Origin: Tridacna crocea
Lineage: Eukaryota; Mollusca; Bivalvia; Cardiida; Cardiidae
Assembly: GCA_943736015.1 (NCBI GenBank)
Contig: OX031069.1
Span: 39,590,728-39,654,727, forward strand
Reading direction: 5' to 3'
Length of the DNA: 64,000 nt
In this document: one piece after another, positions 1-64,000 of the stretch
How positions within the stretch are numbered: the first letter of the stretch is position 1
How the letters are laid out: each line of letters starts with the position of its first letter
Program-made: the position numbers and the translations under genes
The notes under the pieces: model-generated
The model's database searches: none
Told to the model about the DNA's origin: nothing
What the model saw: the letters and a program-made list of their open reading frames with translations, nothing else

Positions 1-183
1 GGCTTTCAGTCGTATATAAGTTATATGACAGCGACAGACAAATGGTTGGTCAATCAGTTACTTGCTCGTTTCTGCCAGAACCATGCCTTCCTGTTAGCGA
101 CAATACAGCCGAAGACTAATACAAACCACAGCTCGAACATTACACGTCGGCCCCTTTACCTTAACCCATGTAGATAACTTAGT
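1..183. other. Intronic sequence, nothing recognised
   Basis: No exon of SLC23 N-terminal sequence was found before 446. The stretch is ordinary intronic sequence in all frames. Confidence 0.5.
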
Positions 184-401
184 TTTACCCTAACGCTGCT
201 TAGCGCGACTCAGGGACCTTTAGCGGACAGTGTAGATCAAGATCAGACTGCACAGAACGTGCAGTCTGATCTTGGATCTATACTGTCCGATAAGGAGATT
301 ATCTTTAGAAAAAAAACTTTGAAATAGTAAAATATGGATTTTTAACTTTTTACTATTGGCTTGAAAGTTTTATTTTACATATTTAGCCAGTCAAGGGTTA
401 T
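184..401. repeat. MITE family C, copy 1
   Basis: Family C is about 210 bp, ending in TTAACCCTTA...AGCAGGATAAGGGTTAA-type termini, with a central hairpin AGATCAGACTGCACAGAACG and its complement between GGACAGTGTAGATC and GATCTACACTGTCC. This copy has a degenerate left end. Confidence 0.8.
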
Positions 402-445
402 AGAAGTAAATAAAAAAAACTAATCTATGTTCTTTATCCTTTCAG

Positions 446-603
446 CAAGGCTTGCTGTCACTGTCCGGTCAGCTGATTGTATCACTGCTGGTGGCCGAGG
501 CGGTCTGTGCATCTGATAATGATATCATTAAAGCCAAGCTGCTGAGCTCTACCTTGATGATGAGTGGCATAACAACGTTAGCTATGTGTCTGCTTGGTGT
601 CAG
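446..603 (+). CDS. SLC23: SLC23 exon (first visible; TM1-TM2)
   Basis: Acceptor TTTCAG at 440-445, donor GTAAGA at 604. Encodes QGLLSLSGQLIVSLLVAEAV and then the SGITTL segment, ending in a split Arg codon (AG|G). Compared with mammalian SVCT1, the first residue Gln takes the place of the TM1 histidine. Confidence 0.93.
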
Positions 604-3600
604 GTAAGATATTTAGATGCCTGCAACCCACAGACCGCGAGAGAGAGAGGGAGATAGAAAGAGAGATAGAGAGGGGAGGGGGAAGGCGGGTGGACAGGTT
701 TCGGGATGGACGGACAGGCTGGCGGGTTAACGGATAGACGGATATACGGACAGACGAACAGGCGGACAGAAAGGGGTGTTAGGCTTATCAACTTAGTAAT
801 TAAGCGTGGTTTCAGTTCTCAAGAAAATTGTGGTTGTCAGCTTCTTTTCTCTTTAACTACAGTAATATTGATAATAGAAATAATAGTAAATCAAATTTGT
901 TATTATGATGATGATGATGATTATTATTTTTATCATGATTATTAATTTGCTATGATCGATCGATCGTTTGGCTGTTTGATGTTTAATAACGTTTTCAACA
1001 CGTTTGAAGCTTTATCGCCTGGAGTTTCTGCCGTTGCACAATATTCTTTTAAAGCCACTGGCTGCTTTCCCTCGTAACCGTCGTCGAAACACAGACGACA
1101 CCTTACGCAAATATCCAAACGCCCCGTTTCGCGTGTTGCAAGCCATAAAAGCTTTCTAGGACAGAAGGGGTTAATTCGGTCCAACGATGTTTACAACTTT
1201 AGGCCTACATTTGTCTGGTATCAGATTGTTAGTTGTGTTGGGGTTAACGCCACTTTAACAGCTAAGGTCATATCGTGGCGGTCGGTGACGCACATGTGTT
1301 TCCTGGCTTACCAGTACAAGCACTACTTTCTTTCCAAAGCCACCGACTACTTTTCTCACATGCTTCAGCAGAGGTGAGAGGCGAAAATATGCCGGAAAGA
1401 CAGTTGGCCTCAACCGGGTATCGCACTCACAACCTCCAGGTCATGAGTCCAACACGCTCACCACTGAGCCACCCGGGCGGGCCTCTGGTATCAGAAGAAA
1501 CTTTATAGAGCTTGATAAATCAAAGCGTTGAAAATGCTGGAGTGGTATTTGCTGCGGAAGCCATTGTGTGGAATTAATAATTTGACAGGAAAAGTGAAAT
1601 ATCATTCAAACATTTGCTTGAAAGTCAACATTCTAAGCAAATGAATACCTTTTTGGTGGAATGGGAAGTACTCATGACAAAGTTAAGATTATTTGTGTAT
1701 TTCGTCATTCGGAGGAGTGACGAGTAACGTCTCTTGACATTAGAGTGCATGATGAATGAAGAGAGAAACCATGTAAATATATTGAATAAAATTAAGTTCG
1801 TATCTGGAAACTGCGATTTTGAGATATGTTTGGCCGTAGAGATTTAATTCCCAGCATTACAGTCGATTATTTCGATCTATAAATATTCATGAACAATCAG
1901 ATGGAGTAGCGCGCAATCATTACACGAACAAGCCAAGGTACGAACTGGTTTCGGAACGAAAAAACCCAGGACCAAGCGATCAGTAGGCAAATTTTGTAAA
2001 TATATCATTTTGCCAATAGAAGGCTATGAGCGGATGGAGCTATTTTCAGTGTGCTATTTCCACGATCAATTGCCTCAGCCAGTGTATTTTTAACATACCA
2101 TTTCCAATTACATATAAAGAGCTACCGAAAAACTCATTTGTCTGAGAAAAAATAATTTTAATTGGGTTTATTTCCTTCGACTTTGCGCAAAATACGATAC
2201 ATGGTCTTCAAAATTCAACATTGAACTCAAAGTGATTTTGTCTTGGACAAATACCACAAAAAATGATTATTCGTTCACTTTGCAAAACAAATACATTTAT
2301 TCAAAAAGTTTGTGGCATTTTCTCTGCTAAGTATTTGACATTCTTTTGATATTGATACATTCAGATGAATAAGTAGAAACTTTCGATTTGTGAAAAAATA
2401 TGAACTTGTTTATCCTGCGGGTCCAATGCAGACAAATTTGATCTACATTTTCTGTTAAACCTATTGAGGTTGAAAAACAACTCAATATCACTTTGAATTC
2501 ATTGGGTAATAATTAAAACATTATGAAATACAAAACTCTAATGTTCAATATTTCGGCTATTGCCTTTTTCAAGATTTAACTCTTTACCAAACGACAAAAT
2601 TTTGAACTAGTCCAAATTAACAGCATTTGCAGACGACAAAATAAATCTGAATTAAAAATTGAAATTTGATTTTGGAGAGTAGAAAGCATTGTGGGAAAAG
2701 GAGAAAATGCTGGTTACCAGCATTTTCTCCTTTTCCCACAATGTTTTCTAAAGGCGTCAAAAGTAGGGACTGTGTGGTAATAGGCTAAAAATACCTTGTC
2801 CACAAAATCATTTTTAGCGTGTATCATTGCTACCGAGGTCGCCATGTTGATAGTCATAGCAGCAGGATCCGTTCTTCTCTCACTGCCGATCCTTGTTCCG
2901 GCGACTGTTAAGTTGAAAAGGAAGCATTGGCCTGCGAAGACTATTGAATGAGGTACTTGTAAAAAAAATCCCAGAAAAGCACAGACTTGTGGGATTGCTG
3001 CTACGATATAACTGAAAAAGTCATGAAAACGGTTCCCCACACCTTATCTTACATACAAACAAATGTTGAAAGTCGAGGAGAAAAAGTAATCCCTTCGATA
3101 AAGGTGAGTGTCCGGTCAACCGTCCAGGTCGTTTGTCCTGGGTCAAATTTATCAACAAATATGCCAAATTTTGTAACAACTGACCTATATTTTGACCCTG
3201 GTTTCATTTTGTAAGAGTACATTTGTTGGTATATAATGTTATAATGTTGAAGCATACTCTGTGAGGGGGTGGGGGGGCTTAATGTATCTGCAAAAAAATC
3301 GATCCAGGTCCGCAAAGGCTGCAATGGATCGAAAATGTTTGCTTCTGCTCAGTTTTCTACTTGTCAAAGGATCAGTCTACCCTCTGATTTCAGTCGGCCT
3401 TTAGACAAAATGGATTTTTGTGGTCTTTAATTGTGTAAGGCCTTGCATAACGGGAATGCAACCTTTTGTCAGAGTATATACACAGTATTATATTAGACAG
3501 TCGAGAATTAAGATCAAATCGCACTTACCGTACATTTTCATTTTGATACACAGTGTTTGTGAAAGCTTATTGATCAGTGGTGCGTTATAGAGTGAAGGTA

Positions 3601-6600
3601 TAAAATGGTGTTGAACAATGTTCTGTGAAAAGGGTCTTTTATGCATCTGCAAAAAGTATCGACTCAGGTCAGCCTGCGCAGTTCGCGCAGGCTGACCTGA
3701 GCCGAAACTTTTTGTTATTGGTCAATTTTCTGCATACCCAAAGACTATTCTACCCCATATTTCATTCAGTTATTCGACAGAATGGCTTTTAAAATATGGA
3801 GTGCAACACGCGAAAAGATGCATTCGGACATTTGCGTAAAGTGTCGTCTCGGATTAGCCTGCGCAGTTCGCGCAGGCTAATCCGAGACGGCACTTTACGA
3901 CTATATTAGATTTTGTGCTACAGTAGACTTTCGTAAAACAGAAAATCACATAAAATCGGGAAGTGTCGTTTCGGATTAGCCTGTGCAGACTGCAGACGCT
4001 GATCCGAGACGACACTTTACGCAAATGTCCGAATGACCCTTTTCGCGTGTTGCACTCCAATTATTATATCTATGACTACATATAATGACTTTCTTGGTAT
4101 ACTGTATCACGGAGATGCATCGAGCCCCCTTTCGCCAGAGTACGACTCATTTTTTCCCTATTTGAGACCTCATGCTGTTGTATAGAACGTAGAAATATGC
4201 AAACGCGTTGCAACTCAATAAACGCCATGTAAATGAATTGAATATAATGTGGCTTGCGATACGCGAAAAAGGGTTGTTCGGACATTTGCGTAAAGTGTCG
4301 TCTCGGATCAGCCTGCGCATTCTCCGCAGGCTAATCCGAAAGGGAAAATTCCGTTTTAATGTAATTTTCTGTCTTGCATAAGTCCTCTGTAGCCAAACAC
4401 TAATGTAGTCGTAAAGGAACGTCTCGGATCGATCAGCCTGCACGGACTGCGCAGGCTGATCCGAGACGACACTTTACGCAAATGTCCGAATCCCTGTTTT
4501 CGCGTGTTGCAAGCCATATATAAGCCATACTTTGGCAAAAGGGGGCTTAATGCATATCCGTGATGCATGATACCAATTAAACTATCACCTTTTCACAGAT
4601 CCATACTAGCCACTTTTTATGTAAAAACTGACTGAATCATGACGTAGACTGGCCCTTGTCCATACAGAAAACTAGCCATTAACAAAAAGTTTCGGCGGAC
4701 TGCACAGGCTGCCTTGGGTCGATACTTCCCGCAGATGCATTAAGCCTCCTTTTTTAAAGAGCCAGGCTCATAATATTATATGGCTTGCAATACGGGAAAA
4801 GGGGCATTGGGACATTTGCGTAAAATGTCGTCTCGGATCAGCCTGCGCAGTCCGCGCAGGCTAATCCGAGACGGCACTTAACGACTACATTAGATTTTGT
4901 GCTACAGCAGACTTTTGCAAAACAGAAAATCACATTAGAACGGAAAGTTTTGTGTCGGATTAGCCTGCACAGACAGCCCAGGCTGATTTGTGATGACACT
5001 TTACGCAGACGTCCGAATGCCCCTTTTCACGTGTTGCAGGCCATATACGTGTGTATATAAAAAAAAAGATCGTTTATCTTGCAATATAAATAAAAAATGC
5101 GCTGTGTGGTTTTAATTTAATCCTTTTTCCAAACGACGAATTTACAAAGAGCAGAAAGTTCTTACTTGTACAAGCTTGAGCAGACTGTGTACGCTGACCT
5201 TGGTAGATACTTTCTGCAGATTCATTAAGCACCCTTATCACAGAGTATAGCTTTTACGTACGGGTTGAGCTGGAATTAACACAAACTATACTCATATACA
5301 TGGCACTCATTGTTGTGCAAGAGATGTTTTTTTTTCTTTTTCGGTTAAAGATCGAAATTTATTTCATAAAGTGAATATTATCGGTAATAATTTCACGAGT
5401 GGCTGCAGCCAATCATGATATGAAATAAATTTCGATGTTTCACTGGGAAAAAAAAATATTGTATCTATTTCTAGCTTCTAACTTTTCTTTTTTTTGGGGG
5501 GGGGGGGGGGGGGTAGGGGGGAGACTTTCATCAAAGTACAGTCGTTCGCGTTAACTCCCCGTGGCGTACCTTTCCCCAACACCCTCCCCCCTTCCCCCGC
5601 CCCTCCCCACACACAAACCAAGCAACAACGTATTACACTATTCTATTATGTTAGGTGCGAGAAATGTTGGGTAAATGCTCATATTAAGTGACGTCATATT
5701 TGGCTTGCAACACGCGAAAAGGGACATTCGAACATTTGCGTAAAGTGTCGTCTCGGATCAGCCTGCGCAGTCCGCGCAGGCTGACCCGAGACGGCACTTT
5801 ACGACTACAATGGATTTTATGCTACAGGAGACTTGCGCAAAACAGAAAATTTCATTAAAACGGAAAGTGTCCGAGACGACACTTTACGCAAATGTCCGAA
5901 TGTCCCTTTTCGCGTGTTGCAGGCCAATTTTCGTCTTGCTGAATGGCACGCACGGTATACCTAGGCAACTAGTGTACGGGTAATACTGTTTCCGCCTTCA
6001 AATGAAGCGTTACGGAAACGTTCAACAATTAATTTCACTGGTCGTTACTATGAATGATCAAACCGATAATAATCACCCATTATTTCCCGATAAAACACCT
6101 CAAAGCATCTACTAAACGAATGTATATTTGATAGACGAACCTTTTTCCAGGTTGCCGTTCTTCCAAGGAGCGTCATCAGAATATATAGTGCCTTTGCTTT
6201 TGGTAGCCAATAATGGTGGAACATTTTGCTCAAATATTGCATCAGGTAAGTGACGTAAGCCGTTCTATATTGAGTCTTTAGTACGCTTGAATGGTAAAGA
6301 AAAAAAAAACGGTGGGAATCGCCAGTTTGAAATAGTCCTATAGGTGTAGGTTGTATCTCACCTCCATAATGACAGGCGAGTTATGGCATCTCTTTTTCCG
6401 TCGTAAACATTTATCTTAGGCGTATTCCTTTCGCTACTGCGAACACTCCGGACATGCTCTGGGTGAACGGAGTATTTCGAAACACTCTGCCGTGTTCTTC
6501 AGAACATGTACTGACTGTTCTAATTCAATCGAGGTGTAGTGCACCTGCTGAACGGTTGCTAGGTGATACAAGATAGCTAAAAGCAGGACAATTCTTTATG

Positions 6601-9600
6601 GTGAAACTTGCAATTGTCTTTTTTGCGATATGAACACCATAAAAAGGAGCATGGTAGACTCGTCTCTACTCCCTCTCCGCAGCTAATCCTATCCTCTACT
6701 AGCACAGCTAATGATAGTAGCTATCGCAACAGCCATCATGGCAATGAACATTCATTTTGATATTGTTTAGAACAATGGTCCGAAAATGCTCCATTCAGGA
6801 CATAATTCCAGAACAGTGTATGTGTTCTGAAATATTCCTTTCGCATATTCCTGAACAGCATTCAAGAACACAGAACATTGTGCCAGAACATGTGAATGGA
6901 ATACGTTATCGTCCAAATGTATCGGAAATTTGTCAGAGTGCTATCCTCCATCAAAGAAATAGATCAAATTTTTTAACCCTTAGACTGCTAAGCGCGACCC
7001 ACTGACCTTTTGCGGACAATGTAGATCAAGATCAGACTGCACAGAACGTGCAGTCTGATCTTGGATCTACACTGTCCGATACAGATACAGTTTTTGCCTA
7101 AAATATGACCTTGAAAAAGCAATATTTGGATGTTTTACTATCAGCTTCATGAAATTTCAGTCATTTAGCAGGATAAGAGTTAATGCGACTCACTTTGGGC
7201 CGCAATCTACGCAATTACGTCAACTCTGGAGAAAACACTGCATCATATAGGGGTGCATATTTTCGCCCAGATCTTCTTAAAACTTGTACAGAATGTTTAA
7301 TCACAAAATCTAAAGTAGGTTCTAATATAGGTTACCATAGTAGACCACATCACCACTTGACTTAAGTAGATACAATGTTTCCCTCTTAGCTCACCTGAGC
7401 ACGAAGTACTCAAAGTGAGCTTTTGTGATCGTGCTCTCCGGTGTTCGTCGTCCTTCATGCGCCGTCCGTTGAACTTCGTCCGTCGTGCAGCCGTTAACAT
7501 TAACCTTGTGTGCACTTTACAGGCCACAAATTCCGTCAGAAACTTATTAACTTGGTCAGAATGTTTGTTTTGAAAAAATCCTTGAAAAGTTCGAAATTGG
7601 GTCATGTCGGGTCAAAAAGTAGGTCACCAGGCCAATCCTAGAAAAACCTTGTGTGCACTCTACAGACCACATTTTGAGTCTAATACTTATGGAACTACGT
7701 TACAGTGTTTGTCTGGACGATATCTCGGACAAGTTTGAAATTTGGTCATGTCTGGTAAAAAAGTAGGTCACTTGACCGTATCTTAGAAAATCATAGAATG
7801 CACTTTAGAGGCTTCATTTTCAGCCTGATACTCATGACACTAGGTCAGAGGCTTTGTCTCGATAATATCTCAGAGATGTGTGAAATTGGGTCACCTCAGG
7901 TCAAAAAGTAGGTCGGTCAGGCAAATCTTTAAAATCCATGTAAGCACCCTACAGGCCCAATTTTCAGCCCGATACTCATGATACTCGATCAGAGTATTTA
8001 TATTGATGATATCTCAGAGAATAATGAAATTTGGTCACCTGTAGTCAAAAAATGGGTCACTGGGCCAAACCTTAGAAAAACCTTGTGTGCAGTTAACCCA
8101 CAATCCCACACAATCCCTACTTTTGACGACCCTGAGAAGGAAGACTTTAGAAAACATTGCGGGAAAAGGAGAAAATGCTGGTAACCAGCATTTTCTCCTC
8201 TTCCCACAATGTTTTCTACCCTTCACAAAACAAATTTCAAATTTTCAGTCACTTTTATTTTGTCGTCTGCAAACGCTTTCGATTTGGACAAACCTAAAAT
8301 TCTGTCGTTTGGTAATGTGTTAAGAGGCTACATTTTCAATCTGGTTCTCTTGAAACTCGGTCAAAATGTTTGTCTTGTTGATATCTGTGATATTTTTGAA
8401 ATTGGGCCATGTCTGTTTCAAAAAAGGAGGTCACGTAATCTCTTATATTTTACATAATCACGATCAAGATCTCTGCAACTTTAACAACCCAAGATGGCTT
8501 ACTTGGATGAGCGCTTTAGGACCAATGGTCCGCTTGGTATGAACGAGCTGGCAGCGTATTTCAGGAGATATACGAGTCCTTTCCTGTCAAAATAAATGAA
8601 GGAGATACATGTTGTAATTTTAGATAGGTTTGTCCGATAAGATCAAGAAGTCTGTATTTCAATCCTAAGGTTGCAACACGCGACCCAAGGACCATATCCA
8701 GACAGTTTGGGTCAAGAAACGGTCAACACAGAACGTTCAGTCTGGTCTTTAATCTACACTATCCGAAAAAAAAGATATGTTTCCACAAAAAATACCACTG
8801 AAAGAGCAAAATTTGGGTTTTTACTATCGGCTTGGAAGTCTCATATAAGATAAAGGTTAATGTGCAATTTTTGGTGAAAAGTCTTCCGATTAAAATACCT
8901 CAACGTACTTTGTTGGGTACCTTTATGGGGTAAGTGACATTTTTAAAGTGTGTCAGCAGGTGAGAATGAAAAAGTGTTGTCACAGCTTCGTGCGTTTATG
9001 ACTGGCGGAGCTATAAAGGAATATTTTACGGTTAACCTAAAGCGTCCTTATTTCTGCTTTCTGCTTTTGAATTTTTATGGACATGAATATGTGATCCATC
9101 ACGCAAAAAGAGACCTTTTGGGAATTTGCGAAATATGTCAACCCAGGTCAGACTGCGCGAATTGCGCAGGCTGACCAGAGTTGACAGTTTTCGCTTTTAT
9201 GGTATTTTCTGTATGAATAGTGATCAATGTACCTTGTTATAAAATCATTCTTGAATAATCAACTTAACATTTACCTGCACTATCGTTGATCTGCAGGGCC
9301 CATATTCACCAACCATTCTTAAGAAAATTATTTGTCTTATTCTCCAAAGTTTTCCAGGTTTGAAAGAAACACAATTTCTGATTGGCTAAATAATTTGGTT
9401 TAGCCAATCAGAAGTTGTGTTTCTTTCAGATGTAGAAAATTCTTGAGAATAAGACAAAGAATATTCTTAAGAATGGTTGGTGAATACAGGCCCTGTTTTC
9501 ATCTAATTGATGTAAAGAATTCCCAGATGGTCCCTTTTTAGCTTGATGGGTCACATTCGTATTCAGAAAAATTATGTTCTATTAAAATGTAGTTCAGTAC

Positions 9601-12600
9601 TGATGTACTTTAATACATCTGCAAAAGGTATCGGCCCATGTCCGCGCAGTCTGACATGGGACGAAACTTTTAGCTTTTTGTTTGTTTTTCTCGTGTCAAA
9701 GGGCCGTTCTAAGTCATGATACAGTCAGTTGTAAGGCAGAAATGATTTTGTCATCCATTATTATGTGATAACTTGGTTGGTATAATGGATCACCTAGGTG
9801 CACTGAACTAGATTTTCCCTAGCGTGGCTGGATGTATAGTTTTATTTCTTGATGTAGTGCACTTCGAACATATCTTTATGACAATCTAAAGAATCTAGAG
9901 GCAGACATATCATTAACCCTTTACTCCATAGATACTCATTTCTACGCATTGCTTGTATGAGCCTTTGGAAAACATTGTGACAAAAGGTGAAATTGCTCGT
10001 CACGAGCAATTTCACCTTTTGTCACAATGTTTTCTATGCTATCAAAAGGTGTCCTATTCACATAAAAAACAGCTTCATCCATGCTGTTATTTAGGGTCAA
10101 TTAGAGACACCATAGAAATGCCTTATGGGCTAAAGGGTTAACTCTTTACCAGACGACAAAATTTAAAGCTTGTCCAAGCTGAGAGCATTTTCAGAGGACA
10201 AATCAAATGATGCAATTTTTCTTTGATTGGATGAAAAATATTGCGAGAAAAGGTACCACCATTTTCCTGTATTTCTCAAAAAAATTGCCACGATGTTTTC
10301 AAAAGCATTTTGGTTCGGTTCGATAAAATTCGGGATTGTGTGGAAAAGGGTTTATACTTAAATTGCATAAGAATGGATATTTCCGATCGTAATGTACTCT
10401 TCAACCGCTGCAAGGTTAAAGTGGTCCGTCCTGGGCGAAATACCTAATAAAATACAAGGCAGAATAACTCAAAGATCAGGCTGCACGTTCTCAACAGTCT
10501 CATCATTGATGCTGATACTCTTGATACTTTGATACTCTCCGCGAAAAATCTTTTAAGTTGTCTGGAGTATCTCTAATACTTTATCGCATGGAAAAAAAAA
10601 ATTAAACTCGTCCAAACACAAAGCATTTGCAGACGACAAAATAAATGTCGCTCAAATGACGGGATCTATCTTTCAAAGAAAGGAAAACTTTGTGAGAAAA
10701 GGAGAAAATGCTGGTTACCAGCATTTTCTCCTTGTTCCACCATGTTTTCAAAGGGTTTGTATCTCAGGATCGTGAAAACAAGTCGTTTGAAAAAACCTCG
10801 AGTGATCAGTTGAAGCCACGAGTCTGTTTATAAAGGACGGCAGTCTTTGGCTTTGAGGCCTGGGCAAGAATGCAGGAGAGAATGCATTTAACCCTTATCT
10901 TGCTGAATAACTAAAACTTTTTTTTTCGATTCGATGTTAATAACTCAAACATTACTGTTTCAAAGTTATGTGTTGGGGAATAATATCTCCATGTCGGACA
11001 GTGTAGATCAAAGATCAGACTGCACGATCTGTGCAGTCTGATCTTGATCTAGACTGTACGCAAAAAGGTCATCGAGTCGCGCATAGCAGCAAAAGGATTA
11101 AGTAACTAATATAGCTTTCAAACAGTTCAGCAAACAGACAGGCGGACGTTGGGTCGGACGGACAGTTGGACGGACAGAAAGCAAACAAGTAGACTGACAG
11201 GTAACACTTGTGATGTTTTTTTTTTTATAACAGGAACCAACGAAGGTCAAAGCAGCACTAATGGCAGTAATTCAGGGATTCAGGGTGGGTTCGAAAATAT
11301 TACAGAGGATCGGATCATACATAATGTTCAGGCTGTGAGTGTTCTGTCCTTATGTAGTCTTCATGTAACACACCTTCAAAGTTTGAAATAGTCAGCAATT
11401 TGATCTTTTAGAAAGGGGTCATGTATTGCACATTGTAGATCCAAGATCATATTGCAGGTTCTTAATTCAGTCTTTCTAATGATCTTGTTTTATTATACCC
11501 CCCAAAACTAATGTTTTCTGGGGAATACCAGAATCAACCTGTCTGTCCGTGTGTCCGTCCGTCTTTGTGTCCGTCTGTATACAAATAATTGCCTGTTTCT
11601 GTCAAAGCGTGGGCGGAGATATTTATTCACATTCATTGACAGCACTAGTTTCTCATTCAGTTTTTAGACAAACCTTTCCTAGACAAGTTTCCAGACTAGT
11701 TCAGAGTGGAGACAATTGCTCAGGACACAAAAATATGACTTGATATAGGCAGTAAAAAAGTTTAAAAACAGCGTCGGAAAAGGGGAAAACACTGGTTACC
11801 AACGTTTTTGCTTTTCCCCTTAAGGTAGTACTATTCTAATGAAAAACAGTTATTTCCACAATATTATTATCCTAAAAAATTGCTGTAGTTGAAAATGAGT
11901 ATCATTGTAATGCTTTAACCGAGCCACTTTTTCCAATTTTTCCTCGTAAGAATTATCATTTATAAGTCTAAAGCCACTCTATTCTCAATACAAAAGGAGG
12001 TCATAATTACCTCCCTTTTCAGAAAACTAACAAAAATATCATCGTATAATTTCAAGATAGACAACAAATGAATTTCTGGTCGGTTAGAAATGTGCAAAAA
12101 TATTTTATCACATAACCTCCCTTGTTTTCAGTGTAATATACCCATTACGAATTTTCTTATCTCACACACGTTTAATATCACATTTGCGTGACGTCATTTT
12201 TGACGTGATTTTGTACGCACTTCATACAAGTGAATGGAAAATACCGCGGGTGCATTTATGAATGTTTTTTTTTTTTGCATCATCTGATCTATATTTTGTG
12301 AAATATCGTAATGTGATAAAAAGAATCTGACATTTGTAGGCTTTTGAGATAAGATTTTATTAAACTCGTCAAGGAAAATGTTATTAAGCTCGCCAAAGGC
12401 TCGCTTAATAACATTTCCCTTGACTCTTTTAATAAAATCTTATCTCAAAAGTCCACTCATGTCAGATCCTATATATATCAATATAAATCCTTATTTATCA
12501 ACTGATAAGAAATTTTATCCCATGTTGCATTAGAAACGTTATAATGGTAATACCTTAATGATGTTAATAGTATATTTCCCCTTTATCATCAAACATGGGA

Positions 12601-15600
12601 TCATTATGAAAAGTGTTGATGGTTTAAAAAAAAAAAGTCGAAATTCCCAACTTGATATCAGCCATGCTTTAGTATAGTCTACAAGGGAATTAATTGCATC
12701 TTCGCGATGCGTTTTACCATTTTATTGCATGAAACGTGCCTTTTCGGGCCATTATAAGCATTATAAGCATGTATCACTGTGTTGTAAGCTGTACGGCACG
12801 AATTGTGTAGTCACTTCCAAGATGGCGGACTGTTTACATGGTGAAAGGTGGGTGTCACATTTTATCATCAATAACTTTTTTTCTTGAAACAATCGAGTCA
12901 TGATACTTATAATATATTGTGGGGGAATGATGTGGTAAGCCTCGGTGCTATATAGCAAAGAGCCAGTGCCATTATTCGTAAGTTATATCGGCGTAAACAT
13001 TGCCATTCTGTAAAATTTAAATTTGGAGCGAGGAACTTGTATCGCTTTTAGTTATAGAATGGAAAATAAGCCAAATGCAGTGGATGAAGGTTGTTGTTTC
13101 TGTAGGTACTCATCACATGCATTCCAGTGATTACAGTCATTTTTGTGAAATATGTCTAGAAAGACCCGAAACATGTGTTTTGTTTATCGCTAATGCAGCG
13201 GTGTAGTCCACATCAACAATTTCACACACAGCGGTTTAAACACGTTGTTTTCTGAACGGTTTAGACATAGACATAAGTATATTCTGTACGGTTTAGACAT
13301 AAATATTGACAGTATATCTGGTCTAGACATGAACTGGAACGAGTTCGTCTTTTGATTTTTGTGTTACATACCATTTACCTGCTTAAAAAAAAATGTCTAT
13401 CTTATACTTCAGTTGCACGCCATTCACGTGCTACCAATGCCCATTTGGAGGAAATTTCGAAAGTGTTGTTCGACACTCCATAGAACAAAAAATATCATCA
13501 AGGCTTTTGGAAATACAATATTATTGCTATCCTGTATATTCTAAAAGAAAAACTTTATCAATCGATGTCTTTCTATCAAAATATGCGAAATAAAAATTTC
13601 TTTGGTACTTCGCGAACGGGTCTGCCTATTCACCTATCAGCCTATCAGATGTAGTCCGGGTCCGAAAGAAACATTCGGAAAACGATAATAATAGATAAAA
13701 AACTTTTGAAATAACTTATGGGTTATATTCGATTTTATAAATATAAATCCATGACCCGTATATTATGAAATCAAACTGTACAATGGTAAATGAAAATTGT
13801 GAATATCGATCACACGGAATTCCATCTTACGATTTTTCCTTTTGGGGTAAAAACGACAATTACATAATTTTTACTCCAGTCGGAGTTTTTGTAGATCCTC
13901 CATTCCCTGTTACCTACCGGTCATATTTTGCTCGAACAGTGGCACAGAAACTAAAAAATTTAAAGAGGCCCTTATACTCATTTTAAGCCAGTTTTAACTC
14001 ATTTTGTTTTTATCTTATCAAAATATAGTCATTCTTATATCTTTATGCGAAATATTGCGCCTGATAGTTGCAAGGTTGCTTAGATTACAATCGATAGAAA
14101 ATGCATTTCGCTGAGTTGCGGCCTTCCATCTAAACAGACTCGTCGTTTCCGGTTTTTGAATCGAAGATTTTCGATATCCGTTATACACTCGGGTAAATTC
14201 GTATCATGATCATGCATTCTGTCTCGTGACTATATTTGACCTTCGCCCTGCGTATACTGAGGAAAACAAAAGAAAATGCAGGCTTCTGTGTTGCAGCCCG
14301 ATTTTCAGACGGAGGTCGCGGCCTATATGCAAGTTACACCGTATCCGACCCTAGGTGGAAAGCAACGATAAATTTCCGTGACGCACCGCCGTTGTTTACA
14401 GCTTCGATCGTCAGCCAGTTTTCTTCCGACCAATGTTCGGTTTCTAACAAAACCTCTGCGTTTCTTTTTTTTTTCAGTTACATCATACATGTCAGTAATT
14501 CATCCTTGTGTACACAAAGGACCGATTTTCCGTACCATGCTATTTTTTTTATTGAAGTTTAATAGCGTTTCTGTTCACCGGCTGTAGACGGGCATCTTTA
14601 ACTAGATATTAAACAAACAGATACCAAGATACGGATCAGCGAAAGTATTTCAAACAACTCCGAAATAAAAATGATTGGTAAGTCCGGCATGGTAATTATC
14701 ATCTTAAGTGAATAATTGAAATTATGGCTGCCAGCATGCTGGAATTGATTTATAATTGCACAAACATTCATTAGTAATTTCATAAATTATTTTTTCGTGA
14801 TACAATACTGACTATAACATAAATAATATCGTAAATAATCTCTTGATGCACTCTTTTGTTCCCAACTATATCTTTTCGTTCCACGATGATCCCTTGTCGG
14901 TTCCAGAGGGTTCCTTCGGTGGGTGTCGGTAATAAGGGAGACTGTCTCGAACTGTTGGTGCCAATTTTCAGGATTCTGGATCAACGCCAAGTTATGTTAA
15001 TTCAGAAAAGAATAGATTCGTTTCAAGACCAAGCCAATTGTGTCTAAACCGTACATACATTGTGCTTTAAATTGTGTCTAAACCGTTCAAAAAACATCGT
15101 GTCTACACCGCTGTGTGTGAAATTGTTGATGTGGACTACACCGCTGCATAAGCGATATACAAAACACATGTTTCCGGGTCTTTCTAGACATATTTCATAA
15201 AAATTACTGTAAACATTGGAAAGCATGTGATGAATACCTACAGAAACAACAACCTTCATCCACTGCATTGGCTTATTTTCCATTCTATAACTAAAAGCGA
15301 TACAAGTTCCTCGCTTCAAATTTAAATTTTACAGAATGGCAATGTTTACACCGATATAACTTACGAATAATGGCACTGGCTCTTTGCTATATAGCACCGA
15401 GGCTTACCACATCATTCCCCCACAATATATTATAAGTACCATGACTCGATTGTTTCAAGAAAAAAAGTTATTGCTGATGAAAATTAATGTGACACCTACC
15501 TTTCTCCATGTAAACAGTCCGCCATCTTGGAAGTGACTACACATTCGTACCGTACAGCTTACAACACATTGTGTATTAACGGGTAAAAACCGGGCGGTTA

Positions 15601-18600
15601 ACGTGAGAAAACGTATATTAATCAGTAAAATCACGCGCCGTTAACACCCGGCTTTGTACTATCAATATCCTCGATTCGGGCCTACCTTGTAAACAACGTT
15701 TCTCCTTGTCAGATTTTCCCTAGACTCAGACCATCAAACTGTAGGAATTTGTACCATATTCGATCCTTTTCATGGCACGTCTTTGATGATATTACTACAC
15801 CACAAACAAACCTTTGCACAGAATCTCAGTTTAATCGAGATCTGAACAAAAATTCACCCGTGAAATGTACTCTAAACCAACTACATCCCACCCACTTTTT
15901 AACTGATCGGTCTGCCTCGCTTGATGTAGATCGAACTCTCTGTCGTCTTTCACTTACTGAAATTTATATCCACTCATTCATCCTAGTTGTAATCGTCCAA
16001 ATGTGTGCAAGTTTTTCCCACATAAGTCCACTTTGTATTAAAAATCAATAGAAGTGTATTTACGCCGAGTGAATCCAGGCAAACAGGCATACAGGACTAA
16101 CGGCCCTTCACTGCTCGTAACAAAAACTTCTTCGCCGACTTCCGGTTTTGACCCATTTACGTACAGTACATTTGAAGTTCGCTTATTTGCATTTCTGTGG
16201 AAATATTTTTGCTATCGTTGCAAATTATTGTTAAAATACTTTTACTTTATGCAATAATAGCGTTAATTCACGTTTTTTTTTTCGGTCGTCAACATTCGCA
16301 GAGGCCCTCAAAATGCTTTAACACCCTCGTAGTTCGCACTCGGGCGTTGAAGCATTTTTTGGGCCTCTGCGAATGTTAACGACCTCAAAAACGTGAATTA
16401 ACCCTTTATAAGTGATCACTTAATTATGGATCTATAAAAATCTATTCTGTCTAACAATCGACTGGATGTGTGTGTAGACCGGTGTCTTAGACATGCAGAA
16501 AAATGACTAAAAGCAAAAGAGTTTCGGCTCAGGTCAGCCTGCGCAATCCGCGCAGGCTGACCTGAGTCGATACTTTTTTGCAGATGCTTTAATCTCCCTT
16601 TTCACAGAACATGACTGTTTTCTTTATTTCATTCATTGCAGTTACAAGGTAGCCTGATAGTAGCTGGGCTAGTCCATGCTCTTCTAGGATTCACCGGCTT
16701 GATCGGGCTTCTTCTGCGCTTCATCGGACCTCTGACCATTGTACCAACGATGTTGCTTATCTTCATCTTCATCGCCAAACCAGTTGTCACCTTTGTTGAA
16801 GTTAACTGGCCAATCGCTATCTCGTAAATATACAGTCAAACATAAGTTAAGCATCAACAAAACTGACCAGCAATAGCCCATGTGCTTAGACCAGTATTAA
16901 TCATGCCCAAAATTTGCCATTTCTGGGCGTCGGAAAGTTTTCTCGTAGCCATCCTTTCGTTTGGCTCATAAATCAGTCTGTTACTTGTCTAGTGGGTGCG
17001 TGCATAGCGTGAAAATATACCAATTAAATGGATATCCATTGAAAAAAATATGAATAAGTTTGTTCGGATGATGCTTATGTCTGACTGTATACTTTGTCTA
17101 TTCGTTTAGGCCGGTTGCATAACAGCAGTTTAAAGTTAAACCTAGGTTAAGCCATGACTTTATCATGGCTTAACCTAGGTTTAGCTTGAAACTGCCATAA
17201 TACAACCGGCCCTAGTTAGTGTATAACGCTGATTTTCAATTCCATTGTCCAAATGTCTTTCTGTTAAATTTTTTATTACATGTTCCTCCCTGAAACTCCC
17301 ATTCAAATTTTGACCAAACTTTAAATGAACCAACCATAGTTCCGCGCAGGCTATTCCGAGACGGCTCTTTACGACTACATAAGATTTTGTGCTACAGAAG
17401 ACTTGTTCAAAACAGAAAATTACTTAAAAATGGAAAGTATCGTTTCGAATTAGCCTGCGCAGACTGCGCGGAGACGACACTTTACGCAAATGTCCGAATG
17501 CTCTTTTTCGCGTGTTACATGCCAATTATGATATTGGGAATGGACAGACGCCTACCAAAGTGTGCAGACTGTTTTGTTTCGCCTATTGGTCTAAACAGAA
17601 ACCCGGTCTTCTCATTTTATTTTTTATTATTGATTTTCATTAAACCGGAGAGACATATTATTGACATCCCGTTGCTGTCCGTGCGCCTGTCTGTCTGTAC
17701 GTCTGTTAGCAATTTACCTCTTGAATCACAGGAAAAAAAAAATCACACATTTGTACGGTTAGCAGAGATGGCGACAGAGCAGGGACTCCAGACGCCAAGG
17801 TCAAAGCAGGGGTCAAAAGTCAAACGCTCATGTAATAGCAATATTAATGGCATTTCATTATGCTTTAGGCCTTCATGCCCTATTTCAAAACAAAGAAATA
17901 TAGCGGACACATAGGCCACTACAATGTTCTTTTATATTATATAGTGTGCCTAAAAATTACAATAATGATTTTCATGAACAAGAATTTGAGGCGTTTTAGG
18001 ACATACTAGTAATATCTAAAGATAATTTCTCATTTAATAGCATCGTAGATCTTTTCGAGTCATTTTAACTAAGAAACAAAAATGATATCCTTGCGCAAAT
18101 TATCCATAGGTTTATTGCATTTATATGACTCGAAATATATTACTTTACTTTATGCTCCATTTACAGAACTATTGTTGTAGCTGTCATTTTGTGCCTATAC
18201 CTGGCTAAACACAAAATGCCAGTCCCAGTATGGACGCCGTCTGAGGGATTCCGCATAATTCGTTACCCGTTACATCAAGTATTTGCGGTAAGTAGAATTT
18301 GGGGTTCGGATTAGCAATTCCTTATACGGATGATACATATGGCAACCTGCAGTTGAAAAGTTGTGGGAAAATGGTTCTATTTCTTGTTAAAAGGTATTTT
18401 TCCCTTTCTAATAAAATGTGCTGTTACGTGTAAATGTAAGTAGCTCGCTTAAGATGAGGGGGTAATACATCCTACTTAAGCATTATAACAAGCTAGTGAT
18501 CATAATTTTATCATCCATTTATCCAACAGCTTTGTCAATCAGGAAGTAGAATAGTCCTTGAAAAAGCAAAAATTTCATAACTAGCTAAAATGTTTTAGCC

Positions 18601-21600
18601 CAGATCAGCATTATCAAACCGGAGCATGGACTACAAAATTTGGATAATGAAACAATGAGGTTATTTAGCATGCTTAGGTACAATACTATGACGTTATTTA
18701 ACATGCTTGGGTACAATACTGCATTCTGTTGGATGAGTACACTGCAGAACCAGTCTATATTTTGGAGGAGGCGACAGCATTCATTACATTCAAAACATAC
18801 AGCAGAAAATATTTTCTTCTTAGTGTTCCTCATATACTTATAATTTGCATGACATCGTATTTCTAAGTTCAGTAATAAATGGGCCATGCTCTCACAAAAA
18901 GTGGCATAATGTGTCTCCTTAATGCATCATAACGAACTCGTCATCACATACATACGTAGGTCCTATACATAGCAGCCACTTCTTTGATAGAACCGTCTTG
19001 AACATGAAGAAGACTATTCCTTGAAATTACAGGACAATAAATAATAACGAAAAGTTTCGATCCAGGTCAGCCTGCGCGGATTGCGCAGGCTGACCTGGGT
19101 CGATACTTTTCGCAGATGCATTAAGATACCTTTTCACAGAGCATGCTTCATGTGTTTGGCATCATATATAGATTATGTAACATAATATTTATGTTTCCTG
19201 TTTGAAAAGTGTCAAAATATTTTGGAAACAATTTGAATTGTATTTACCACGTATTTATTATTGAATTCATACCATAGTTTTGACCTACATGCTGTCAAAA
19301 CAGTAATATACCAATGTAAACTAGGATTTTCCATCTGTTTCGTATATTATGAGAAAGTTATAATGCTTTACCAAACGACAAAAAATATGGACTCATCTAA
19401 GTTAAATAAGATCTATTTGCAGATGTTTATTATCTGTTTTTGTTTCTTTGTCCCTAACTGTATGACCATAAATTGTATTACTTTGCTTTGTAAGATGTCG
19501 AGAGGGATAGCTCCCCGACCCTCACACACCGATATACGGCGACAATAAAATATTAAAAAAAAAAGATCTATTTGCAGACGAAAATCTATATAAACTTGGC
19601 CCGTAAAAGGTGAAAAGGTGCATTCGGACACTTGCGTAAAGTGTCGCCTAGGACCAGCCTGAGCAGTCCGCGCAGGCTGATCCGAAACGACACTTTCCGT
19701 CCTAATATAAATTTTCTGTTTTGTGCAAGTCTACTGTTGGACGAAATCTTAAGTTGTTGTAAAATTCCGTCTCGGATTAGCCTGCGTGGAGTGCACAGGC
19801 TGATCCGAAATGATAGCGTACGCAAATGTCCGAAAGTCCCTTTTCGTGTGTTGCAGGCCATTATATGGTTTAGAGGATGACTGCTGTCTTTAAAAGGGTA
19901 GAAAACATAGTGGAAAAAGTGGAAAATGCTTGTTACCGACAATGTCTGTATTTTTACTTTTTTTCTTTTTAAACCATTACCACACAATCCCTACTTTTGA
20001 CGACCCTGAGAAAGACGCCTTTAGAAAAAATTGTGGAAAAAGGAGAAAATGCTGGGAACCAGCATTTTCTCCTTTTCCCACAATGTTTTCTACCCTTCAC
20101 AAACCAAATTTCAAATTTTCAATCACTTTTACTTTGTCGTCTGCAAATGCTTTCGATTTGGACAAACCTAAAATGTTGTCGTTTGATAAAGAGCTAAACC
20201 CCCTACCCTGCTAGACAAACAAAATAAAACTTTAAAGCTGATACTAAAACCAAAATTTTGGTATTTCAGAGTTTATTTTGGGTATGGGGCAGGCGGGGGG
20301 GGGGGGGGGGGTGGGGGGGGGGAAGGAGTGGGGCAGATATCTTTGTCGGACAGTATAGATCAAAGATCAGACTGCATGTTCATTTACACTGTCTGCAAAA
20401 AGTCAGTGAGTCGTGCTTAGTAGCCCACAGGTTAATAAGACCCTCTCCCCAAAGGTCATTTAAACAAGGGATGTTTTCTTTTTGTACACGGTTAACAAAG
20501 AAAATACATTTTCACACCGTGTTTTGCCAACATAGTCAAGCTTTACATATGCACATATGATCTCCTGCACTGCATTGATGTAGCATTTGGGACTGATCTT
20601 AAGTATCCCTTAAGGTATACGGTCCCTCACTCATCGGTAAACATCGACGTTTTCGTAAAGGCTATTCGGCTAATCTCGGCATCCTCCGTCTTTTGATATG
20701 AGAGTTAATGGCCGTGGACTCACTAACTCATATAGTTAAAATACCGTGTAAAATCGACGCTGTTCGGCCAATCTCGGAAGCTACCGTATTCTTAATATGA
20801 GAGTTAATGGCCGTAGACCTCAATAGCAGAATGGTATCTCGCTATATTATATTTTATGTGTCTGTTTTTAGAAATGTTATGGATAAAGAAATGTATTTTA
20901 AGCTAGGGGATGGGGGATTACTTCCCCGTCAAAGTGAATATTTTCCTCCTGCTGAAAATCTGGAACTCCTTTTTTTATTCTACTTTGCTAAAAATAGAAT
21001 AATTGAAATGAGATCACTAGTTTTAAAAATGGCATTCGTTGACAAAACAGTCAGAGGAAATATAATATATCATTTATTTCATCAGCTGGTGGTTAATATG
21101 GGGAAATATTTGCCTCAGTAAGGGAAAGGTCCGCGAAAATAACGAGTGCCTTACAGCACTCGTTTTTTCCGCATACCTTTCCCTTTTTGGGCAAGTAAAG
21201 CACGAGTTGTTTTCGCAGACCTTTCCCTTTTCAGGCAAATATTTCCCCATATTAACCACAAGATGATGAAATAAACTCTATTTATATGGTTGATTTTTAC
21301 CCCTAGGTGCTGATCTCTATTTGTTTTAACTGGCTGCTTTGTGGCATACTGACCATGACAGGCGTTTTCACAGATGACCCTAATGACCTTGGGTTTAAAG
21401 CAAGGACGGATGCAAGGTCAAGTATTATCGCTGACAATCCATGGTTTTCGGTACCCTATCCAGGTAAGAACATATCAAAGGGATATTTGCAGTTTCTTTT
21501 TTTCGTTGCTTTTGAAACAGTTTGTTAAAAGAGGCAATGCTGGTATTTAATATTTGTTTTAACGTAGTAGACCCCTCAAGCCACTCTTACCTTTTTGTCT

Positions 21601-22729
21601 TTTCTAGAATCATCATTTATAAAATTTAAAACCACTATATTTTCATTACAAAGAGATATAGTAATTACCTCCCTTTTCTGGAAACTAACGAAAGTATTAC
21701 AAATAATTTCAAGATAGGCATAAAGAAATTTCTGGTCGGTTTCTACCAATGTTATTCATTTCTCTTGTTGGAAGTAAAAATGATAGTTAATACAAGGCGT
21801 GTACATGCAGCCTCTACGTACTGCCTTTTTCAGCCCTAAATAATGAATACTTACCCATAGGTACTCCATTTTCATTTTTTTACTTTAAAATTTTAGGCAA
21901 AAAATCGGACAATGCATACAAGTCATCTTCTGCGAAAAAAGGTGCTTAATCCATCTGCATAACCTGACGATCTGCATCAGACTGCGCCGACTTACTCGAG
22001 TTGAAATCTTTTGCTACCAGTTAATACAGCATGTCAAAGACGTCGTAATTTAGTGAGTTGTTAAATAAACAAACAAACAAACAAACAAAATGTGGATCTA
22101 TAATTTTGGCACAATGCAGTGCGGAGATTCATTAAACACCCTTTCCATGATTATGCAAGATGGCTGCACACTGACTTTGATCAACAATTCCAGTTAAAGT
22201 AACCTAGATTGCCAATGTAAGCTCTGCAGTTTGTGTAAGTCTTTTACTCTAAACAGGTTAGTGAACTGACATTAATATTTCCAGGTCAGTTTGGACCATT
22301 TGGATTTGATGGTGCTGCCTTTATTTCTTTTATGATCGCCACACTGATCTCCATCTTGGATTCCATTGGTGACTACTACGCATGCGCAAGGGTGTGTCGG
22401 GTACCAGCCCCGCCGACACACGCGGTAAACAGAGGTATAATGATCGAGGGAATGTGTACTGTAATATCGGGTACCGTCGGATGTGGACATGCAACTTCAA
22501 CAAATGGCGGGAATATTGGCGCAGTGGGCGTTACCAGGGTATGTATAACTTATGAGTAAAAATTATTTTGAATTCTTACCAGCTTATGGACAGTTAATGA
22601 GAACTGCCTTGGTGTGAATACGGTATCTTTTATTTCGAAGCAGTTAATGAGAATTGGCCTGATGTGAAACAAAGTGACAGTTATTGAGAACTGGTATGGT
22701 GTGACAATAATGTATTTTACGGAGTAGTA

Positions 22730-22766
<37 letters not shown>

Positions 22767-25700
22767 AAGGGGTACTCACTGTTGAGTGTCGAAGCAAATA
22801 ATTTCATCAAAACGCGCATAAGTGGGCCCAAAAAGTATAATAAATTACTAAACAGTTGTAAGGCAAACACACATGCCGACGATGAATTAGCACTAAATCA
22901 AGGACACAATTGACACTACACACATAAGTTTCCGACAGATGAACAATATCTTTATTTCTGTTACATGTGCTTAGTTATAATTGCCATTGGCTAGTCTGTA
23001 CTCCGCGTAACTTAATAACAATTATAAAGCCACGTTGATCACTTATTTTCTATCTCTTAATATCATCGGTAAAGTCTTAGCTTCATACATATTTAGGGCA
23101 TGCTTTGTAAAAATGGGTTTAATAAATTACTAAAAGAGTCAACCCACGTCAGCCTTCGCAGTCCGCACAACTGACGTAGCTCAAGCATTTTGTTTCTCTG
23201 TAAATAAACTGCATGACTTTTGTCTGATGAATCAGTCATTTGTTAGACAAAACGGATGTCATGAAGCCGTAGTTATCATGGAGATGCATTAAGCCCCATT
23301 TTCACGATGCGCTTCTCGTTTTTAAGATTTAACCCATTTAACATGCAGCAAGGGAAGCACGGCTATTTTTCTTTTTGTCTATGGACATGCCCTTGGACCA
23401 GAGACAGACAAGCTTTAGTTAAAGAAAGAAGTTGAATTATAAGAGTTGATATCCATCTTCTGGCCGTGAGTCGCGAATTTTGATCGCCTTCGTCTTCCTT
23501 TCTACAACATTGGCCTCCAGCACTTGCTTTGCTACACAGTAGATGGTAGAAATTGCTTCGTCTGGTGGCTGTATCTCGAGCTTAACTTTGCTAATGTTTT
23601 TCCTAGTAACTTATGTTTGTAACGCGTAGTTTTACTTTCCATGAGGTTTTCACCGTATTCGTCGTCAACTCTAAGTTCCAGGTTTGGCGCTGGGTGTCCA
23701 GTAGCTTTGCAGGTTACTGTTGTCTTGTCTTCTCCGTTATGTTCTTTGTGAGCCTTGTTTTTACTTCGTCAATCTCCACTTCCTGAAGAAGTAAGTAGGT
23801 TGTCTTGTATTGTACAATATTATTTCCATTCGATGCTTGGCAAATATAATTTCCTTCCATTGTACTGGCCTTGCTTGTGTCAAACTGAAACGACGCTGAG
23901 CGTGTAAATACCACGTTCAAATTCATAATCTGTTTCTTCTTTTACGAAGATGCCATCTTTGTTACTTTTGAGCATGGTTAGTTTTGGTATAGGGATCCCA
24001 AACACCAAACAAAAATAAATCATATAAGGTTCTTGAATGTACAAATTCTCACGTGGTTCGTAAAGTCTGACAGTTGCATAGGACATTACCCCACCGATGT
24101 CTTGATTAATAACCCTGAATTCATTACCATAATTAAATTCGCGTATGTAACCACCAGTGTTCTGAGGAAGCCAGACTGTTATTATACCACCATATACAGC
24201 GAATTCGTCGGACAGGCCTACCAAGAGCTCGTTGTCACTGCCATTCTTTACAGCTATTGTAAAATAAGAGTTGTTGAAGTCGTTTGCCCGAAATTTAATG
24301 AATTCTGGTGGGTTTTCATTTGTGGTTATGGAAGTAATGATAGCTCTCGGGTTATAACGTCCTTCTCGCATTCCTGCAACAACATTTTCAGTAACTGTTA
24401 TAGTTGTATTAAACCCGTTGTTATCCAAAACCTTCCCTGGTATTTCTATACTTAGTAATATTTTTAGTATTTGCTTATCAGGTTCGTCAAACATTCGAGT
24501 TCCCTTTTCGCTCAGAGCATCTACATCAAGGTTTATCTGCGCTGAATACGCTGTGGATGATATAACAAAAGAAACCCACTTCATTGACTGGGGGTTACGA
24601 ATAATGGTCTGGGAAGTGAATTTGATTTCCAAGAAGTTCTTTAATAACATTACCGCTCTCTCTTGAAGTTTGATCATATCTTTGGGATAAGAACCACTCC
24701 GAAATGTAAACAGCATCAGCCATGTATGTTAAAGATACATTAATCTCTCCTTTTATAAGGCCCCCGGACTCGACGCTCACTAGCTTAAGCTTTCTCTTTT
24801 TTATTTCGTTCCACTGGTCATTATCAAAATAATTTAATCTATCATCACTATCATCATCTTTATTATTGTCATCATCCGCATCATCCGCATCTTCATTAAG
24901 TCTGCTTAGCTTTTCATTGTGCCTAGAAGTCTTAACATCCACGAATTTTCGTTTTATCGTGTTTACAGCATCACAAAGATTGTGTAGTGCATCGGCTAAA
25001 ACATCAGCTTCGGAAAGTTTCTTTTCAATCACATCTAGACGACTTTCAACCTCTTCTAAAGACGATTTTCCATTAGCTCTGAGATTCTATAAAGTTTTAC
25101 AGACAAGAGAAAAATAAGGCGCTTGACTTATTTTGGCTGTAATAAATGAAATTAAACTTTAGGTCTTTGATAAGAGTACTTCCCCATTTCACCAGAATCG
25201 CAGACATGGCCTTTTCCTCTTTTTTTTCAATGTTTTCATTGTAGACATGGGAGGCTTTGCTAACCCTTTTTAATCCTGTAGGTATTCAGTGTGTTCAGAA
25301 GAAAATGAAATGCAAGTTCACTGCTACATTACAGCTATGGAATTTAATAATCTTCTACATTAGTATCATACAATTCGTATAACATATTAAAGGTTACTAT
25401 GTAATTCGAATAAATTTGAATATACAAAAGACTTAATATAAGTATGACAACCATCTTTAATAGACGAGTATCTATGAATATAACAGATTGACTTTCTACT
25501 TATTTTCAATATTTGTTTAACCCTTTACCAATAGTTGCGCATAAAAGGTAGACTGAATTTAAAATGAAAATCTAGTGGAAATTAGAATAGTAAATGTCGG
25601 GTTAAGATGAAAGCTACATACCAACGATGAAATTCCATGTAGCAGACAATATATCGTAGCAAGGTCCATTGTAGATATAAGACTAACTTGTAAAGAAATG

Positions 25701-28700
25701 AAAGAAAGAAAAGAACCACACATTTAATTAAACCTTGTTTTTAGCTCACCCAGCGCAACGTGGTAATGGTAATCGCCGTAGACTTTGCCATCCCCTACTG
25801 ACGTCGTAATTACTAACCGACATCATCATAAAATACCGACGACGTTATTCATTAAGCTCCTGAGGTAGTTATTCATTACCGCAGTTGTCATTTACTTCCA
25901 AAGCTGTCCTTCATTACAGAAGTCTTCATTTATTACCGAAGTCGCCATTCAATACCGAACTCGTCCGATGATCAATTACAAAAGTCGTTAACTATAAACG
26001 AAATCGTCATTTATTACCAAAGGTATACTTCATTGCTGACGTCTCCGTTTGTTTTCGGCATTGTCATTTGTTTAATTGTAGCCATTGTTCAGCATCGGAT
26101 TTATGAATGGCGCTCAAGCACTACGGGTTAAATATAAACCCGTTATGCATTATACCAGGCAAGTCATAAAACAGACTGAATCACGAGGTAGAGCATTTGT
26201 TTGTCCTCGTGATTTATTTCCTGTGCCACATAATTCACAGCCGTGGTAAATTCAAAGATAAACCACGATAGAAGAAGATAATTTCATAATTAATCACCCT
26301 TTACTGTGATTATTGAAATTATATGCCTGCGTTGAAATGGTGCCAGGTAAAAAAGTTCAGATATCGTAGCACAAGCTTCGGTATGGCTTTTGACGTATTA
26401 CTCCTATTTAATGTCAACATTTCCTTCATTTAGATGGAAAGGTTTAAATCAGGAAAAGGTGGTATATAACGTCAACCAGTCGCTCTTTGCTGTTTTTATT
26501 TGAAGTATAATTATGTCTGCGTTGAAAAGGCGCTAGGTTGAGGTAAAGTTATCTATCATACCACAAGCTTTGGAGCATTTCTATAAGGCTTTTAACTCAT
26601 ATTTTCGGCTACGATCGTGTCTGTATTAGCTTTTTTTAAAAAAATATACTCTGCCGAAGGAGAGAAGATTGTACTTTAACCACAAGTATTGTAAAAAAAA
26701 ACCATATATTAGGAGCTGACATATATCCGCAATTTTTATTCCATTGTGTAAAGAACTTACTATTTTCGTCCAATATATAGAATACACTGACATTTTGGCT
26801 TTTAATCTTATCATATTATCTATGATTTAACTATATTAGTGGTGCAATTCGATACGAGCTGTCTGTTTGTATCTATAGCGAAAAGACAAGTGAGCGGTGA
26901 AGAATCTTTGTGGCCATCTTGTAGTTTCTCTTGAATATCATGTTACACACTTATCTCGTAAACGTGGTTTGGGGAAAGCTAGGATGAGAAAAAGCACGTG
27001 TCTGTTTTCTAATTCTAGGCTTACTCCATGAAATTCTGTTCAATGGTCGGGTAAATAAACGTCATTTGTTGTAATTTTCATAATAAATACGAGTACATGT
27101 GTAGTTTACCTATTTGACTATCTTGGCGCGCTAGTCGTATTTGATCTTTTTAATACACGTTTAAATCATACAGTAAATATGGAGGTTACATCCGATAATT
27201 CGACTTGAACCTTGAAGTTTTACAAAATTCGAAAAACAAGCTCTTCTATTCTTGGATTTTAGTTCCATCTTGATAGTTACTTCGGTTCATTTTCTTTGTA
27301 ATACATAAATTTCGTGTGGTGTCAAGAGATGATAACACGGCTGTGATACAGGTCTTGTTTCTATCAGACTATTATCGTAAAGTTATGCAAAGTGGTTTAT
27401 GCATTTACATTTACTTCATCTAATTTTTTAAAACTTTACCAAAAAACAATATTTTAGACCTGGCCAAATTTTAAAGTATTTTAGGCTCGCCATTAATGCA
27501 GTTGTTAATTTTATCATTAATGTTAATTTCTTCTTCGTCATAGTAATCGTGCCATATGCACTTTTCAAATATCATTTTATGTGGCAAATGATGAATATCA
27601 AATTATCAAATCATATTTTTATATAACGCTTTAATGAAATTTGAGATTACAAAATAGTCAGGTACTCAAACCTTAAGAAGTTTCCATAGATAACGATTCC
27701 TTTTTACATTATAATTTAGTGGTTTAATTTCTTGTTAGTTTCATTTTTCATGATAATTCTATCGTTTAAGACAGTATTTTATGTGGCTGATACTGGATTT
27801 CAAAGTAACCTATGCTTGTAAATCATATTTTATGGAAAATTGAAATTTTGTCAAGGTCGGTACAAAATTAAGAAGCATACATGTGAAGAGATTTCATTTT
27901 GAATGTAATTGCTGATGAGGGGCAAATTTTCTAATTAATGTCACTTTGCATGTTTGCAATAGTATTTTATGTACCATTATCTCAGTTTATCACTTTTACG
28001 CTAGTTTGTCTTAACCCATCACCACACAATCCCTACTTTTGACGCCCCTGAGAAAGAAGCCTTTTGAAAACACTGTGGGAAAAGGAGAAAATGCTGGTAA
28101 CCAGCATTTTCTCCTTTTCCCACAGTGTTTTCTACCCTTTCCAGAACATTTTTTTTTATTTTTCAGTCACCTTTATTTTGTTGTCTGCAAATGTTTTCAA
28201 GTTGGACCAGTCTGAAATTTTCTTGTGTGGTAATGAGTTAAGAACTTAAGGAACAACACAGTGTTTGCTATTGCTCACTTTCTATCTGGCGTTGGTCCAT
28301 CCAATAGACGTGTTATTGTAATGCAATAAAGTTATCATTTGTAGCCTTGTTCAAATCCAAAGCACTTGCAGACCACAATTTTATTGTTGCTCAAATGGTG
28401 CAATTCTTCTTAAAAATTAGAAAACATTTTGGGAAAAGGAGAAAGTGCTAGAAAAGGAGAAAGTGTTGCTTATTGGCTTTTTCTACTTCCCCAACAGTGT
28501 TTTCAAAAGCCTTCTTTCGCAGGGTCGTTAAAAGTCGGCCTTGTGAAGTAAAGGATCAGATAACAATATGTACTGAAGTTTTATCAAATTTAGCTTAAAT
28601 GAATTAAAAGCGTTCAACTGTAATCTTACTTAGTAATTTACCGAGTTTACCTATTTTGTTATCTTTTGGTGGTACTCCTACAACAGTGATTTAGGGTAAA

Positions 28701-31700
28701 AGTTAAAAATTTACTTTTGTGTGTGTTTTTCTTTCAAGTTTGTTGAAGGGGGCGGTTAACAAAGTCTAGCGTTCTTATCGCGTAAACAAGAAAAGATGGA
28801 CAGACGGAAATATAGACCTTAAGTGCGATATAAGCTTTGGCCTTATAAACTGATGCTACCTAAGAAAGTTTTACTTTAGAAGTAATCGTTTTAGTTCTAT
28901 TGGCAGAAAGCTAACATGGCTCGTGTCATTGTATGGTTTTTGTCGTCTGTCCGTCCGTCTTTCCATCTTTTCTTGTTTACGCGATAAAGTATGCAATTGT
29001 CATCAGATTTTCATGAAACTTGCACAATTTGTTTATCTAGTCTGCAATTCTCATCAGATTTTCATGAAACTTGCACAATTTGTTTATCTAATCAATAGCT
29101 TTAACGCTGTATATTTTGAAAAGAGAAATCTAACAAATTCAATGGAAAATGTAGCCATTTAAAGTTGAACATTTCCATGTCTTGTTTAGGCAATTAAGTC
29201 CACAGTTTTGATTCAATTCTTTTGAAACTTTCAAAGAGTGTTTGGATCAGTAAGGGATTGAACTCTATCAGAAGTGGAGAAAATCCAGTAATCTGTTCAA
29301 GAAAAGCACCCATTAGATGACTTAGTGTTGTTTACCCATCAAAGTCCAAATTGTTTTCAAACATCTCTTTGAAATTTGGTGGAATTGCAGAATACGAAGT
29401 GCACTGAAACCATATCTTTGATTGGATTCCAACCAATTATTTTCAGAAATTGCATTTCGTTTTCTTTTTCCACTGTTTATTTAATTCACTATGGTTAAGC
29501 TGTCTTAGTTGGTTCAAGCCAAGTTGTAAGAACGTTATCCCCCTTTTTCATGTATTTTTTTGTCTTTCTGGCCTTACGGCACTCGTTATTTTCACATACT
29601 TTTCCCTTTTTCGGCAAATATTTTCCCATATTAACCACAAGCTGATGAAATAAACTCTATTTACTAGTAACGTGTCTATCGTTGTTAGTTTTGAATAAAA
29701 GAGTAAATGTCTGTAAATCCTAGAGTTTTCCTTCTCTCTTTTAGTCAAGTATTGGAAAAGACGATTTTTGTTTACCTCACCTGACATGTTACTGCCGTAC
29801 GCGACATATCTCTATTTTATATAAAATGACGTCAATTTAACCATCCCTCCGTTGTAAATGCATTTATACAGCCGAGTCCAAGTCTGATGGTATGATTTAA
29901 ATTTTTGCATGATAAGTTTTAACTATTCTGCGTCAGGTCAGTAGCTCTCAGATGAGCTATTCAGGCTATCTTCGACATCGAACAATGGTATCTTACTGAA
30001 ATAAAAGGAAGGCAAGCCATATTTTCTGTATGAATCAAGTTTGAAAAAAAAAAAACAATGTTTTTGTTTATTTTTATTGAGTAAATACTGCAGAAAGTCG
30101 CAAAATTACACAAAACCACACACACATAGACACAGAGGGAAAACATGCTGCTTTATAACATTATTTGAGGCATGTAAAGGCAAAAGGGATCTCAGTGTAT
30201 CGCCATGATAATTGCATTACACCAAACAAGTCATTGCATAATTATGGGTCCATAAAATCTTTTATGTCAAACACCTACAGAATTCTTAAGTTGACTGATC
30301 CTTTGACATGCAAAATATTTATAGATTGTATTTTTTCTCTACCCGTGCGTCAGATTCTACATGTACCTTTGTGCGAGTGTTGTCCCAGAAGTCTTCAGAC
30401 TTTTCCCGTAACTCGACTATTTGTTTATATTTCAATACCAAAATTTATCGACATATTATTGGATGTACAGCTGATACTTACCATTTTATCAATATAGGGT
30501 GATCGCGTAGTATGTTGGCCCTGCTTGGAAGGTTTTTTTAACAGGGAATTTATATTAATGAAACTTTTAAAAATCATCTTGTTTATAATTATACAGCCGA
30601 GAACTGTACCTTTTTAGTGTGTTTTTCCATCTTGTGGACCTCCACCAGGATTCAAGTAATTATAGCTCTTTTTGAAAAAAAGAGGGCCTCTCTCTGAGGA
30701 TGACAACTTTCACATGAGCCTTGTAGGGAAAAAAATGAAAAACTTGTTCGAAACCATTTGGTTGACACTTGCTTGGTACGTATAGTTTGTATTTGTAAGA
30801 TAGACTAGAGATACAGGGCCATCACGGCTCTCTTGTTAAACATAATTAAATGTAATGGAAAAGTTATTTGTTGATAGGAAGTTTTTGTCTCCTCGACATT
30901 TCTATCCATATCATTCAGTAAAGGCATCTTTCTTTAGGTAATTCACCTGATACGTTGATAAACACACATAATTCCCTTGATAGCTGGTGTAATGGTTTCA
31001 TCTTTGACAACAGAGCTGCATCAAATGTATTGCTTACATGAGCCATCAAGATATTTTTTACAATATCAATTTTCATCTAAGCTCTAGATTAACTGATAAA
31101 TTTGAATTTGTGTGTAAACGGCTACTTTATGCAGGTCTATTTGAATAAGATTAACTCAACTAATGTTAAATTGTTTGCAAGATTTTTCAATGAAGGCGTC
31201 GATGGTATCAGTTATATAGATTTATGGATATACTATTGGATCAGATACGGTGTAGTTATAGGAAGTAATAGAATCGTCTGGCTGTGGGTCACGAATTTTG
31301 ATCGCCTTCGTCTTCCTTATTTCAACATTGGCTTCCAGCGCTTGCTTTGCTACACAGTAGATGGTAGAAATTGCTTCGTCTGGTGGTAGAATCAGGAGTG
31401 TGACTTTGCTAACATTTTTTCTGGTGTTAAACTTGTGTTTGTAGCGTGCGGAACTACTTTCTATCAAGTCTTGACCGTATTCGTAGTCAGCTCTAAGTTC
31501 CAATTTAGGTGTTGGGTGTCCAGTAGCTTTACAGGTCAGTATTGTCTTCTCCTTTGTGTTCTTTATGAGCCTGGTTTTTTCTTCATCAATTTCCACCTCC
31601 TGAAGCGGTAGGTATGTTGTCTTGTATTGCACAATTTGATTTCCATTCGATGCTTGGCATATATAATCTCCTTCCGGTTTACTGGGCTTGTTTGGTTCGA

Positions 31701-34700
31701 ACTGCAGGACGCTGAGTTTATAAATGCCGCGTTCATACTCGTAATCTATTTCTGTTTCTACAAGAGAGCCATCTTTTTCTCTTTTAAGCAAGGTTATTGC
31801 TGGCAACGGGACCCCAAAGGCTAAACATGTATGACTCAAATAGGGTCCTTGAACATACATCCTCTCACGTGGTTTGTAGAGTCCAAAAGTATGATGGGGC
31901 ATGACATCGCCGATATCTTGATTTATGAGCTTGAACTCGTTACCGTAGGAAAAGTCCCGTATATAACCACTGGCGGTCTGAGGTAGCCATATCTGTATTA
32001 TACCACCATATACAGCGAAGTGTTCAGTAAGGCTTACCACGACCTCATTATCACTGCCATTCTTTACAGTAAGTGTCAGATTAGAGTCATAATCCTTTGC
32101 CCAAAACTCAATGAATTCTGGTGGACTCGTTTTCGCGTTTATTAATGAAATAGCGACGTTTGGGCGATATCGTTTTTCATTCATTCCTTCAATAACATTT
32201 TCACTTACTGTAATTGTTGTATTAAACCCGTTGCTTTTCAATTCATCCGCCGGTACTGTGATTCTTGGTATCATTTGCAGAATTTTCTTGTCAGGTTCAT
32301 GAAACATTTGCGTTCCTTTTTCACTCAAAGCTGATATGTTTAGACTGATCTGTGCAGAATACGCTGTGGACGATATTATCAAAGAAGCCCATGAAATCGA
32401 GTCAAGATCGCGAACAGTAGTCTTCGTTGTAAACTTAATGCGATCATTCTCGAGAAGTTCTTTGGTGACTTGCCCGTTGTCTCTTGTAGTATGTCCATGG
32501 TACTGTCTGGACAGAAACCATTCTGCAATATAACCAGCATCGGCAATGTATGTTATAGACAAATCAATTTCTTTATTTAGGAGACCTCCTGACTCAAAGC
32601 TCACTAATTTGAGTGTTCGTTTTTTTATTTCGTTCCACTCCTCGTTGTCATCATCCACATCAGCGGCGATAGATTTCTCATCGCTACCATCTATTTGCGG
32701 TATTTCAATGCTCGGGTTCATTGGTTTTTCGCCGATTTTCTCTTTTCCTTTGATTTCCTGCACGACGCTGCATAAATTGCTAAGACCATCGACCAATGCA
32801 TCAAATTGAGACAGTTTCTTTTCAAATGCGTTGAGACGATTTTCTATTTCATCCAACGATGCGTCTCCATTGACTTTGACAATCTGTAAGCACAAGTAAC
32901 AAAGACGTCCAATATTATTAGGTTATTTAACATGCTTGGGCACGAAACTGAATTGAATTGGATTCGCACACTGCAGAACCAGTCTATTTTTTGGTCGAGG
33001 CAAAATACAGATTGGTGCTGCAGTGTACGAATCCACTTGAACGATTAAGTTTTGTACCCAAGCATGTTAAATGACCTCTTTATTTCACACTTCCGCCTTG
33101 ACTTTAAAGTATAGGACAAGTATAGAGCCATTTCAATTTAGATAAAAAAAATTAAAACATAACAAAAGAAGGTTTCTGAGTTGTTTTTTTTTTAACAACG
33201 GACTTCGGTAGACTACTCTTCCGGTTTAATATCGCTATGCTGGAACTTAGCCTCGTTTTGAAAAACCCATATTGGACTCTTGCTTCGTTCTGTAAAATTT
33301 ATATTGGACTCATGCCTCGGTCCGAAAAATCAGTATTAGACTTTACAGCATCTAATATAAGCTAAGATATTATGTACTCAAGTGGTACCATTAAAGAGAT
33401 TCATTGTTAAGTTGTAGATGTGAAATAAATAGCGTTTATTTCATCAGCTTGCGGTTAATATGAGGAAATATTTGCCGAAAAAGGGAAAGGTATGCGAAAT
33501 AACGAGTGCCGTAAGGCACGGGTTATTTTCGCGGACCTTTCCCTTTTGAGGCAAATATTTCCTCATATTAACCACAAGCTGTTGAAATAAATTATATATT
33601 TCCTCTGATTATTTTGTCAACGAATGCCACTATTAAAACTAGTGATCTCAAATATAACAAAAAAGGTAGTTCCAGATTTTCGGCATGAGGAAAGTATTCA
33701 CTGCGACGGGGAAATAATTCCCCCAGCTTAAATTACGTGATTTCTTTACCCGTAACATTTCTAAAAAAAGACACATGAAATATAGTACAGAAACTTATTC
33801 TAAGAGAATATGGGAGCCGATTAAATTCGATTAATTTCTTCGTCGGATGTATTTGATGTATCTAGGCTAATCAAAAGTACATGTCGTCCTTGCCCCATGT
33901 TAATGTCTAGCATTCAGCTAGATACATTGCGTCTGTCTGTATTTCGGTTAATAATTCATGAGGCGTGCTTCGCCATGAAACGGCCTTCATTGCATCTGCA
34001 AAAAGCATTGGCCCAGTTGGGTGGCTCGGTGGTTGGTTTGGTTGACGTATTTTACTCGTGAGCCGGTGTAAGAAAATCTGGATACACATGCGTAGGTGCA
34101 CCGGCCGCCATGATATGATCTAGATTAGCTGTTCAAAAGGCGTTTGACTAATATACAAACAAAAATTGTTGACCTCATCTGACCTGTGCAGTCTGCATAA
34201 CCTTATCAGCGGCGAACCATTTTGCTATTAATAAATTTTTATTCTCTGTGTCCGTGGATCATTCTACCGCATGATCAGTTGGTTGTTACACTAGCTGGAC
34301 TTAATGGATCCATAGTTATAATGATGACTTGCAACACGCGAGAAGGGGGCATTCAAACATTTTTGCGTAAGATGCCGTCTCGGATCAGCCTGCTTAGTCC
34401 GCACAGGTCATGGAGATCAAATAAACCCCATTTTTCAAGATCAACGTACGATATATTTTCGGCAAAATTGCTAGTAATCCTCACCCTGTAGTATAAATTA
34501 AACGAAACCTTCAAGCTAATAGAAAAAACAAAAATGATTCTACTTTCAATTCTTTTTTTTTTGAGAAAAATATCTCCGCATATCGGATAATGTTGATCAA
34601 ACATCAGACGGCACGTTCTGCTCTTGGTCTTGATCTACACTGTCTGCAAAAGGTCGGTGAGTCGCGCTTACCAGCTTAACCCTTTCCTAAACGACAAACT

Positions 34701-37700
34701 TTTGGACTAGACCAAACTGAAAGCATTTGCAAACGAAAATTAAACTCTTGCTGAAAAGATGATTTCTGTCTATGATAGGGAAGAAAACATTGTGGGAAAA
34801 GGAGAAAATGCTGGTTACCAGCATTTTCTCCTTTTCCCACATTGTTTTCAAAAAGGCTACTATTCAAGACCCGTAAAAACCAGGGATTGTTTGGGAAAGG
34901 GTTAAGGGTTAAAAACAAATGGTGTGGATAATTAGAAATACAGAGATGATTCCATTCAGGACCTTGGTCCGTTGAGCCCAGGTAGAGCAGTGCGTAGAGT
35001 GCAGAACTTGGAACAGAGAGTCTCTAGAACTCGAATCCCGAGCTCGGCCAATATTTGTCACATGATTCATGACAGTTATTGCGACAAGGTTAAATTCTCT
35101 CTCACCGTCGATGATTGTTTCGCCAATGGTCAGGTGAGAAATCATCTTCGCAAGCCAAGGCTGACGATTCACTACGCTAGTCTACCTTTGGCGGATCGAG
35201 CTTGATTTTTACATTCCCCCGATACGCTTTTTCATTGGATGCAGCCAGCTTTATCTGCAACGAATGAAATCGCTCGTAGCATTTCATCTTTGATAAAAAT
35301 AGAACAAGATCGCTACCTTTCGAATAGAAGGTAAACATGGAAATCCACGTGGATATCTGCTTATCGCTTCATGTATATTCGTAAGCGGTTTGCAAAACGA
35401 TATTTCATTGGCTTTTAGAAATATGATGTAAAGGGGGGTAATAACCAGCATCCAATGGAGGGCGCATCGCAGGAATCTCGAAATCGGGCTCAATTAGCCA
35501 AGGTAAGATACGCGTAGTGATCGTTACCTTTGCTCGCGAAGAAGGTGAGGAATCAGTGGCCGTAGATGAACATTGTGTGAATTACTTCGATAGAAACTCT
35601 AGTGAAGCATGACTTGGTGCATGGATAGGTACATTGGCCATCACCAGCCGATATAGCTCAGTAGGTAGAGTGTAGGGGTCATGAACAAAATGTTTCAGGT
35701 CACTACAGGTTGTGGGTGCGAATCCCTGGCTGGTCAACTAAAATTATTAATAGTCTTTCGGATGAGACATTAAACCGAGGTCCCGTGTGACGGTGCTATA
35801 CGCCGAGCACGTTAAAGAACTAGGCGAAGCTCTCAGTAGTTTCGACCTGTATCCTTGCACTATCCCCCGTAACAACTAACCGTCTTCTGGAGGCCTCGCT
35901 CAGATGGGCAACCGGTATCGACGATAAATAAAAGGAAATAACCAACCAACCAACATTGGCCATCGAATGTGGGTTCAACAAAAGTTCTGGCGTAGGATGT
36001 GCTATTCACACTCGTCCCCCCAACTTCAACACAAAAGAAGAAGGAAATATTTGAAATATACCGATTAAGTTTTTACTGTTTACTTGTTAAACTTATGTTA
36101 ATTATTTAGCAGGTTAAAGATTAAATCAAAAGAAATGACGACCGTTATCCGTTGACGAATATATACAAAACATTTTAATTAAAAAAAACTTACCGAGATG
36201 GAAACCCCGAATAGGAGACACAAAATAGTACCAAGTTCCATCGTAGATTTTTTGAAATAAATAAAATCAAAGTTGCTGAGAGGTTCGCTTCTAGGTTTGG
36301 AACAATTAAGATAAACAGTTCCGATGTTTAGAGAAGAAACTGTTGTAGCTCGCCTGGGTAGCAACGTGTTAACCCTTTCCCAAACAAGCCCTGGTTTTTA
36401 CATGTCTGCAGTAAAACTCTTTTGAAAACATTGTGGGAAAAGGAGAAATTGCTCGTAACAGAGTTACAGTGTTTTCTACCCTATTTGAGAACTTTCTGCC
36501 ATTTTCTCAAAATCAAAAATTGTCGTCTGCAAACTCTTTCGGCTTGGAAGAGTCCAAAATTTGGGAAAGGGTTAAAGGGACTCATTGATGACATCGTCCT
36601 TCAGCTGTGTCATTAAAACTTTTCGATGAAATACCGTGACAAATTGACAGTTCAAACCATCATTTATTTACAAATATTAGACCCGTGCTCTGACCAAAGG
36701 AGGTTTACTGGATCTCCGTGATTTATTAAACCGAGAAAGTCATGATATTATATAGATCTATAAAATCCAGTATGTCTAATAGCTGACTAAATCATGACGC
36801 AGAATGGTCCTTGGATATGCAGAAAATTCACAGAGTAACAAAAATTTTCGACTCATGTCAGCCTGCAAGGACTGCGTAAGCTGACATGAGTCGATACTTT
36901 TTGCTGATATACTTAACTCTTTACCACACAATCCCGACTTTTAAAGACCCTGAGAAAGAAGCTTTTGGAAAACACTGTGGGAAAAGGAGAAAATGCTGGT
37001 AACCAGCATTTTCTCCTTTTCCCACAATGTTTTCTACCCTTTCCAAATCAAATTTCAATTTTAGATTCACATTTATTTTCTCATCTGCAAATGCTTTCAG
37101 TTTGGACTGGTCCAAAATTTTGTTGTTTGGTCAAGAGTTAAGTTACTGGACCCGTAATAGAAAACAGCCATTTACACTATAATAAAAATGCTATGATTAA
37201 AAATGGGTATCATTGTACTACTTTCACCGAGCCACTTTTTCCTTTTTGTCCTTCTTAGAATTATCATTCATAAATCTAAAAGCACTATATTCTCATTACA
37301 AAGAGAGAAAATAATTACCTCCCTTTTTCAAGAAACTAACAAAAGAATCAATAAATAATTTCAAGATAGACATCAAAAGAATTTCTTGTTGGTTAAAAAT
37401 GTCCAAAAGTATTATATCTGTGTAAGTCTATATTTATCAACAATCAAGAAATTTTATGCCATGATGCTCTAGAAGTATTAGAATAAGCCTCTAGGATCAT
37501 TTCTCTACGTAGAATAATGACCCATGGGTCATTTTATGGAGAAGATTATTTCTCTGCATTACACTGGCAATATCCTAAAGCGAGCGATAGAGGTACATCA
37601 TGACCCTCCTGTCGTTTTGGGTCGAGTACGGGGTTAAACAGACTTCCTGTAAACATGATAACGACGAGGTAAGCTTGCTAAGTGCGATCCACTGGTGTTT

Positions 37701-38095
37701 TGCGGACAGTGTTGATCAAGATCAGAATGCACAGAACAAGCAGTCTTATCTTGGAATCTATACTTTTCATTAAGGAGATATTATGCCCAAAAACATAACT
37801 TTGAAAAAAAAGCAATGTCTGTTTTTTTTTTCCTACCGAAATAGATTTAATTTCATTTATTTAGCAAGGTAGGGGTTAACCCTTCAAACAGTTCCGACGT
37901 TTAACGGCCTTGGGGAAGAATGTTTTTGAAAAACATTGCAGGAAAAGAAGAAAATACAGGTTATCATCATTTTTTCATTTTTTCCCACAATATATAGGTT
38001 ACATCCTTTCTTAAAAAAAGTCATGATTTTATGTTATGTATTCTAGGCCAGGAGCCTTCATTTAAATGAATAACAACTTCTGTGTCCGTCCGTCC

Positions 38096-38168
<73 letters not shown>

Positions 38169-41100
38169 AGAATCAAAGTAACGCGTAATTCTCATTTAGT
38201 TGTTCCTTTTATTTTTTTGTTCTTACTTTTCGTATTGCCTTTCAATGACGAGCACAAGTTTTGTATAAGTGGGTAAGTTGATAAAAGCTCTTTTACAAAT
38301 TAAGTCTTATCTTTCAGATACAAGGTTGGTCATGCATGTTTATCTAAAGATACAAGACAAGCTGCGAAGCGCGAGGGGTTACTGACATTTTGCGGACAGT
38401 GTAGATCAAGATCAGACTGCACAGAATGTGCAGTCTGATCTTTGATCTACACTATCCGATAAGGTGATGTTTTCTTCCCAATATATTAAATTGAAATATC
38501 AGTATTCGCTTTTTTACTATCTGCTTGAAATGTTTATTTCAATTATCTAGCAGGACAGGGTTTAAATTAATTCGGAGTCTGTTATTAGGGCCAAACCCCG
38601 ACTGATCTTATCAGATAGGACCAAAACATCTTCTTTCTCTTCACTGATGTGATAAACGTAATTGTAGGGTGGTGTAAACTAACCTTACCAATTTAATTCT
38701 TGATTTACATTACATTTTTTTTTCTGCCAGCAAACGGAACTTGCTGACCTAACTTTTGATCAAAACTGTTTACTTTTTGAAGAAGTCCAGACATATATAA
38801 AAAATACCAAACGTTTTAAGTAATTTACACCGACTGTAACAGTGATAATATTACCAGACATCTAACAGAGAGCACCATCATATTTCCTTATATCTTTTCC
38901 CCTTATAAATATCCCTTTTTTCCGTTCCTTTCGTTTTCATTTTTGTTTTACATTTATTAGAAAGGTATTTACTGTATTTGCCATTGTTGTAGAAATAATT
39001 ATTATACATTCTTGTAGGGGAAGGACCGATTCTAAGTTGTTAGAACTTGTGGTCCAACCCCATTTCATTGTATATGAAATAAAATATGTTTAAACTAACG
39101 GAACTTGGACAGATTTCACTGTTACAAACTATCAGATTCATTGTAATAATCATAATTATACCCCCGCAAAACGAATTCTTTCGGGGGTATACTGGAATCA
39201 GCCTGTCTGTCCGTGTGTCCGTCCGTGTCCGTTTGTCTACAAAATACTAGCAATTGCCCGTTTCTGTCAAAGCGGTGGCGGGGGTATTAAGTCACATTCA
39301 GTATTGGCTCTTGAATTGTTTAAGTTTTGCTGCTTTTGCGCTTTCAACCTTGTAAATAATGTAAATACACGTTTTAGTTACAAATTAATACATGTATCTA
39401 TATAGCTTTAACCCTTTACCAGAAGACAGATTTTACAACTAGTCCAAATTGAAAGCAGTTGCAGACGACAAAATAAACGCAACTGAAAGATTGAAATTTG
39501 CTTTGGAAAGGATATAGAAAACATTGTGGGGAAAGGAAAAAATGCTGGTTATCAGCATTTTCTCCTTCTCCTACGATGCTTGAAAAGGTTTCTTTATACT
39601 TGAAAAGGGGGTCAATTGTTATCTCCCTTTGTAACGAGAATGCAGATGTTTTAGATATATAAATGATAGTTCAAAGAAGGAAAAAAAGGAAGTAAAATGG
39701 CTCGGTTAAACAGCAGTACAATAATACAATAATACTAATATTAAATCATAGCAAATTTTGTTTGATAATATCAAAGTGGAAATAACTGTTTCCCATTTGG
39801 GTCTACTACCTTAGAATGCAAAATGCAAAGGAATGATACACCACTCAGTTGTTTTCAAGTATTCAAACAAGAATAAATCCTAACTAGCGAGAATATTTAA
39901 AACGCAGTACACCGTATGGTTTCTCCTGTATTTTTATTTCTTTTCTTCTTTTTTTCAGGTTGCAAGCCGACAAGTATTTGTATGTGTCGGAATTTTGTAC
40001 ATCATATTCGGACTGTTTGGTAAAATATCCGCCATTTTCATCACCATTCCATATCCGGTGCTAGGGGGCGCTATTGTGGTTCTATTCGGGATCTTTGTCG
40101 GGGTAGTGATTTCAAATTTAGAGGTGAGCTAGTTTCATAATTTAAAGTGTTTTTTTTTTTAATCTTTGTTAGATGTCTTAATTCCAGGCTCAAAGGCAAG
40201 CTTAGCTTGATTAATTTCTAATGAGGCATAATTTGTGAAAAGAAGGCTTAATGCATTTGAAAAAAAGTATCGACCTCTATCAGCCTGCGCATTCCGCGCA
40301 GGCTGATAGAGGTCGAAACTTTTTTTATTTTTGGAAAATTTTGTTTATGCCCGAGGATCGTTCCACGTCCGGACTGAGCCGGTTTTTAGACAAGCCGGTT
40401 TTTAGACAAGCCGGTTTTTATGGATCCATCATTGTATGGTGACTTGCTTGGCGTAATGTTTCACGCAGTTGTATGTATTATATCCCCTTTTACCCGTGCA
40501 TAATTCATCTTTTTTCACTCTTACAACTTGGTTGCTTTTCTAAATGTGATTGAATTTGCTAGTGTGATAGTTTTATATTTCACTACCGGTTTAACCTTAT
40601 TACAACAGTTTGTTATTTCACAATGCGTTATTGTCTGAAATATCGCTCCGGTGGCAAAACATTGTTTTTGGTTGTTTTTGAAGTAGCGCAAATTTATGGA
40701 ATAGAAGCCTTTGCCTACTAGAAAGGTCCTGGCAAACTGGGCCTTATTTCATGAAAAAATCCATGTCTCTTGTTTTATTTAATTCCATCAGCAATCTTGG
40801 AGTTTTACTCGAGGTGAGTACGTTCGCTGTCTGAGCGTGTCATGTTCTTCGAAGATTCGACCTGTCTGCTATGACGCATCACCCATCCCATATGGTTTGC
40901 GATTTGATTGGTCAAAATGTTACACTGTAAAATCAATCCGCCATTCATGAAAACAGATTTACTACAATCCACACCATCGAATGACTTATTTTGTTTGTCG
41001 TTTTCGAATAAGATGTCAATAATTGCAAAATGTTGTCGTTGAAAGTTGTGAGTACCTGATAAAAGGAAAATTATGTTGTAATAACTTTTCATGGTGCTTG

Positions 41101-44100
41101 TATTTACTTCTTGCTGCGTAAGAAAATTTTGACATCGCGCGAGACCTCCGGTCTCGCGTGATGTCAAATTTTCTCACGCAGCTCAAATTGAATACAAACA
41201 CCAGGAAAATTACCACAATATATACTGAGTACATTTAAAAACGCACGTCTTGGTTTTCAGTTAATATCTTTGAGAGTAATAACTTCATGACAGCAAACAT
41301 GTCATATTTTAGGCTTAGCACCCAAAATTTGGTAAAAATCAAATAAATAATTCATCTCAAATCAAAAGCTTGTATTTGTGAGGTCAAAAAATGAAATCCG
41401 CAAAGTTAATAGTGTTACCACAGTAAACATCAATTGGAAATTGACCTCGATGATGCATAGACTGCACCTTGGCTGCTATTCTCTTCTGCGGAATATTGTT
41501 CCACTCTTGAATCAGTGCATAATGGAAGTTTGATCTTATTTTGAGGTTGATGAGGTCACATAAGAATCGTATGATGTTTTTTCTGCTCACACTCATTACT
41601 AACTTTGTGAATTTCAATTTTTGACCACAAAAGCTCAGGCTTTTGATTTGAGATGAATTATTCATTTGATTTTTATGAAAGTTTGGGCACTGAGTTTTTG
41701 AATATGGACATTTGACACTGTAAATTTTCGATGTTGTGGATTCATTTTTGTCAGAGATATTAATTCTAAACCAAGTAGTGCGTTTTTAAATGTAGTCAGT
41801 ATAATATTCTGTATTTCTCAGGCTGCTGGAACCAAGTATAAGGAAAATTATAAGTACATATTTATTTAACGATGTTTTTTATATATGTTTACAGGTGACG
41901 GCTATGTCATCTCCCAGAAATATAGCAATCCTTGGACTCGCTACGTTTATTGGTTTGTTAGTCCCGACTTGGGTCAGTAAAGTAAAGACACCAGTAAACA
42001 CAGGTATGTAACATTTACTGTAAACAGTACACTTTTTCGAAATGCATTACATAATTGGTTTGCAACACGCGAAAAAGGGGCATTCGGATATTTGCGTAAA
42101 GTGTCGTCTCGGATCAGCCTGTGCAGTCCGCACAGGCTAATCCGAGACGGCGCTTTCCGTTTTTTTAGTAACTTTCTTTTTTGTGCAAGTCTATTGTAGC
42201 ACAAAATCTAATGTAGTCGTAAAATGCCGTCTGGGATCAGCCTGCGCGGACTGCGCAGGCTGATCCGAGACGACACTTTACGCAAATGTCCGAATGCCCT
42301 TTTTCGCGTGTTGCAAGCCAATTATAATTTTCAGATGAATCGTTAGATCACATACATTTGAGCGGCCCCTTGGTAAATGGAGGTAAGTTGTATCATCGTG
42401 ATGCATTGTACTAAGCAATCTGTCGAAAATTTCTGCCGAAAATGATTCACAACCAAATTATAAAGAAGCTTCTTTTGAAATAATTTTGTCTGTGATGTAC
42501 AGAACAACAAAGAAGAGAATAATTATGTTTGGTGTAAATTTCTGCAAATGTAGACCGATACTATAATATATCATGAACAATAATTTTTGTGATTCAGTTA
42601 TGTGATAACATTTATTTGATATTTGCCGGCTTTTGGTGTAAATCATTGTTTAAAACAAGCCAAAACAAGACATTTCTTTAAACAACGGATAGACGGTATA
42701 AATTTGTCCGCAAATGGGGTGATGCCCTTAGTATAAACATGTGTAGATTTTTGACCAATCACAAAGTTCTGTTTATTCATATTTTACAAGTACAAAAATT
42801 TAGGTCAAAAGCCAACACCTTCGGCTGCACCGAAAATCGTTGTTAAGCTCGCCATAGATTCGCTTGATAACGTTTTTTTTCTAGACTGGTTTAATACAAT
42901 CTTATCAAATGTTAACTCGTGTCAGATCCGATATGTTTTAATTTGAATAAAAATATTGCGGAAATCTGGTCGTCGTAGCTATTTAAAAAAGGAGGAGTGG
43001 TATGGAAATAAGTTGTTTTTTTTTCCGTACTTACTTTTTGAATTCGGTCTCAAGCACATTTTCACAACATATATTTCGTAGAAATGCTGTTTTCTTTTTT
43101 GATCCAGGTATGAAAAGTTTTGATTCCATTGCCGCGATGTTACTTGGCAACCCAAACCTTGTAGGCACTATATTAGCGTGTTTTCTGGACAATACCGTTC
43201 CAGGTCAGTGTCAGTCTTAAACCTTTACCAAACTGTCCCATGTTTAACCGACCCTAGAGAAGAAGGCTTTTGAAAACATTGTGGGAAAAGGAGAAAATGC
43301 TGGTGAACCAGCATTTTCTCATTTTCCCACTATGTTTTCTTCCCACACTTAGGCAACTTCACTTATCTAAATAAATCTAATTTTTTATCTTAAAATGTTT
43401 TTATTATAATTATGTAATTCCACCCTCGCCTTGCTCTGTAAACACCATTTTAAGATTAGATCTACACATTAACAAGCTTCTCGCTGTGAGACCTGTAAGT
43501 TAGAAGAGTGTCGTAAGATCGTTAAGAAGTGTATTATGATATAAAAATCTTCGAGATAGATTTCAGGAGACAAAGGCCGTATTCCTTTCATCTGTTCTGA
43601 CACAATGTTCTGTGTTCTGGAATACTGTTCTGGAGTGTGCGACAGAAATATTTTAGAACACAATACACTGTTCCGGAAGTATGTTCCGAATGGAGCATGT
43701 TCGGAACATTATTCTAAACCATATCGAAATGAAAGTACATTGGCATGATGGCTGTTGCAAGAGCTACTGTCTTAGCTGTGTTAGTTGAGGACATGATTAG
43801 CTGCCGACTTGGAGTAGAGACGTGTCTACTATGCCCCTATTTATGGCATTCATATCGTGAAATAGGACAATTGCAAATTTTGCCATGAAGAATTGTCCGT
43901 CTTTGAGCCATCTTGTATCACCTAGCAACCGTCCAACAGGTGCGCTGCACCTCGATTGGATTTGAACAGTCAGAACATGTTCTGAAGAACACGGCACAGT
44001 GTTCCGAAATACTCCGTTGACCTAGAAAATGTTCCGAGTAGCGAAAGGAATACGCCCAAAATTTAACCTTATTGTGTTTCCCGGCCTTTACAGGTACAAA

Positions 44101-44305
44101 AGAAGAACGAGGGATAGCTGCCTGGCAGGTCAAAAACGAGGACGAGGATAGTTTTGTATTGAACCGACACCTATATGACGAAGGCTACGAGGTTTATCAG
44201 CCCTGGTTACCTAGGCGACTTCTGAGTCTTTCAATCATGAAACATGTACCTTTCCTACCATATCAGCCGTCCAAAATGGAAGCTCAAGCAGAAATACAGT
44301 CATGA
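446..44305 (+). CDS. SLC23: SLC23 family nucleobase/ascorbate transporter, 12 visible exons, 5' partial
   Basis: Family role: sodium-coupled uptake of ascorbate or nucleobases across the plasma membrane through about 12-14 membrane helices. Exons are 446-603, 6151-6245, 11234-11334, 16642-16823, 18167-18287, 21307-21463, 22285-22538, 39959-40123, 41895-42003, 42335-42382, 43108-43203 and 44094-44305. All junctions are AG/GT with matching phase and sum to 1698 nt (565 residues plus TGA). Visible hallmarks are SIGDYYACAR (about residues 298-307), THAVNRG, the NAT signature GNIGAVGVTR (347-356), YPVLGG, SSPRN and FLDNTVPG near the end. The first exon starts within TM1, so the N terminus and first coding exon(s) lie upstream of the window. 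The TM1 histidine of mammalian SVCTs aligns with Gln, and the first residue of the NAT motif is Gly where human SVCT1 has Pro. Substrate is therefore uncertain. Intron 7 contains two Ig-type loci on the other strand. Confidence 0.95.
1072..1147. repeat. MITE family A fragment
   Basis: Only one terminus remains, ending CCGTTTCGCGTGTTGCAAGCCA. Confidence 0.6.
1262..1485 (-). repeat. tRNA-headed SINE-like element
   Basis: On the minus strand it begins with a tRNA-like head containing an A box (TGGCTCAGTGGTGAG) and a B box (GGTTGTGAGTGCGATACC) at about 1415-1477, followed by a non-tRNA body. No intact tRNA fold is claimed. Confidence 0.6.
1486..2575. other. Intron 1 of the visible SLC23 gene, no clear element
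   Basis: About 1.1 kb of AT-rich intronic sequence with no convincing open frame, hairpin or RNA gene. Confidence 0.5.
2576..2790. repeat. MITE family D, copy 1
   Basis: Family D is about 230 bp with TTAA ends (TTAACTCTTTACCA...GGTAATGAGTTAA). Its central 65-bp near-perfect palindrome reads AACATTGTGGGAAAAGGAGA, then AAATGCTGGTAACCAGCATT, then the complement. The body contains a stretch like CAATCCCTACTTTTGACG. Confidence 0.85.
3655..3716. repeat. Hairpin family B, copy 1
   Basis: Family B is a hairpin of about 60-70 bp, TATCGACTCAGGTCAGCC, loop region TGCGCAGTTCGCGCA, then the complement and CGAAACTTTTTG. It often follows TTAATGCATCTGCAAAAAG, so the full element is probably longer. Confidence 0.8.
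3799..4058. repeat. MITE family A, complete copy
   Basis: Ends GGAGTGCAACACGCGAAAAG and CTTTTCGCGTGTTGCACTCC are inverted. Family A is about 260 bp with about 60-bp TIRs that each fold into a hairpin of the type TCGGATTAGCCTGCGCAG with its complement. Confidence 0.88.
4250..4516. repeat. MITE family A, copy
   Basis: Starts TGGCTTGCGATACGCGAAAA and ends TTTTCGCGTGTTGCAAGCCA. Both internal hairpins are present. Confidence 0.88.
4781..5043. repeat. MITE family A, copy
   Basis: Starts TGGCTTGCAATACGGGAAAA and ends TTTCACGTGTTGCAGGCCA. Third A copy within 1.3 kb. Confidence 0.88.
5330..5455. repeat. Hairpin of family G (decayed)
   Basis: TTTTCGGTTAAAGATCGAAATT, a stem through TCGGTAATAATTTCACGAGT, then the complement ending AATTTCGATGTTTCAC. 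Related to the ends of the palindrome at 50615-51475. Confidence 0.75.
5496..5520 (+). repeat. G homopolymer tract
   Basis: A run of 18 G from 5496 followed by TAGGGGGG. A possible sequencing or structural trouble spot. Confidence 0.9.
5701..5926. repeat. MITE family A with internal deletion
   Basis: Ends TGGCTTGCAACACGCGAAAA and TTTTCGCGTGTTGCAGGCCA are intact, but the right hairpin is missing, so it is about 40 bp shorter than the full copies. Confidence 0.88.
6151..6245 (+). CDS. SLC23: SLC23 exon 2 of the visible set
   Basis: Acceptor TTTTTCCAG, donor GTAAGT. Encodes LPFFQGASSEYIVPLLLVAN, matching the family LPxFQxxSFxxLVP segment, and ends with one base of a Gly codon. Confidence 0.93.
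6419..6905. repeat. Element J, copy 1
   Basis: Ends GGCGTATTCCTTTCGCTACT and TGAATGGAATACG. The inner sequence carries many GTTCTGAACA-type words. A second copy in opposite orientation lies at 43574-44056. Confidence 0.75.
6973..7183. repeat. MITE family C, complete copy
   Basis: Flanked by TTAA at both ends (TTAACCCTTAGACTGCTAAG and TTTAGCAGGATAAGAGTTAA), central hairpin intact. Confidence 0.88.
7388..8500. repeat. 144-bp tandem repeat array with GAGCTCACCTGAGC-type leader
   Basis: After the leader AGCTCACCTGAGCACGAAGT, five degenerate units recur with the phrase AAAAAGTAGGTCAC near 7613, 7758, 7904, 8047 and, after an inserted MITE, 8427. Spacing is about 144 bp. Units share GTTTGTCTTGATGATATCTC. 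Confidence 0.8.
8093..8323. repeat. MITE family D inserted in the tandem array
   Basis: Full D copy with TTAA at 8093-8096 and 8320-8323. It splits a 144-bp unit, so it arrived after the array formed. Confidence 0.88.
8661..8860. repeat. MITE family C, diverged copy
   Basis: Hairpin CACAGAACGTTCAGTCTGG is decayed. The right end GATAAAGGTTAA is kept. Confidence 0.7.
9117..9192. repeat. Hairpin family B, diverged copy
   Basis: GTCAACCCAGGTCAGACTGC, then GCGCAGGCTGACCAGAGTTG. Confidence 0.75.
9297..9493. repeat. Foldback MITE with GGGCCCATATTCACCAACC ends
   Basis: GGGCCCATATTCACCAACCA pairs with TGGTTGGTGAATACAGGCCC. The stem continues inwards through AAAGAAACACAA and ends in TGATTGGCTAAA around a short loop. 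Confidence 0.88.
9622..9672. repeat. Hairpin family B, shortened copy
   Basis: TATCGGCCCATGTCCGCGCA, then CTGACATGGGACGAAACTTT. Part of the stem is lost. Confidence 0.65.
9913..10141. repeat. MITE family E, copy 1
   Basis: Family E is about 228 bp with TTAACCCTTTACTCCATAGA and TAAAGGGTTAA ends. Its palindrome at 9968-10034 resembles that of family D but with matched base-pair swaps. This copy has GTGACAAAAGG paired with CCTTTTGTCAC. Confidence 0.88.
10138..10352. repeat. MITE family D, decayed copy abutting E
   Basis: Shares the TTAA at 10138-10141 with the preceding E copy. The central hairpin is eroded (GAGAAAAGGTACCACCATTT). Confidence 0.65.
10573..10790. repeat. MITE family D, copy
   Basis: Contains GTGAGAAAAGGAGAAAATGC followed by TGGTTACCA and the complement. 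Ends are diverged. Confidence 0.78.
10888..11101. repeat. MITE family C, complete copy
   Basis: TTAACCCTTATCTTGCTGAA at the left, CAGCAAAAGGATTAA at the right. It lies about 130 bp upstream of SLC23 exon 3. Confidence 0.85.
11234..11334 (+). CDS. SLC23: SLC23 exon 3 (extracellular loop)
   Basis: Acceptor AACAG, donor GTGAGT. A polar, Asn/Ser/Gly-rich extracellular loop with possible N-glycosylation sites (NGS, NIT), ending RIIHNVQA, which aligns with the REVQG segment before the next helix. The phase agrees on both sides. Confidence 0.85.
11496..11655. repeat. Dispersed repeat L, copy 1
   Basis: Begins TATACCCCCCAAAACTAATG and contains CTGTCTGTCCGTGTGTCCGT and TGTCAAAGCG. Also present at 39160, 54050 and 62590. 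Confidence 0.75.
11775..12600. repeat. D fragment plus repeat N interrupted by element F
   Basis: A decayed D hairpin (11775-11822) is followed by repeat N (AAGGTAGTA...), which resumes after about 12466 (TTATCAACTGATAAGAAATT). Element F occupies about 12108-12465. It ends in a perfect-looking hairpin, TGAGATAAGATTTTATTAAA with its complement (12354-12452). Confidence 0.7.
12779..15574. mobile_element. 2.8-kb element with about 500-bp inverted terminal arms
   Basis: The left arm (12779 to about 13268) and the right arm (about 15045-15574) are inverted copies: GTTGTAAGCTGTACGG, then TAGTCACTTCCAAGATGGCG, ATTGTGGGGGAATGATGTGG and GTGTAGTCCACATCAACAAT recur inverted on the right. The 1.8-kb interior has no recognisable transposase. 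Probably a non-autonomous foldback element, or an inverted duplication. Confidence 0.8.
13269..15044. other. Interior of the long inverted-arm element
   Basis: No open frame here exceeds about 108 codons and none has recognisable motifs. Frames at 13765-13986 and 14236-14562 are unconvincing. Confidence 0.5.
15575..16261. other. SLC23 intron, unassigned
   Basis: A 100-codon frame at 15749-16051 has no domain features and I do not call it. No repeat family was recognised. Confidence 0.5.
16262..16404. repeat. Foldback MITE
   Basis: GTTAATTCACGTTTTTTTTT, AACATTCGCAGAGGCCC and AATGCTTTAACACC pair with their complements on the right. The stem is about 60 bp. Confidence 0.8.
16508..16578. repeat. 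Hairpin family B, copy
   Basis: GTTTCGGCTCAGGTCAGCCT, then AGGCTGACCTGAGTCGATAC. About 65 bp upstream of SLC23 exon 4. Confidence 0.82.
16642..16823 (+). CDS. SLC23: SLC23 exon 4 (membrane helices)
   Basis: Acceptor CATTGCAG, donor GTAAAT. Encodes LQGSLIVAGLVHALLGFTG, then IGPLTIVPT, a strongly conserved SLC23 stretch, and VNWPIAIS. Ends two bases into a Ser codon. Confidence 0.95.
17109..17212. repeat. Foldback MITE GGCCGGTTGCATAAC
   Basis: GGCCGGTTGCATAACAGCAG pairs with the right end ATACAACCGGCC. The inner arms are TTAAACCTAGGTTAAGCCAT and its complement. Confidence 0.85.
17340..17523. repeat. MITE family A, truncated copy
   Basis: The left terminus is missing. It keeps the GCGCAGGCTATTCCGAGACG half-hairpin and ends TTTTTCGCGTGTTACATGCC. 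Confidence 0.75.
18167..18287 (+). CDS. SLC23: SLC23 exon 5
   Basis: Acceptor TTTACAG, donor GTAAGT. Encodes the helix TIVVAVILCLYLA and the following loop up to HQVFA, matching the SILLIILFSQYL region of human SVCT1. Completes the split Ser codon and ends in phase 0. Confidence 0.9.
18655..18800. repeat. Fragment of the TTAACATGCTTGGG repeat
   Basis: TTATTTAGCATGCTTAGGTA and TTATTTAACATGCTTGGGTA occur in tandem, then GAACCAGTCTATATTTTGG. Related to the palindrome at 32917-33081. Confidence 0.6.
19050..19116. repeat. Hairpin family B, copy
   Basis: GTTTCGATCCAGGTCAGCCT with its complement AGGCTGACCTGGGTCGATAC. Confidence 0.82.
19606..19861. repeat. MITE family A, copy
   Basis: Left end GTGAAAAGGTGCATTCGGAC, right end TTTTCGTGTGTTGCAGGCCA. 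Both inner hairpins are somewhat decayed. Confidence 0.82.
19970..20201. repeat. MITE family D, copy
   Basis: Left body CATTACCACACAATCCCTAC, full palindrome around 20028-20092, right end TTGATAAAGAGCTAA. A second D fragment (19900-19940) precedes it. Confidence 0.82.
20193..20435. repeat. MITE family C containing a poly-G tract
   Basis: Left end CTAAACCCCCTACCCTGCTA, right end CCACAGGTTAA. A G-rich run sits at 20295-20322 inside, and the central hairpin has lost one arm. Confidence 0.72.
20622..20825. repeat. Repeat K, two tandem copies
   Basis: CTCATCGGTAAACATCGACG to ATGAGAGTTAATGGCCGT occurs twice. Related copies flank the minisatellite pair at 57133-58100. Confidence 0.7.
20843..21285. 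repeat. Element H, copy 1
   Basis: The foldback part 21082-21280 pairs TGGTTAATATGGGGAAATAT and AAGGGAAAGGT with their complements, around ACGAGTGCCTTACAGCACTCGT. Ends 21 bp before SLC23 exon 6. An inverted relative is at 33428-33792. Confidence 0.8.
21307..21463 (+). CDS. SLC23: SLC23 exon 6
   Basis: Acceptor CCCCTAG, donor GTAAGA. Encodes FNWLLCGILTMTGVF, then GFKARTDAR, equivalent to the human GFQARTDAR segment, and PWFSVPYPG across the junction. Confidence 0.95.
21565..21745. repeat. Repeat N, partial
   Basis: ATAATTACCTCCCTTTT-type core and AATTTCAAGATAGGCAT, matching parts of 11830-12100 and 37143-37480. Confidence 0.65.
22065..22090 (+). repeat. (CAAA)n microsatellite
   Basis: About six CAAA units. 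Confidence 0.9.
22285..22538 (+). CDS. SLC23: SLC23 exon 7 (core transport motifs)
   Basis: Acceptor TTTCCAG, donor GTATGT. Holds SIGDYYACAR, THAVNRG, EGMCTVISG and the NAT signature GNIGAVGVTR at its end. This is the most diagnostic exon of the gene. Confidence 0.97.
22733..22764 (+). repeat. (GA)n microsatellite
   Basis: About 16 uninterrupted GA units, 195 bp after SLC23 exon 7. Confidence 0.92.
23138..23200. repeat. Hairpin family B, decayed copy
   Basis: GAGTCAACCCACGTCAGCC with ACTGACGTAGCTC. The loop arm is degraded. Confidence 0.55.
23437..25669 (-). pseudogene. Frameshifted paralogue of the Ig-domain gene
   Basis: Exon 1 (25622-25669) encodes MDLATIYCLLHGISSL, with donor GTATGT. 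Exon 2 runs from the acceptor TTTATAG (first base 25086) to a final TAA at 23437-23439. Relative to the intact copy at 31222-32883 the frame breaks at least four times: a net deletion near KELLG (about 24625), one extra T just after LSV (about 23893), a 5-bp GACAA duplication in the second Ig domain (about 23729) and a small deletion after YKHK (about 23610). The C terminus is still recognisable (AISTIYCVAK). Breaks of different size and sign argue for decay rather than one sequencing error. Confidence 0.85.
25790..26075. repeat. Degenerate short tandem repeat, about 22-27 bp
   Basis: Words like ATTACCGAAGTCGTCATTTA recur about ten times with many substitutions (TCATTACCGCAGTTGTCATT, TTATTACCGAAGTCGCCATT, TCATTTATTACCAAAG). 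Confidence 0.6.
26076..28010. other. Unassigned AT-rich part of SLC23 intron 7
   Basis: About 1.9 kb between the Ig pseudogene and a D MITE. No coding frame above 62 codons and no clear inverted repeat was seen. Confidence 0.5.
28011..28241. repeat. MITE family D, complete copy
   Basis: TTAACCCATCACCACACAAT at the left, GTGTGGTAATGAGTTAA at the right, full palindrome at 28067-28132. Confidence 0.9.
28325..28556. repeat. MITE family D with duplicated stem
   Basis: The stem half GAAAAGGAGAAAGTGCTA is repeated in tandem (GAAAAGGAGAAAGTGTTGCT), so the hairpin is asymmetric. Confidence 0.7.
28557..29570. other. Intron sequence with a 51-bp tandem duplication
   Basis: A stretch starting GCAATTGTCATCAGATTTTC (28994) is repeated immediately (GCAATTCTCATCAGATTTTC). 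Otherwise no element was recognised. Confidence 0.7.
29571..29665. repeat. Element H, half copy
   Basis: ACGGCACTCGTTATTTTCAC to TTCCCATATTAACCACAAGC matches only one arm of the H foldback. Confidence 0.75.
29666..31221. other. Unassigned intronic region downstream of the intact Ig gene
   Basis: AT-rich. No frame above 110 codons and none with domain features. It would contain the 3' UTR of the Ig gene, but I could not place a close poly(A) signal. Confidence 0.5.
31222..32883 (-). CDS. Ig-domain gene exon 2 (main body)
   Basis: Open for 553 codons from the acceptor CTTACAG (complement of 32884-32890) to TAA at 31222-31224. Starts IVKVNGDASLDEIENR and ends SDPIVYP. A long single exon following a signal exon is typical of secreted immune-type genes in molluscs, but that is context rather than proof. 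Confidence 0.9.
   Translation of the reverse strand: MVKVNGDASLDEIENRLNAFEKKLSQFDALVDGLSNLCSVVQEIKGKEKIGEKPMNPSIEIPQIDGSDEKSIAADVDDDNEEWNEIKKRTLKLVSFESGGLLNKEIDLSITYIADAGYIAEWFLSRQYHGHTTRDNGQVTKELLENDRIKFTTKTTVRDLDSISWASLIISSTAYSAQISLNISALSEKGTQMFHEPDKKILQMIPRITVPADELKSNGFNTTITVSENVIEGMNEKRYRPNVAISLINAKTSPPEFIEFWAKDYDSNLTLTVKNGSDNEVVVSLTEHFAVYGGIIQIWLPQTASGYIRDFSYGNEFKLINQDIGDVMPHHTFGLYKPRERMYVQGPYLSHTCLAFGVPLPAITLLKREKDGSLVETEIDYEYERGIYKLSVLQFEPNKPSKPEGDYICQASNGNQIVQYKTTYLPLQEVEIDEEKTRLIKNTKEKTILTCKATGHPTPKLELRADYEYGQDLIESSSARYKHKFNTRKNVSKVTLLILPPDEAISTIYCVAKQALEANVEIRKTKAIKIRDPQPDDSITSYNYTVSDPIVYP
31222..36240 (-). CDS. Secreted protein with coiled coil and two C-terminal Ig-like domains (intact copy)
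   Basis: Two coding exons on the minus strand (36193-36240 and 31222-32883) joined in phase 0 encode 569 residues. Residues 1-16 are a hydrophobic signal segment. About 24-54 form a heptad-like coiled coil, and 80-100 are acidic. About 100-335 have no family I recognise. Two Ig-like domains follow: Cys369 with Cys425 in YICQASNG, and Cys467 in LTCKATG with Cys526 in IYCVAKQ. Several N-glycosylation sequons (NIS, NTT, NLT, NGS, NVS, NYT) are present, with no membrane helix or GPI-like tail. I infer secretion. An immune or adhesion role is only a possibility. The gene sits inside intron 7 of SLC23, opposite strand, and a decayed paralogue lies downstream at 23437-25669. Confidence 0.88.
32917..33081. 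repeat. Foldback element in the Ig gene intron
   Basis: AGGTTATTTAACATGCTTGG pairs with CCAAGCATGTTAAATGACCT. The inner arms include GATTCGCACACTGCAGAACC and its relatives. It starts 34 bp upstream of Ig exon 2. Confidence 0.82.
33428..33792. repeat. Element H, copy 2 (inverted)
   Basis: Foldback ATTTCATCAGCTTGCGGTTA with its complement, followed by a 190-bp body that is the reverse complement of 20850-21070 (GTCAACGAATGCCACTATTA). Confidence 0.82.
34324..34412. repeat. MITE family A, truncated copy
   Basis: Only the left end TGCAACACGCGAGAAGGGGG and half of the hairpin. Confidence 0.75.
34480..34679. repeat. MITE family C, diverged copy
   Basis: ATCAGACGGCACGTTCTGCT core and GTCGGTGAGTCGCGCTTACC. 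It shares its right TTAA with the next D copy. Confidence 0.72.
34676..34905. repeat. MITE family D, complete copy
   Basis: TTAACCCTTTCCTAAACGAC at the left, TTTGGGAAAGGGTTAA at the right, perfect-looking palindrome around 34790-34853. Confidence 0.9.
34961..35147 (+). repeat. tRNA-like SINE fragment
   Basis: Head with GAGCCCAGGTAGAGCAGTGC (A-box-like) and ACTCGAATCCCGAGC (B-box-like), followed by ACAAGGTTAAATTCTCTCTC. Confidence 0.5.
35148..35548. mobile_element. Element P, internally deleted copy
   Basis: Imperfect TIRs of about 60 bp: AAGCCAAGGCTGACGATTCA at the left, with the inverse of ATCGTTACCTTTGCTCGCGA at the right. It has the ATG region of the longer copy (56207-56765) but lacks about 160 bp of its centre. 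Confidence 0.78.
35643..35955 (+). repeat. tRNA-derived SINE
   Basis: Head GCCGATATAGCTCAGTAGG (A box) and GGTTGTGGGTGCGAATCC (B box), body with GAGACATTAAACCGAGGTCC and GCACGTTAAAGAACTAGG, a conserved invertebrate SINE-type body, and an A-rich tail ending AACCAACCAACCAAC. Confidence 0.85.
36193..36240 (-). CDS. Ig-domain gene exon 1 (signal peptide)
   Basis: ATG at 36240 going leftwards; encodes MELGTILCLLFGVSIS followed by the donor GTAAGT. The paralogue has the same exon size, splice phase and a similar sequence (MDLATIYCLLHGISSL), which supports the start. Confidence 0.85.
36369..36575. repeat. MITE family D with collapsed hairpin
   Basis: TTAACCCTTTCCCAAACAAG and TTTGGGAAAGGGTTAA ends are intact. 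The right arm of the palindrome is lost after GGAGAAATTGCTCGTAAC. Confidence 0.85.
36838..36906. repeat. Hairpin family B, copy
   Basis: CGACTCATGTCAGCCTGC, then GCTGACATGAGTCGATAC. The outer stem reads CATG instead of CAGG and is matched on both sides. Confidence 0.8.
36913..37141. repeat. MITE family D, complete copy
   Basis: TTAACTCTTTACCACACAAT at the left, TTTGGTCAAGAGTTAA at the right, intact palindrome. Confidence 0.9.
37143..37480. repeat. Repeat N, near-complete copy
   Basis: ACTGGACCCGTAATAGAAAA through TAATTACCTCCCTTTTTCAA to GCTCTAGAAGTATTAG. The 44614-44990 copy is its reverse complement. Confidence 0.75.
37668..37879. repeat. MITE family C, copy
   Basis: TTGCTAAGTGCGATCCACTG at the left, AGCAAGGTAGGGGTTAA at the right. 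The hairpin is imperfect. Confidence 0.78.
37876..38010. repeat. MITE family D, decayed copy
   Basis: Abuts the C copy at TTAA 37876-37879. The eroded palindrome reads GCAGGAAAAGAAGAAAATAC. Confidence 0.65.
38083..38169 (+). repeat. (TCTG)n/(TC)n microsatellite
   Basis: Begins GTCCGTCCGTCCG, continues as about 13 TCTG units, then TC repeats. Confidence 0.92.
38347..38566. repeat. MITE family C, copy
   Basis: GCTGCGAAGCGCGAGGGG, a near-perfect hairpin with CTGCACAGAATGTGCAG, and right end TAGCAGGACAGGGTTTAA. Confidence 0.83.
39160..39310. repeat. Dispersed repeat L, copy 2
   Basis: TATACCCCCGCAAAACGAAT, a CTGTCTGTCCGTGTGTCCGT stretch and GTATTAAGTCACATTCAGT. Confidence 0.75.
39418..39608. 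repeat. MITE family D, copy with lost right end
   Basis: TTAACCCTTTACCAGAAGAC at the left. The palindrome is present and the right body is missing. Confidence 0.8.
39610..39825. repeat. Repeat N, inverted partial copy
   Basis: GTTATCTCCCTTTGTAACGAG, ATAAATGATAGTTC and ATGGCTCGGTTAAAC match the reverse complement of other N copies. It lies about 130 bp upstream of SLC23 exon 8. Confidence 0.7.
39959..40123 (+). CDS. SLC23: SLC23 exon 8
   Basis: Acceptor after a long pyrimidine tract (CTTTTTTTCAG), donor GTGAGC. Encodes VASRQVFVCVGILYIIFG and IPYPVLGGAIVVLFGIFVG, phase 0 at both ends. It follows the 17.4-kb intron with the nested genes. Confidence 0.95.
40263..40327. repeat. Hairpin family B, copy with swapped stem pairs
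   Basis: TATCGACCTCTATCAGCCTG pairs with CAGGCTGATAGAGGTCGAAA. Compared with the family form CAGGTCAGCC, both arms are changed in register. Confidence 0.85.
40330..41105. other. SLC23 intron 8, unassigned
   Basis: A short tandem GACAAGCCGGTTTTTA occurs twice near 40390. No other structure was recognised. Confidence 0.5.
41106..41840. repeat. Nested inverted repeats in SLC23 intron 8
   Basis: A GC-rich hairpin at 41113-41184 (CTGCGTAAGAAAATTTTGAC with its complement). Then 41225-41370 is partly inverted as 41635-41810 (AAAACGCACGTCTTGG versus CCAAGTAGTGCGTTTTTAAA, and ATAATTCATCTCAAATCAAA versus its complement). Confidence 0.7.
41895..42003 (+). CDS. SLC23: SLC23 exon 9
   Basis: Acceptor TTTACAG, donor GTATGT. 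Encodes VTAMSSPRNIAILGLATFIG and LVPTWV, matching the family NSSRNLFVLG segment. Confidence 0.93.
42056..42320. repeat. MITE family A next to SLC23 exon 10
   Basis: TTTGCAACACGCGAAAAAGG and CTTTTTCGCGTGTTGCAAGC ends, both hairpins intact. It fills most of intron 9 and ends 14 bp before the exon 10 acceptor junction. Confidence 0.88.
42335..42382 (+). CDS. SLC23: SLC23 exon 10 (48-bp microexon)
   Basis: Acceptor AATTTTCAG, donor GTAAGT. Encodes DESLDHIHLSGPLVNG and joins in phase on both sides (phase 1 to phase 1). An A-family MITE ends only 14 bp upstream. The exon could be skipped without a frameshift. Confidence 0.8.
42800..42935. repeat. Element F fragment
   Basis: GTTGTTAAGCTCGCCATAGA, CGCTTGATAACG and TTAATACAATCTTATCAAAT resemble the F hairpin at 12354-12452. 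Confidence 0.6.
43108..43203 (+). CDS. SLC23: SLC23 exon 11
   Basis: Acceptor TGATCCAG, donor GTCAGT. Encodes MKSFDSIAAMLLGNP and then GTILACFLDNTVPG, equivalent to human GGCLAFILDNTVPG. A D-family MITE begins 13 bp after the exon. Confidence 0.95.
43217..43350. repeat. MITE family D, truncated copy at a splice donor
   Basis: TTAAACCTTTACCAAACTGT at the left and the palindrome to CCCACTATGTTTTC. The right body is absent. It starts 13 bp after exon 11. Confidence 0.82.
43574..44056. repeat. Element J, copy 2
   Basis: GGCCGTATTCCTTTCATCTG at the left, GTAGCGAAAGGAATACGCC at the right. Inverted relative to 6419-6905 and ending 37 bp before SLC23 exon 12. Confidence 0.78.
44094..44305 (+). CDS. 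SLC23: SLC23 terminal coding exon
   Basis: Acceptor TTTACAG. Encodes TKEERGIAAW, corresponding to SPEERGLIQW in human SVCT1, then a charged cytosolic tail ending EAQAEIQS before TGA at 44303. No AATAAA is evident close downstream. Confidence 0.95.
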
Positions 44306-44435
44306 ATCTATCGTAGATGTATATAAGATTTAATTTGTTTCGTATACCATATACAAACTGGCTTTTGCCTGTACTCATACATAAAAGTATTCTAGCCATG
44401 CCCTGGAAAAAGGGGGTTTAATGTATATACACAAA

Positions 44436-44500
44436 GAAAGTATCGACTCAGGTCAGCCTGCGCGGAGTGCGCAGGCTGACCTTTGTCGAAACTTTTTTTT
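44436..44500. repeat. Hairpin family B, copy
   Basis: TATCGACTCAGGTCAGCCTG with CAGGCTGACCTTTGTCGAAA. About 130 bp after the SLC23 stop, so it is probably in the 3' UTR. Confidence 0.82.
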
Positions 44501-44613
44501 TTTCGTAAATTTTCTGCATGATCCCTTAGTCTACCTTATATTTCGAACGGTTGTAAAACAAGTTATGATTTATCGATTCACAGTTATGTAATAACTTCTT
44601 GCTTGGTATAATT

Positions 44614-44990
44614 AAGGTAGTGGGCCACTAATACTTCTAGTGTAACATGGCATAAAATTTCTTTACAATTGATAAAGACAGTTTTATACAGATATTAACA
44701 TTTTTGCACATTTTTAACCGGCCAGAAATTCCTTTTATGTCTATCTTGAAATTGTTTGTTGATACTCTTGTTAGTTTCCAGAAATGGGAGGTAATTATCA
44801 TGTCACTTTGTAATGAGAATATAGAGGTTTTAGATTTATAAATGATAATTCTAGGTAAGACAAAAGGACAAAGTCGCTCGGTGAAAGTAGTACAATAATA
44901 TTCATTTTTAATCTTAGAAAATTTTGTAGGATAATATTATAGTAGAAATAGCTGTTTTCTATTACGGGTCCACTATATTTAATCACAGAA
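44614..44990. repeat. Repeat N, full-length copy
   Basis: TTAAGGTAGTGGGCCACTAA at the left to TTACGGGTCCACTATATTTA at the right, with a short inverted end. The best-preserved N copy. Confidence 0.78.
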
Positions 44991-45237
44991 ATATACTAAA
45001 TCCCCTTGTACCAGGACTTGACTCAATATTTTAACGTTATAAAATTTGTCCAGTAGATAGAAATGTTACTATATTTGACATTACTGCAGCAATTAGCTAA
45101 AAAGTCTTCCTCTTTTTTGTTGCCCATGCCTAAAGATATATCGTGTTTCGTTAGTTTCCAAGTTTTAGTTACAGTTGGTATCATAAGTAAATAAGAACGA
45201 ATTCTCGGAATATTCAGCCAATAAAACGTTTATGCCT

Positions 45238-45469
45238 TTAACCCAGTACCACACAAAACCCTACTTTTGACGACCCTGAGATAGAAGCCTCTAGAAAACA
45301 TTGTGGGAAAAGGAGAAAATGCTGGTAACCAGCATTTTCTCCTTTTCCCACAATGTTATCTACCCTACTCAAAACAAATTTCAAATTTTCAGTCTTTTTT
45401 ATTTTGCCGTCTGCAAGTACTTTCAATTTGGACCAGTCTAAAATTTTGTCGTTTGGTATAATGAGTTAA
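45238..45469. repeat. MITE family D, complete copy
   Basis: TTAACCCAGTACCACACAAA and GGTATAATGAGTTAA ends, palindrome at 45295-45357. Confidence 0.9.
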
Positions 45470-45594
45470 ACGTTTTGGCCAACCATTTTGGCGTTTCGAT
45501 CAGAGACGTGTATTAGTTAGTGTCTCCCAGGTAAGATAGAATAGCCTAATGCTATTTGCAATGCAAGAAAATATTAGAATATATTTAATCCTTC

Positions 45595-45799
45595 TCCTGC
45601 TGAATAAATCAAATTAAACTTTTCGGGCCAATATTATAAACCCAAACGATGCTATATTTCAAGTATATTTTTTAAAGAAAAATATCTTTTTATCGGACAG
45701 TGTAGATCCAAGATCAGACTGCACGTTCTGTGCAGTCTGATCTTGATCTACGCTGTCCGTAAAAGGTCAGCTAGTCGCGATAGGCAGCTTAGGGGTTAA
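45595..45799. repeat. MITE family C, complete copy
   Basis: TTAATCCTTCTCCTGCTGAA and GGCAGCTTAGGGGTTAA ends, hairpin ATCAGACTGCACGTTCTGTG with complement. Confidence 0.85.
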
Positions 45800-45846
45800 T
45801 TATATGAGCCATGTTCCGAGAAATGGGGGCTTAATGCATCTGCGAA

Positions 45847-45909
45847 AAAGTATCGTCTCAGGTCAGCCTGCTTAGTCCGCGCAGGCTGACCTGAGTCGAA
45901 ACTTTTTGC
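45847..45909. repeat. Hairpin family B, copy
   Basis: TATCGTCTCAGGTCAGCCTG with CAGGCTGACCTGAGTCGAAA. Confidence 0.82.
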
Positions 45910-46000
45910 TATCATTCTATTTTCTGTGTGCCAGGGGACCAGCCTACCTTATAATTCAGTCGGTTGGTACACAAAGTGGCTTTTGTAGATCCTTAATCCT

Positions 46001-46221
46001 TTAACCCATAAGGCATTTCTATGGTATCTCTAATTGACCCTAAATAACAGCAAGGATGAAGCCGTCTCCTATGTGTATATGACACCTTTTGATAGCATAG
46101 AAAACATTGTGGCAAAAAGCGAAATTGCTCGTGACGAGCAATTTCACCTTTTGCCACAATGTTTTCCAAAGGTTCCTACAAGCAATGCGTAGAAATGAGT
46201 ATCTATGGAGTAAAGGGTTAA
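46001..46221. repeat. MITE family E, copy 2
   Basis: TTAACCCATAAGGCATTTCT at the left, ATGGAGTAAAGGGTTAA at the right, palindrome at 46101-46166. Orientation opposite to copies 1, 3 and 4. Confidence 0.9.
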
Positions 46222-46344
46222 TTATGTGATGTCTTGCTGGTTATAATGCATTACAAAGATTCATTAAGCCCTCCTTTCCTAGAGCCCCATATAGTATGGA
46301 GCTAAAATTGAAGTCACATAAATATTAGCATGTCATGTTATGTT

Positions 46345-46437
46345 GGTTACAAGCATTTTCTGCTTTTTCTCGATAATGTTTTCTAAAGACGTTTTGTCTC
46401 AGGGTCGTTAAATCCGTTGATTGTCGGTAAAGGGTTA
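46345..46437. repeat. MITE family D, right-end fragment
   Basis: ATAATGTTTTCTAAAGACG to GTCGGTAAAGGGTTAA. Confidence 0.7.
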
Positions 46438-46791
46438 AAATACAACACCGCTGCAAAAGAAAATACCTCTTTCTCATAGTTTGAAGCAAGTATTAATCGG
46501 TGCAGATAACAGAGTAGATTAGAGAACCTGTACTGTCTGATCTTAATCTATACTATCCGCAGACCTTTTTGCAGTCGAGGAACTTGTAGTTTGATCTTGA
46601 ATCCACACCATCCGCTGTCTGCTTTTATATTTTGAACAAATGCAGCTTCACTTCCGATGGAACAGCGCTTTAAGAGCTCGAAAATGGATAGTTTGATTAG
46701 CTGTTTGATAGAAAACTCGTTCTTTACCATGGGACACAAGAAACGTTTGTAAAACGGTGTGTATTAAAAAAAAAAAAAGACATACTGTACG

Positions 46792-47330
46792 TTTTATTAT
46801 ACTGCAAAGAAATTTCTAGTGATTTGACTGGATAATATGCCCCAAACATACAGATCATGTAAACTGGCAAAACCAACGTAAAAGCAGTAACCCTTTCTGG
46901 AGCCCCGTGAACATGACTACACTATCAACACAGCATCCAAAATGGCGGCGTTGATAAAGATTAACATCAAGATTATGCGCCAATCTGAACGTTTTAGTAC
47001 GTATTACCAAGGTTTTAGTAACTTCATTTCCCAGTGACGTCAGTTTTCATTGCATTGGGGTACTCAGAAGGAAATTTTACTTTCTTTAGCTTACTCGTTT
47101 TTTTTTTTTTTGTAATAAAAGAACAGGTTAAAAAATTCGCTTAACAAATTTTGGAATGGTAAAACTTTGCAGTATAATAAATTCGTTGTACGGTCAGGTG
47201 GCAGGGGACTTAGAAACTTGTTCACGGCTGTGTCAAATCATATCGCCACCTCGCTTTCGGCTCGGTGCGACATGATTCACCACAGTCATGAACAAGTTTC
47301 CAAGTCCCCTGCCACCTGACCGTACAACTA
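46792..47330. repeat. Element I, copy 1
   Basis: TATTATACTGCAAAGAAATT at the left. At the right end is a foldback, GTACGGTCAGGTGGCAGGGG with its complement, around CGCCACCTCGCTTTCGGC. The opposite-orientation copy is at 59308-59816. Confidence 0.82.
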
Positions 47331-47627
47331 ATGATGTGCCATCTGCTTGCGTTTTGATCAGTCTTATCGTGATCTAACCCGTTCCCAAACTACACATATA
47401 CTGAAAATTATTGTAATCTTTGCGATGAAAGGGTATAACATTTTTTGTCCTTTTATTTTCATAATTCTATTTGTATCAAAATAATTAAAGCTGTCATCCC
47501 GCTTAATATCTCATTTTTAAACCGTATACGGACATCTTGCCTCACAGTGTATGCTCGTGCCAATTGTATACCTAACGATATTTATTGGTTATGAGTTAAC
47601 AAAATTTTAATATAGACTGTACTTTTT

Positions 47628-47700
47628 TTTCAAGTGAAAGATTGAAATATATTTCATCGAGTGAATGCCATCGGTAATATTTTCATAAGTGCTGCAGCCA
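47628..47700. repeat. Family G half-hairpin
   Basis: AAGATTGAAATATATTTCAT and GCCATCGGTAATATTTTCAT. The second arm is replaced by a D copy. Confidence 0.65.
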
Positions 47701-47704
47701 CGTG

Positions 47705-47842
47705 TAGGGAAAATTTTGAAAACATTGTGTGAAAAGGTGAAAATGCTGGTTACCAGCATTTTCTCCTTTTCCCACAATGTTTTCAAAAAGCTTCCTCCTG
47801 AGGGTCGTTTGAAACCGGGATTCTTTGGTAAAGGTTTTAAGT
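47705..47842. repeat. MITE family D, shortened copy
   Basis: GTGTGAAAAGGTGAAAATGC arm, loop TGGTTACCA, complement, then GGTCGTTTGAAACCGGGATT. Left body missing. Confidence 0.78.
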
Positions 47843-47931
47843 GATTCGTGACTATTTTATGCTGCTTTCATCAGTCTCTCTGTCATATCACGACGGCAGG
47901 CGTAGTGTTTTTGTGTAGCCTCTGCACTGTA

Positions 47932-48055
47932 TGTGCGAAAAGGGGCATTCGGACATTTGCGTAAAGTGTCGACTGGGATAAGCCTGCGCAGTCCGCACAG
48001 GCTAATCCGAGACAGCACTTTACGATTTCATTAGATTTCGTGCCACAGTAAACTT
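47932..48055. repeat. MITE family A, truncated copy
   Basis: TGCGAAAAGGGGCATTCGGA, then one hairpin (GATAAGCCTGCGCAGTCCGC). The right half is missing. Confidence 0.75.
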
Positions 48056-48821
48056 ACTTCTATTTCCTGGCAAATATCCATTATACATGGATCCGTGGAA
48101 ATCGATATTTGACCAATCAGGACATCGGGTTTATTCTACCCGATGTCCTACCTTGGTTTCTGCTATTTCGGCTCACAAATAAACGACTATTAACGTTGGA
48201 AGAATGCAATTCTCTTTATTTATGTTGTGTTTTTTACGTTTGAATTTTTAAAAAAACTTACAAATTGTGCTTTGCGAACGTGTACCGATGACGTGAGATC
48301 ACGCAGAGGCTATAGAAAAGTTTAAATTGTGATGATTACTGAAAATTTGAACTTATGCAAAGAGCTAATCAGCGCTGGATAATAGATTAATTTAAAGTAT
48401 TCTGTAATTTTTCCTCTCTGAAAGAGAAAACTGGAAAACAAAGGTAAAACAGACCTATATGAAGTATTAATAAAAAGAAAATACTTTTACTTGAATATTA
48501 ACCTTGTTCAATAACCTATGCACATCCAAAAAGTGGCCGCGTTACTTGTCACCAATGTTTCAATTTGACATTAATTTTAACCCATGGTGCATGAAGAATA
48601 TGCTGAATGTGTACTGGGATCGTATATACGATCTCTGATGTGTAGATATAGATCAGATTGCAAATTACATGATGTTTATTCTTGGATTTAAAGTACCTGC
48701 TGATTACAATAAGCACTTTGAAGTGTAGTTCTTCCTCATTATAGGTGTATATTTCAATTTTAAAAAAAGTCGAACTTCTGATCTGGTGGAACATGGAAAT
48801 TTTTCTCTTGACTTATCTGTT
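48056..48821. other. Intergenic, mostly unassigned
   Basis: A small hairpin, GACATCGGGTTTATTC with its complement, lies at 48120-48150. No gene or other repeat was recognised. Confidence 0.5.
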
Positions 48822-49042
48822 TTAACCGTTTACCACATAACGGGTTTTAACGACCCGTAGAAAGTTTTTAAAAGCATTGCGGAGAAAGGAGAAAATGCTT
48901 GTAACATTCATTTTATCCTTTTCTCACTGTGTTTTGCGCTCTTTCAAAAACAAATTTCAATTTTTGAAGTATTTATTTTATTGTCTGCAAATATTTGAAT
49001 TTGGATTGCTCTAAAAATTTTATCATTTGGTGACGAGTTTAA
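48822..49042. repeat. MITE family D, diverged copy
   Basis: TTAACCGTTTACCACATAAC and TTTGGTGACGAGTTTAA ends. The palindrome is eroded on the right arm. Confidence 0.75.
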
Positions 49043-49966
49043 ATGGATTAGCACATCTGCACATTAGCACAAAGGGTGTGTTGGTAAACTGTTAATTTGA
49101 TAAGAAGTGTGTTTGATTGCAATACAATTTGCCGCTCTAATCAACTTGACCACCCGTTGTCATCAGTATATCATATACTACCGTCAATGATATTAACAAT
49201 TTTCTTAGTTGACATCACACTAAACGCATTTTATAATCCATCAGACAACCCTTTTCCCCTTAACGTGATATTAAAATTTTTCATTAACTTAAACCTCTCT
49301 GTACATTCAGACATTCTATAAACTTTTCAAAAGGTTTCTTTAATTTGATATGATGCTGAGATGACTTTACTAGCCCAACGAAAGCAATAAGTATCGTTAA
49401 TTCTATTATTCTGTGGCAAAACGGAGATTTGTTGATGTTTTATTATATGTTCAAATTTTTGTTTAAACATGTAAATCTGTTACAATGTACGTCGCCCCCG
49501 TAATTCGCCCTTTTAACACATCTCCGTATGTAAATTAGTAAAACATCTTTAAATTTCTTACTGAGAATTTATCATCGATAGAAATATATGATTAAAATAC
49601 TTTTTCCAGAATTTTATTGAGAGAAACAGTCATGAAAGCACGATTTAAGTAGCCTATCTGCTATACTGTATATGTATTGACTACGTTTGTTTGTGAGACC
49701 TTGGCAACAGTAACTAAGGTAGTCGGTTTATCTTTTCGCCACGGATCCATGTATTTCTCTTCGTTCGATTTGAACAGGGGATCGATTAAGAGCGATTCCA
49801 TTGTGAAGGGAGCTAACTGGTACCAGTACCACAGGTATGGAAATGTACTAGAGTTTTCTCCCTTGTAATGGTTGGAATGACTGATCGATGAGTTAGTAAC
49901 AGTAAGTTATTGTCTTATCAGAGTGTTGACCCAAGATAACAAGTGTGTCCATTGATCCTGTACATT
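49043..49966. other. Intergenic, nothing recognised
   Basis: No coding frame above 74 codons with features, no hairpin family and no RNA gene seen. Confidence 0.5.
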
Positions 49967-50187
49967 TTAAACCATAGACTGCTAAGCGCGACTCAATGAC
50001 CATTTGCAGACAGTGTAGATCAAGATCAGACTGCACAGAACGTGCAGTCTGATCTTGGATCTACACGTCCGATAAGGAGATGTTAAGGATACCTTTCCTT
50101 CAAAAATGCCTTTCAAACAGCAATATTTTGGCTTAAACTGTCGGCTTGAAACTTTTGATTTCTTTTATGTAGCTGAATAAGAGTTAA
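49967..50187. repeat. MITE family C, complete copy
   Basis: TTAAACCATAGACTGCTAAG and GTAGCTGAATAAGAGTTAA ends, central hairpin intact except for one lost base. Confidence 0.86.
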
Positions 50188-50199
50188 GTATTATCTTTG

Positions 50200-50428
50200 T
50201 TAACCCTTCACTCCATAGATACTCATTTCTACACAATGCTAGTAGGGGCCTTTGGAAAACATTGTGGCAAAAGGTGAAATTGCTCGCGACGAGCAATTTC
50301 ACCTTTTGTCACAATGTTTTCTATGCTATCAAAAGGTGTCATTTAAACAGAAGAAACGGTTTCATCCTTGCTGTTATTTAGGATCAATTATAGATGCCAT
50401 AGAAATGCCTTATGGAGTAAAGGGTTAA
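50200..50428. repeat. MITE family E, copy 3
   Basis: TTAACCCTTCACTCCATAGA and TATGGAGTAAAGGGTTAA ends. Left arm GTGGCAAAAGG faces CCTTTTGTCAC, a single mismatched pair in the stem. Confidence 0.9.
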
Positions 50429-50614
50429 GAGATAGTGTAAAAGTTAGCTCAGTTCTGATTGGAATGTTTAGGTATTTCGCTTACAAACTCAGACCCGACT
50501 GATATCTTTAGACTTGTTCCTACCCCTTTGGGTATGGCTAGAATGTTTTTATCTTACATGCTTCGCCAAACAAACGGACAGTATGTAGATCAAAGATATA
50601 TAAGTTATTTGTCT

Positions 50615-51475
50615 GGGTTTTTTTTTTACGTTGAAAGACCGAAATTTATTTCATCGTGTGAACATCATCGGTCTAGTGGCGCAGCAACGAGTGAAAATAT
50701 TACCGATGGTATTAAAGAGATAAAATATATTTCGATATTTCACCGAAAAATACAAATAATCTATTTATTTGATGCTTTTAGCCCTTTTAGGGGAAGCTTA
50801 ATCAATATCCAGTACAGTTCTTTTCGGTTATTCCTCCTAGCAACGCATGACAATATCACGTCATGCTCGAGAACTACGTCATATTTCCATCTGGTTGTGA
50901 TTTATCTTGGTTAATTGTGCGCGGGAACAACTATTTCTGCCTTCAATTGAAGAGTAAGAATATAAAAAACGGTGAAAAATATCTTACCTATATTTATAGA
51001 TAACCTACCGGAAAGCATGAAATAATACACATCATTTCGTGCTTTCCAGTAGGATATCGAGAAATAGCAGTGAAAATATTTTTCGATCTTACATTGGTAC
51101 CACCAGTGAAAATACCGATTTTACGTTCTTGTTGCCTAGGTAAATTGCGCATGCCTCACAACCAGATGGGAAATATGACGTCATATACCTTACATTTCTC
51201 GCACTTGACGTAATATTGTAATGCGTTGCTATGCGGGAGGGGTGCACCACGGGGAATCACGGAAAAGAACTGTATTGGATTTTGATATGGGTCCACCTAG
51301 AAAGGGTTTAAAGCATGAAATGAATAGAATATTTTTTTCCCGGTGAAAGATCTAAATTTATTTCATCTCGTGAACACCATAGGTAATATTTTCACTCGTG
51401 ACTGCGCCCCTCGTGAAAATATTACCGATGGTGTCCACTCGATGAAATAAATTTAGATCTTTCACCGAAAAAAAC
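50615..51475. mobile_element. 860-bp palindromic element G
   Basis: Two outer hairpins (50620-50755 and 51331-51475, each AATTTATTTCATC...TCGGTAATATTTTCAC type) flank two inverted body arms (about 50757-51003 and 51025-51320, sharing CAGTACAGTTCTTTTC and its complement, and TCTGGTTGTGA). A small central hairpin (CTACCGGAAAGCATGAAATA) lies at 51004-51060. A half copy is at 62028-62480. Confidence 0.82.
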
Positions 51476-51726
51476 AAATATCCTCTATGTACGTTCTGTA
51501 ATTTTCTAATTTTGAGATATGACGTCCGCAAATGCCCCTATATCCTGACGCGGTGATTGGTTGAACCAAAAAAGCCGGTACCAAGATCATGATATCAACG
51601 CTTGTAAACAGTGGTTTCATAAATGTAAGAGCAAATATGGCAGCAGAGGCCCTCAAATAATCATGCACACTATTTTAACCAATCACAAATTACCATCTAT
51701 TCATTCTTTATTAGTTTCAAAAAGTA

Positions 51727-52700
51727 CGAGGTGCCTTCAATAAATTTCCGGACTTTTTTCGTATGGCTACTTTTTTCATCGGACACATATTAAACTCTAG
51801 TCTCCTTCAACGTACTCTCCTTCGGCTGCAATGCACTCGTTGTACCATTCCACCAACTTCTGGAATGTCACCTGCAAGTCCTCCGGTGTGAACGTGTCAA
51901 CGACCTTCATCACTGCACATTTCATCTCCTCAATTGTCTCGAAACGACTGCCTCTGAGGTTTTTCTTGAGCGTAGGGAACAACCAACAGTCACAGGGAGC
52001 AAAGTCTGGACTATATCGAGGATGAGAAACTGTCTTGATGCCCATCTCGGTCAAATAGTTGGAAACAGGGATGGAGTTGTGGACTGGTGCACTGTCCTGG
52101 TGGAAATGCCACCGATCAGATGTGAAGAGTGCTGGCCTCTTTCGACGGAATCTCTTCCTGAACTCCTTTAAAACCTCAACATGATATTCTTTGTTGACTG
52201 TTTGTAGATCATACCCTTGCTGTCAAAAAAAAAAAGAACATCATAATTTTCTAGGTCTTACCAACTCTGGTGTTCTAACTCCCCTACTCATTCCACACCT
52301 CTCATCGACCCTCACAGACCTCTGCCTTCCCTAAATCTGTTGTGCTACTCAAAATCCGATGATCTGCCCATCCTGGACGGGCTGTAAGCAGTCTAAAGCA
52401 TATCATATGTCTCTTATGGCATTTTTTCCAAGTTTAACACAAAACTTTACTGTGTATCGTTCTTCCAAAGCGTCCTCTCACATGGACTACATTTTCGAAA
52501 AACGTCAGCTTTGACGATCAGCGTTTAGTACGGTGTGTTCAAAGTCCTGCTGCAGCTGTCCCTTTCCTCCCGAAATTATAAATATGGATCTGTCATATCA
52601 TTAGATGTATATTAATAACGTACTACCGGATTTCAAGAGCCAACAATAATTTTAAAAGCCTGTACAAAAAAAAGTCCGGAAATTTGTTGAAGGCACCTTG
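51727..52700 (-). mobile_element. Tc1/mariner-type element with intact TIRs and TA target duplication
   Basis: Inverted ends CGAGGTGCCTTCAATAAATT (left) and CAAGGTGCCTTCAACAAATT (right, reverse complement) extend about 30 bp and are flanked by TA at 51725-51726 and 52701-52702. The 974-bp length is short of a full mariner (about 1.3 kb), so internal sequence has been lost. It lies between the SLC23 and MRH genes. Confidence 0.92.
51797..52540 (-). pseudogene. Decayed mariner transposase
   Basis: On the minus strand the C-terminal part is open from about 52220 to 51797: HQDSAPVHNS, then HPRYSPDFAPCD, giving the D34D spacing of mariner catalytic aspartates, and EWYNECIAAEGEYVEGD at the end. 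Farther upstream a helix-turn-helix remnant RYTVKFCVKLGKNA (about 52475-52440) is followed by stops. The first catalytic Asp region is missing, so the copy cannot be active. Confidence 0.88.
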
Positions 52701-52702
52701 TA

Positions 52703-53871
52703 GGTCAAGAGCCAAGTCTTAATACATGATCCTATATGTATACATGTGTATTGAAATTCATAAAGTCTATTCGCTTTGGTGACAGGTGAGTACATCACGG
52801 ACAAAAAGTAGTTCCAAAGAAACTTTCATAGAATTATTTGGGCCTGAATCAAAAGATGATACAAGTTGCATATTTGTAAATGAAATGGTTTATTTCATGG
52901 AGAAATGTGGGTCAGCAATGTTATAAAGTCGTGGCATATGTTCACAGATCGCTGTCCAAATACGACACCTTTTGCTTCTCTGAAACACGTATAAGACAGG
53001 AAAAACAGTAATGGTTGTATTACAGTAAACACAAGGGCACAGGGGTAGTTACGTGATAAAAAAAAATGTAGCCAACATCATGCAGGAAAAGCATATTAAA
53101 ATATTGGAATCTACATGAACAATTAACAAGTAACCTATCTAATCAGTCGACACTGTCAGATAATTAAGTTTTGTGTATGTATAGTTATACGTACAGTTAT
53201 CTGAGATAGGGCCCAATATGACATCCATGTGACTAGCGAGGGTTGATCAAAATGTACATGAAAGATTATTTGGTTGACGCCAGCAGGCGACTTTTTGTGT
53301 GTTTTTCCACAGACGAATTTCAAAAACACTATGTCAAAAAGAGAAGACCAAATCAAAAAGAGTAACTGTTCCATTAGACACAATTTTCAACATATACCCA
53401 TCAATTAATATCTGGTACATAAATTTAACAATATTTATTTTTACCAGAAATTTAAAAAAATACCAGAAAAGTTAATGACGGCGATGATGCAAATGATGGT
53501 GATGCGTTCAAAAATTTGAATGTCGGCAAATCTAAATATTCGATCTTCTTGAATTATTTCCACTGTACACAGATGTTCCTGTGCATATCAAGCAAACGAC
53601 TTACATAGGTTTTTTTGTTATCACTTATTTGATTTTAAACTGATAACTACGTACAGCTGATACACACTTAAAATTGATCATATAACCGCCTCCTACCTTT
53701 GATTACTGCACACCCCTCTCGTTTGCACTCTGTCTACATCCTAATTTTCAGTCTCTTCATGACAATTGATTTTTATATTTTACACTCTTTGAAAAAAAAA
53801 ACAGTGAAATATTGTGTGAAAATTAGACCAATTATAGAGGTTGAATTTCGTTAAAAAGTTAAGGAAAAAAG
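52703..53871. other. Intergenic region upstream of the MRH gene
   Basis: AT-rich with no clear TATA box or repeat. The promoter and 5' UTR of the MRH gene must lie here or farther upstream. Confidence 0.5.
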
Positions 53872-54035
53872 ATGAAGGAACTTTATGTCCTAGGAATAAT
53901 TATTCTGTGTACTCTGGCCGGAAACACCAATGGCCAAGTCGGAGAATGTACTAAAATGAACCGATGTTCGTGTACATACGATGATGGTGTTATAGTCGAC
54001 CTCAGCAGTGTGGCAAAAACTGACGGAACACCACA
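53872..54035 (+). CDS. MRH receptor exon 1 (signal peptide, start of lumenal domain)
   Basis: ATG at 53872 follows an in-frame-free AT-rich leader. Encodes MKELYVLGIIILCTLAGNTN, then CTKMNRCSC and DLSSVAKTDGTP. Donor GTAAGT. Confidence 0.88.
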
Positions 54036-57000
54036 GTAAGTATTTAGCTTTTTATACTTCCGCAAAACGAATGTTTTCAGGGGTAAACTGATGTAAGCCT
54101 GTCTGTCCGTGTGTCCGTCCGTGTGTCCGTCTGTGTACAAAATACTAGTAATTTTGTGTCGCAAACTCCTCCTACAGTTTTCCTTCAATTATATTGAATC
54201 TTTGCACAAATATTGACCATACATTGTCAAAGAGTTACATGACGCAATTTTCAAGTGTCAACTCTTCCTGGTTGAGGAATTATCTCCCCTTGAACTTGAC
54301 ACTTTTTTTCTGTCAAAGCGCTTGCCGAGCTATTAAGTCACATTCAGTGACAGCTCTAGTTTTGCTTTAAATATGCAAAATTTTAGACATGTACAAACTG
54401 AAAAGAAAAAAAAAACTGAAGATGTCAAATTAGATTTGTCTCATATGAAGGTAGCTAATTTCATTCTTCCCCAACATGTTTTCTACACGGTAGAAACCAA
54501 TGTGGGGTTAGGTAAAAAATGCTGTAAGTTTGACAGAGCGAGTATAGTCATCAATATAACCACCATCCTCAACATCATCATCATCATCATCACCATCATC
54601 AGTAAGTATTATTATCAGATTAATTCTTATCCTGCTGAAAAGTAAAGACTTAAAATTCAATAGTTAAAACACATATACTTTAAAAAAAAAAATCCTTATT
54701 GGACAGTGAATATCCAAGTTCAGACTTCACGTTCTGTGCTGTCTGAGCTTGATCTACACTATCTGCTCACGGCCAGGGAGTCGCGCTTCGCAGCGTCAGA
54801 GTTATAAAATCATTATATACTACTCAAAATTTGCTCGGGATCACCCTATCAGATTTACCCTAGATCTATATGTGACGTGTATTATGTTTAGTTTTACAGT
54901 ATGTTGTATTACCACACTGATCAATTAAATCACCAGAGGAAATGGGCCTTTCAACCTTTACCAAACAAAGTCGAATGTTAAAGACACTAAGAAAAGAAGC
55001 CTTTGAAAAACATTGTTGGAAAAGGAGAAAATGCTGGATACCAGCATTTTCTCCTTTTCCCACAATGTTTTCTACCCCATGACAGACAGTATATTGTACG
55101 TTGCTTTTGGTTTTTAGTCAGCAAATGTTTTTAACTTTGACGAATCTAGAATTTTATTGTGTGGTAAAGAGTTAACACAAAACTGTTATAACATATATAC
55201 CCGTACTGAAATATGTAAGTGAGGGCTATCAAAGTGTGAGTAGTAATATGTACAGGTATTTAGGCTTTATATGTATTTAGGTGGGCGAACGTGTCCAACA
55301 AAGATGACGAACTATTTTCATGGAATCCATGTTTCAACTTTAACTACACTTACAGAAATGATTCAGATTGCGTGGAAGTAGCGGTAAGAGTAGACTCTCT
55401 CACTCTCTTTCTCTCTCTCTCTGTTTCTCTCTCTCTCTCTCTCTCTCTCCATTCGTCTGTGTATCTGTTCCAGTAAAGATAATAGTGCATACCGCTCTAT
55501 ATGACACCAAAAAAATGATAAAAGTGCTTTTTTCAAGAACTTTTCATCTAGACCTCGAAAAAAGTCAGCTTTGTTTCAAGGTCAGCGAAACGGTTAACTC
55601 TTTACTAAAGGACAAAGTCTTCGATATGTCGAAACTGAAGCATTTGCAGATGATAAATTTTACTCAAGAACTGAAACTAGACTTTTGGTTGAGTCTAAAA
55701 CATTGTGGGAAAAGGAGAAAATGCTGGTAACCAGCATTTTCTATTTTTCACACAGTGCTTTAACCCTTTACTCCATAGATACTCATTTCTACGCATTGCT
55801 TGTAGGAGCCTTTGGAAAACATTGTGGCAAAAGGTGAAATTGCTCATGACGAGCAATTTCACCTTTTGCCACAATATTTTCTATGGTATCAAAAGGTGTC
55901 ATATACACATAAGAAACAGCTTCATCTTTGCTGTTATTTAGGGTCAATTAGAGATACCATAGAAATGCCTTATGGGATAAAGGGTTAAAAAGGCGTTTTC
56001 CTTAGGATCATTATAACAAGGGATTGTTTGGTAAAGGGTCAATGTATGTTTGATTGGCAAAGTGAACACACAACACGATAGATCTCGCTTGTCAAATGTT
56101 TGGAGTAGGTCTAACAGTAAACCTTTTCAGAATCATTTATAAAATCTTACATAGATCTTTGTTGTCATGAGGTTTGTGGTCTTATAGCTGTGGCTCCGCA
56201 TGAGTGGCATCTTTGTAAGCCAAGGGTGACGATCCACTACGCTATTCTATCCTTGGCGGATTTCGACATTCCCTCGACATTCCCCCAGACGCATTTTCAT
56301 TGGTTGCAGCTAGCTCTAACTGTACGAATCAAATCACTCGTAGTATTTCATCTTTGAATGAAAATAGAACAAGGTCGCGACCTTTCGGATAGAAACGGAA
56401 GGCAAACATGAATACCTCCGTGGATGTGTGCAGAATCTGTAATGATTTATTACCAAAAATAAAACAGACGAACAATATTTACAGAAAGTGTCAACTGTGT
56501 GACCAGTCAATTATCAGAGGTTTTAGGCTATATATCAGCACCAGACCATGGAATGTTGACGTACGTTTGTGGTCATTGCTTCATGTTGAATGATTGTATT
56601 CGTAAGCGATTTGTAAAACGATATTTCACTGTCTATAAGAAATACGGTGTAAAGGGAGATAATAAGCAGCATTCAATAGGGGGCGTATCGTAAGAATCTC
56701 GAAATCGGGCTCAATCTGCCAAGGTAAGATCCACGTAATGATCGCAACCTTGGCTCGCGAAGATGCATGAGCGGCGGCACTATATTTTTGTTCGCTTTTT
56801 GAAAAATGCCCGTCGAGGTAGCCATATTGTTTACTGTATGGAGTGATTCAGTTTTTATTTTAAATATACGTATAGAAAAAAATTGGAAATGCCTCAAATT
56901 TGCACCAGTCTAAAAATTGTTTTGGTATGGCTGAGAGTTATATATTGTGTTTGTTAGGTATGTATGATCAGAAAAGGTATTCCGAAGGAGCTTATTTATG

Positions 57001-60000
57001 ACCTGGGATCAGAAGAGACCGGTGTGTTCAGTGTGGACGAAAACAAAACTTTGAAACTGACGTACACAGCGGATAAGGGCGACTTCAAAAGGTAAAGTAT
57101 CTATCCCTATACTTATTACTGTCTGAGGCCCCTAACTCATCGGTAAAATTCGACGTTTTCATAAAAGCTCTTCCGTAAATCTCGGGTGCTTCCGTCTTTT
57201 GATATGAGATGTACGAGTCGAAGAATCACTAACTCATCGGTGGTATCAGGACATTTGCTCCCTGGACATCTGCCCCCAGACTTTTGCCCCCTTAGTACAC
57301 TTGTCCCCTGGATATCTGCCCCAGGGCATTTGCCCCCATAGGACATCTGCCCCCCGGACATCTGCCACCTGGACATTTGCCCCCGTAGGACATCTGCTCC
57401 CTTAGGACATTTGGCCCCCGAACATTTGCCCCCTGTGGACATCTGCCCCCCACCCCGACAATCGCCCTGTTAGGACCTCCGCCCTCCCCCACATTTGCCC
57501 TGGTAAGACATTTGCCCCCGTAGGACAACTGCTTCCTGGGAACCATAAGCCTCTTCTAAATGATGTTGAAGAACCAATAACGTCTGAATTTTGCTTTATT
57601 TTTCTTAAAATGCAATGAAATCAATTAATCAGCCGAAGATTTTCAGCAAAATAGCACTTAACGATACAACACCTGAGAAGTCTTTTTTATAGTGCCGGTC
57701 AAACTTACTATAGACAATATACAGGTACCTCAAAGTTGCTTTTTTTGAGATTGTCCCTTAAAGGAGCTCGACATCCAAGTTGTAAACAAACTGAGGAGGC
57801 AGATGTCCAGGGGGCAGATGTCCGGGGGGGGGCACATGTCTGGGGGGCAGATGTCCGGGGGGGCACATGTCTGGGGGGCATATGTCATAGGTTGGCAGAT
57901 GTCCGGGGGGCAAACGTCCAGGTGGCAGGTGTCCTATAGGGCAAAAGTCCGGGAGCACAAGTTCGGGGGGGCACAAGTCCGGGGGGCAAATGTCCTAGAC
58001 CCCTCATCGGTAAACATCGTATAGCATTGACGTTTTCGTAAAGGCTATTCGGCCAATCTCGGCAGCTTCCTTCTATTGATATGAAAGTTTGGGGCTGTAG
58101 ACCTGAAAGTAATTTCAAAACTTGGGTTGCGTTGCAGTCGATGTAGAGCAAGATTCGACTGCATAAAAACGCGCAGTCTCAGCTTTGAGCTGCATTTTCC
58201 GCTTGTAAATGTCAGTTTGTTTTATTTCGCAATCCAAGGGTCAGTTTATAACCTCCGGAAAAACGAATTTTAAAACTTTCTAAACAATTCCAGAATTATT
58301 ATTTACTTTTACCTGATTTTGAAATTTATCTTTTTTTCTGCCAGCGACTTATTCTTAGACCGACTACACAATAGCATATCGTCATCTCAAATTTATTTCG
58401 ATACTTTTGAATAGTGCGATTTAAGTTAAACCCTATCCTGCTACAAAGCTAAAATAAAATTTTCAGTTCAATAGTAAAACCGCAACAATTGCTTTGTCAA
58501 GATTATGTTTTGTGGAACAGTATCTCCTTTCCGGACAGTGTAGATCCAAGATCAGGCTGCACGTTCTGTGCAGCCTGACCTTGATCCACACTGTCCGCAA
58601 AAGGTCAGTGGGTCGCGCTTGGCAGCCTTAGGCTTAAGACGTACATGTATTTTCAAACCAACATTGTTTAATTTCGGCCACTACTTGGCCTGTATCTTTA
58701 CTTTTCAGACAAGCTGTGATCACCTTACAATGTATGCCGGCGTCGGTTTTCGACTTCTTTGTGGCTGGTGAGGAGAGGGATATTGGAAATGATACTATTA
58801 TATATGTGAGTAGCCCTGACAGACGTTTATCTTTGTTCCTGTGTTGACTGTTTACCAAACGAAATAATTTTAACCCTGTTCAAATTGGAATCTGTTTGTA
58901 GAAGACAAATTGAAATGTTATAACACATGAAAACGTTGAGGGGAAAATGAGAAAAATGCCGTTTATCAGATTTTTGTTTTTATCCCCTATGCTGCTAAGC
59001 GCGACTTATTGACCATTTGCGGACAGCGTAGATCAAGATCAGACTGCACATAACGTGCAGTCTGATCTTAGATCTACACTAACCTATAAGGACATATTTT
59101 CCACCAAATTTAACTTAAGAAACAGCAAAATGTGAGGTTTTAATATCGACAAAAAAACGAAATTTCACACACTAGGTAGGATAAGGGTTTATGACAGTGC
59201 AGTTCTGATTTTGATATGCCATTTCAGAAAACGCTGGGTTGCGCTTGAGGTATAAGTCTTTTCTGAGATTGTTGTGCATACAGCGCCAAAAAAGTAAGCC
59301 AATATTAGTTGTACGGTCAGGTGGCAGGGGACTTGGAAACTTGTTCACGGCTGTGGTTAATCATGTCGCCCCGAGCCGAAGGCGAGGTGGCGACATGATT
59401 CACCACAGCCGTGAACAAGTTTCCAAGTCCCCTGCCATCTGACCGTACAACGAATTTATTACACTGCAAAGTTCTACCTTTTTAAAGCGCGTTAATCAAA
59501 ATTTTCCTGTTTTATAATTTCACGAATCGAGTATGCTGACGAGATAGAAATTCCCTTCCGAGTGCCCCAATTCAATGAAAACTAACGTCACTGGAAACTG
59601 ACGTCACTATTTAAAACGTGCAGTTTGGTGCAAAAATGTGCAGTCTGGTGATCGATCGACGTCGCCATTTTGGATGTTGTGTTGCACGTGTAGTGATGTT
59701 TACGGGGCACTCAAAAGGGAAACTGGTTTTACGTGGTTTTTGCCAGGGAACATGATATATGTTCCCGGCATGTTAACCAATCAGATCACGAGACATTTCT
59801 TTGCAGTATAATAAAGTAACCTGTCCCTTTCCCGTATTTGTGAGTCATTCAATGCAGTCTGATGTCGATGTACACTATCCGACCAAGAGCATGGCGTGGC
59901 ACTTTTGCTGCCTAAGGCTTATTCTTGTTGGATTGTATTTAAAAAAAAAAACTTTCAGTCCCATAAAAGTACGATAATATAGCTGGTCCATTGCGTATAC

Positions 60001-60209
60001 TCTACCCCACTCCATTCCCAAACGCTAGTTCTTTTTTCTTTTCTTCTTCTCTATAATTATAATGAATTGAACAATATGTGTATAATCAATAAAAAAAAAA
60101 GTGAAAGCTACATCTTGAGTCGTAACTATCTTTAACTCATTACCACACGACGATATTGTAGACTGGTCCAAATTGAAAGCATTTGCAAACAACAAAATAA
60201 AAGTGACTG

Positions 60210-60242
<33 letters not shown>

Positions 60243-60662
60243 TGAAGGGTAGAAAACATTGCGGGAAAAGGAGAAAATGCTGGTTACCAGCATTTTCTCC
60301 TTTTCCCACAATGTTTTCTAAAGGCTTCTTTCACAGGGGCGTCAGAAGTAGGGATTGTGTGGTAATGGGTTAAAGTTATCAGGAAACTGTAACACTAATA
60401 GCCATGGAAGGTTTTGCCTAACAAGACGATTGTAAAATTAGATTTTAAATGTTATTTATCAATATTACAGGAAATGACGTTCGCAAGTAAGCACGCATGC
60501 GCATACGCACCAACTATAGGTCCAACTGCCAAAGTTGTTCCAAAAGGATTGAATGGAGGTGAAATATTTGCTATTGTGTAAGTACGCTTTCTTGATTTTG
60601 TTGTAGTTATTATATCTTTTGCAACAAGTTAAAAACTTTTAAAAAAAAAGTAAAGGTTGGTA

Positions 60663-60694
<32 letters not shown>

Positions 60695-63186
60695 CAGGAG
60701 GTGGAGGAGTATAATTATTATTATAAGTAGAAGTAGTAGTGTCTCCTTCAAGCGTCTGCAGGACAATAAGAGTTGAATATGTGACCCGTCACACAAAAAA
60801 AGGCCATCTGAGAATTCCGTATATCACTTTAAATGAAAAAAAGATCAACGATTGTGCAGGTCAACTTTAGCTGATAGTTCAAAAATGATTGTATAACAAG
60901 GTACAATGACCTTTTTTCATACAGGAAATGTCATACAAGCGAAAAGTGTCGACCCTGGTCAGCCTGCGCAATTCCCGCAGCCTGACCAGGGTTGACGCTT
61001 TTCGCAGTTCCCACATGATCCCTTTTCTCGAGATATGTACAACCTCATGTCGTTGTTTTATTCTTTCAGATTTTTCTCTTTGATTGCGGCATACGTCGTG
61101 TTTGGCATGGCTTACCAAAAGTTAGTGAACAAAGCTACGGGAAAGGAAATTTGTCCTAACCATAGTTTCTGGTGTAGTCTTCCGGGCATCAAGGTCTGTG
61201 TGTCTGTGTGTGTGTCTGTCTGTCAGTCTATATGTCTTTCTCTATGTGTGTGTGTGTGTGTCTGCCTGTCTTTCCATATACTTCTGGCATTGCTCCCCTT
61301 CTTCAAAAAATGCTAAATTGCCCATGTTCATACCATCTAAAAGTGTTGATATACAAATACCATGTGTCTGACAGTATATATGGTATTGTCAGTCAATTCC
61401 CCAGTCGCCCTACTGCTTGAAACTAGAAGGTGATTGGCTCGATAGCCCACATTTGCGACAGGATTCATTCTTCTATGTCCCCTAAATATTGGTAACCATG
61501 GAGGAAATAACCAGTGCCTTGGAAAGAGTATTAGGTTAAGGCAGTACTAATAAGCTGGTCCCTCTCTCGATTTCTTGTCTGCATGTAGGACCATGGCCAG
61601 TTGGTCATTGGTGTGTACGTGGATCTAACAGAACAGAAGATATAGAGGATCTGATATAAGTGCGATTTTGAGAGAAGATTTTACTAAAAAAGTCAAGGGA
61701 AATATTATTAAGCGAGCCTTTGGCGAGCCTAATAACATTTTTTCTTGATGAGTTTAATAAAACCTTATATCAAAAGCCCGCGATTGTCAGATTCTTTTTA
61801 TCACATAACGATATTTCACAAAATATAGATCATTATGCAAAAACGTTCATGAATGCACCCCAGGTAGTATCCATAAGACCCATTCACTTCTAAGAAATAC
61901 ATACAAAATTACGTCAAAAATGACGTCACACAAATGTGATATCAAACGTGTATAAGATAAGAAAATTCGTAATGGGTATATTACACTGAAATCAAGGGAG
62001 GTTATGTGATAAATAGAGGATATTTGTTTTTTTTCGGTGAAAGATTGAAATTTATTTCATCGAGTGAAAACCATCGGTAATATTTTCACGAGTGGCGCAG
62101 CCACTCATGAAAATATTACCGATGGTGTTCACTCGATGAAACAAATTTCGATCTTTCACCGAAAAATACAAATTCTATTTATTTCATGCTTTTAATCCTT
62201 TCTGGGAGGAGCTTTATCAAAATCCAGTACAGTAACTGTTCTTTTCCGTTTTTCCCCGTGACGTACCCCTCCCGCATAGCAACGCATTACAATATTACGT
62301 CAAGCGCTGGAAATCTTAGGTGTTTGACGTCATATTTCCCATCCGGTTGTGAGGCACGCGCAATTTACCTAGACAACAAGAACGTGAAAATCGGTACTTT
62401 CACTGGTGGAACCAGTGTAAGATCTAAAAAATATTTTCACTGCTATTTTTCGATACCCTACCGGAAAGTATGAAATAAAATATGATACTATATGCTTCAA
62501 TCATTTATAAAATATCGGTTAAACATAATGAGTATAAGCTATGTTCTGATAAAAGGAAGCTCAGTGCATCACTGTGATGTATTAATACTAAGTCGTCGAA
62601 TGTTTTCGGGGGTAAACTGGAATCACCTATCTGTCCGTGTGTACGTCCGTCCGTGCGTCCGTCCGTCCGTCCGTCCGTGTGTCCGTCTGTTTAGAAAATA
62701 CTAGTAATTTTGTGTCGCAATCGCCTCCTACAGTTTTCCTTCGATTGTATTTAAACTCTGCACTTATATTAATCAATATATTGAAGACTTGCAAGACGTA
62801 ATTTTCAAATGCCAACTCTTCCTGGTTGAGGAATTATCGCCCTTTGAACTTGACACTTTTTTTTTTCTGTCAAAGTGCTGGCGGGGGTATTAAGTTAGAT
62901 TCACTAACAGCTCTAGTTTCATTTGGTTCAACAACTGACTGAATCATCAAGCAGAATGGTCCTTCGGCAGGCCGAAAATTTACCCGAAGCAAAAAGTTTC
63001 GAGCCATGTCAGCCTGCGCGGACTGCGCAGGCTGACATGGCTCGAAATTTTTTGTCATTGCACTAAGCCCCTTTTTTTTCCTGGAGCATGTCTCATCTAC
63101 ATGTAGTAATATCTGATTACCATTTTCTATTTCAGCATGTGTTCAAATCAGAGCAGGACAAAGGTCACCAGTATGACAGTATATAG
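53872..63186 (+). CDS. Cation-dependent mannose-6-phosphate receptor/ATG27-like MRH membrane protein
   Basis: Seven exons (53872-54035, 55281-55383, 56958-57091, 58709-58805, 60471-60577, 61070-61193, 63136-63186) join in phase to 780 nt (259 residues). Residues 1-21 are a signal peptide. The lumenal MRH domain has eight cysteines (26, 32, 34, 72, 85, 91, 142, 176) and sequons NVS, NYT, NDS, NKT and NDT. One membrane helix spans about 196-217 (IFAIVFFSLIAAYVVFGMAY), followed by YQKL, as in mammalian M6PR. The 42-residue cytosolic tail ends in YDSI, a YxxPhi endocytic/lysosomal signal. Of the four M6P-binding residues of M6PR, counterparts of Arg (R134), Glu (E155/156) and Tyr (Y166) are visible. 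Gln is not clear. Likely role: Golgi-endosome cargo receptor; sugar binding is uncertain. Confidence 0.85.
54050..54362. repeat. Dispersed repeat L, long copy
   Basis: TATACTTCCGCAAAACGAAT, CTGTCTGTCCGTGTGTCCGT, CAACTCTTCCTGGTTGAGGA and TGACAGCTCTAGTTTTG. It begins 14 bp after exon 1 of the MRH gene. Confidence 0.8.
54620..54803. repeat. MITE family C, diverged copy
   Basis: TTAATTCTTATCCTGCTGAA at the left. The hairpin CTTCACGTTCTGTGCTGTCT is imperfect. Confidence 0.75.
54950..55175. repeat. MITE family D, copy
   Basis: Right end GTGTGGTAAAGAGTTAA, palindrome around 55005-55072. It lies in MRH intron 1. Confidence 0.85.
55281..55383 (+). CDS. MRH receptor exon 2
   Basis: Acceptor ATTTAG, donor GTAAGA. 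Encodes WANVSNKDDELFSWNPCF and DSDCVEVA, with the FxWNPC and DC elements of MRH domains. Immediately followed by a CT microsatellite. Confidence 0.88.
55394..55450 (+). repeat. (CT)n microsatellite
   Basis: Interrupted CT repeat beginning 11 bp after MRH exon 2. Confidence 0.9.
55594..56042. repeat. MITE family D split by a family E insertion
   Basis: Left D part TTAACTCTTTACTAAAGGAC to the palindrome (55594-55759), then a complete E copy, then the D right part GGATTGTTTGGTAAAGGGTC (55989-56042). Confidence 0.88.
55760..55988. repeat. MITE family E, copy 4, nested in D
   Basis: TTAACCCTTTACTCCATAGA and TGGGATAAAGGGTTAA ends; palindrome intact with GCTCATGACGAGC at the centre. Confidence 0.9.
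56207..56765. mobile_element. Element P with a Cys-rich open-frame remnant
   Basis: TIRs as in 35148-35548. Between them, from ATG 56408, one frame reads CRICNDLLPKIKQ, then CQLCDQSIIRG. After a frame change it continues ISAPDHGMLTYVCGHCFMLN and RKRFVKRYF. CxxC pairs suggest a zinc-binding protein piece. I do not recognise the family. Confidence 0.7.
56958..57091 (+). CDS. MRH receptor exon 3
   Basis: Acceptor TTGTTAG, donor GTAAAG. Encodes VCMIRKGIPKELIYDLGS through LKLTYTADKGDFKR, with an NKT sequon. Phases match the neighbouring exons. Confidence 0.88.
57237..57546 (+). repeat. Minisatellite, about 14-bp unit GGACATCTGCCCCC
   Basis: About 20 degenerate units with length variation (GGACATTTGCCCCCGTA, GGATATCTGCCCC). 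A short unrelated 240-bp spacer separates it from the inverted block. Confidence 0.88.
57790..58003 (-). repeat. Minisatellite, inverted block GGGGGCAGATGTCC
   Basis: About 14 units on the other strand (GGGGGCACATGTCT, GGGGGCAAACGTCC, GGGGGCACAAGTCC). Confidence 0.88.
58426..58637. repeat. MITE family C, complete copy
   Basis: TTAAACCCTATCCTGCTACA and GGCAGCCTTAGGCTTAA ends. The stem is AGATCAGGCTGCACGTTCTG with GTGCAGCCTGACCTTGATC, another matched change (GGCTG/CAGCC). Confidence 0.86.
58709..58805 (+). CDS. MRH receptor exon 4
   Basis: Acceptor CTTTTCAG, donor GTGAGT. Encodes QAVITLQC after the junction Arg, equivalent to RAVVMISC in M6PR, then GEERDIGNDTIIY. Confidence 0.9.
58983..59190. 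repeat. MITE family C, copy
   Basis: CCCCTATGCTGCTAAGCGCG at the left, GGTAGGATAAGGGTTTA at the right. Confidence 0.8.
59308..59816. repeat. Element I, copy 2 (inverted)
   Basis: Foldback GTACGGTCAGGTGGCAGGGG at 59310-59453, then a body ending GACATTTCTTTGCAGTATAA, the reverse complement of the left end at 46792. Confidence 0.82.
60132..60373. repeat. MITE family D with a 30-bp T tract
   Basis: TTAACTCATTACCACACGAC and GTGTGGTAATGGGTTAA ends. A homopolymer of T at 60212-60241 replaces part of the left body. Lies 98 bp upstream of MRH exon 5. Confidence 0.9.
60471..60577 (+). CDS. MRH receptor exon 5 (end of lumenal domain)
   Basis: Acceptor ATTACAG, donor GTAAGT. Encodes EMTFASKHACAYAPTIGP and the start of the membrane helix (GEIFAIV). 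Confidence 0.9.
60662..60694 (+). repeat. (ATG)n microsatellite
   Basis: About eleven TGA/ATG triplets. Confidence 0.9.
60935..61008. repeat. Hairpin family B, copy
   Basis: GCGAAAAGTGTCGACCCTGG and CCAGGGTTGACGCTTTTCGC arms. Stem pairs differ from the family form in register. Confidence 0.82.
61070..61193 (+). CDS. MRH receptor exon 6 (membrane helix and tail)
   Basis: Acceptor TCTTTCAG. Encodes FFSLIAAYVVFGMAYQKLV and PNHSFWCSLPGIK, matching the FPHLAFWQDL tail segment of mammalian M6PR. The donor AAG|GTCTGT is weak and runs straight into a TG-rich microsatellite. Confidence 0.88.
61194..61263 (+). repeat. TG-rich microsatellite at a splice donor
   Basis: TGTGTGTCTGTGTGTGTCTG-type repeat starting directly at the MRH exon 6 donor. 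Confidence 0.85.
61589..61645 (+). other. Possible alternative terminal exon of the MRH receptor
   Basis: After TCTGCATGTAG an in-phase stretch encodes DHGQLVIGVYVDLTEQKI and TAG. It also carries a YxxPhi motif (YVDL), and AATAAA lies at 61756-61761 within repeat F. The pyrimidine tract is weaker than at 63136. It could be chance. Confidence 0.35.
61640..62015. repeat. Element F, copy 2 (inverted)
   Basis: Hairpin GAGAAGATTTTACTAAAAAA with complement, then a body (CACATAACGATATTTCACAA, AATTACGTCAAAAATGACGT) that is the reverse complement of 12115-12350. Confidence 0.82.
62028..62480. repeat. Element G, half copy
   Basis: Outer hairpin 62032-62165, one body arm (CGCATAGCAACGCATTACAA) and the end CTACCGGAAAGTATGAAAT, where the palindrome centre would be. 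Confidence 0.82.
62590..62930. repeat. Dispersed repeat L, long copy
   Basis: GAATGTTTTCGGGGGTAAAC, tandem CCGT units, CAACTCTTCCTGGTTGAGGA and AACAGCTCTAGTTTC. Confidence 0.8.
62991..63053. repeat. Hairpin family B, copy with swapped stem pairs
   Basis: GTTTCGAGCCATGTCAGCCT pairs perfectly with AGGCTGACATGGCTCGAAAT. About 80 bp upstream of the terminal MRH exon. Confidence 0.85.
63136..63186 (+). CDS. MRH receptor terminal exon (preferred)
   Basis: Acceptor TTTCTATTTCAG is strong and the phase is correct. Encodes HVFKSEQDKGHQYDSI and TAG. The last four residues are a YxxPhi sorting signal, and an AATAAA lies 290 bp downstream. A competing terminal exon is at 61589-61645. Confidence 0.65.
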   Translation, partial: HVFKSEQDKGHQYDSI

Positions 63187-64000
63187 AGACTTTAATTTTA
63201 TTTTTCTTTAGTGTTCTCAGTTTTTTGCGATTGTAGTATCGTAATGTAATGATAATTCGATATGCGACAATGTTTCGTGTATATAACGCAACATCAAATT
63301 CCACAGAGACCATGTTTTTTTTTTACTTTGTAATATCCTTTGAACTCATTGTCATATTTAGACTGTTAGCCCGGCCCAGGGTGCTTTTTCTTAACAGTGC
63401 AGACTGATGTATGTCGTGCACAGTCAGAAACTGTAAATCTTTTTACCAACACAAAAGAACATTGAAATATAGGAAAATAAATCTAAATCAGGGCTGAAAA
63501 TGTTCATAGATATATACCTACACGTATATCTGTAGTTGCATAGAACATAAACATATCCATAACAGATTGGTTAACAAAATATAACTCATATTAAGACGGA
63601 CATGGAACATTAATTAGTAAAAAAAAATCTACTCAGTAATCATTCTTGTTATCATCTAGCATTATTGTTGTTATTGTTTTCATCGCTGCTGTTGACTTTA
63701 CAGTCTTTACTTCTTTTTATTTATCTGTTACAAAATGAACCTTACTGACTTAAAATTATGATTGAATGGGGGCCATTTTTATAAATTACAGTAAATGATT
63801 TCCCTTTTCCGGATCAAGACTAATACATGTAGCAGGTTGGTCCTTTCACCTGTATTTCTTTGTTTTTATCCGTGATTCCGTGTGGGAGTTTGCGATAAAT
63901 ATGACAGTTATCTACGGCGTATTCGTAAAGTCCTCATGTGAATCAAATTCTATTCAAAACCATCAGGAAATAATTAAATATCAGTTGTTTTCATGAACAT
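63187..64000 (+). other. 3' UTR and downstream sequence of the MRH gene
   Basis: AT-rich with no coding signal. It includes the AATAAA at 63476. Beyond that I see no repeat or gene. Confidence 0.5.
63476..63481 (+). promoter_or_regulatory. Candidate polyadenylation signal of the MRH receptor gene
   Basis: AATAAA about 290 bp after the stop codon at 63186, in AT-rich sequence with no intervening repeat recognised. Confidence 0.5.

Follow-up and report, generated by a model that had tools for sequence, protein, structure and literature searches.

The palindromic MITE families D and E, found in a 64,000-nucleotide stretch of the Tridacna crocea genome (the window), are, together with a third group, F, sister subfamilies of one non-autonomous, piggyBac-like TTAA element, and the four base-pair swaps that distinguish the stems of D and E are fixed paired differences between source sequences. 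These stems have probably evolved by copying of one hairpin arm from the other through template switching, combined with a preference for well-paired copies as sources. According to this model, a base change would appear first on one arm. If a hairpin then formed during DNA synthesis, the polymerase could switch to the opposite arm as template, with two main consequences: i) the change would be erased or copied onto both arms and ii) where the switch spans the tip, the tip would be inverted. Well-paired copies near the conserved sequence would be favoured as sources, and this would explain why pairing holds in every fixed difference but fails for most variants of settled copies. For the same reason, something must act besides arm copying, either such a filter on sources or a coupling of copying to multiplication.

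Comparison of the consensus sequences shows that D and E belong to one 229-bp, TTAA-flanked MITE with a shared layout from TTAA to TTAA: a 53-bp end, a 71-bp palindrome and a 105-bp end. The palindrome is a near-perfect hairpin of 35-bp arms with one unpaired centre base. The same part lengths (53/71/105) occur in the consensus of F and of the flank subfamilies D2 and D6, those of D6 and F having been assembled by eye. In the F copy L028:9066-9294 lengths of 53, 71 and 105 were measured directly, and the F copy in L038 has ends of 51 and 102 bases as cut there. A TTAA target-site duplication is present at both ends in D, D2, E and F consensus sequences or copies, some single copies being without one. 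The elements of this type identified in the window are the following.

45993 to 46221, minus strand: complete E-type element, 229 bp TTAA to TTAA, short 53-bp end on the right, TTAA at 45993-45996 and 46218-46221
46098 to 46168, minus strand: E palindrome of this element, 35-bp arms around a single centre base, with mispairs at 21 and 23 in this copy
45238 to 45469, plus strand: D-type element, TTAACCC at 45238 and GAGTTAA ending at 45469 (by eye), with the D palindrome cited in the initial annotation
45292 to 45362, plus strand: D palindrome
36369 to 36575, plus strand: F-type element, intermediate, with G, A, T, C at 16, 23, 28, 33; right arm mostly deleted
9913 to 10141, plus strand: E-type element, 229 bp, A at position 15 on both arms
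50200 to 50428, plus strand: E-type element, 229 bp, A at position 15 on the long-side arm only
55760 to 55988, plus strand: E-type element, 229 bp
2680 to 2750, minus strand: D palindrome
8148 to 8218, plus strand: D palindrome
10681 to 10751, minus strand: D palindrome
20022 to 20092, plus strand: D palindrome
28064 to 28134, plus strand: D palindrome, position 10 changed from T:A to C:G on both arms
34781 to 34851, minus strand: D palindrome, D6 flank subfamily
36966 to 37036, plus strand: D palindrome, position-10 change on one arm only
39515 to 39585, minus strand: D palindrome, worn
43270 to 43342, plus strand: D palindrome with one extra centre base
47716 to 47786, minus strand: D palindrome, arms in different states at position 23 (one D, one E)
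55004 to 55074, plus strand: D palindrome, centre T instead of A
55694 to 55764, minus strand: D palindrome, adjoins an E element
60250 to 60320, minus strand: D palindrome

The swaps were defined on an alignment of the 14 D and four E palindromes of the window in which both arms are present. From position 9 the consensus arm reads ATTGTGG-G-AAAAGG-A-GAAA-A-TGCT-G-GT in D and ATTGTGG-C-AAAAGG-T-GAAA-T-TGCT-C-GT in E, so that, on both arms in register, G:C in D corresponds to C:G in E at position 16, A:T to T:A at 23 and at 28, and G:C to C:G at 33. The matched difference that the initial annotation had described at these sites thus holds between the families, at the level of their consensus: the E pair is intact at 16, 23, 28 and 33 in 49, 46, 51 and 50 of 51 E copies (39 best hits and 12 sampled copies, not a random set), and the D pair in 70, 91, 100 and 92 of 105 sampled D copies, counted after setting aside six copies of one tandem array (L024). 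In the E copy from which the difference had been read, three of the four swaps are paired, while position 23 has C opposite A and a second mismatch lies at position 21; the element that carries it starts not at 46001 but at 45993. Covariation points in the same direction, with changes on both sides in 14 of 33 pairs and a score of 0.117 against 0.049 ± 0.003 in shuffled alignments (reached in 0 of 500) for 82 palindromes, 79 of them distinct, under a shuffle control that leaves relatedness in. Under the arm mutation spectrum, four swaps that are all complementary have a probability of about 0.002; this regularity was noticed after the fact, and neither template switching nor a source filter explains it. 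The change at position 10, also paired, differs from the four swaps in being a transition. One-arm G>A at position 16, itself a D/E site, occurs more often than any other D variant (22/105 copies, 11 per side) and is found on both arms in only two copies.

Subfamily F is intermediate: with both arms paired, it shares its states at 16 and 23 with D and those at 28 and 33 with E. Five two-armed copies were collected (L016 2239, minus; L018 966, plus; L021 729, minus; L028 9066, plus; L038 8988, plus), all paired at 16, 23, 28 and 33 and also at 10, where they have C:G; those in L016 and L038 carry a deletion of one or two bases in one arm. Besides the window copy, three more (L027, L037, L078) have an F-like end without an intact palindrome. 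The exact F core, taken as positions 20-35 of both arms and therefore excluding position 16, has 9,593 matches in the genome, and the reversed-pattern control has none. The ends of the window copy resemble D more than E at the short side (38/52 against 32/52 identical) and, by alignment score, at the long side (17 for D, -11 for E), where gapped identities are similar (65/96 and 60/90). Since F has two of the four swaps, these arose in at least two steps, and the simplest history places two paired changes between F and D and two more between the D/F group and E, together with the paired changes at position 10.

Outside the palindrome, ungapped identity between D and E is 30/53 in the short end and 43/105 in the long end, compared with 61/71 in the palindrome including its end bases and centre. 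Inward of the TTAA the short ends agree at 26/49 positions versus 12.8 in shuffles, and by this sequence comparison D and E are related beyond the palindrome, but weakly. A chance resemblance of unrelated families is ruled out by the equal part lengths, the short-end identity and the covariation above shuffles. The short ends of D, D2, D6, F and E all start TTAACCC(T/A)TT, and the long ends start TTAACCC in E, F and D6 and TTAACTC in D and D2. CCC-type termini (CCCTT, CCCAT and similar) next to TTAA fit piggyBac (PMC10813416), and the TTAA at both ends and the unequal ends are further points of likeness to MITEs of this superfamily, as is the short, non-coding, high-copy nature of the 229-bp element; the difference is that here the central 71-bp palindrome is more conserved than the ends. 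The genome contains 118 matches to the piggyBac transposase (PF13843). Six of these loci were inspected. Similar TTAACCC ends flank L076 and L079 on either side and L078 on one side, sharing with D, E and F only the first 10-11 bases (by eye), and L074, L075 and L077 gave no clear end pair; no transposase partner with matching ends was found among these six.

Are changes transferred from one arm to the other? The sample consisted of the window and twenty 10-kb stretches (264 kb), with 125 two-armed palindromes (111 D, 12 E and 2 F). After removal of the six L024 copies and of copies with more than eight changes in an arm, 88 D copies carry 345 one-arm variants and 32 that are identical on both arms, 10 of the latter being the position-10 change. 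A null that preserves load, keeping the number of changes per arm and the position-by-base frequencies, predicts 13.4 ± 3.4 paired changes; without position 10 the figures are 22 observed and 10.9 ± 3.0 expected. (An earlier permutation that ignored unequal wear had given 47 versus 18 and is superseded.) The excess is also seen in the 60 young D copies, with at most five changes, where nine paired changes compare with 1.7 ± 1.3 expected (0 of 2000 simulations), though G>A at position 12 accounts for three of the nine, which may mark one small subfamily. L033:5050-5120 is unchanged in positions 3-35 apart from a paired G>T at 14, in L032:5900-5970 a paired A>T at position 9 is found in no other young copy of the sample, and L032:3640-3710 has two adjacent paired changes. 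Arm homogenisation beyond chance, one sign of template switching, thus emerged only with the larger sample: the 18 copies of the window alone give two paired changes versus about 0.8 expected, which is no signal.

Paired variants are nevertheless the minority in settled copies. In the 51 E copies there are 59 one-arm and two paired variants, and A at position 15 is confined to the long-side arm in 16 copies, present in both arms of one and never found on the short side only; among its carriers are the palindromes at 9966-10036 and 50253-50323 in the window and copies in L022, L026 and other loci. This one-arm mismatch sits in an E source that multiplied, which indicates that pairing is not strictly required and that the filter is not absolute. 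In-place arm conversion can be rejected as the main force in settled copies, where one-arm variants dominate; conversion within them is rare and alone cannot make all fixed differences paired. Changes arising separately on each arm, a pattern considered in the initial annotation, are accordingly the rule for most later variants, which lie on one arm, but not at the four swapped sites.

The second sign of template switching is inversion of the spacer, here a single base. In flank-oriented E copies the centre is G in 34 and C in 17 of 51, never A or T. Among D and D2 copies A is the usual centre (75), followed by T (7), G (2) and C (1). Seven of the ten D changes are therefore to the complement, compared with 20% among arm changes (p = 0.001), with weak flank scores for the orientation of two of the seven copies with centre T. 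All 17 E changes are to the complement and are possibly inherited: the mixture of G and C could be two old source forms. It shows all four combinations with 25 of 30 flank sites, as do 291 of 435 other site pairs, some of which involve indel-shifted columns. The asymmetric base at E position 2 keeps its side in 46 of 51 copies and the position-15 A is never on the short side alone, so any inversion would be confined to the inner stem. Altogether, both signs suggest template switching, arm homogenisation clearly and tip inversion suggestively. Inversions were also looked for in the unrelated family B: of its 37 palindromes, 12 could be oriented by A/T asymmetry, and two of them look inverted (window, near 16513 and 44433), nine do not and one is ambiguous. 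A third candidate, L040 4862, proposed from T/C asymmetry, fails on comparison of the outer bases by eye.

The stem is also constrained. In the D, E and F consensus, every stem position from 3 to 35 is paired. Between D and D6 the stem shows 0/66 differences versus 40/158 in the flanks (p = 2e-7, with the D6 consensus made by eye), and between D and E 8/66 versus 83/158. With CpG columns excluded, 50 E copies, mostly found with the whole element as query, have 1.7% changes in the stem versus 2.7% and 3.3% in the ends. The D copies show a larger contrast, but they were found via the palindrome, which favours it. A first comparison limited to four E copies had shown no slower stem (p = 0.49). 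Arm copying, we reason, does not by itself slow down paired change, so a stem more conserved than the ends implies selection of source copies on stem sequence as well. The initial annotation had concluded that the stem is copied or selected, through hairpin-templated repair, arm-to-arm conversion or a structured RNA. The general statement is supported: selection as a constraint on source copies by these contrasts, and copying by the paired excess in young copies and, more weakly, by the complementary tip changes. Its structured-RNA option found no positive support.

Several other histories could yield paired swaps. Ordinary point mutations, on one arm and then the other, retained by selection for a paired stem in amplifying copies and with no template switching, are the most serious competitor, possible though clearly less probable than arm copying. 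They would fit stems that are paired at 3-35 in all three consensus sequences and more conserved than flanks, and the one-arm variants common to many E copies show that mispaired intermediates exist. However, selection among sources is blind to changes private to single copies, and the paired changes of young copies that are private among the young copies of the sample (such as L033:5050-5120, position 14 G>T, and L032:5900-5970) together exceed chance; nor does this history predict the complement bias at the centre. We think it rather unlikely that inter-locus gene conversion moved whole palindromes between subfamilies and flipped the tip, as a palindrome pairs either way. The 291 of 435 flank-site pairs with all four combinations within E, and a D element with an E-like outer arm, are what such exchange would produce, but the D, E and F palindromes have remained distinct in spite of hundreds of thousands of D copies (an extrapolated number), and the side of the E position-2 base is kept in 46/51.

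The alternative of an imperfect ancestor, with same-base mismatches at the four sites, from which D copied the left arm, E the right arm and F a mosaic of both, strikes us as very doubtful. Three correction patterns would indeed account for all three sets of states, and D and E states do lie on opposite arms in 13 site instances (5, 4, 2 and 2 per site) in 12 sampled copies; such mixed instances fit single mutations as well or, in L028:3486-3556, recombination between D and E, no copy with all four ancestral mismatches exists among the 125 palindromes, and four same-base mismatches are no likelier than four complementary mutations. Least probable of all, and hardly credible to us, is that the hairpin works as a structured RNA, for instance a small-RNA precursor, with the swaps as compensations at the RNA level. 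A 35-bp near-perfect stem invites this explanation, and MITE-derived small RNAs are known in other organisms. Against it, the window has no Rfam match at gathering thresholds, the fixed swaps are all double transversions instead of steps along the G-C/G-U/A-U path, and the tip, usually constrained by RNA function, is far more variable than the stem (17/50 versus 1.7% in E). Arm copying by template switching with favoured sources remains our preferred explanation; template switching, source selection and inter-copy conversion can act together, and the confidences expressed here overlap. A further possibility, that the hairpin is copied as such during the element's own multiplication, each round of amplification passing through a foldback or hairpin-capped intermediate in which one arm is made from the other and the tip is flipped, is improbable in our judgement. 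If true, it would explain paired sources versus unpaired settled copies and also the conservation of the stem and of part lengths despite diverged ends.

It has long been asked how stems can change in sequence and still stay paired, and template switching has been proposed as the answer from events at single loci. In the short inverted repeats of yeast, template switching is known to homogenise the arms and to invert the spacer (PMC8604942): arms turn identical and short spacers flip repeatedly and reversibly, to which the arm homogenisation and the suggested tip inversion described here are comparable. That work deals with single loci across strains, whereas the present case involves many copies of a mobile palindrome, a one-base tip and a source-level filter. 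Template switching has also been proposed for paired changes in RNA stems; the model (PMC8794818) shares with ours paired substitutions without long-lived mispaired intermediates, as well as loop inversions, but concerns RNA genes under RNA-level selection, while ours is an apparently non-coding DNA element. Bacterial REP/REPIN elements (PMC3116915) are likewise abundant, short, palindromic mobile DNA, but they are bacterial and are not TTAA elements. Among the open-access papers listed in our literature searches, none deals with matched swaps, or with template switching, in the palindromes of MITEs. As general background, a likeness between REP/REPIN sequences and the present element may extend to the evolution of the stem.

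Intact palindromes occur at 5.3 per 10 kb in nineteen 10-kb loci, placed at round coordinates on five contigs (C1, C3-C6) and not at random, and extrapolation to the 1.05-Gb genome, uncorrected for the choice of places, gives about 560,000 (bootstrap 414,000-723,000). Scans of viral contigs for further copies found nothing, and 13 prokaryotic matches in the genome-contig scan were judged to be chance for 18 fixed bases and set aside. With a palindrome repeated perhaps half a million times, in several subfamilies and with asymmetric flanks that orient each copy, the question becomes one of counting, and a single genome could yield rates for one-arm mutation, for arm copying and for tip inversion. 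The usual pattern of MITEs is reversed here, with a conserved core, diverged ends and fixed lengths of 53, 71 and 105, which suggests that the hairpin serves the element.

Further observations concern single loci and other repeats. In L028:3486-3556 the short-side arm of a D element is E-like in its outer half (15, 16 and 23 changed) and the other arm is D, likely a recombinant. The array in L024 (G000:C1:25000001-25010000) consists of units of about 1.67 kb in tandem; six of them lie within 10 kb, and every one carries the same D-type arm. Other palindromes in the 264 kb (50, of which 22 belong to families A and B, AT-rich ones being skipped) include D variants and, among those listed, no other TTAA relative. 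An unrelated palindromic family with the core GTCAGCCTGCGCA occurs in the window at 16513-16581, 19048-19112, 40260-40326, 60939-61005, 62990-63054 and other places; in 14 copies compared, the block beside the core varies between copies yet mostly matches between arms, and the 5-base loop at 16513 is inverted relative to that at 19048. A long palindromic family with arms of 67-76 bp and TTTTTCGGTGAAAGAT-like starts lies at 62030-62166 and 51334-51474 in the window and at L038:2915-3069. As for coding sequence, an open frame of 566 residues with Ig domains (Ig_3, I-set) occupies 31222-32922 on the minus strand of the window, and a frame at 23880-25086 resembles it by eye, with no Pfam match in the scanned part, 23880-24728. 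The Ig-domain frame, together with mariner-like and piggyBac transposase sequences, gives the genome an animal character. Finally, the minus strand at 51797-52222 holds a transposase fragment, which we take to be mariner-like, with a DDE_3 match of 26.5 bits, just under the Pfam cut-off of 28.6.
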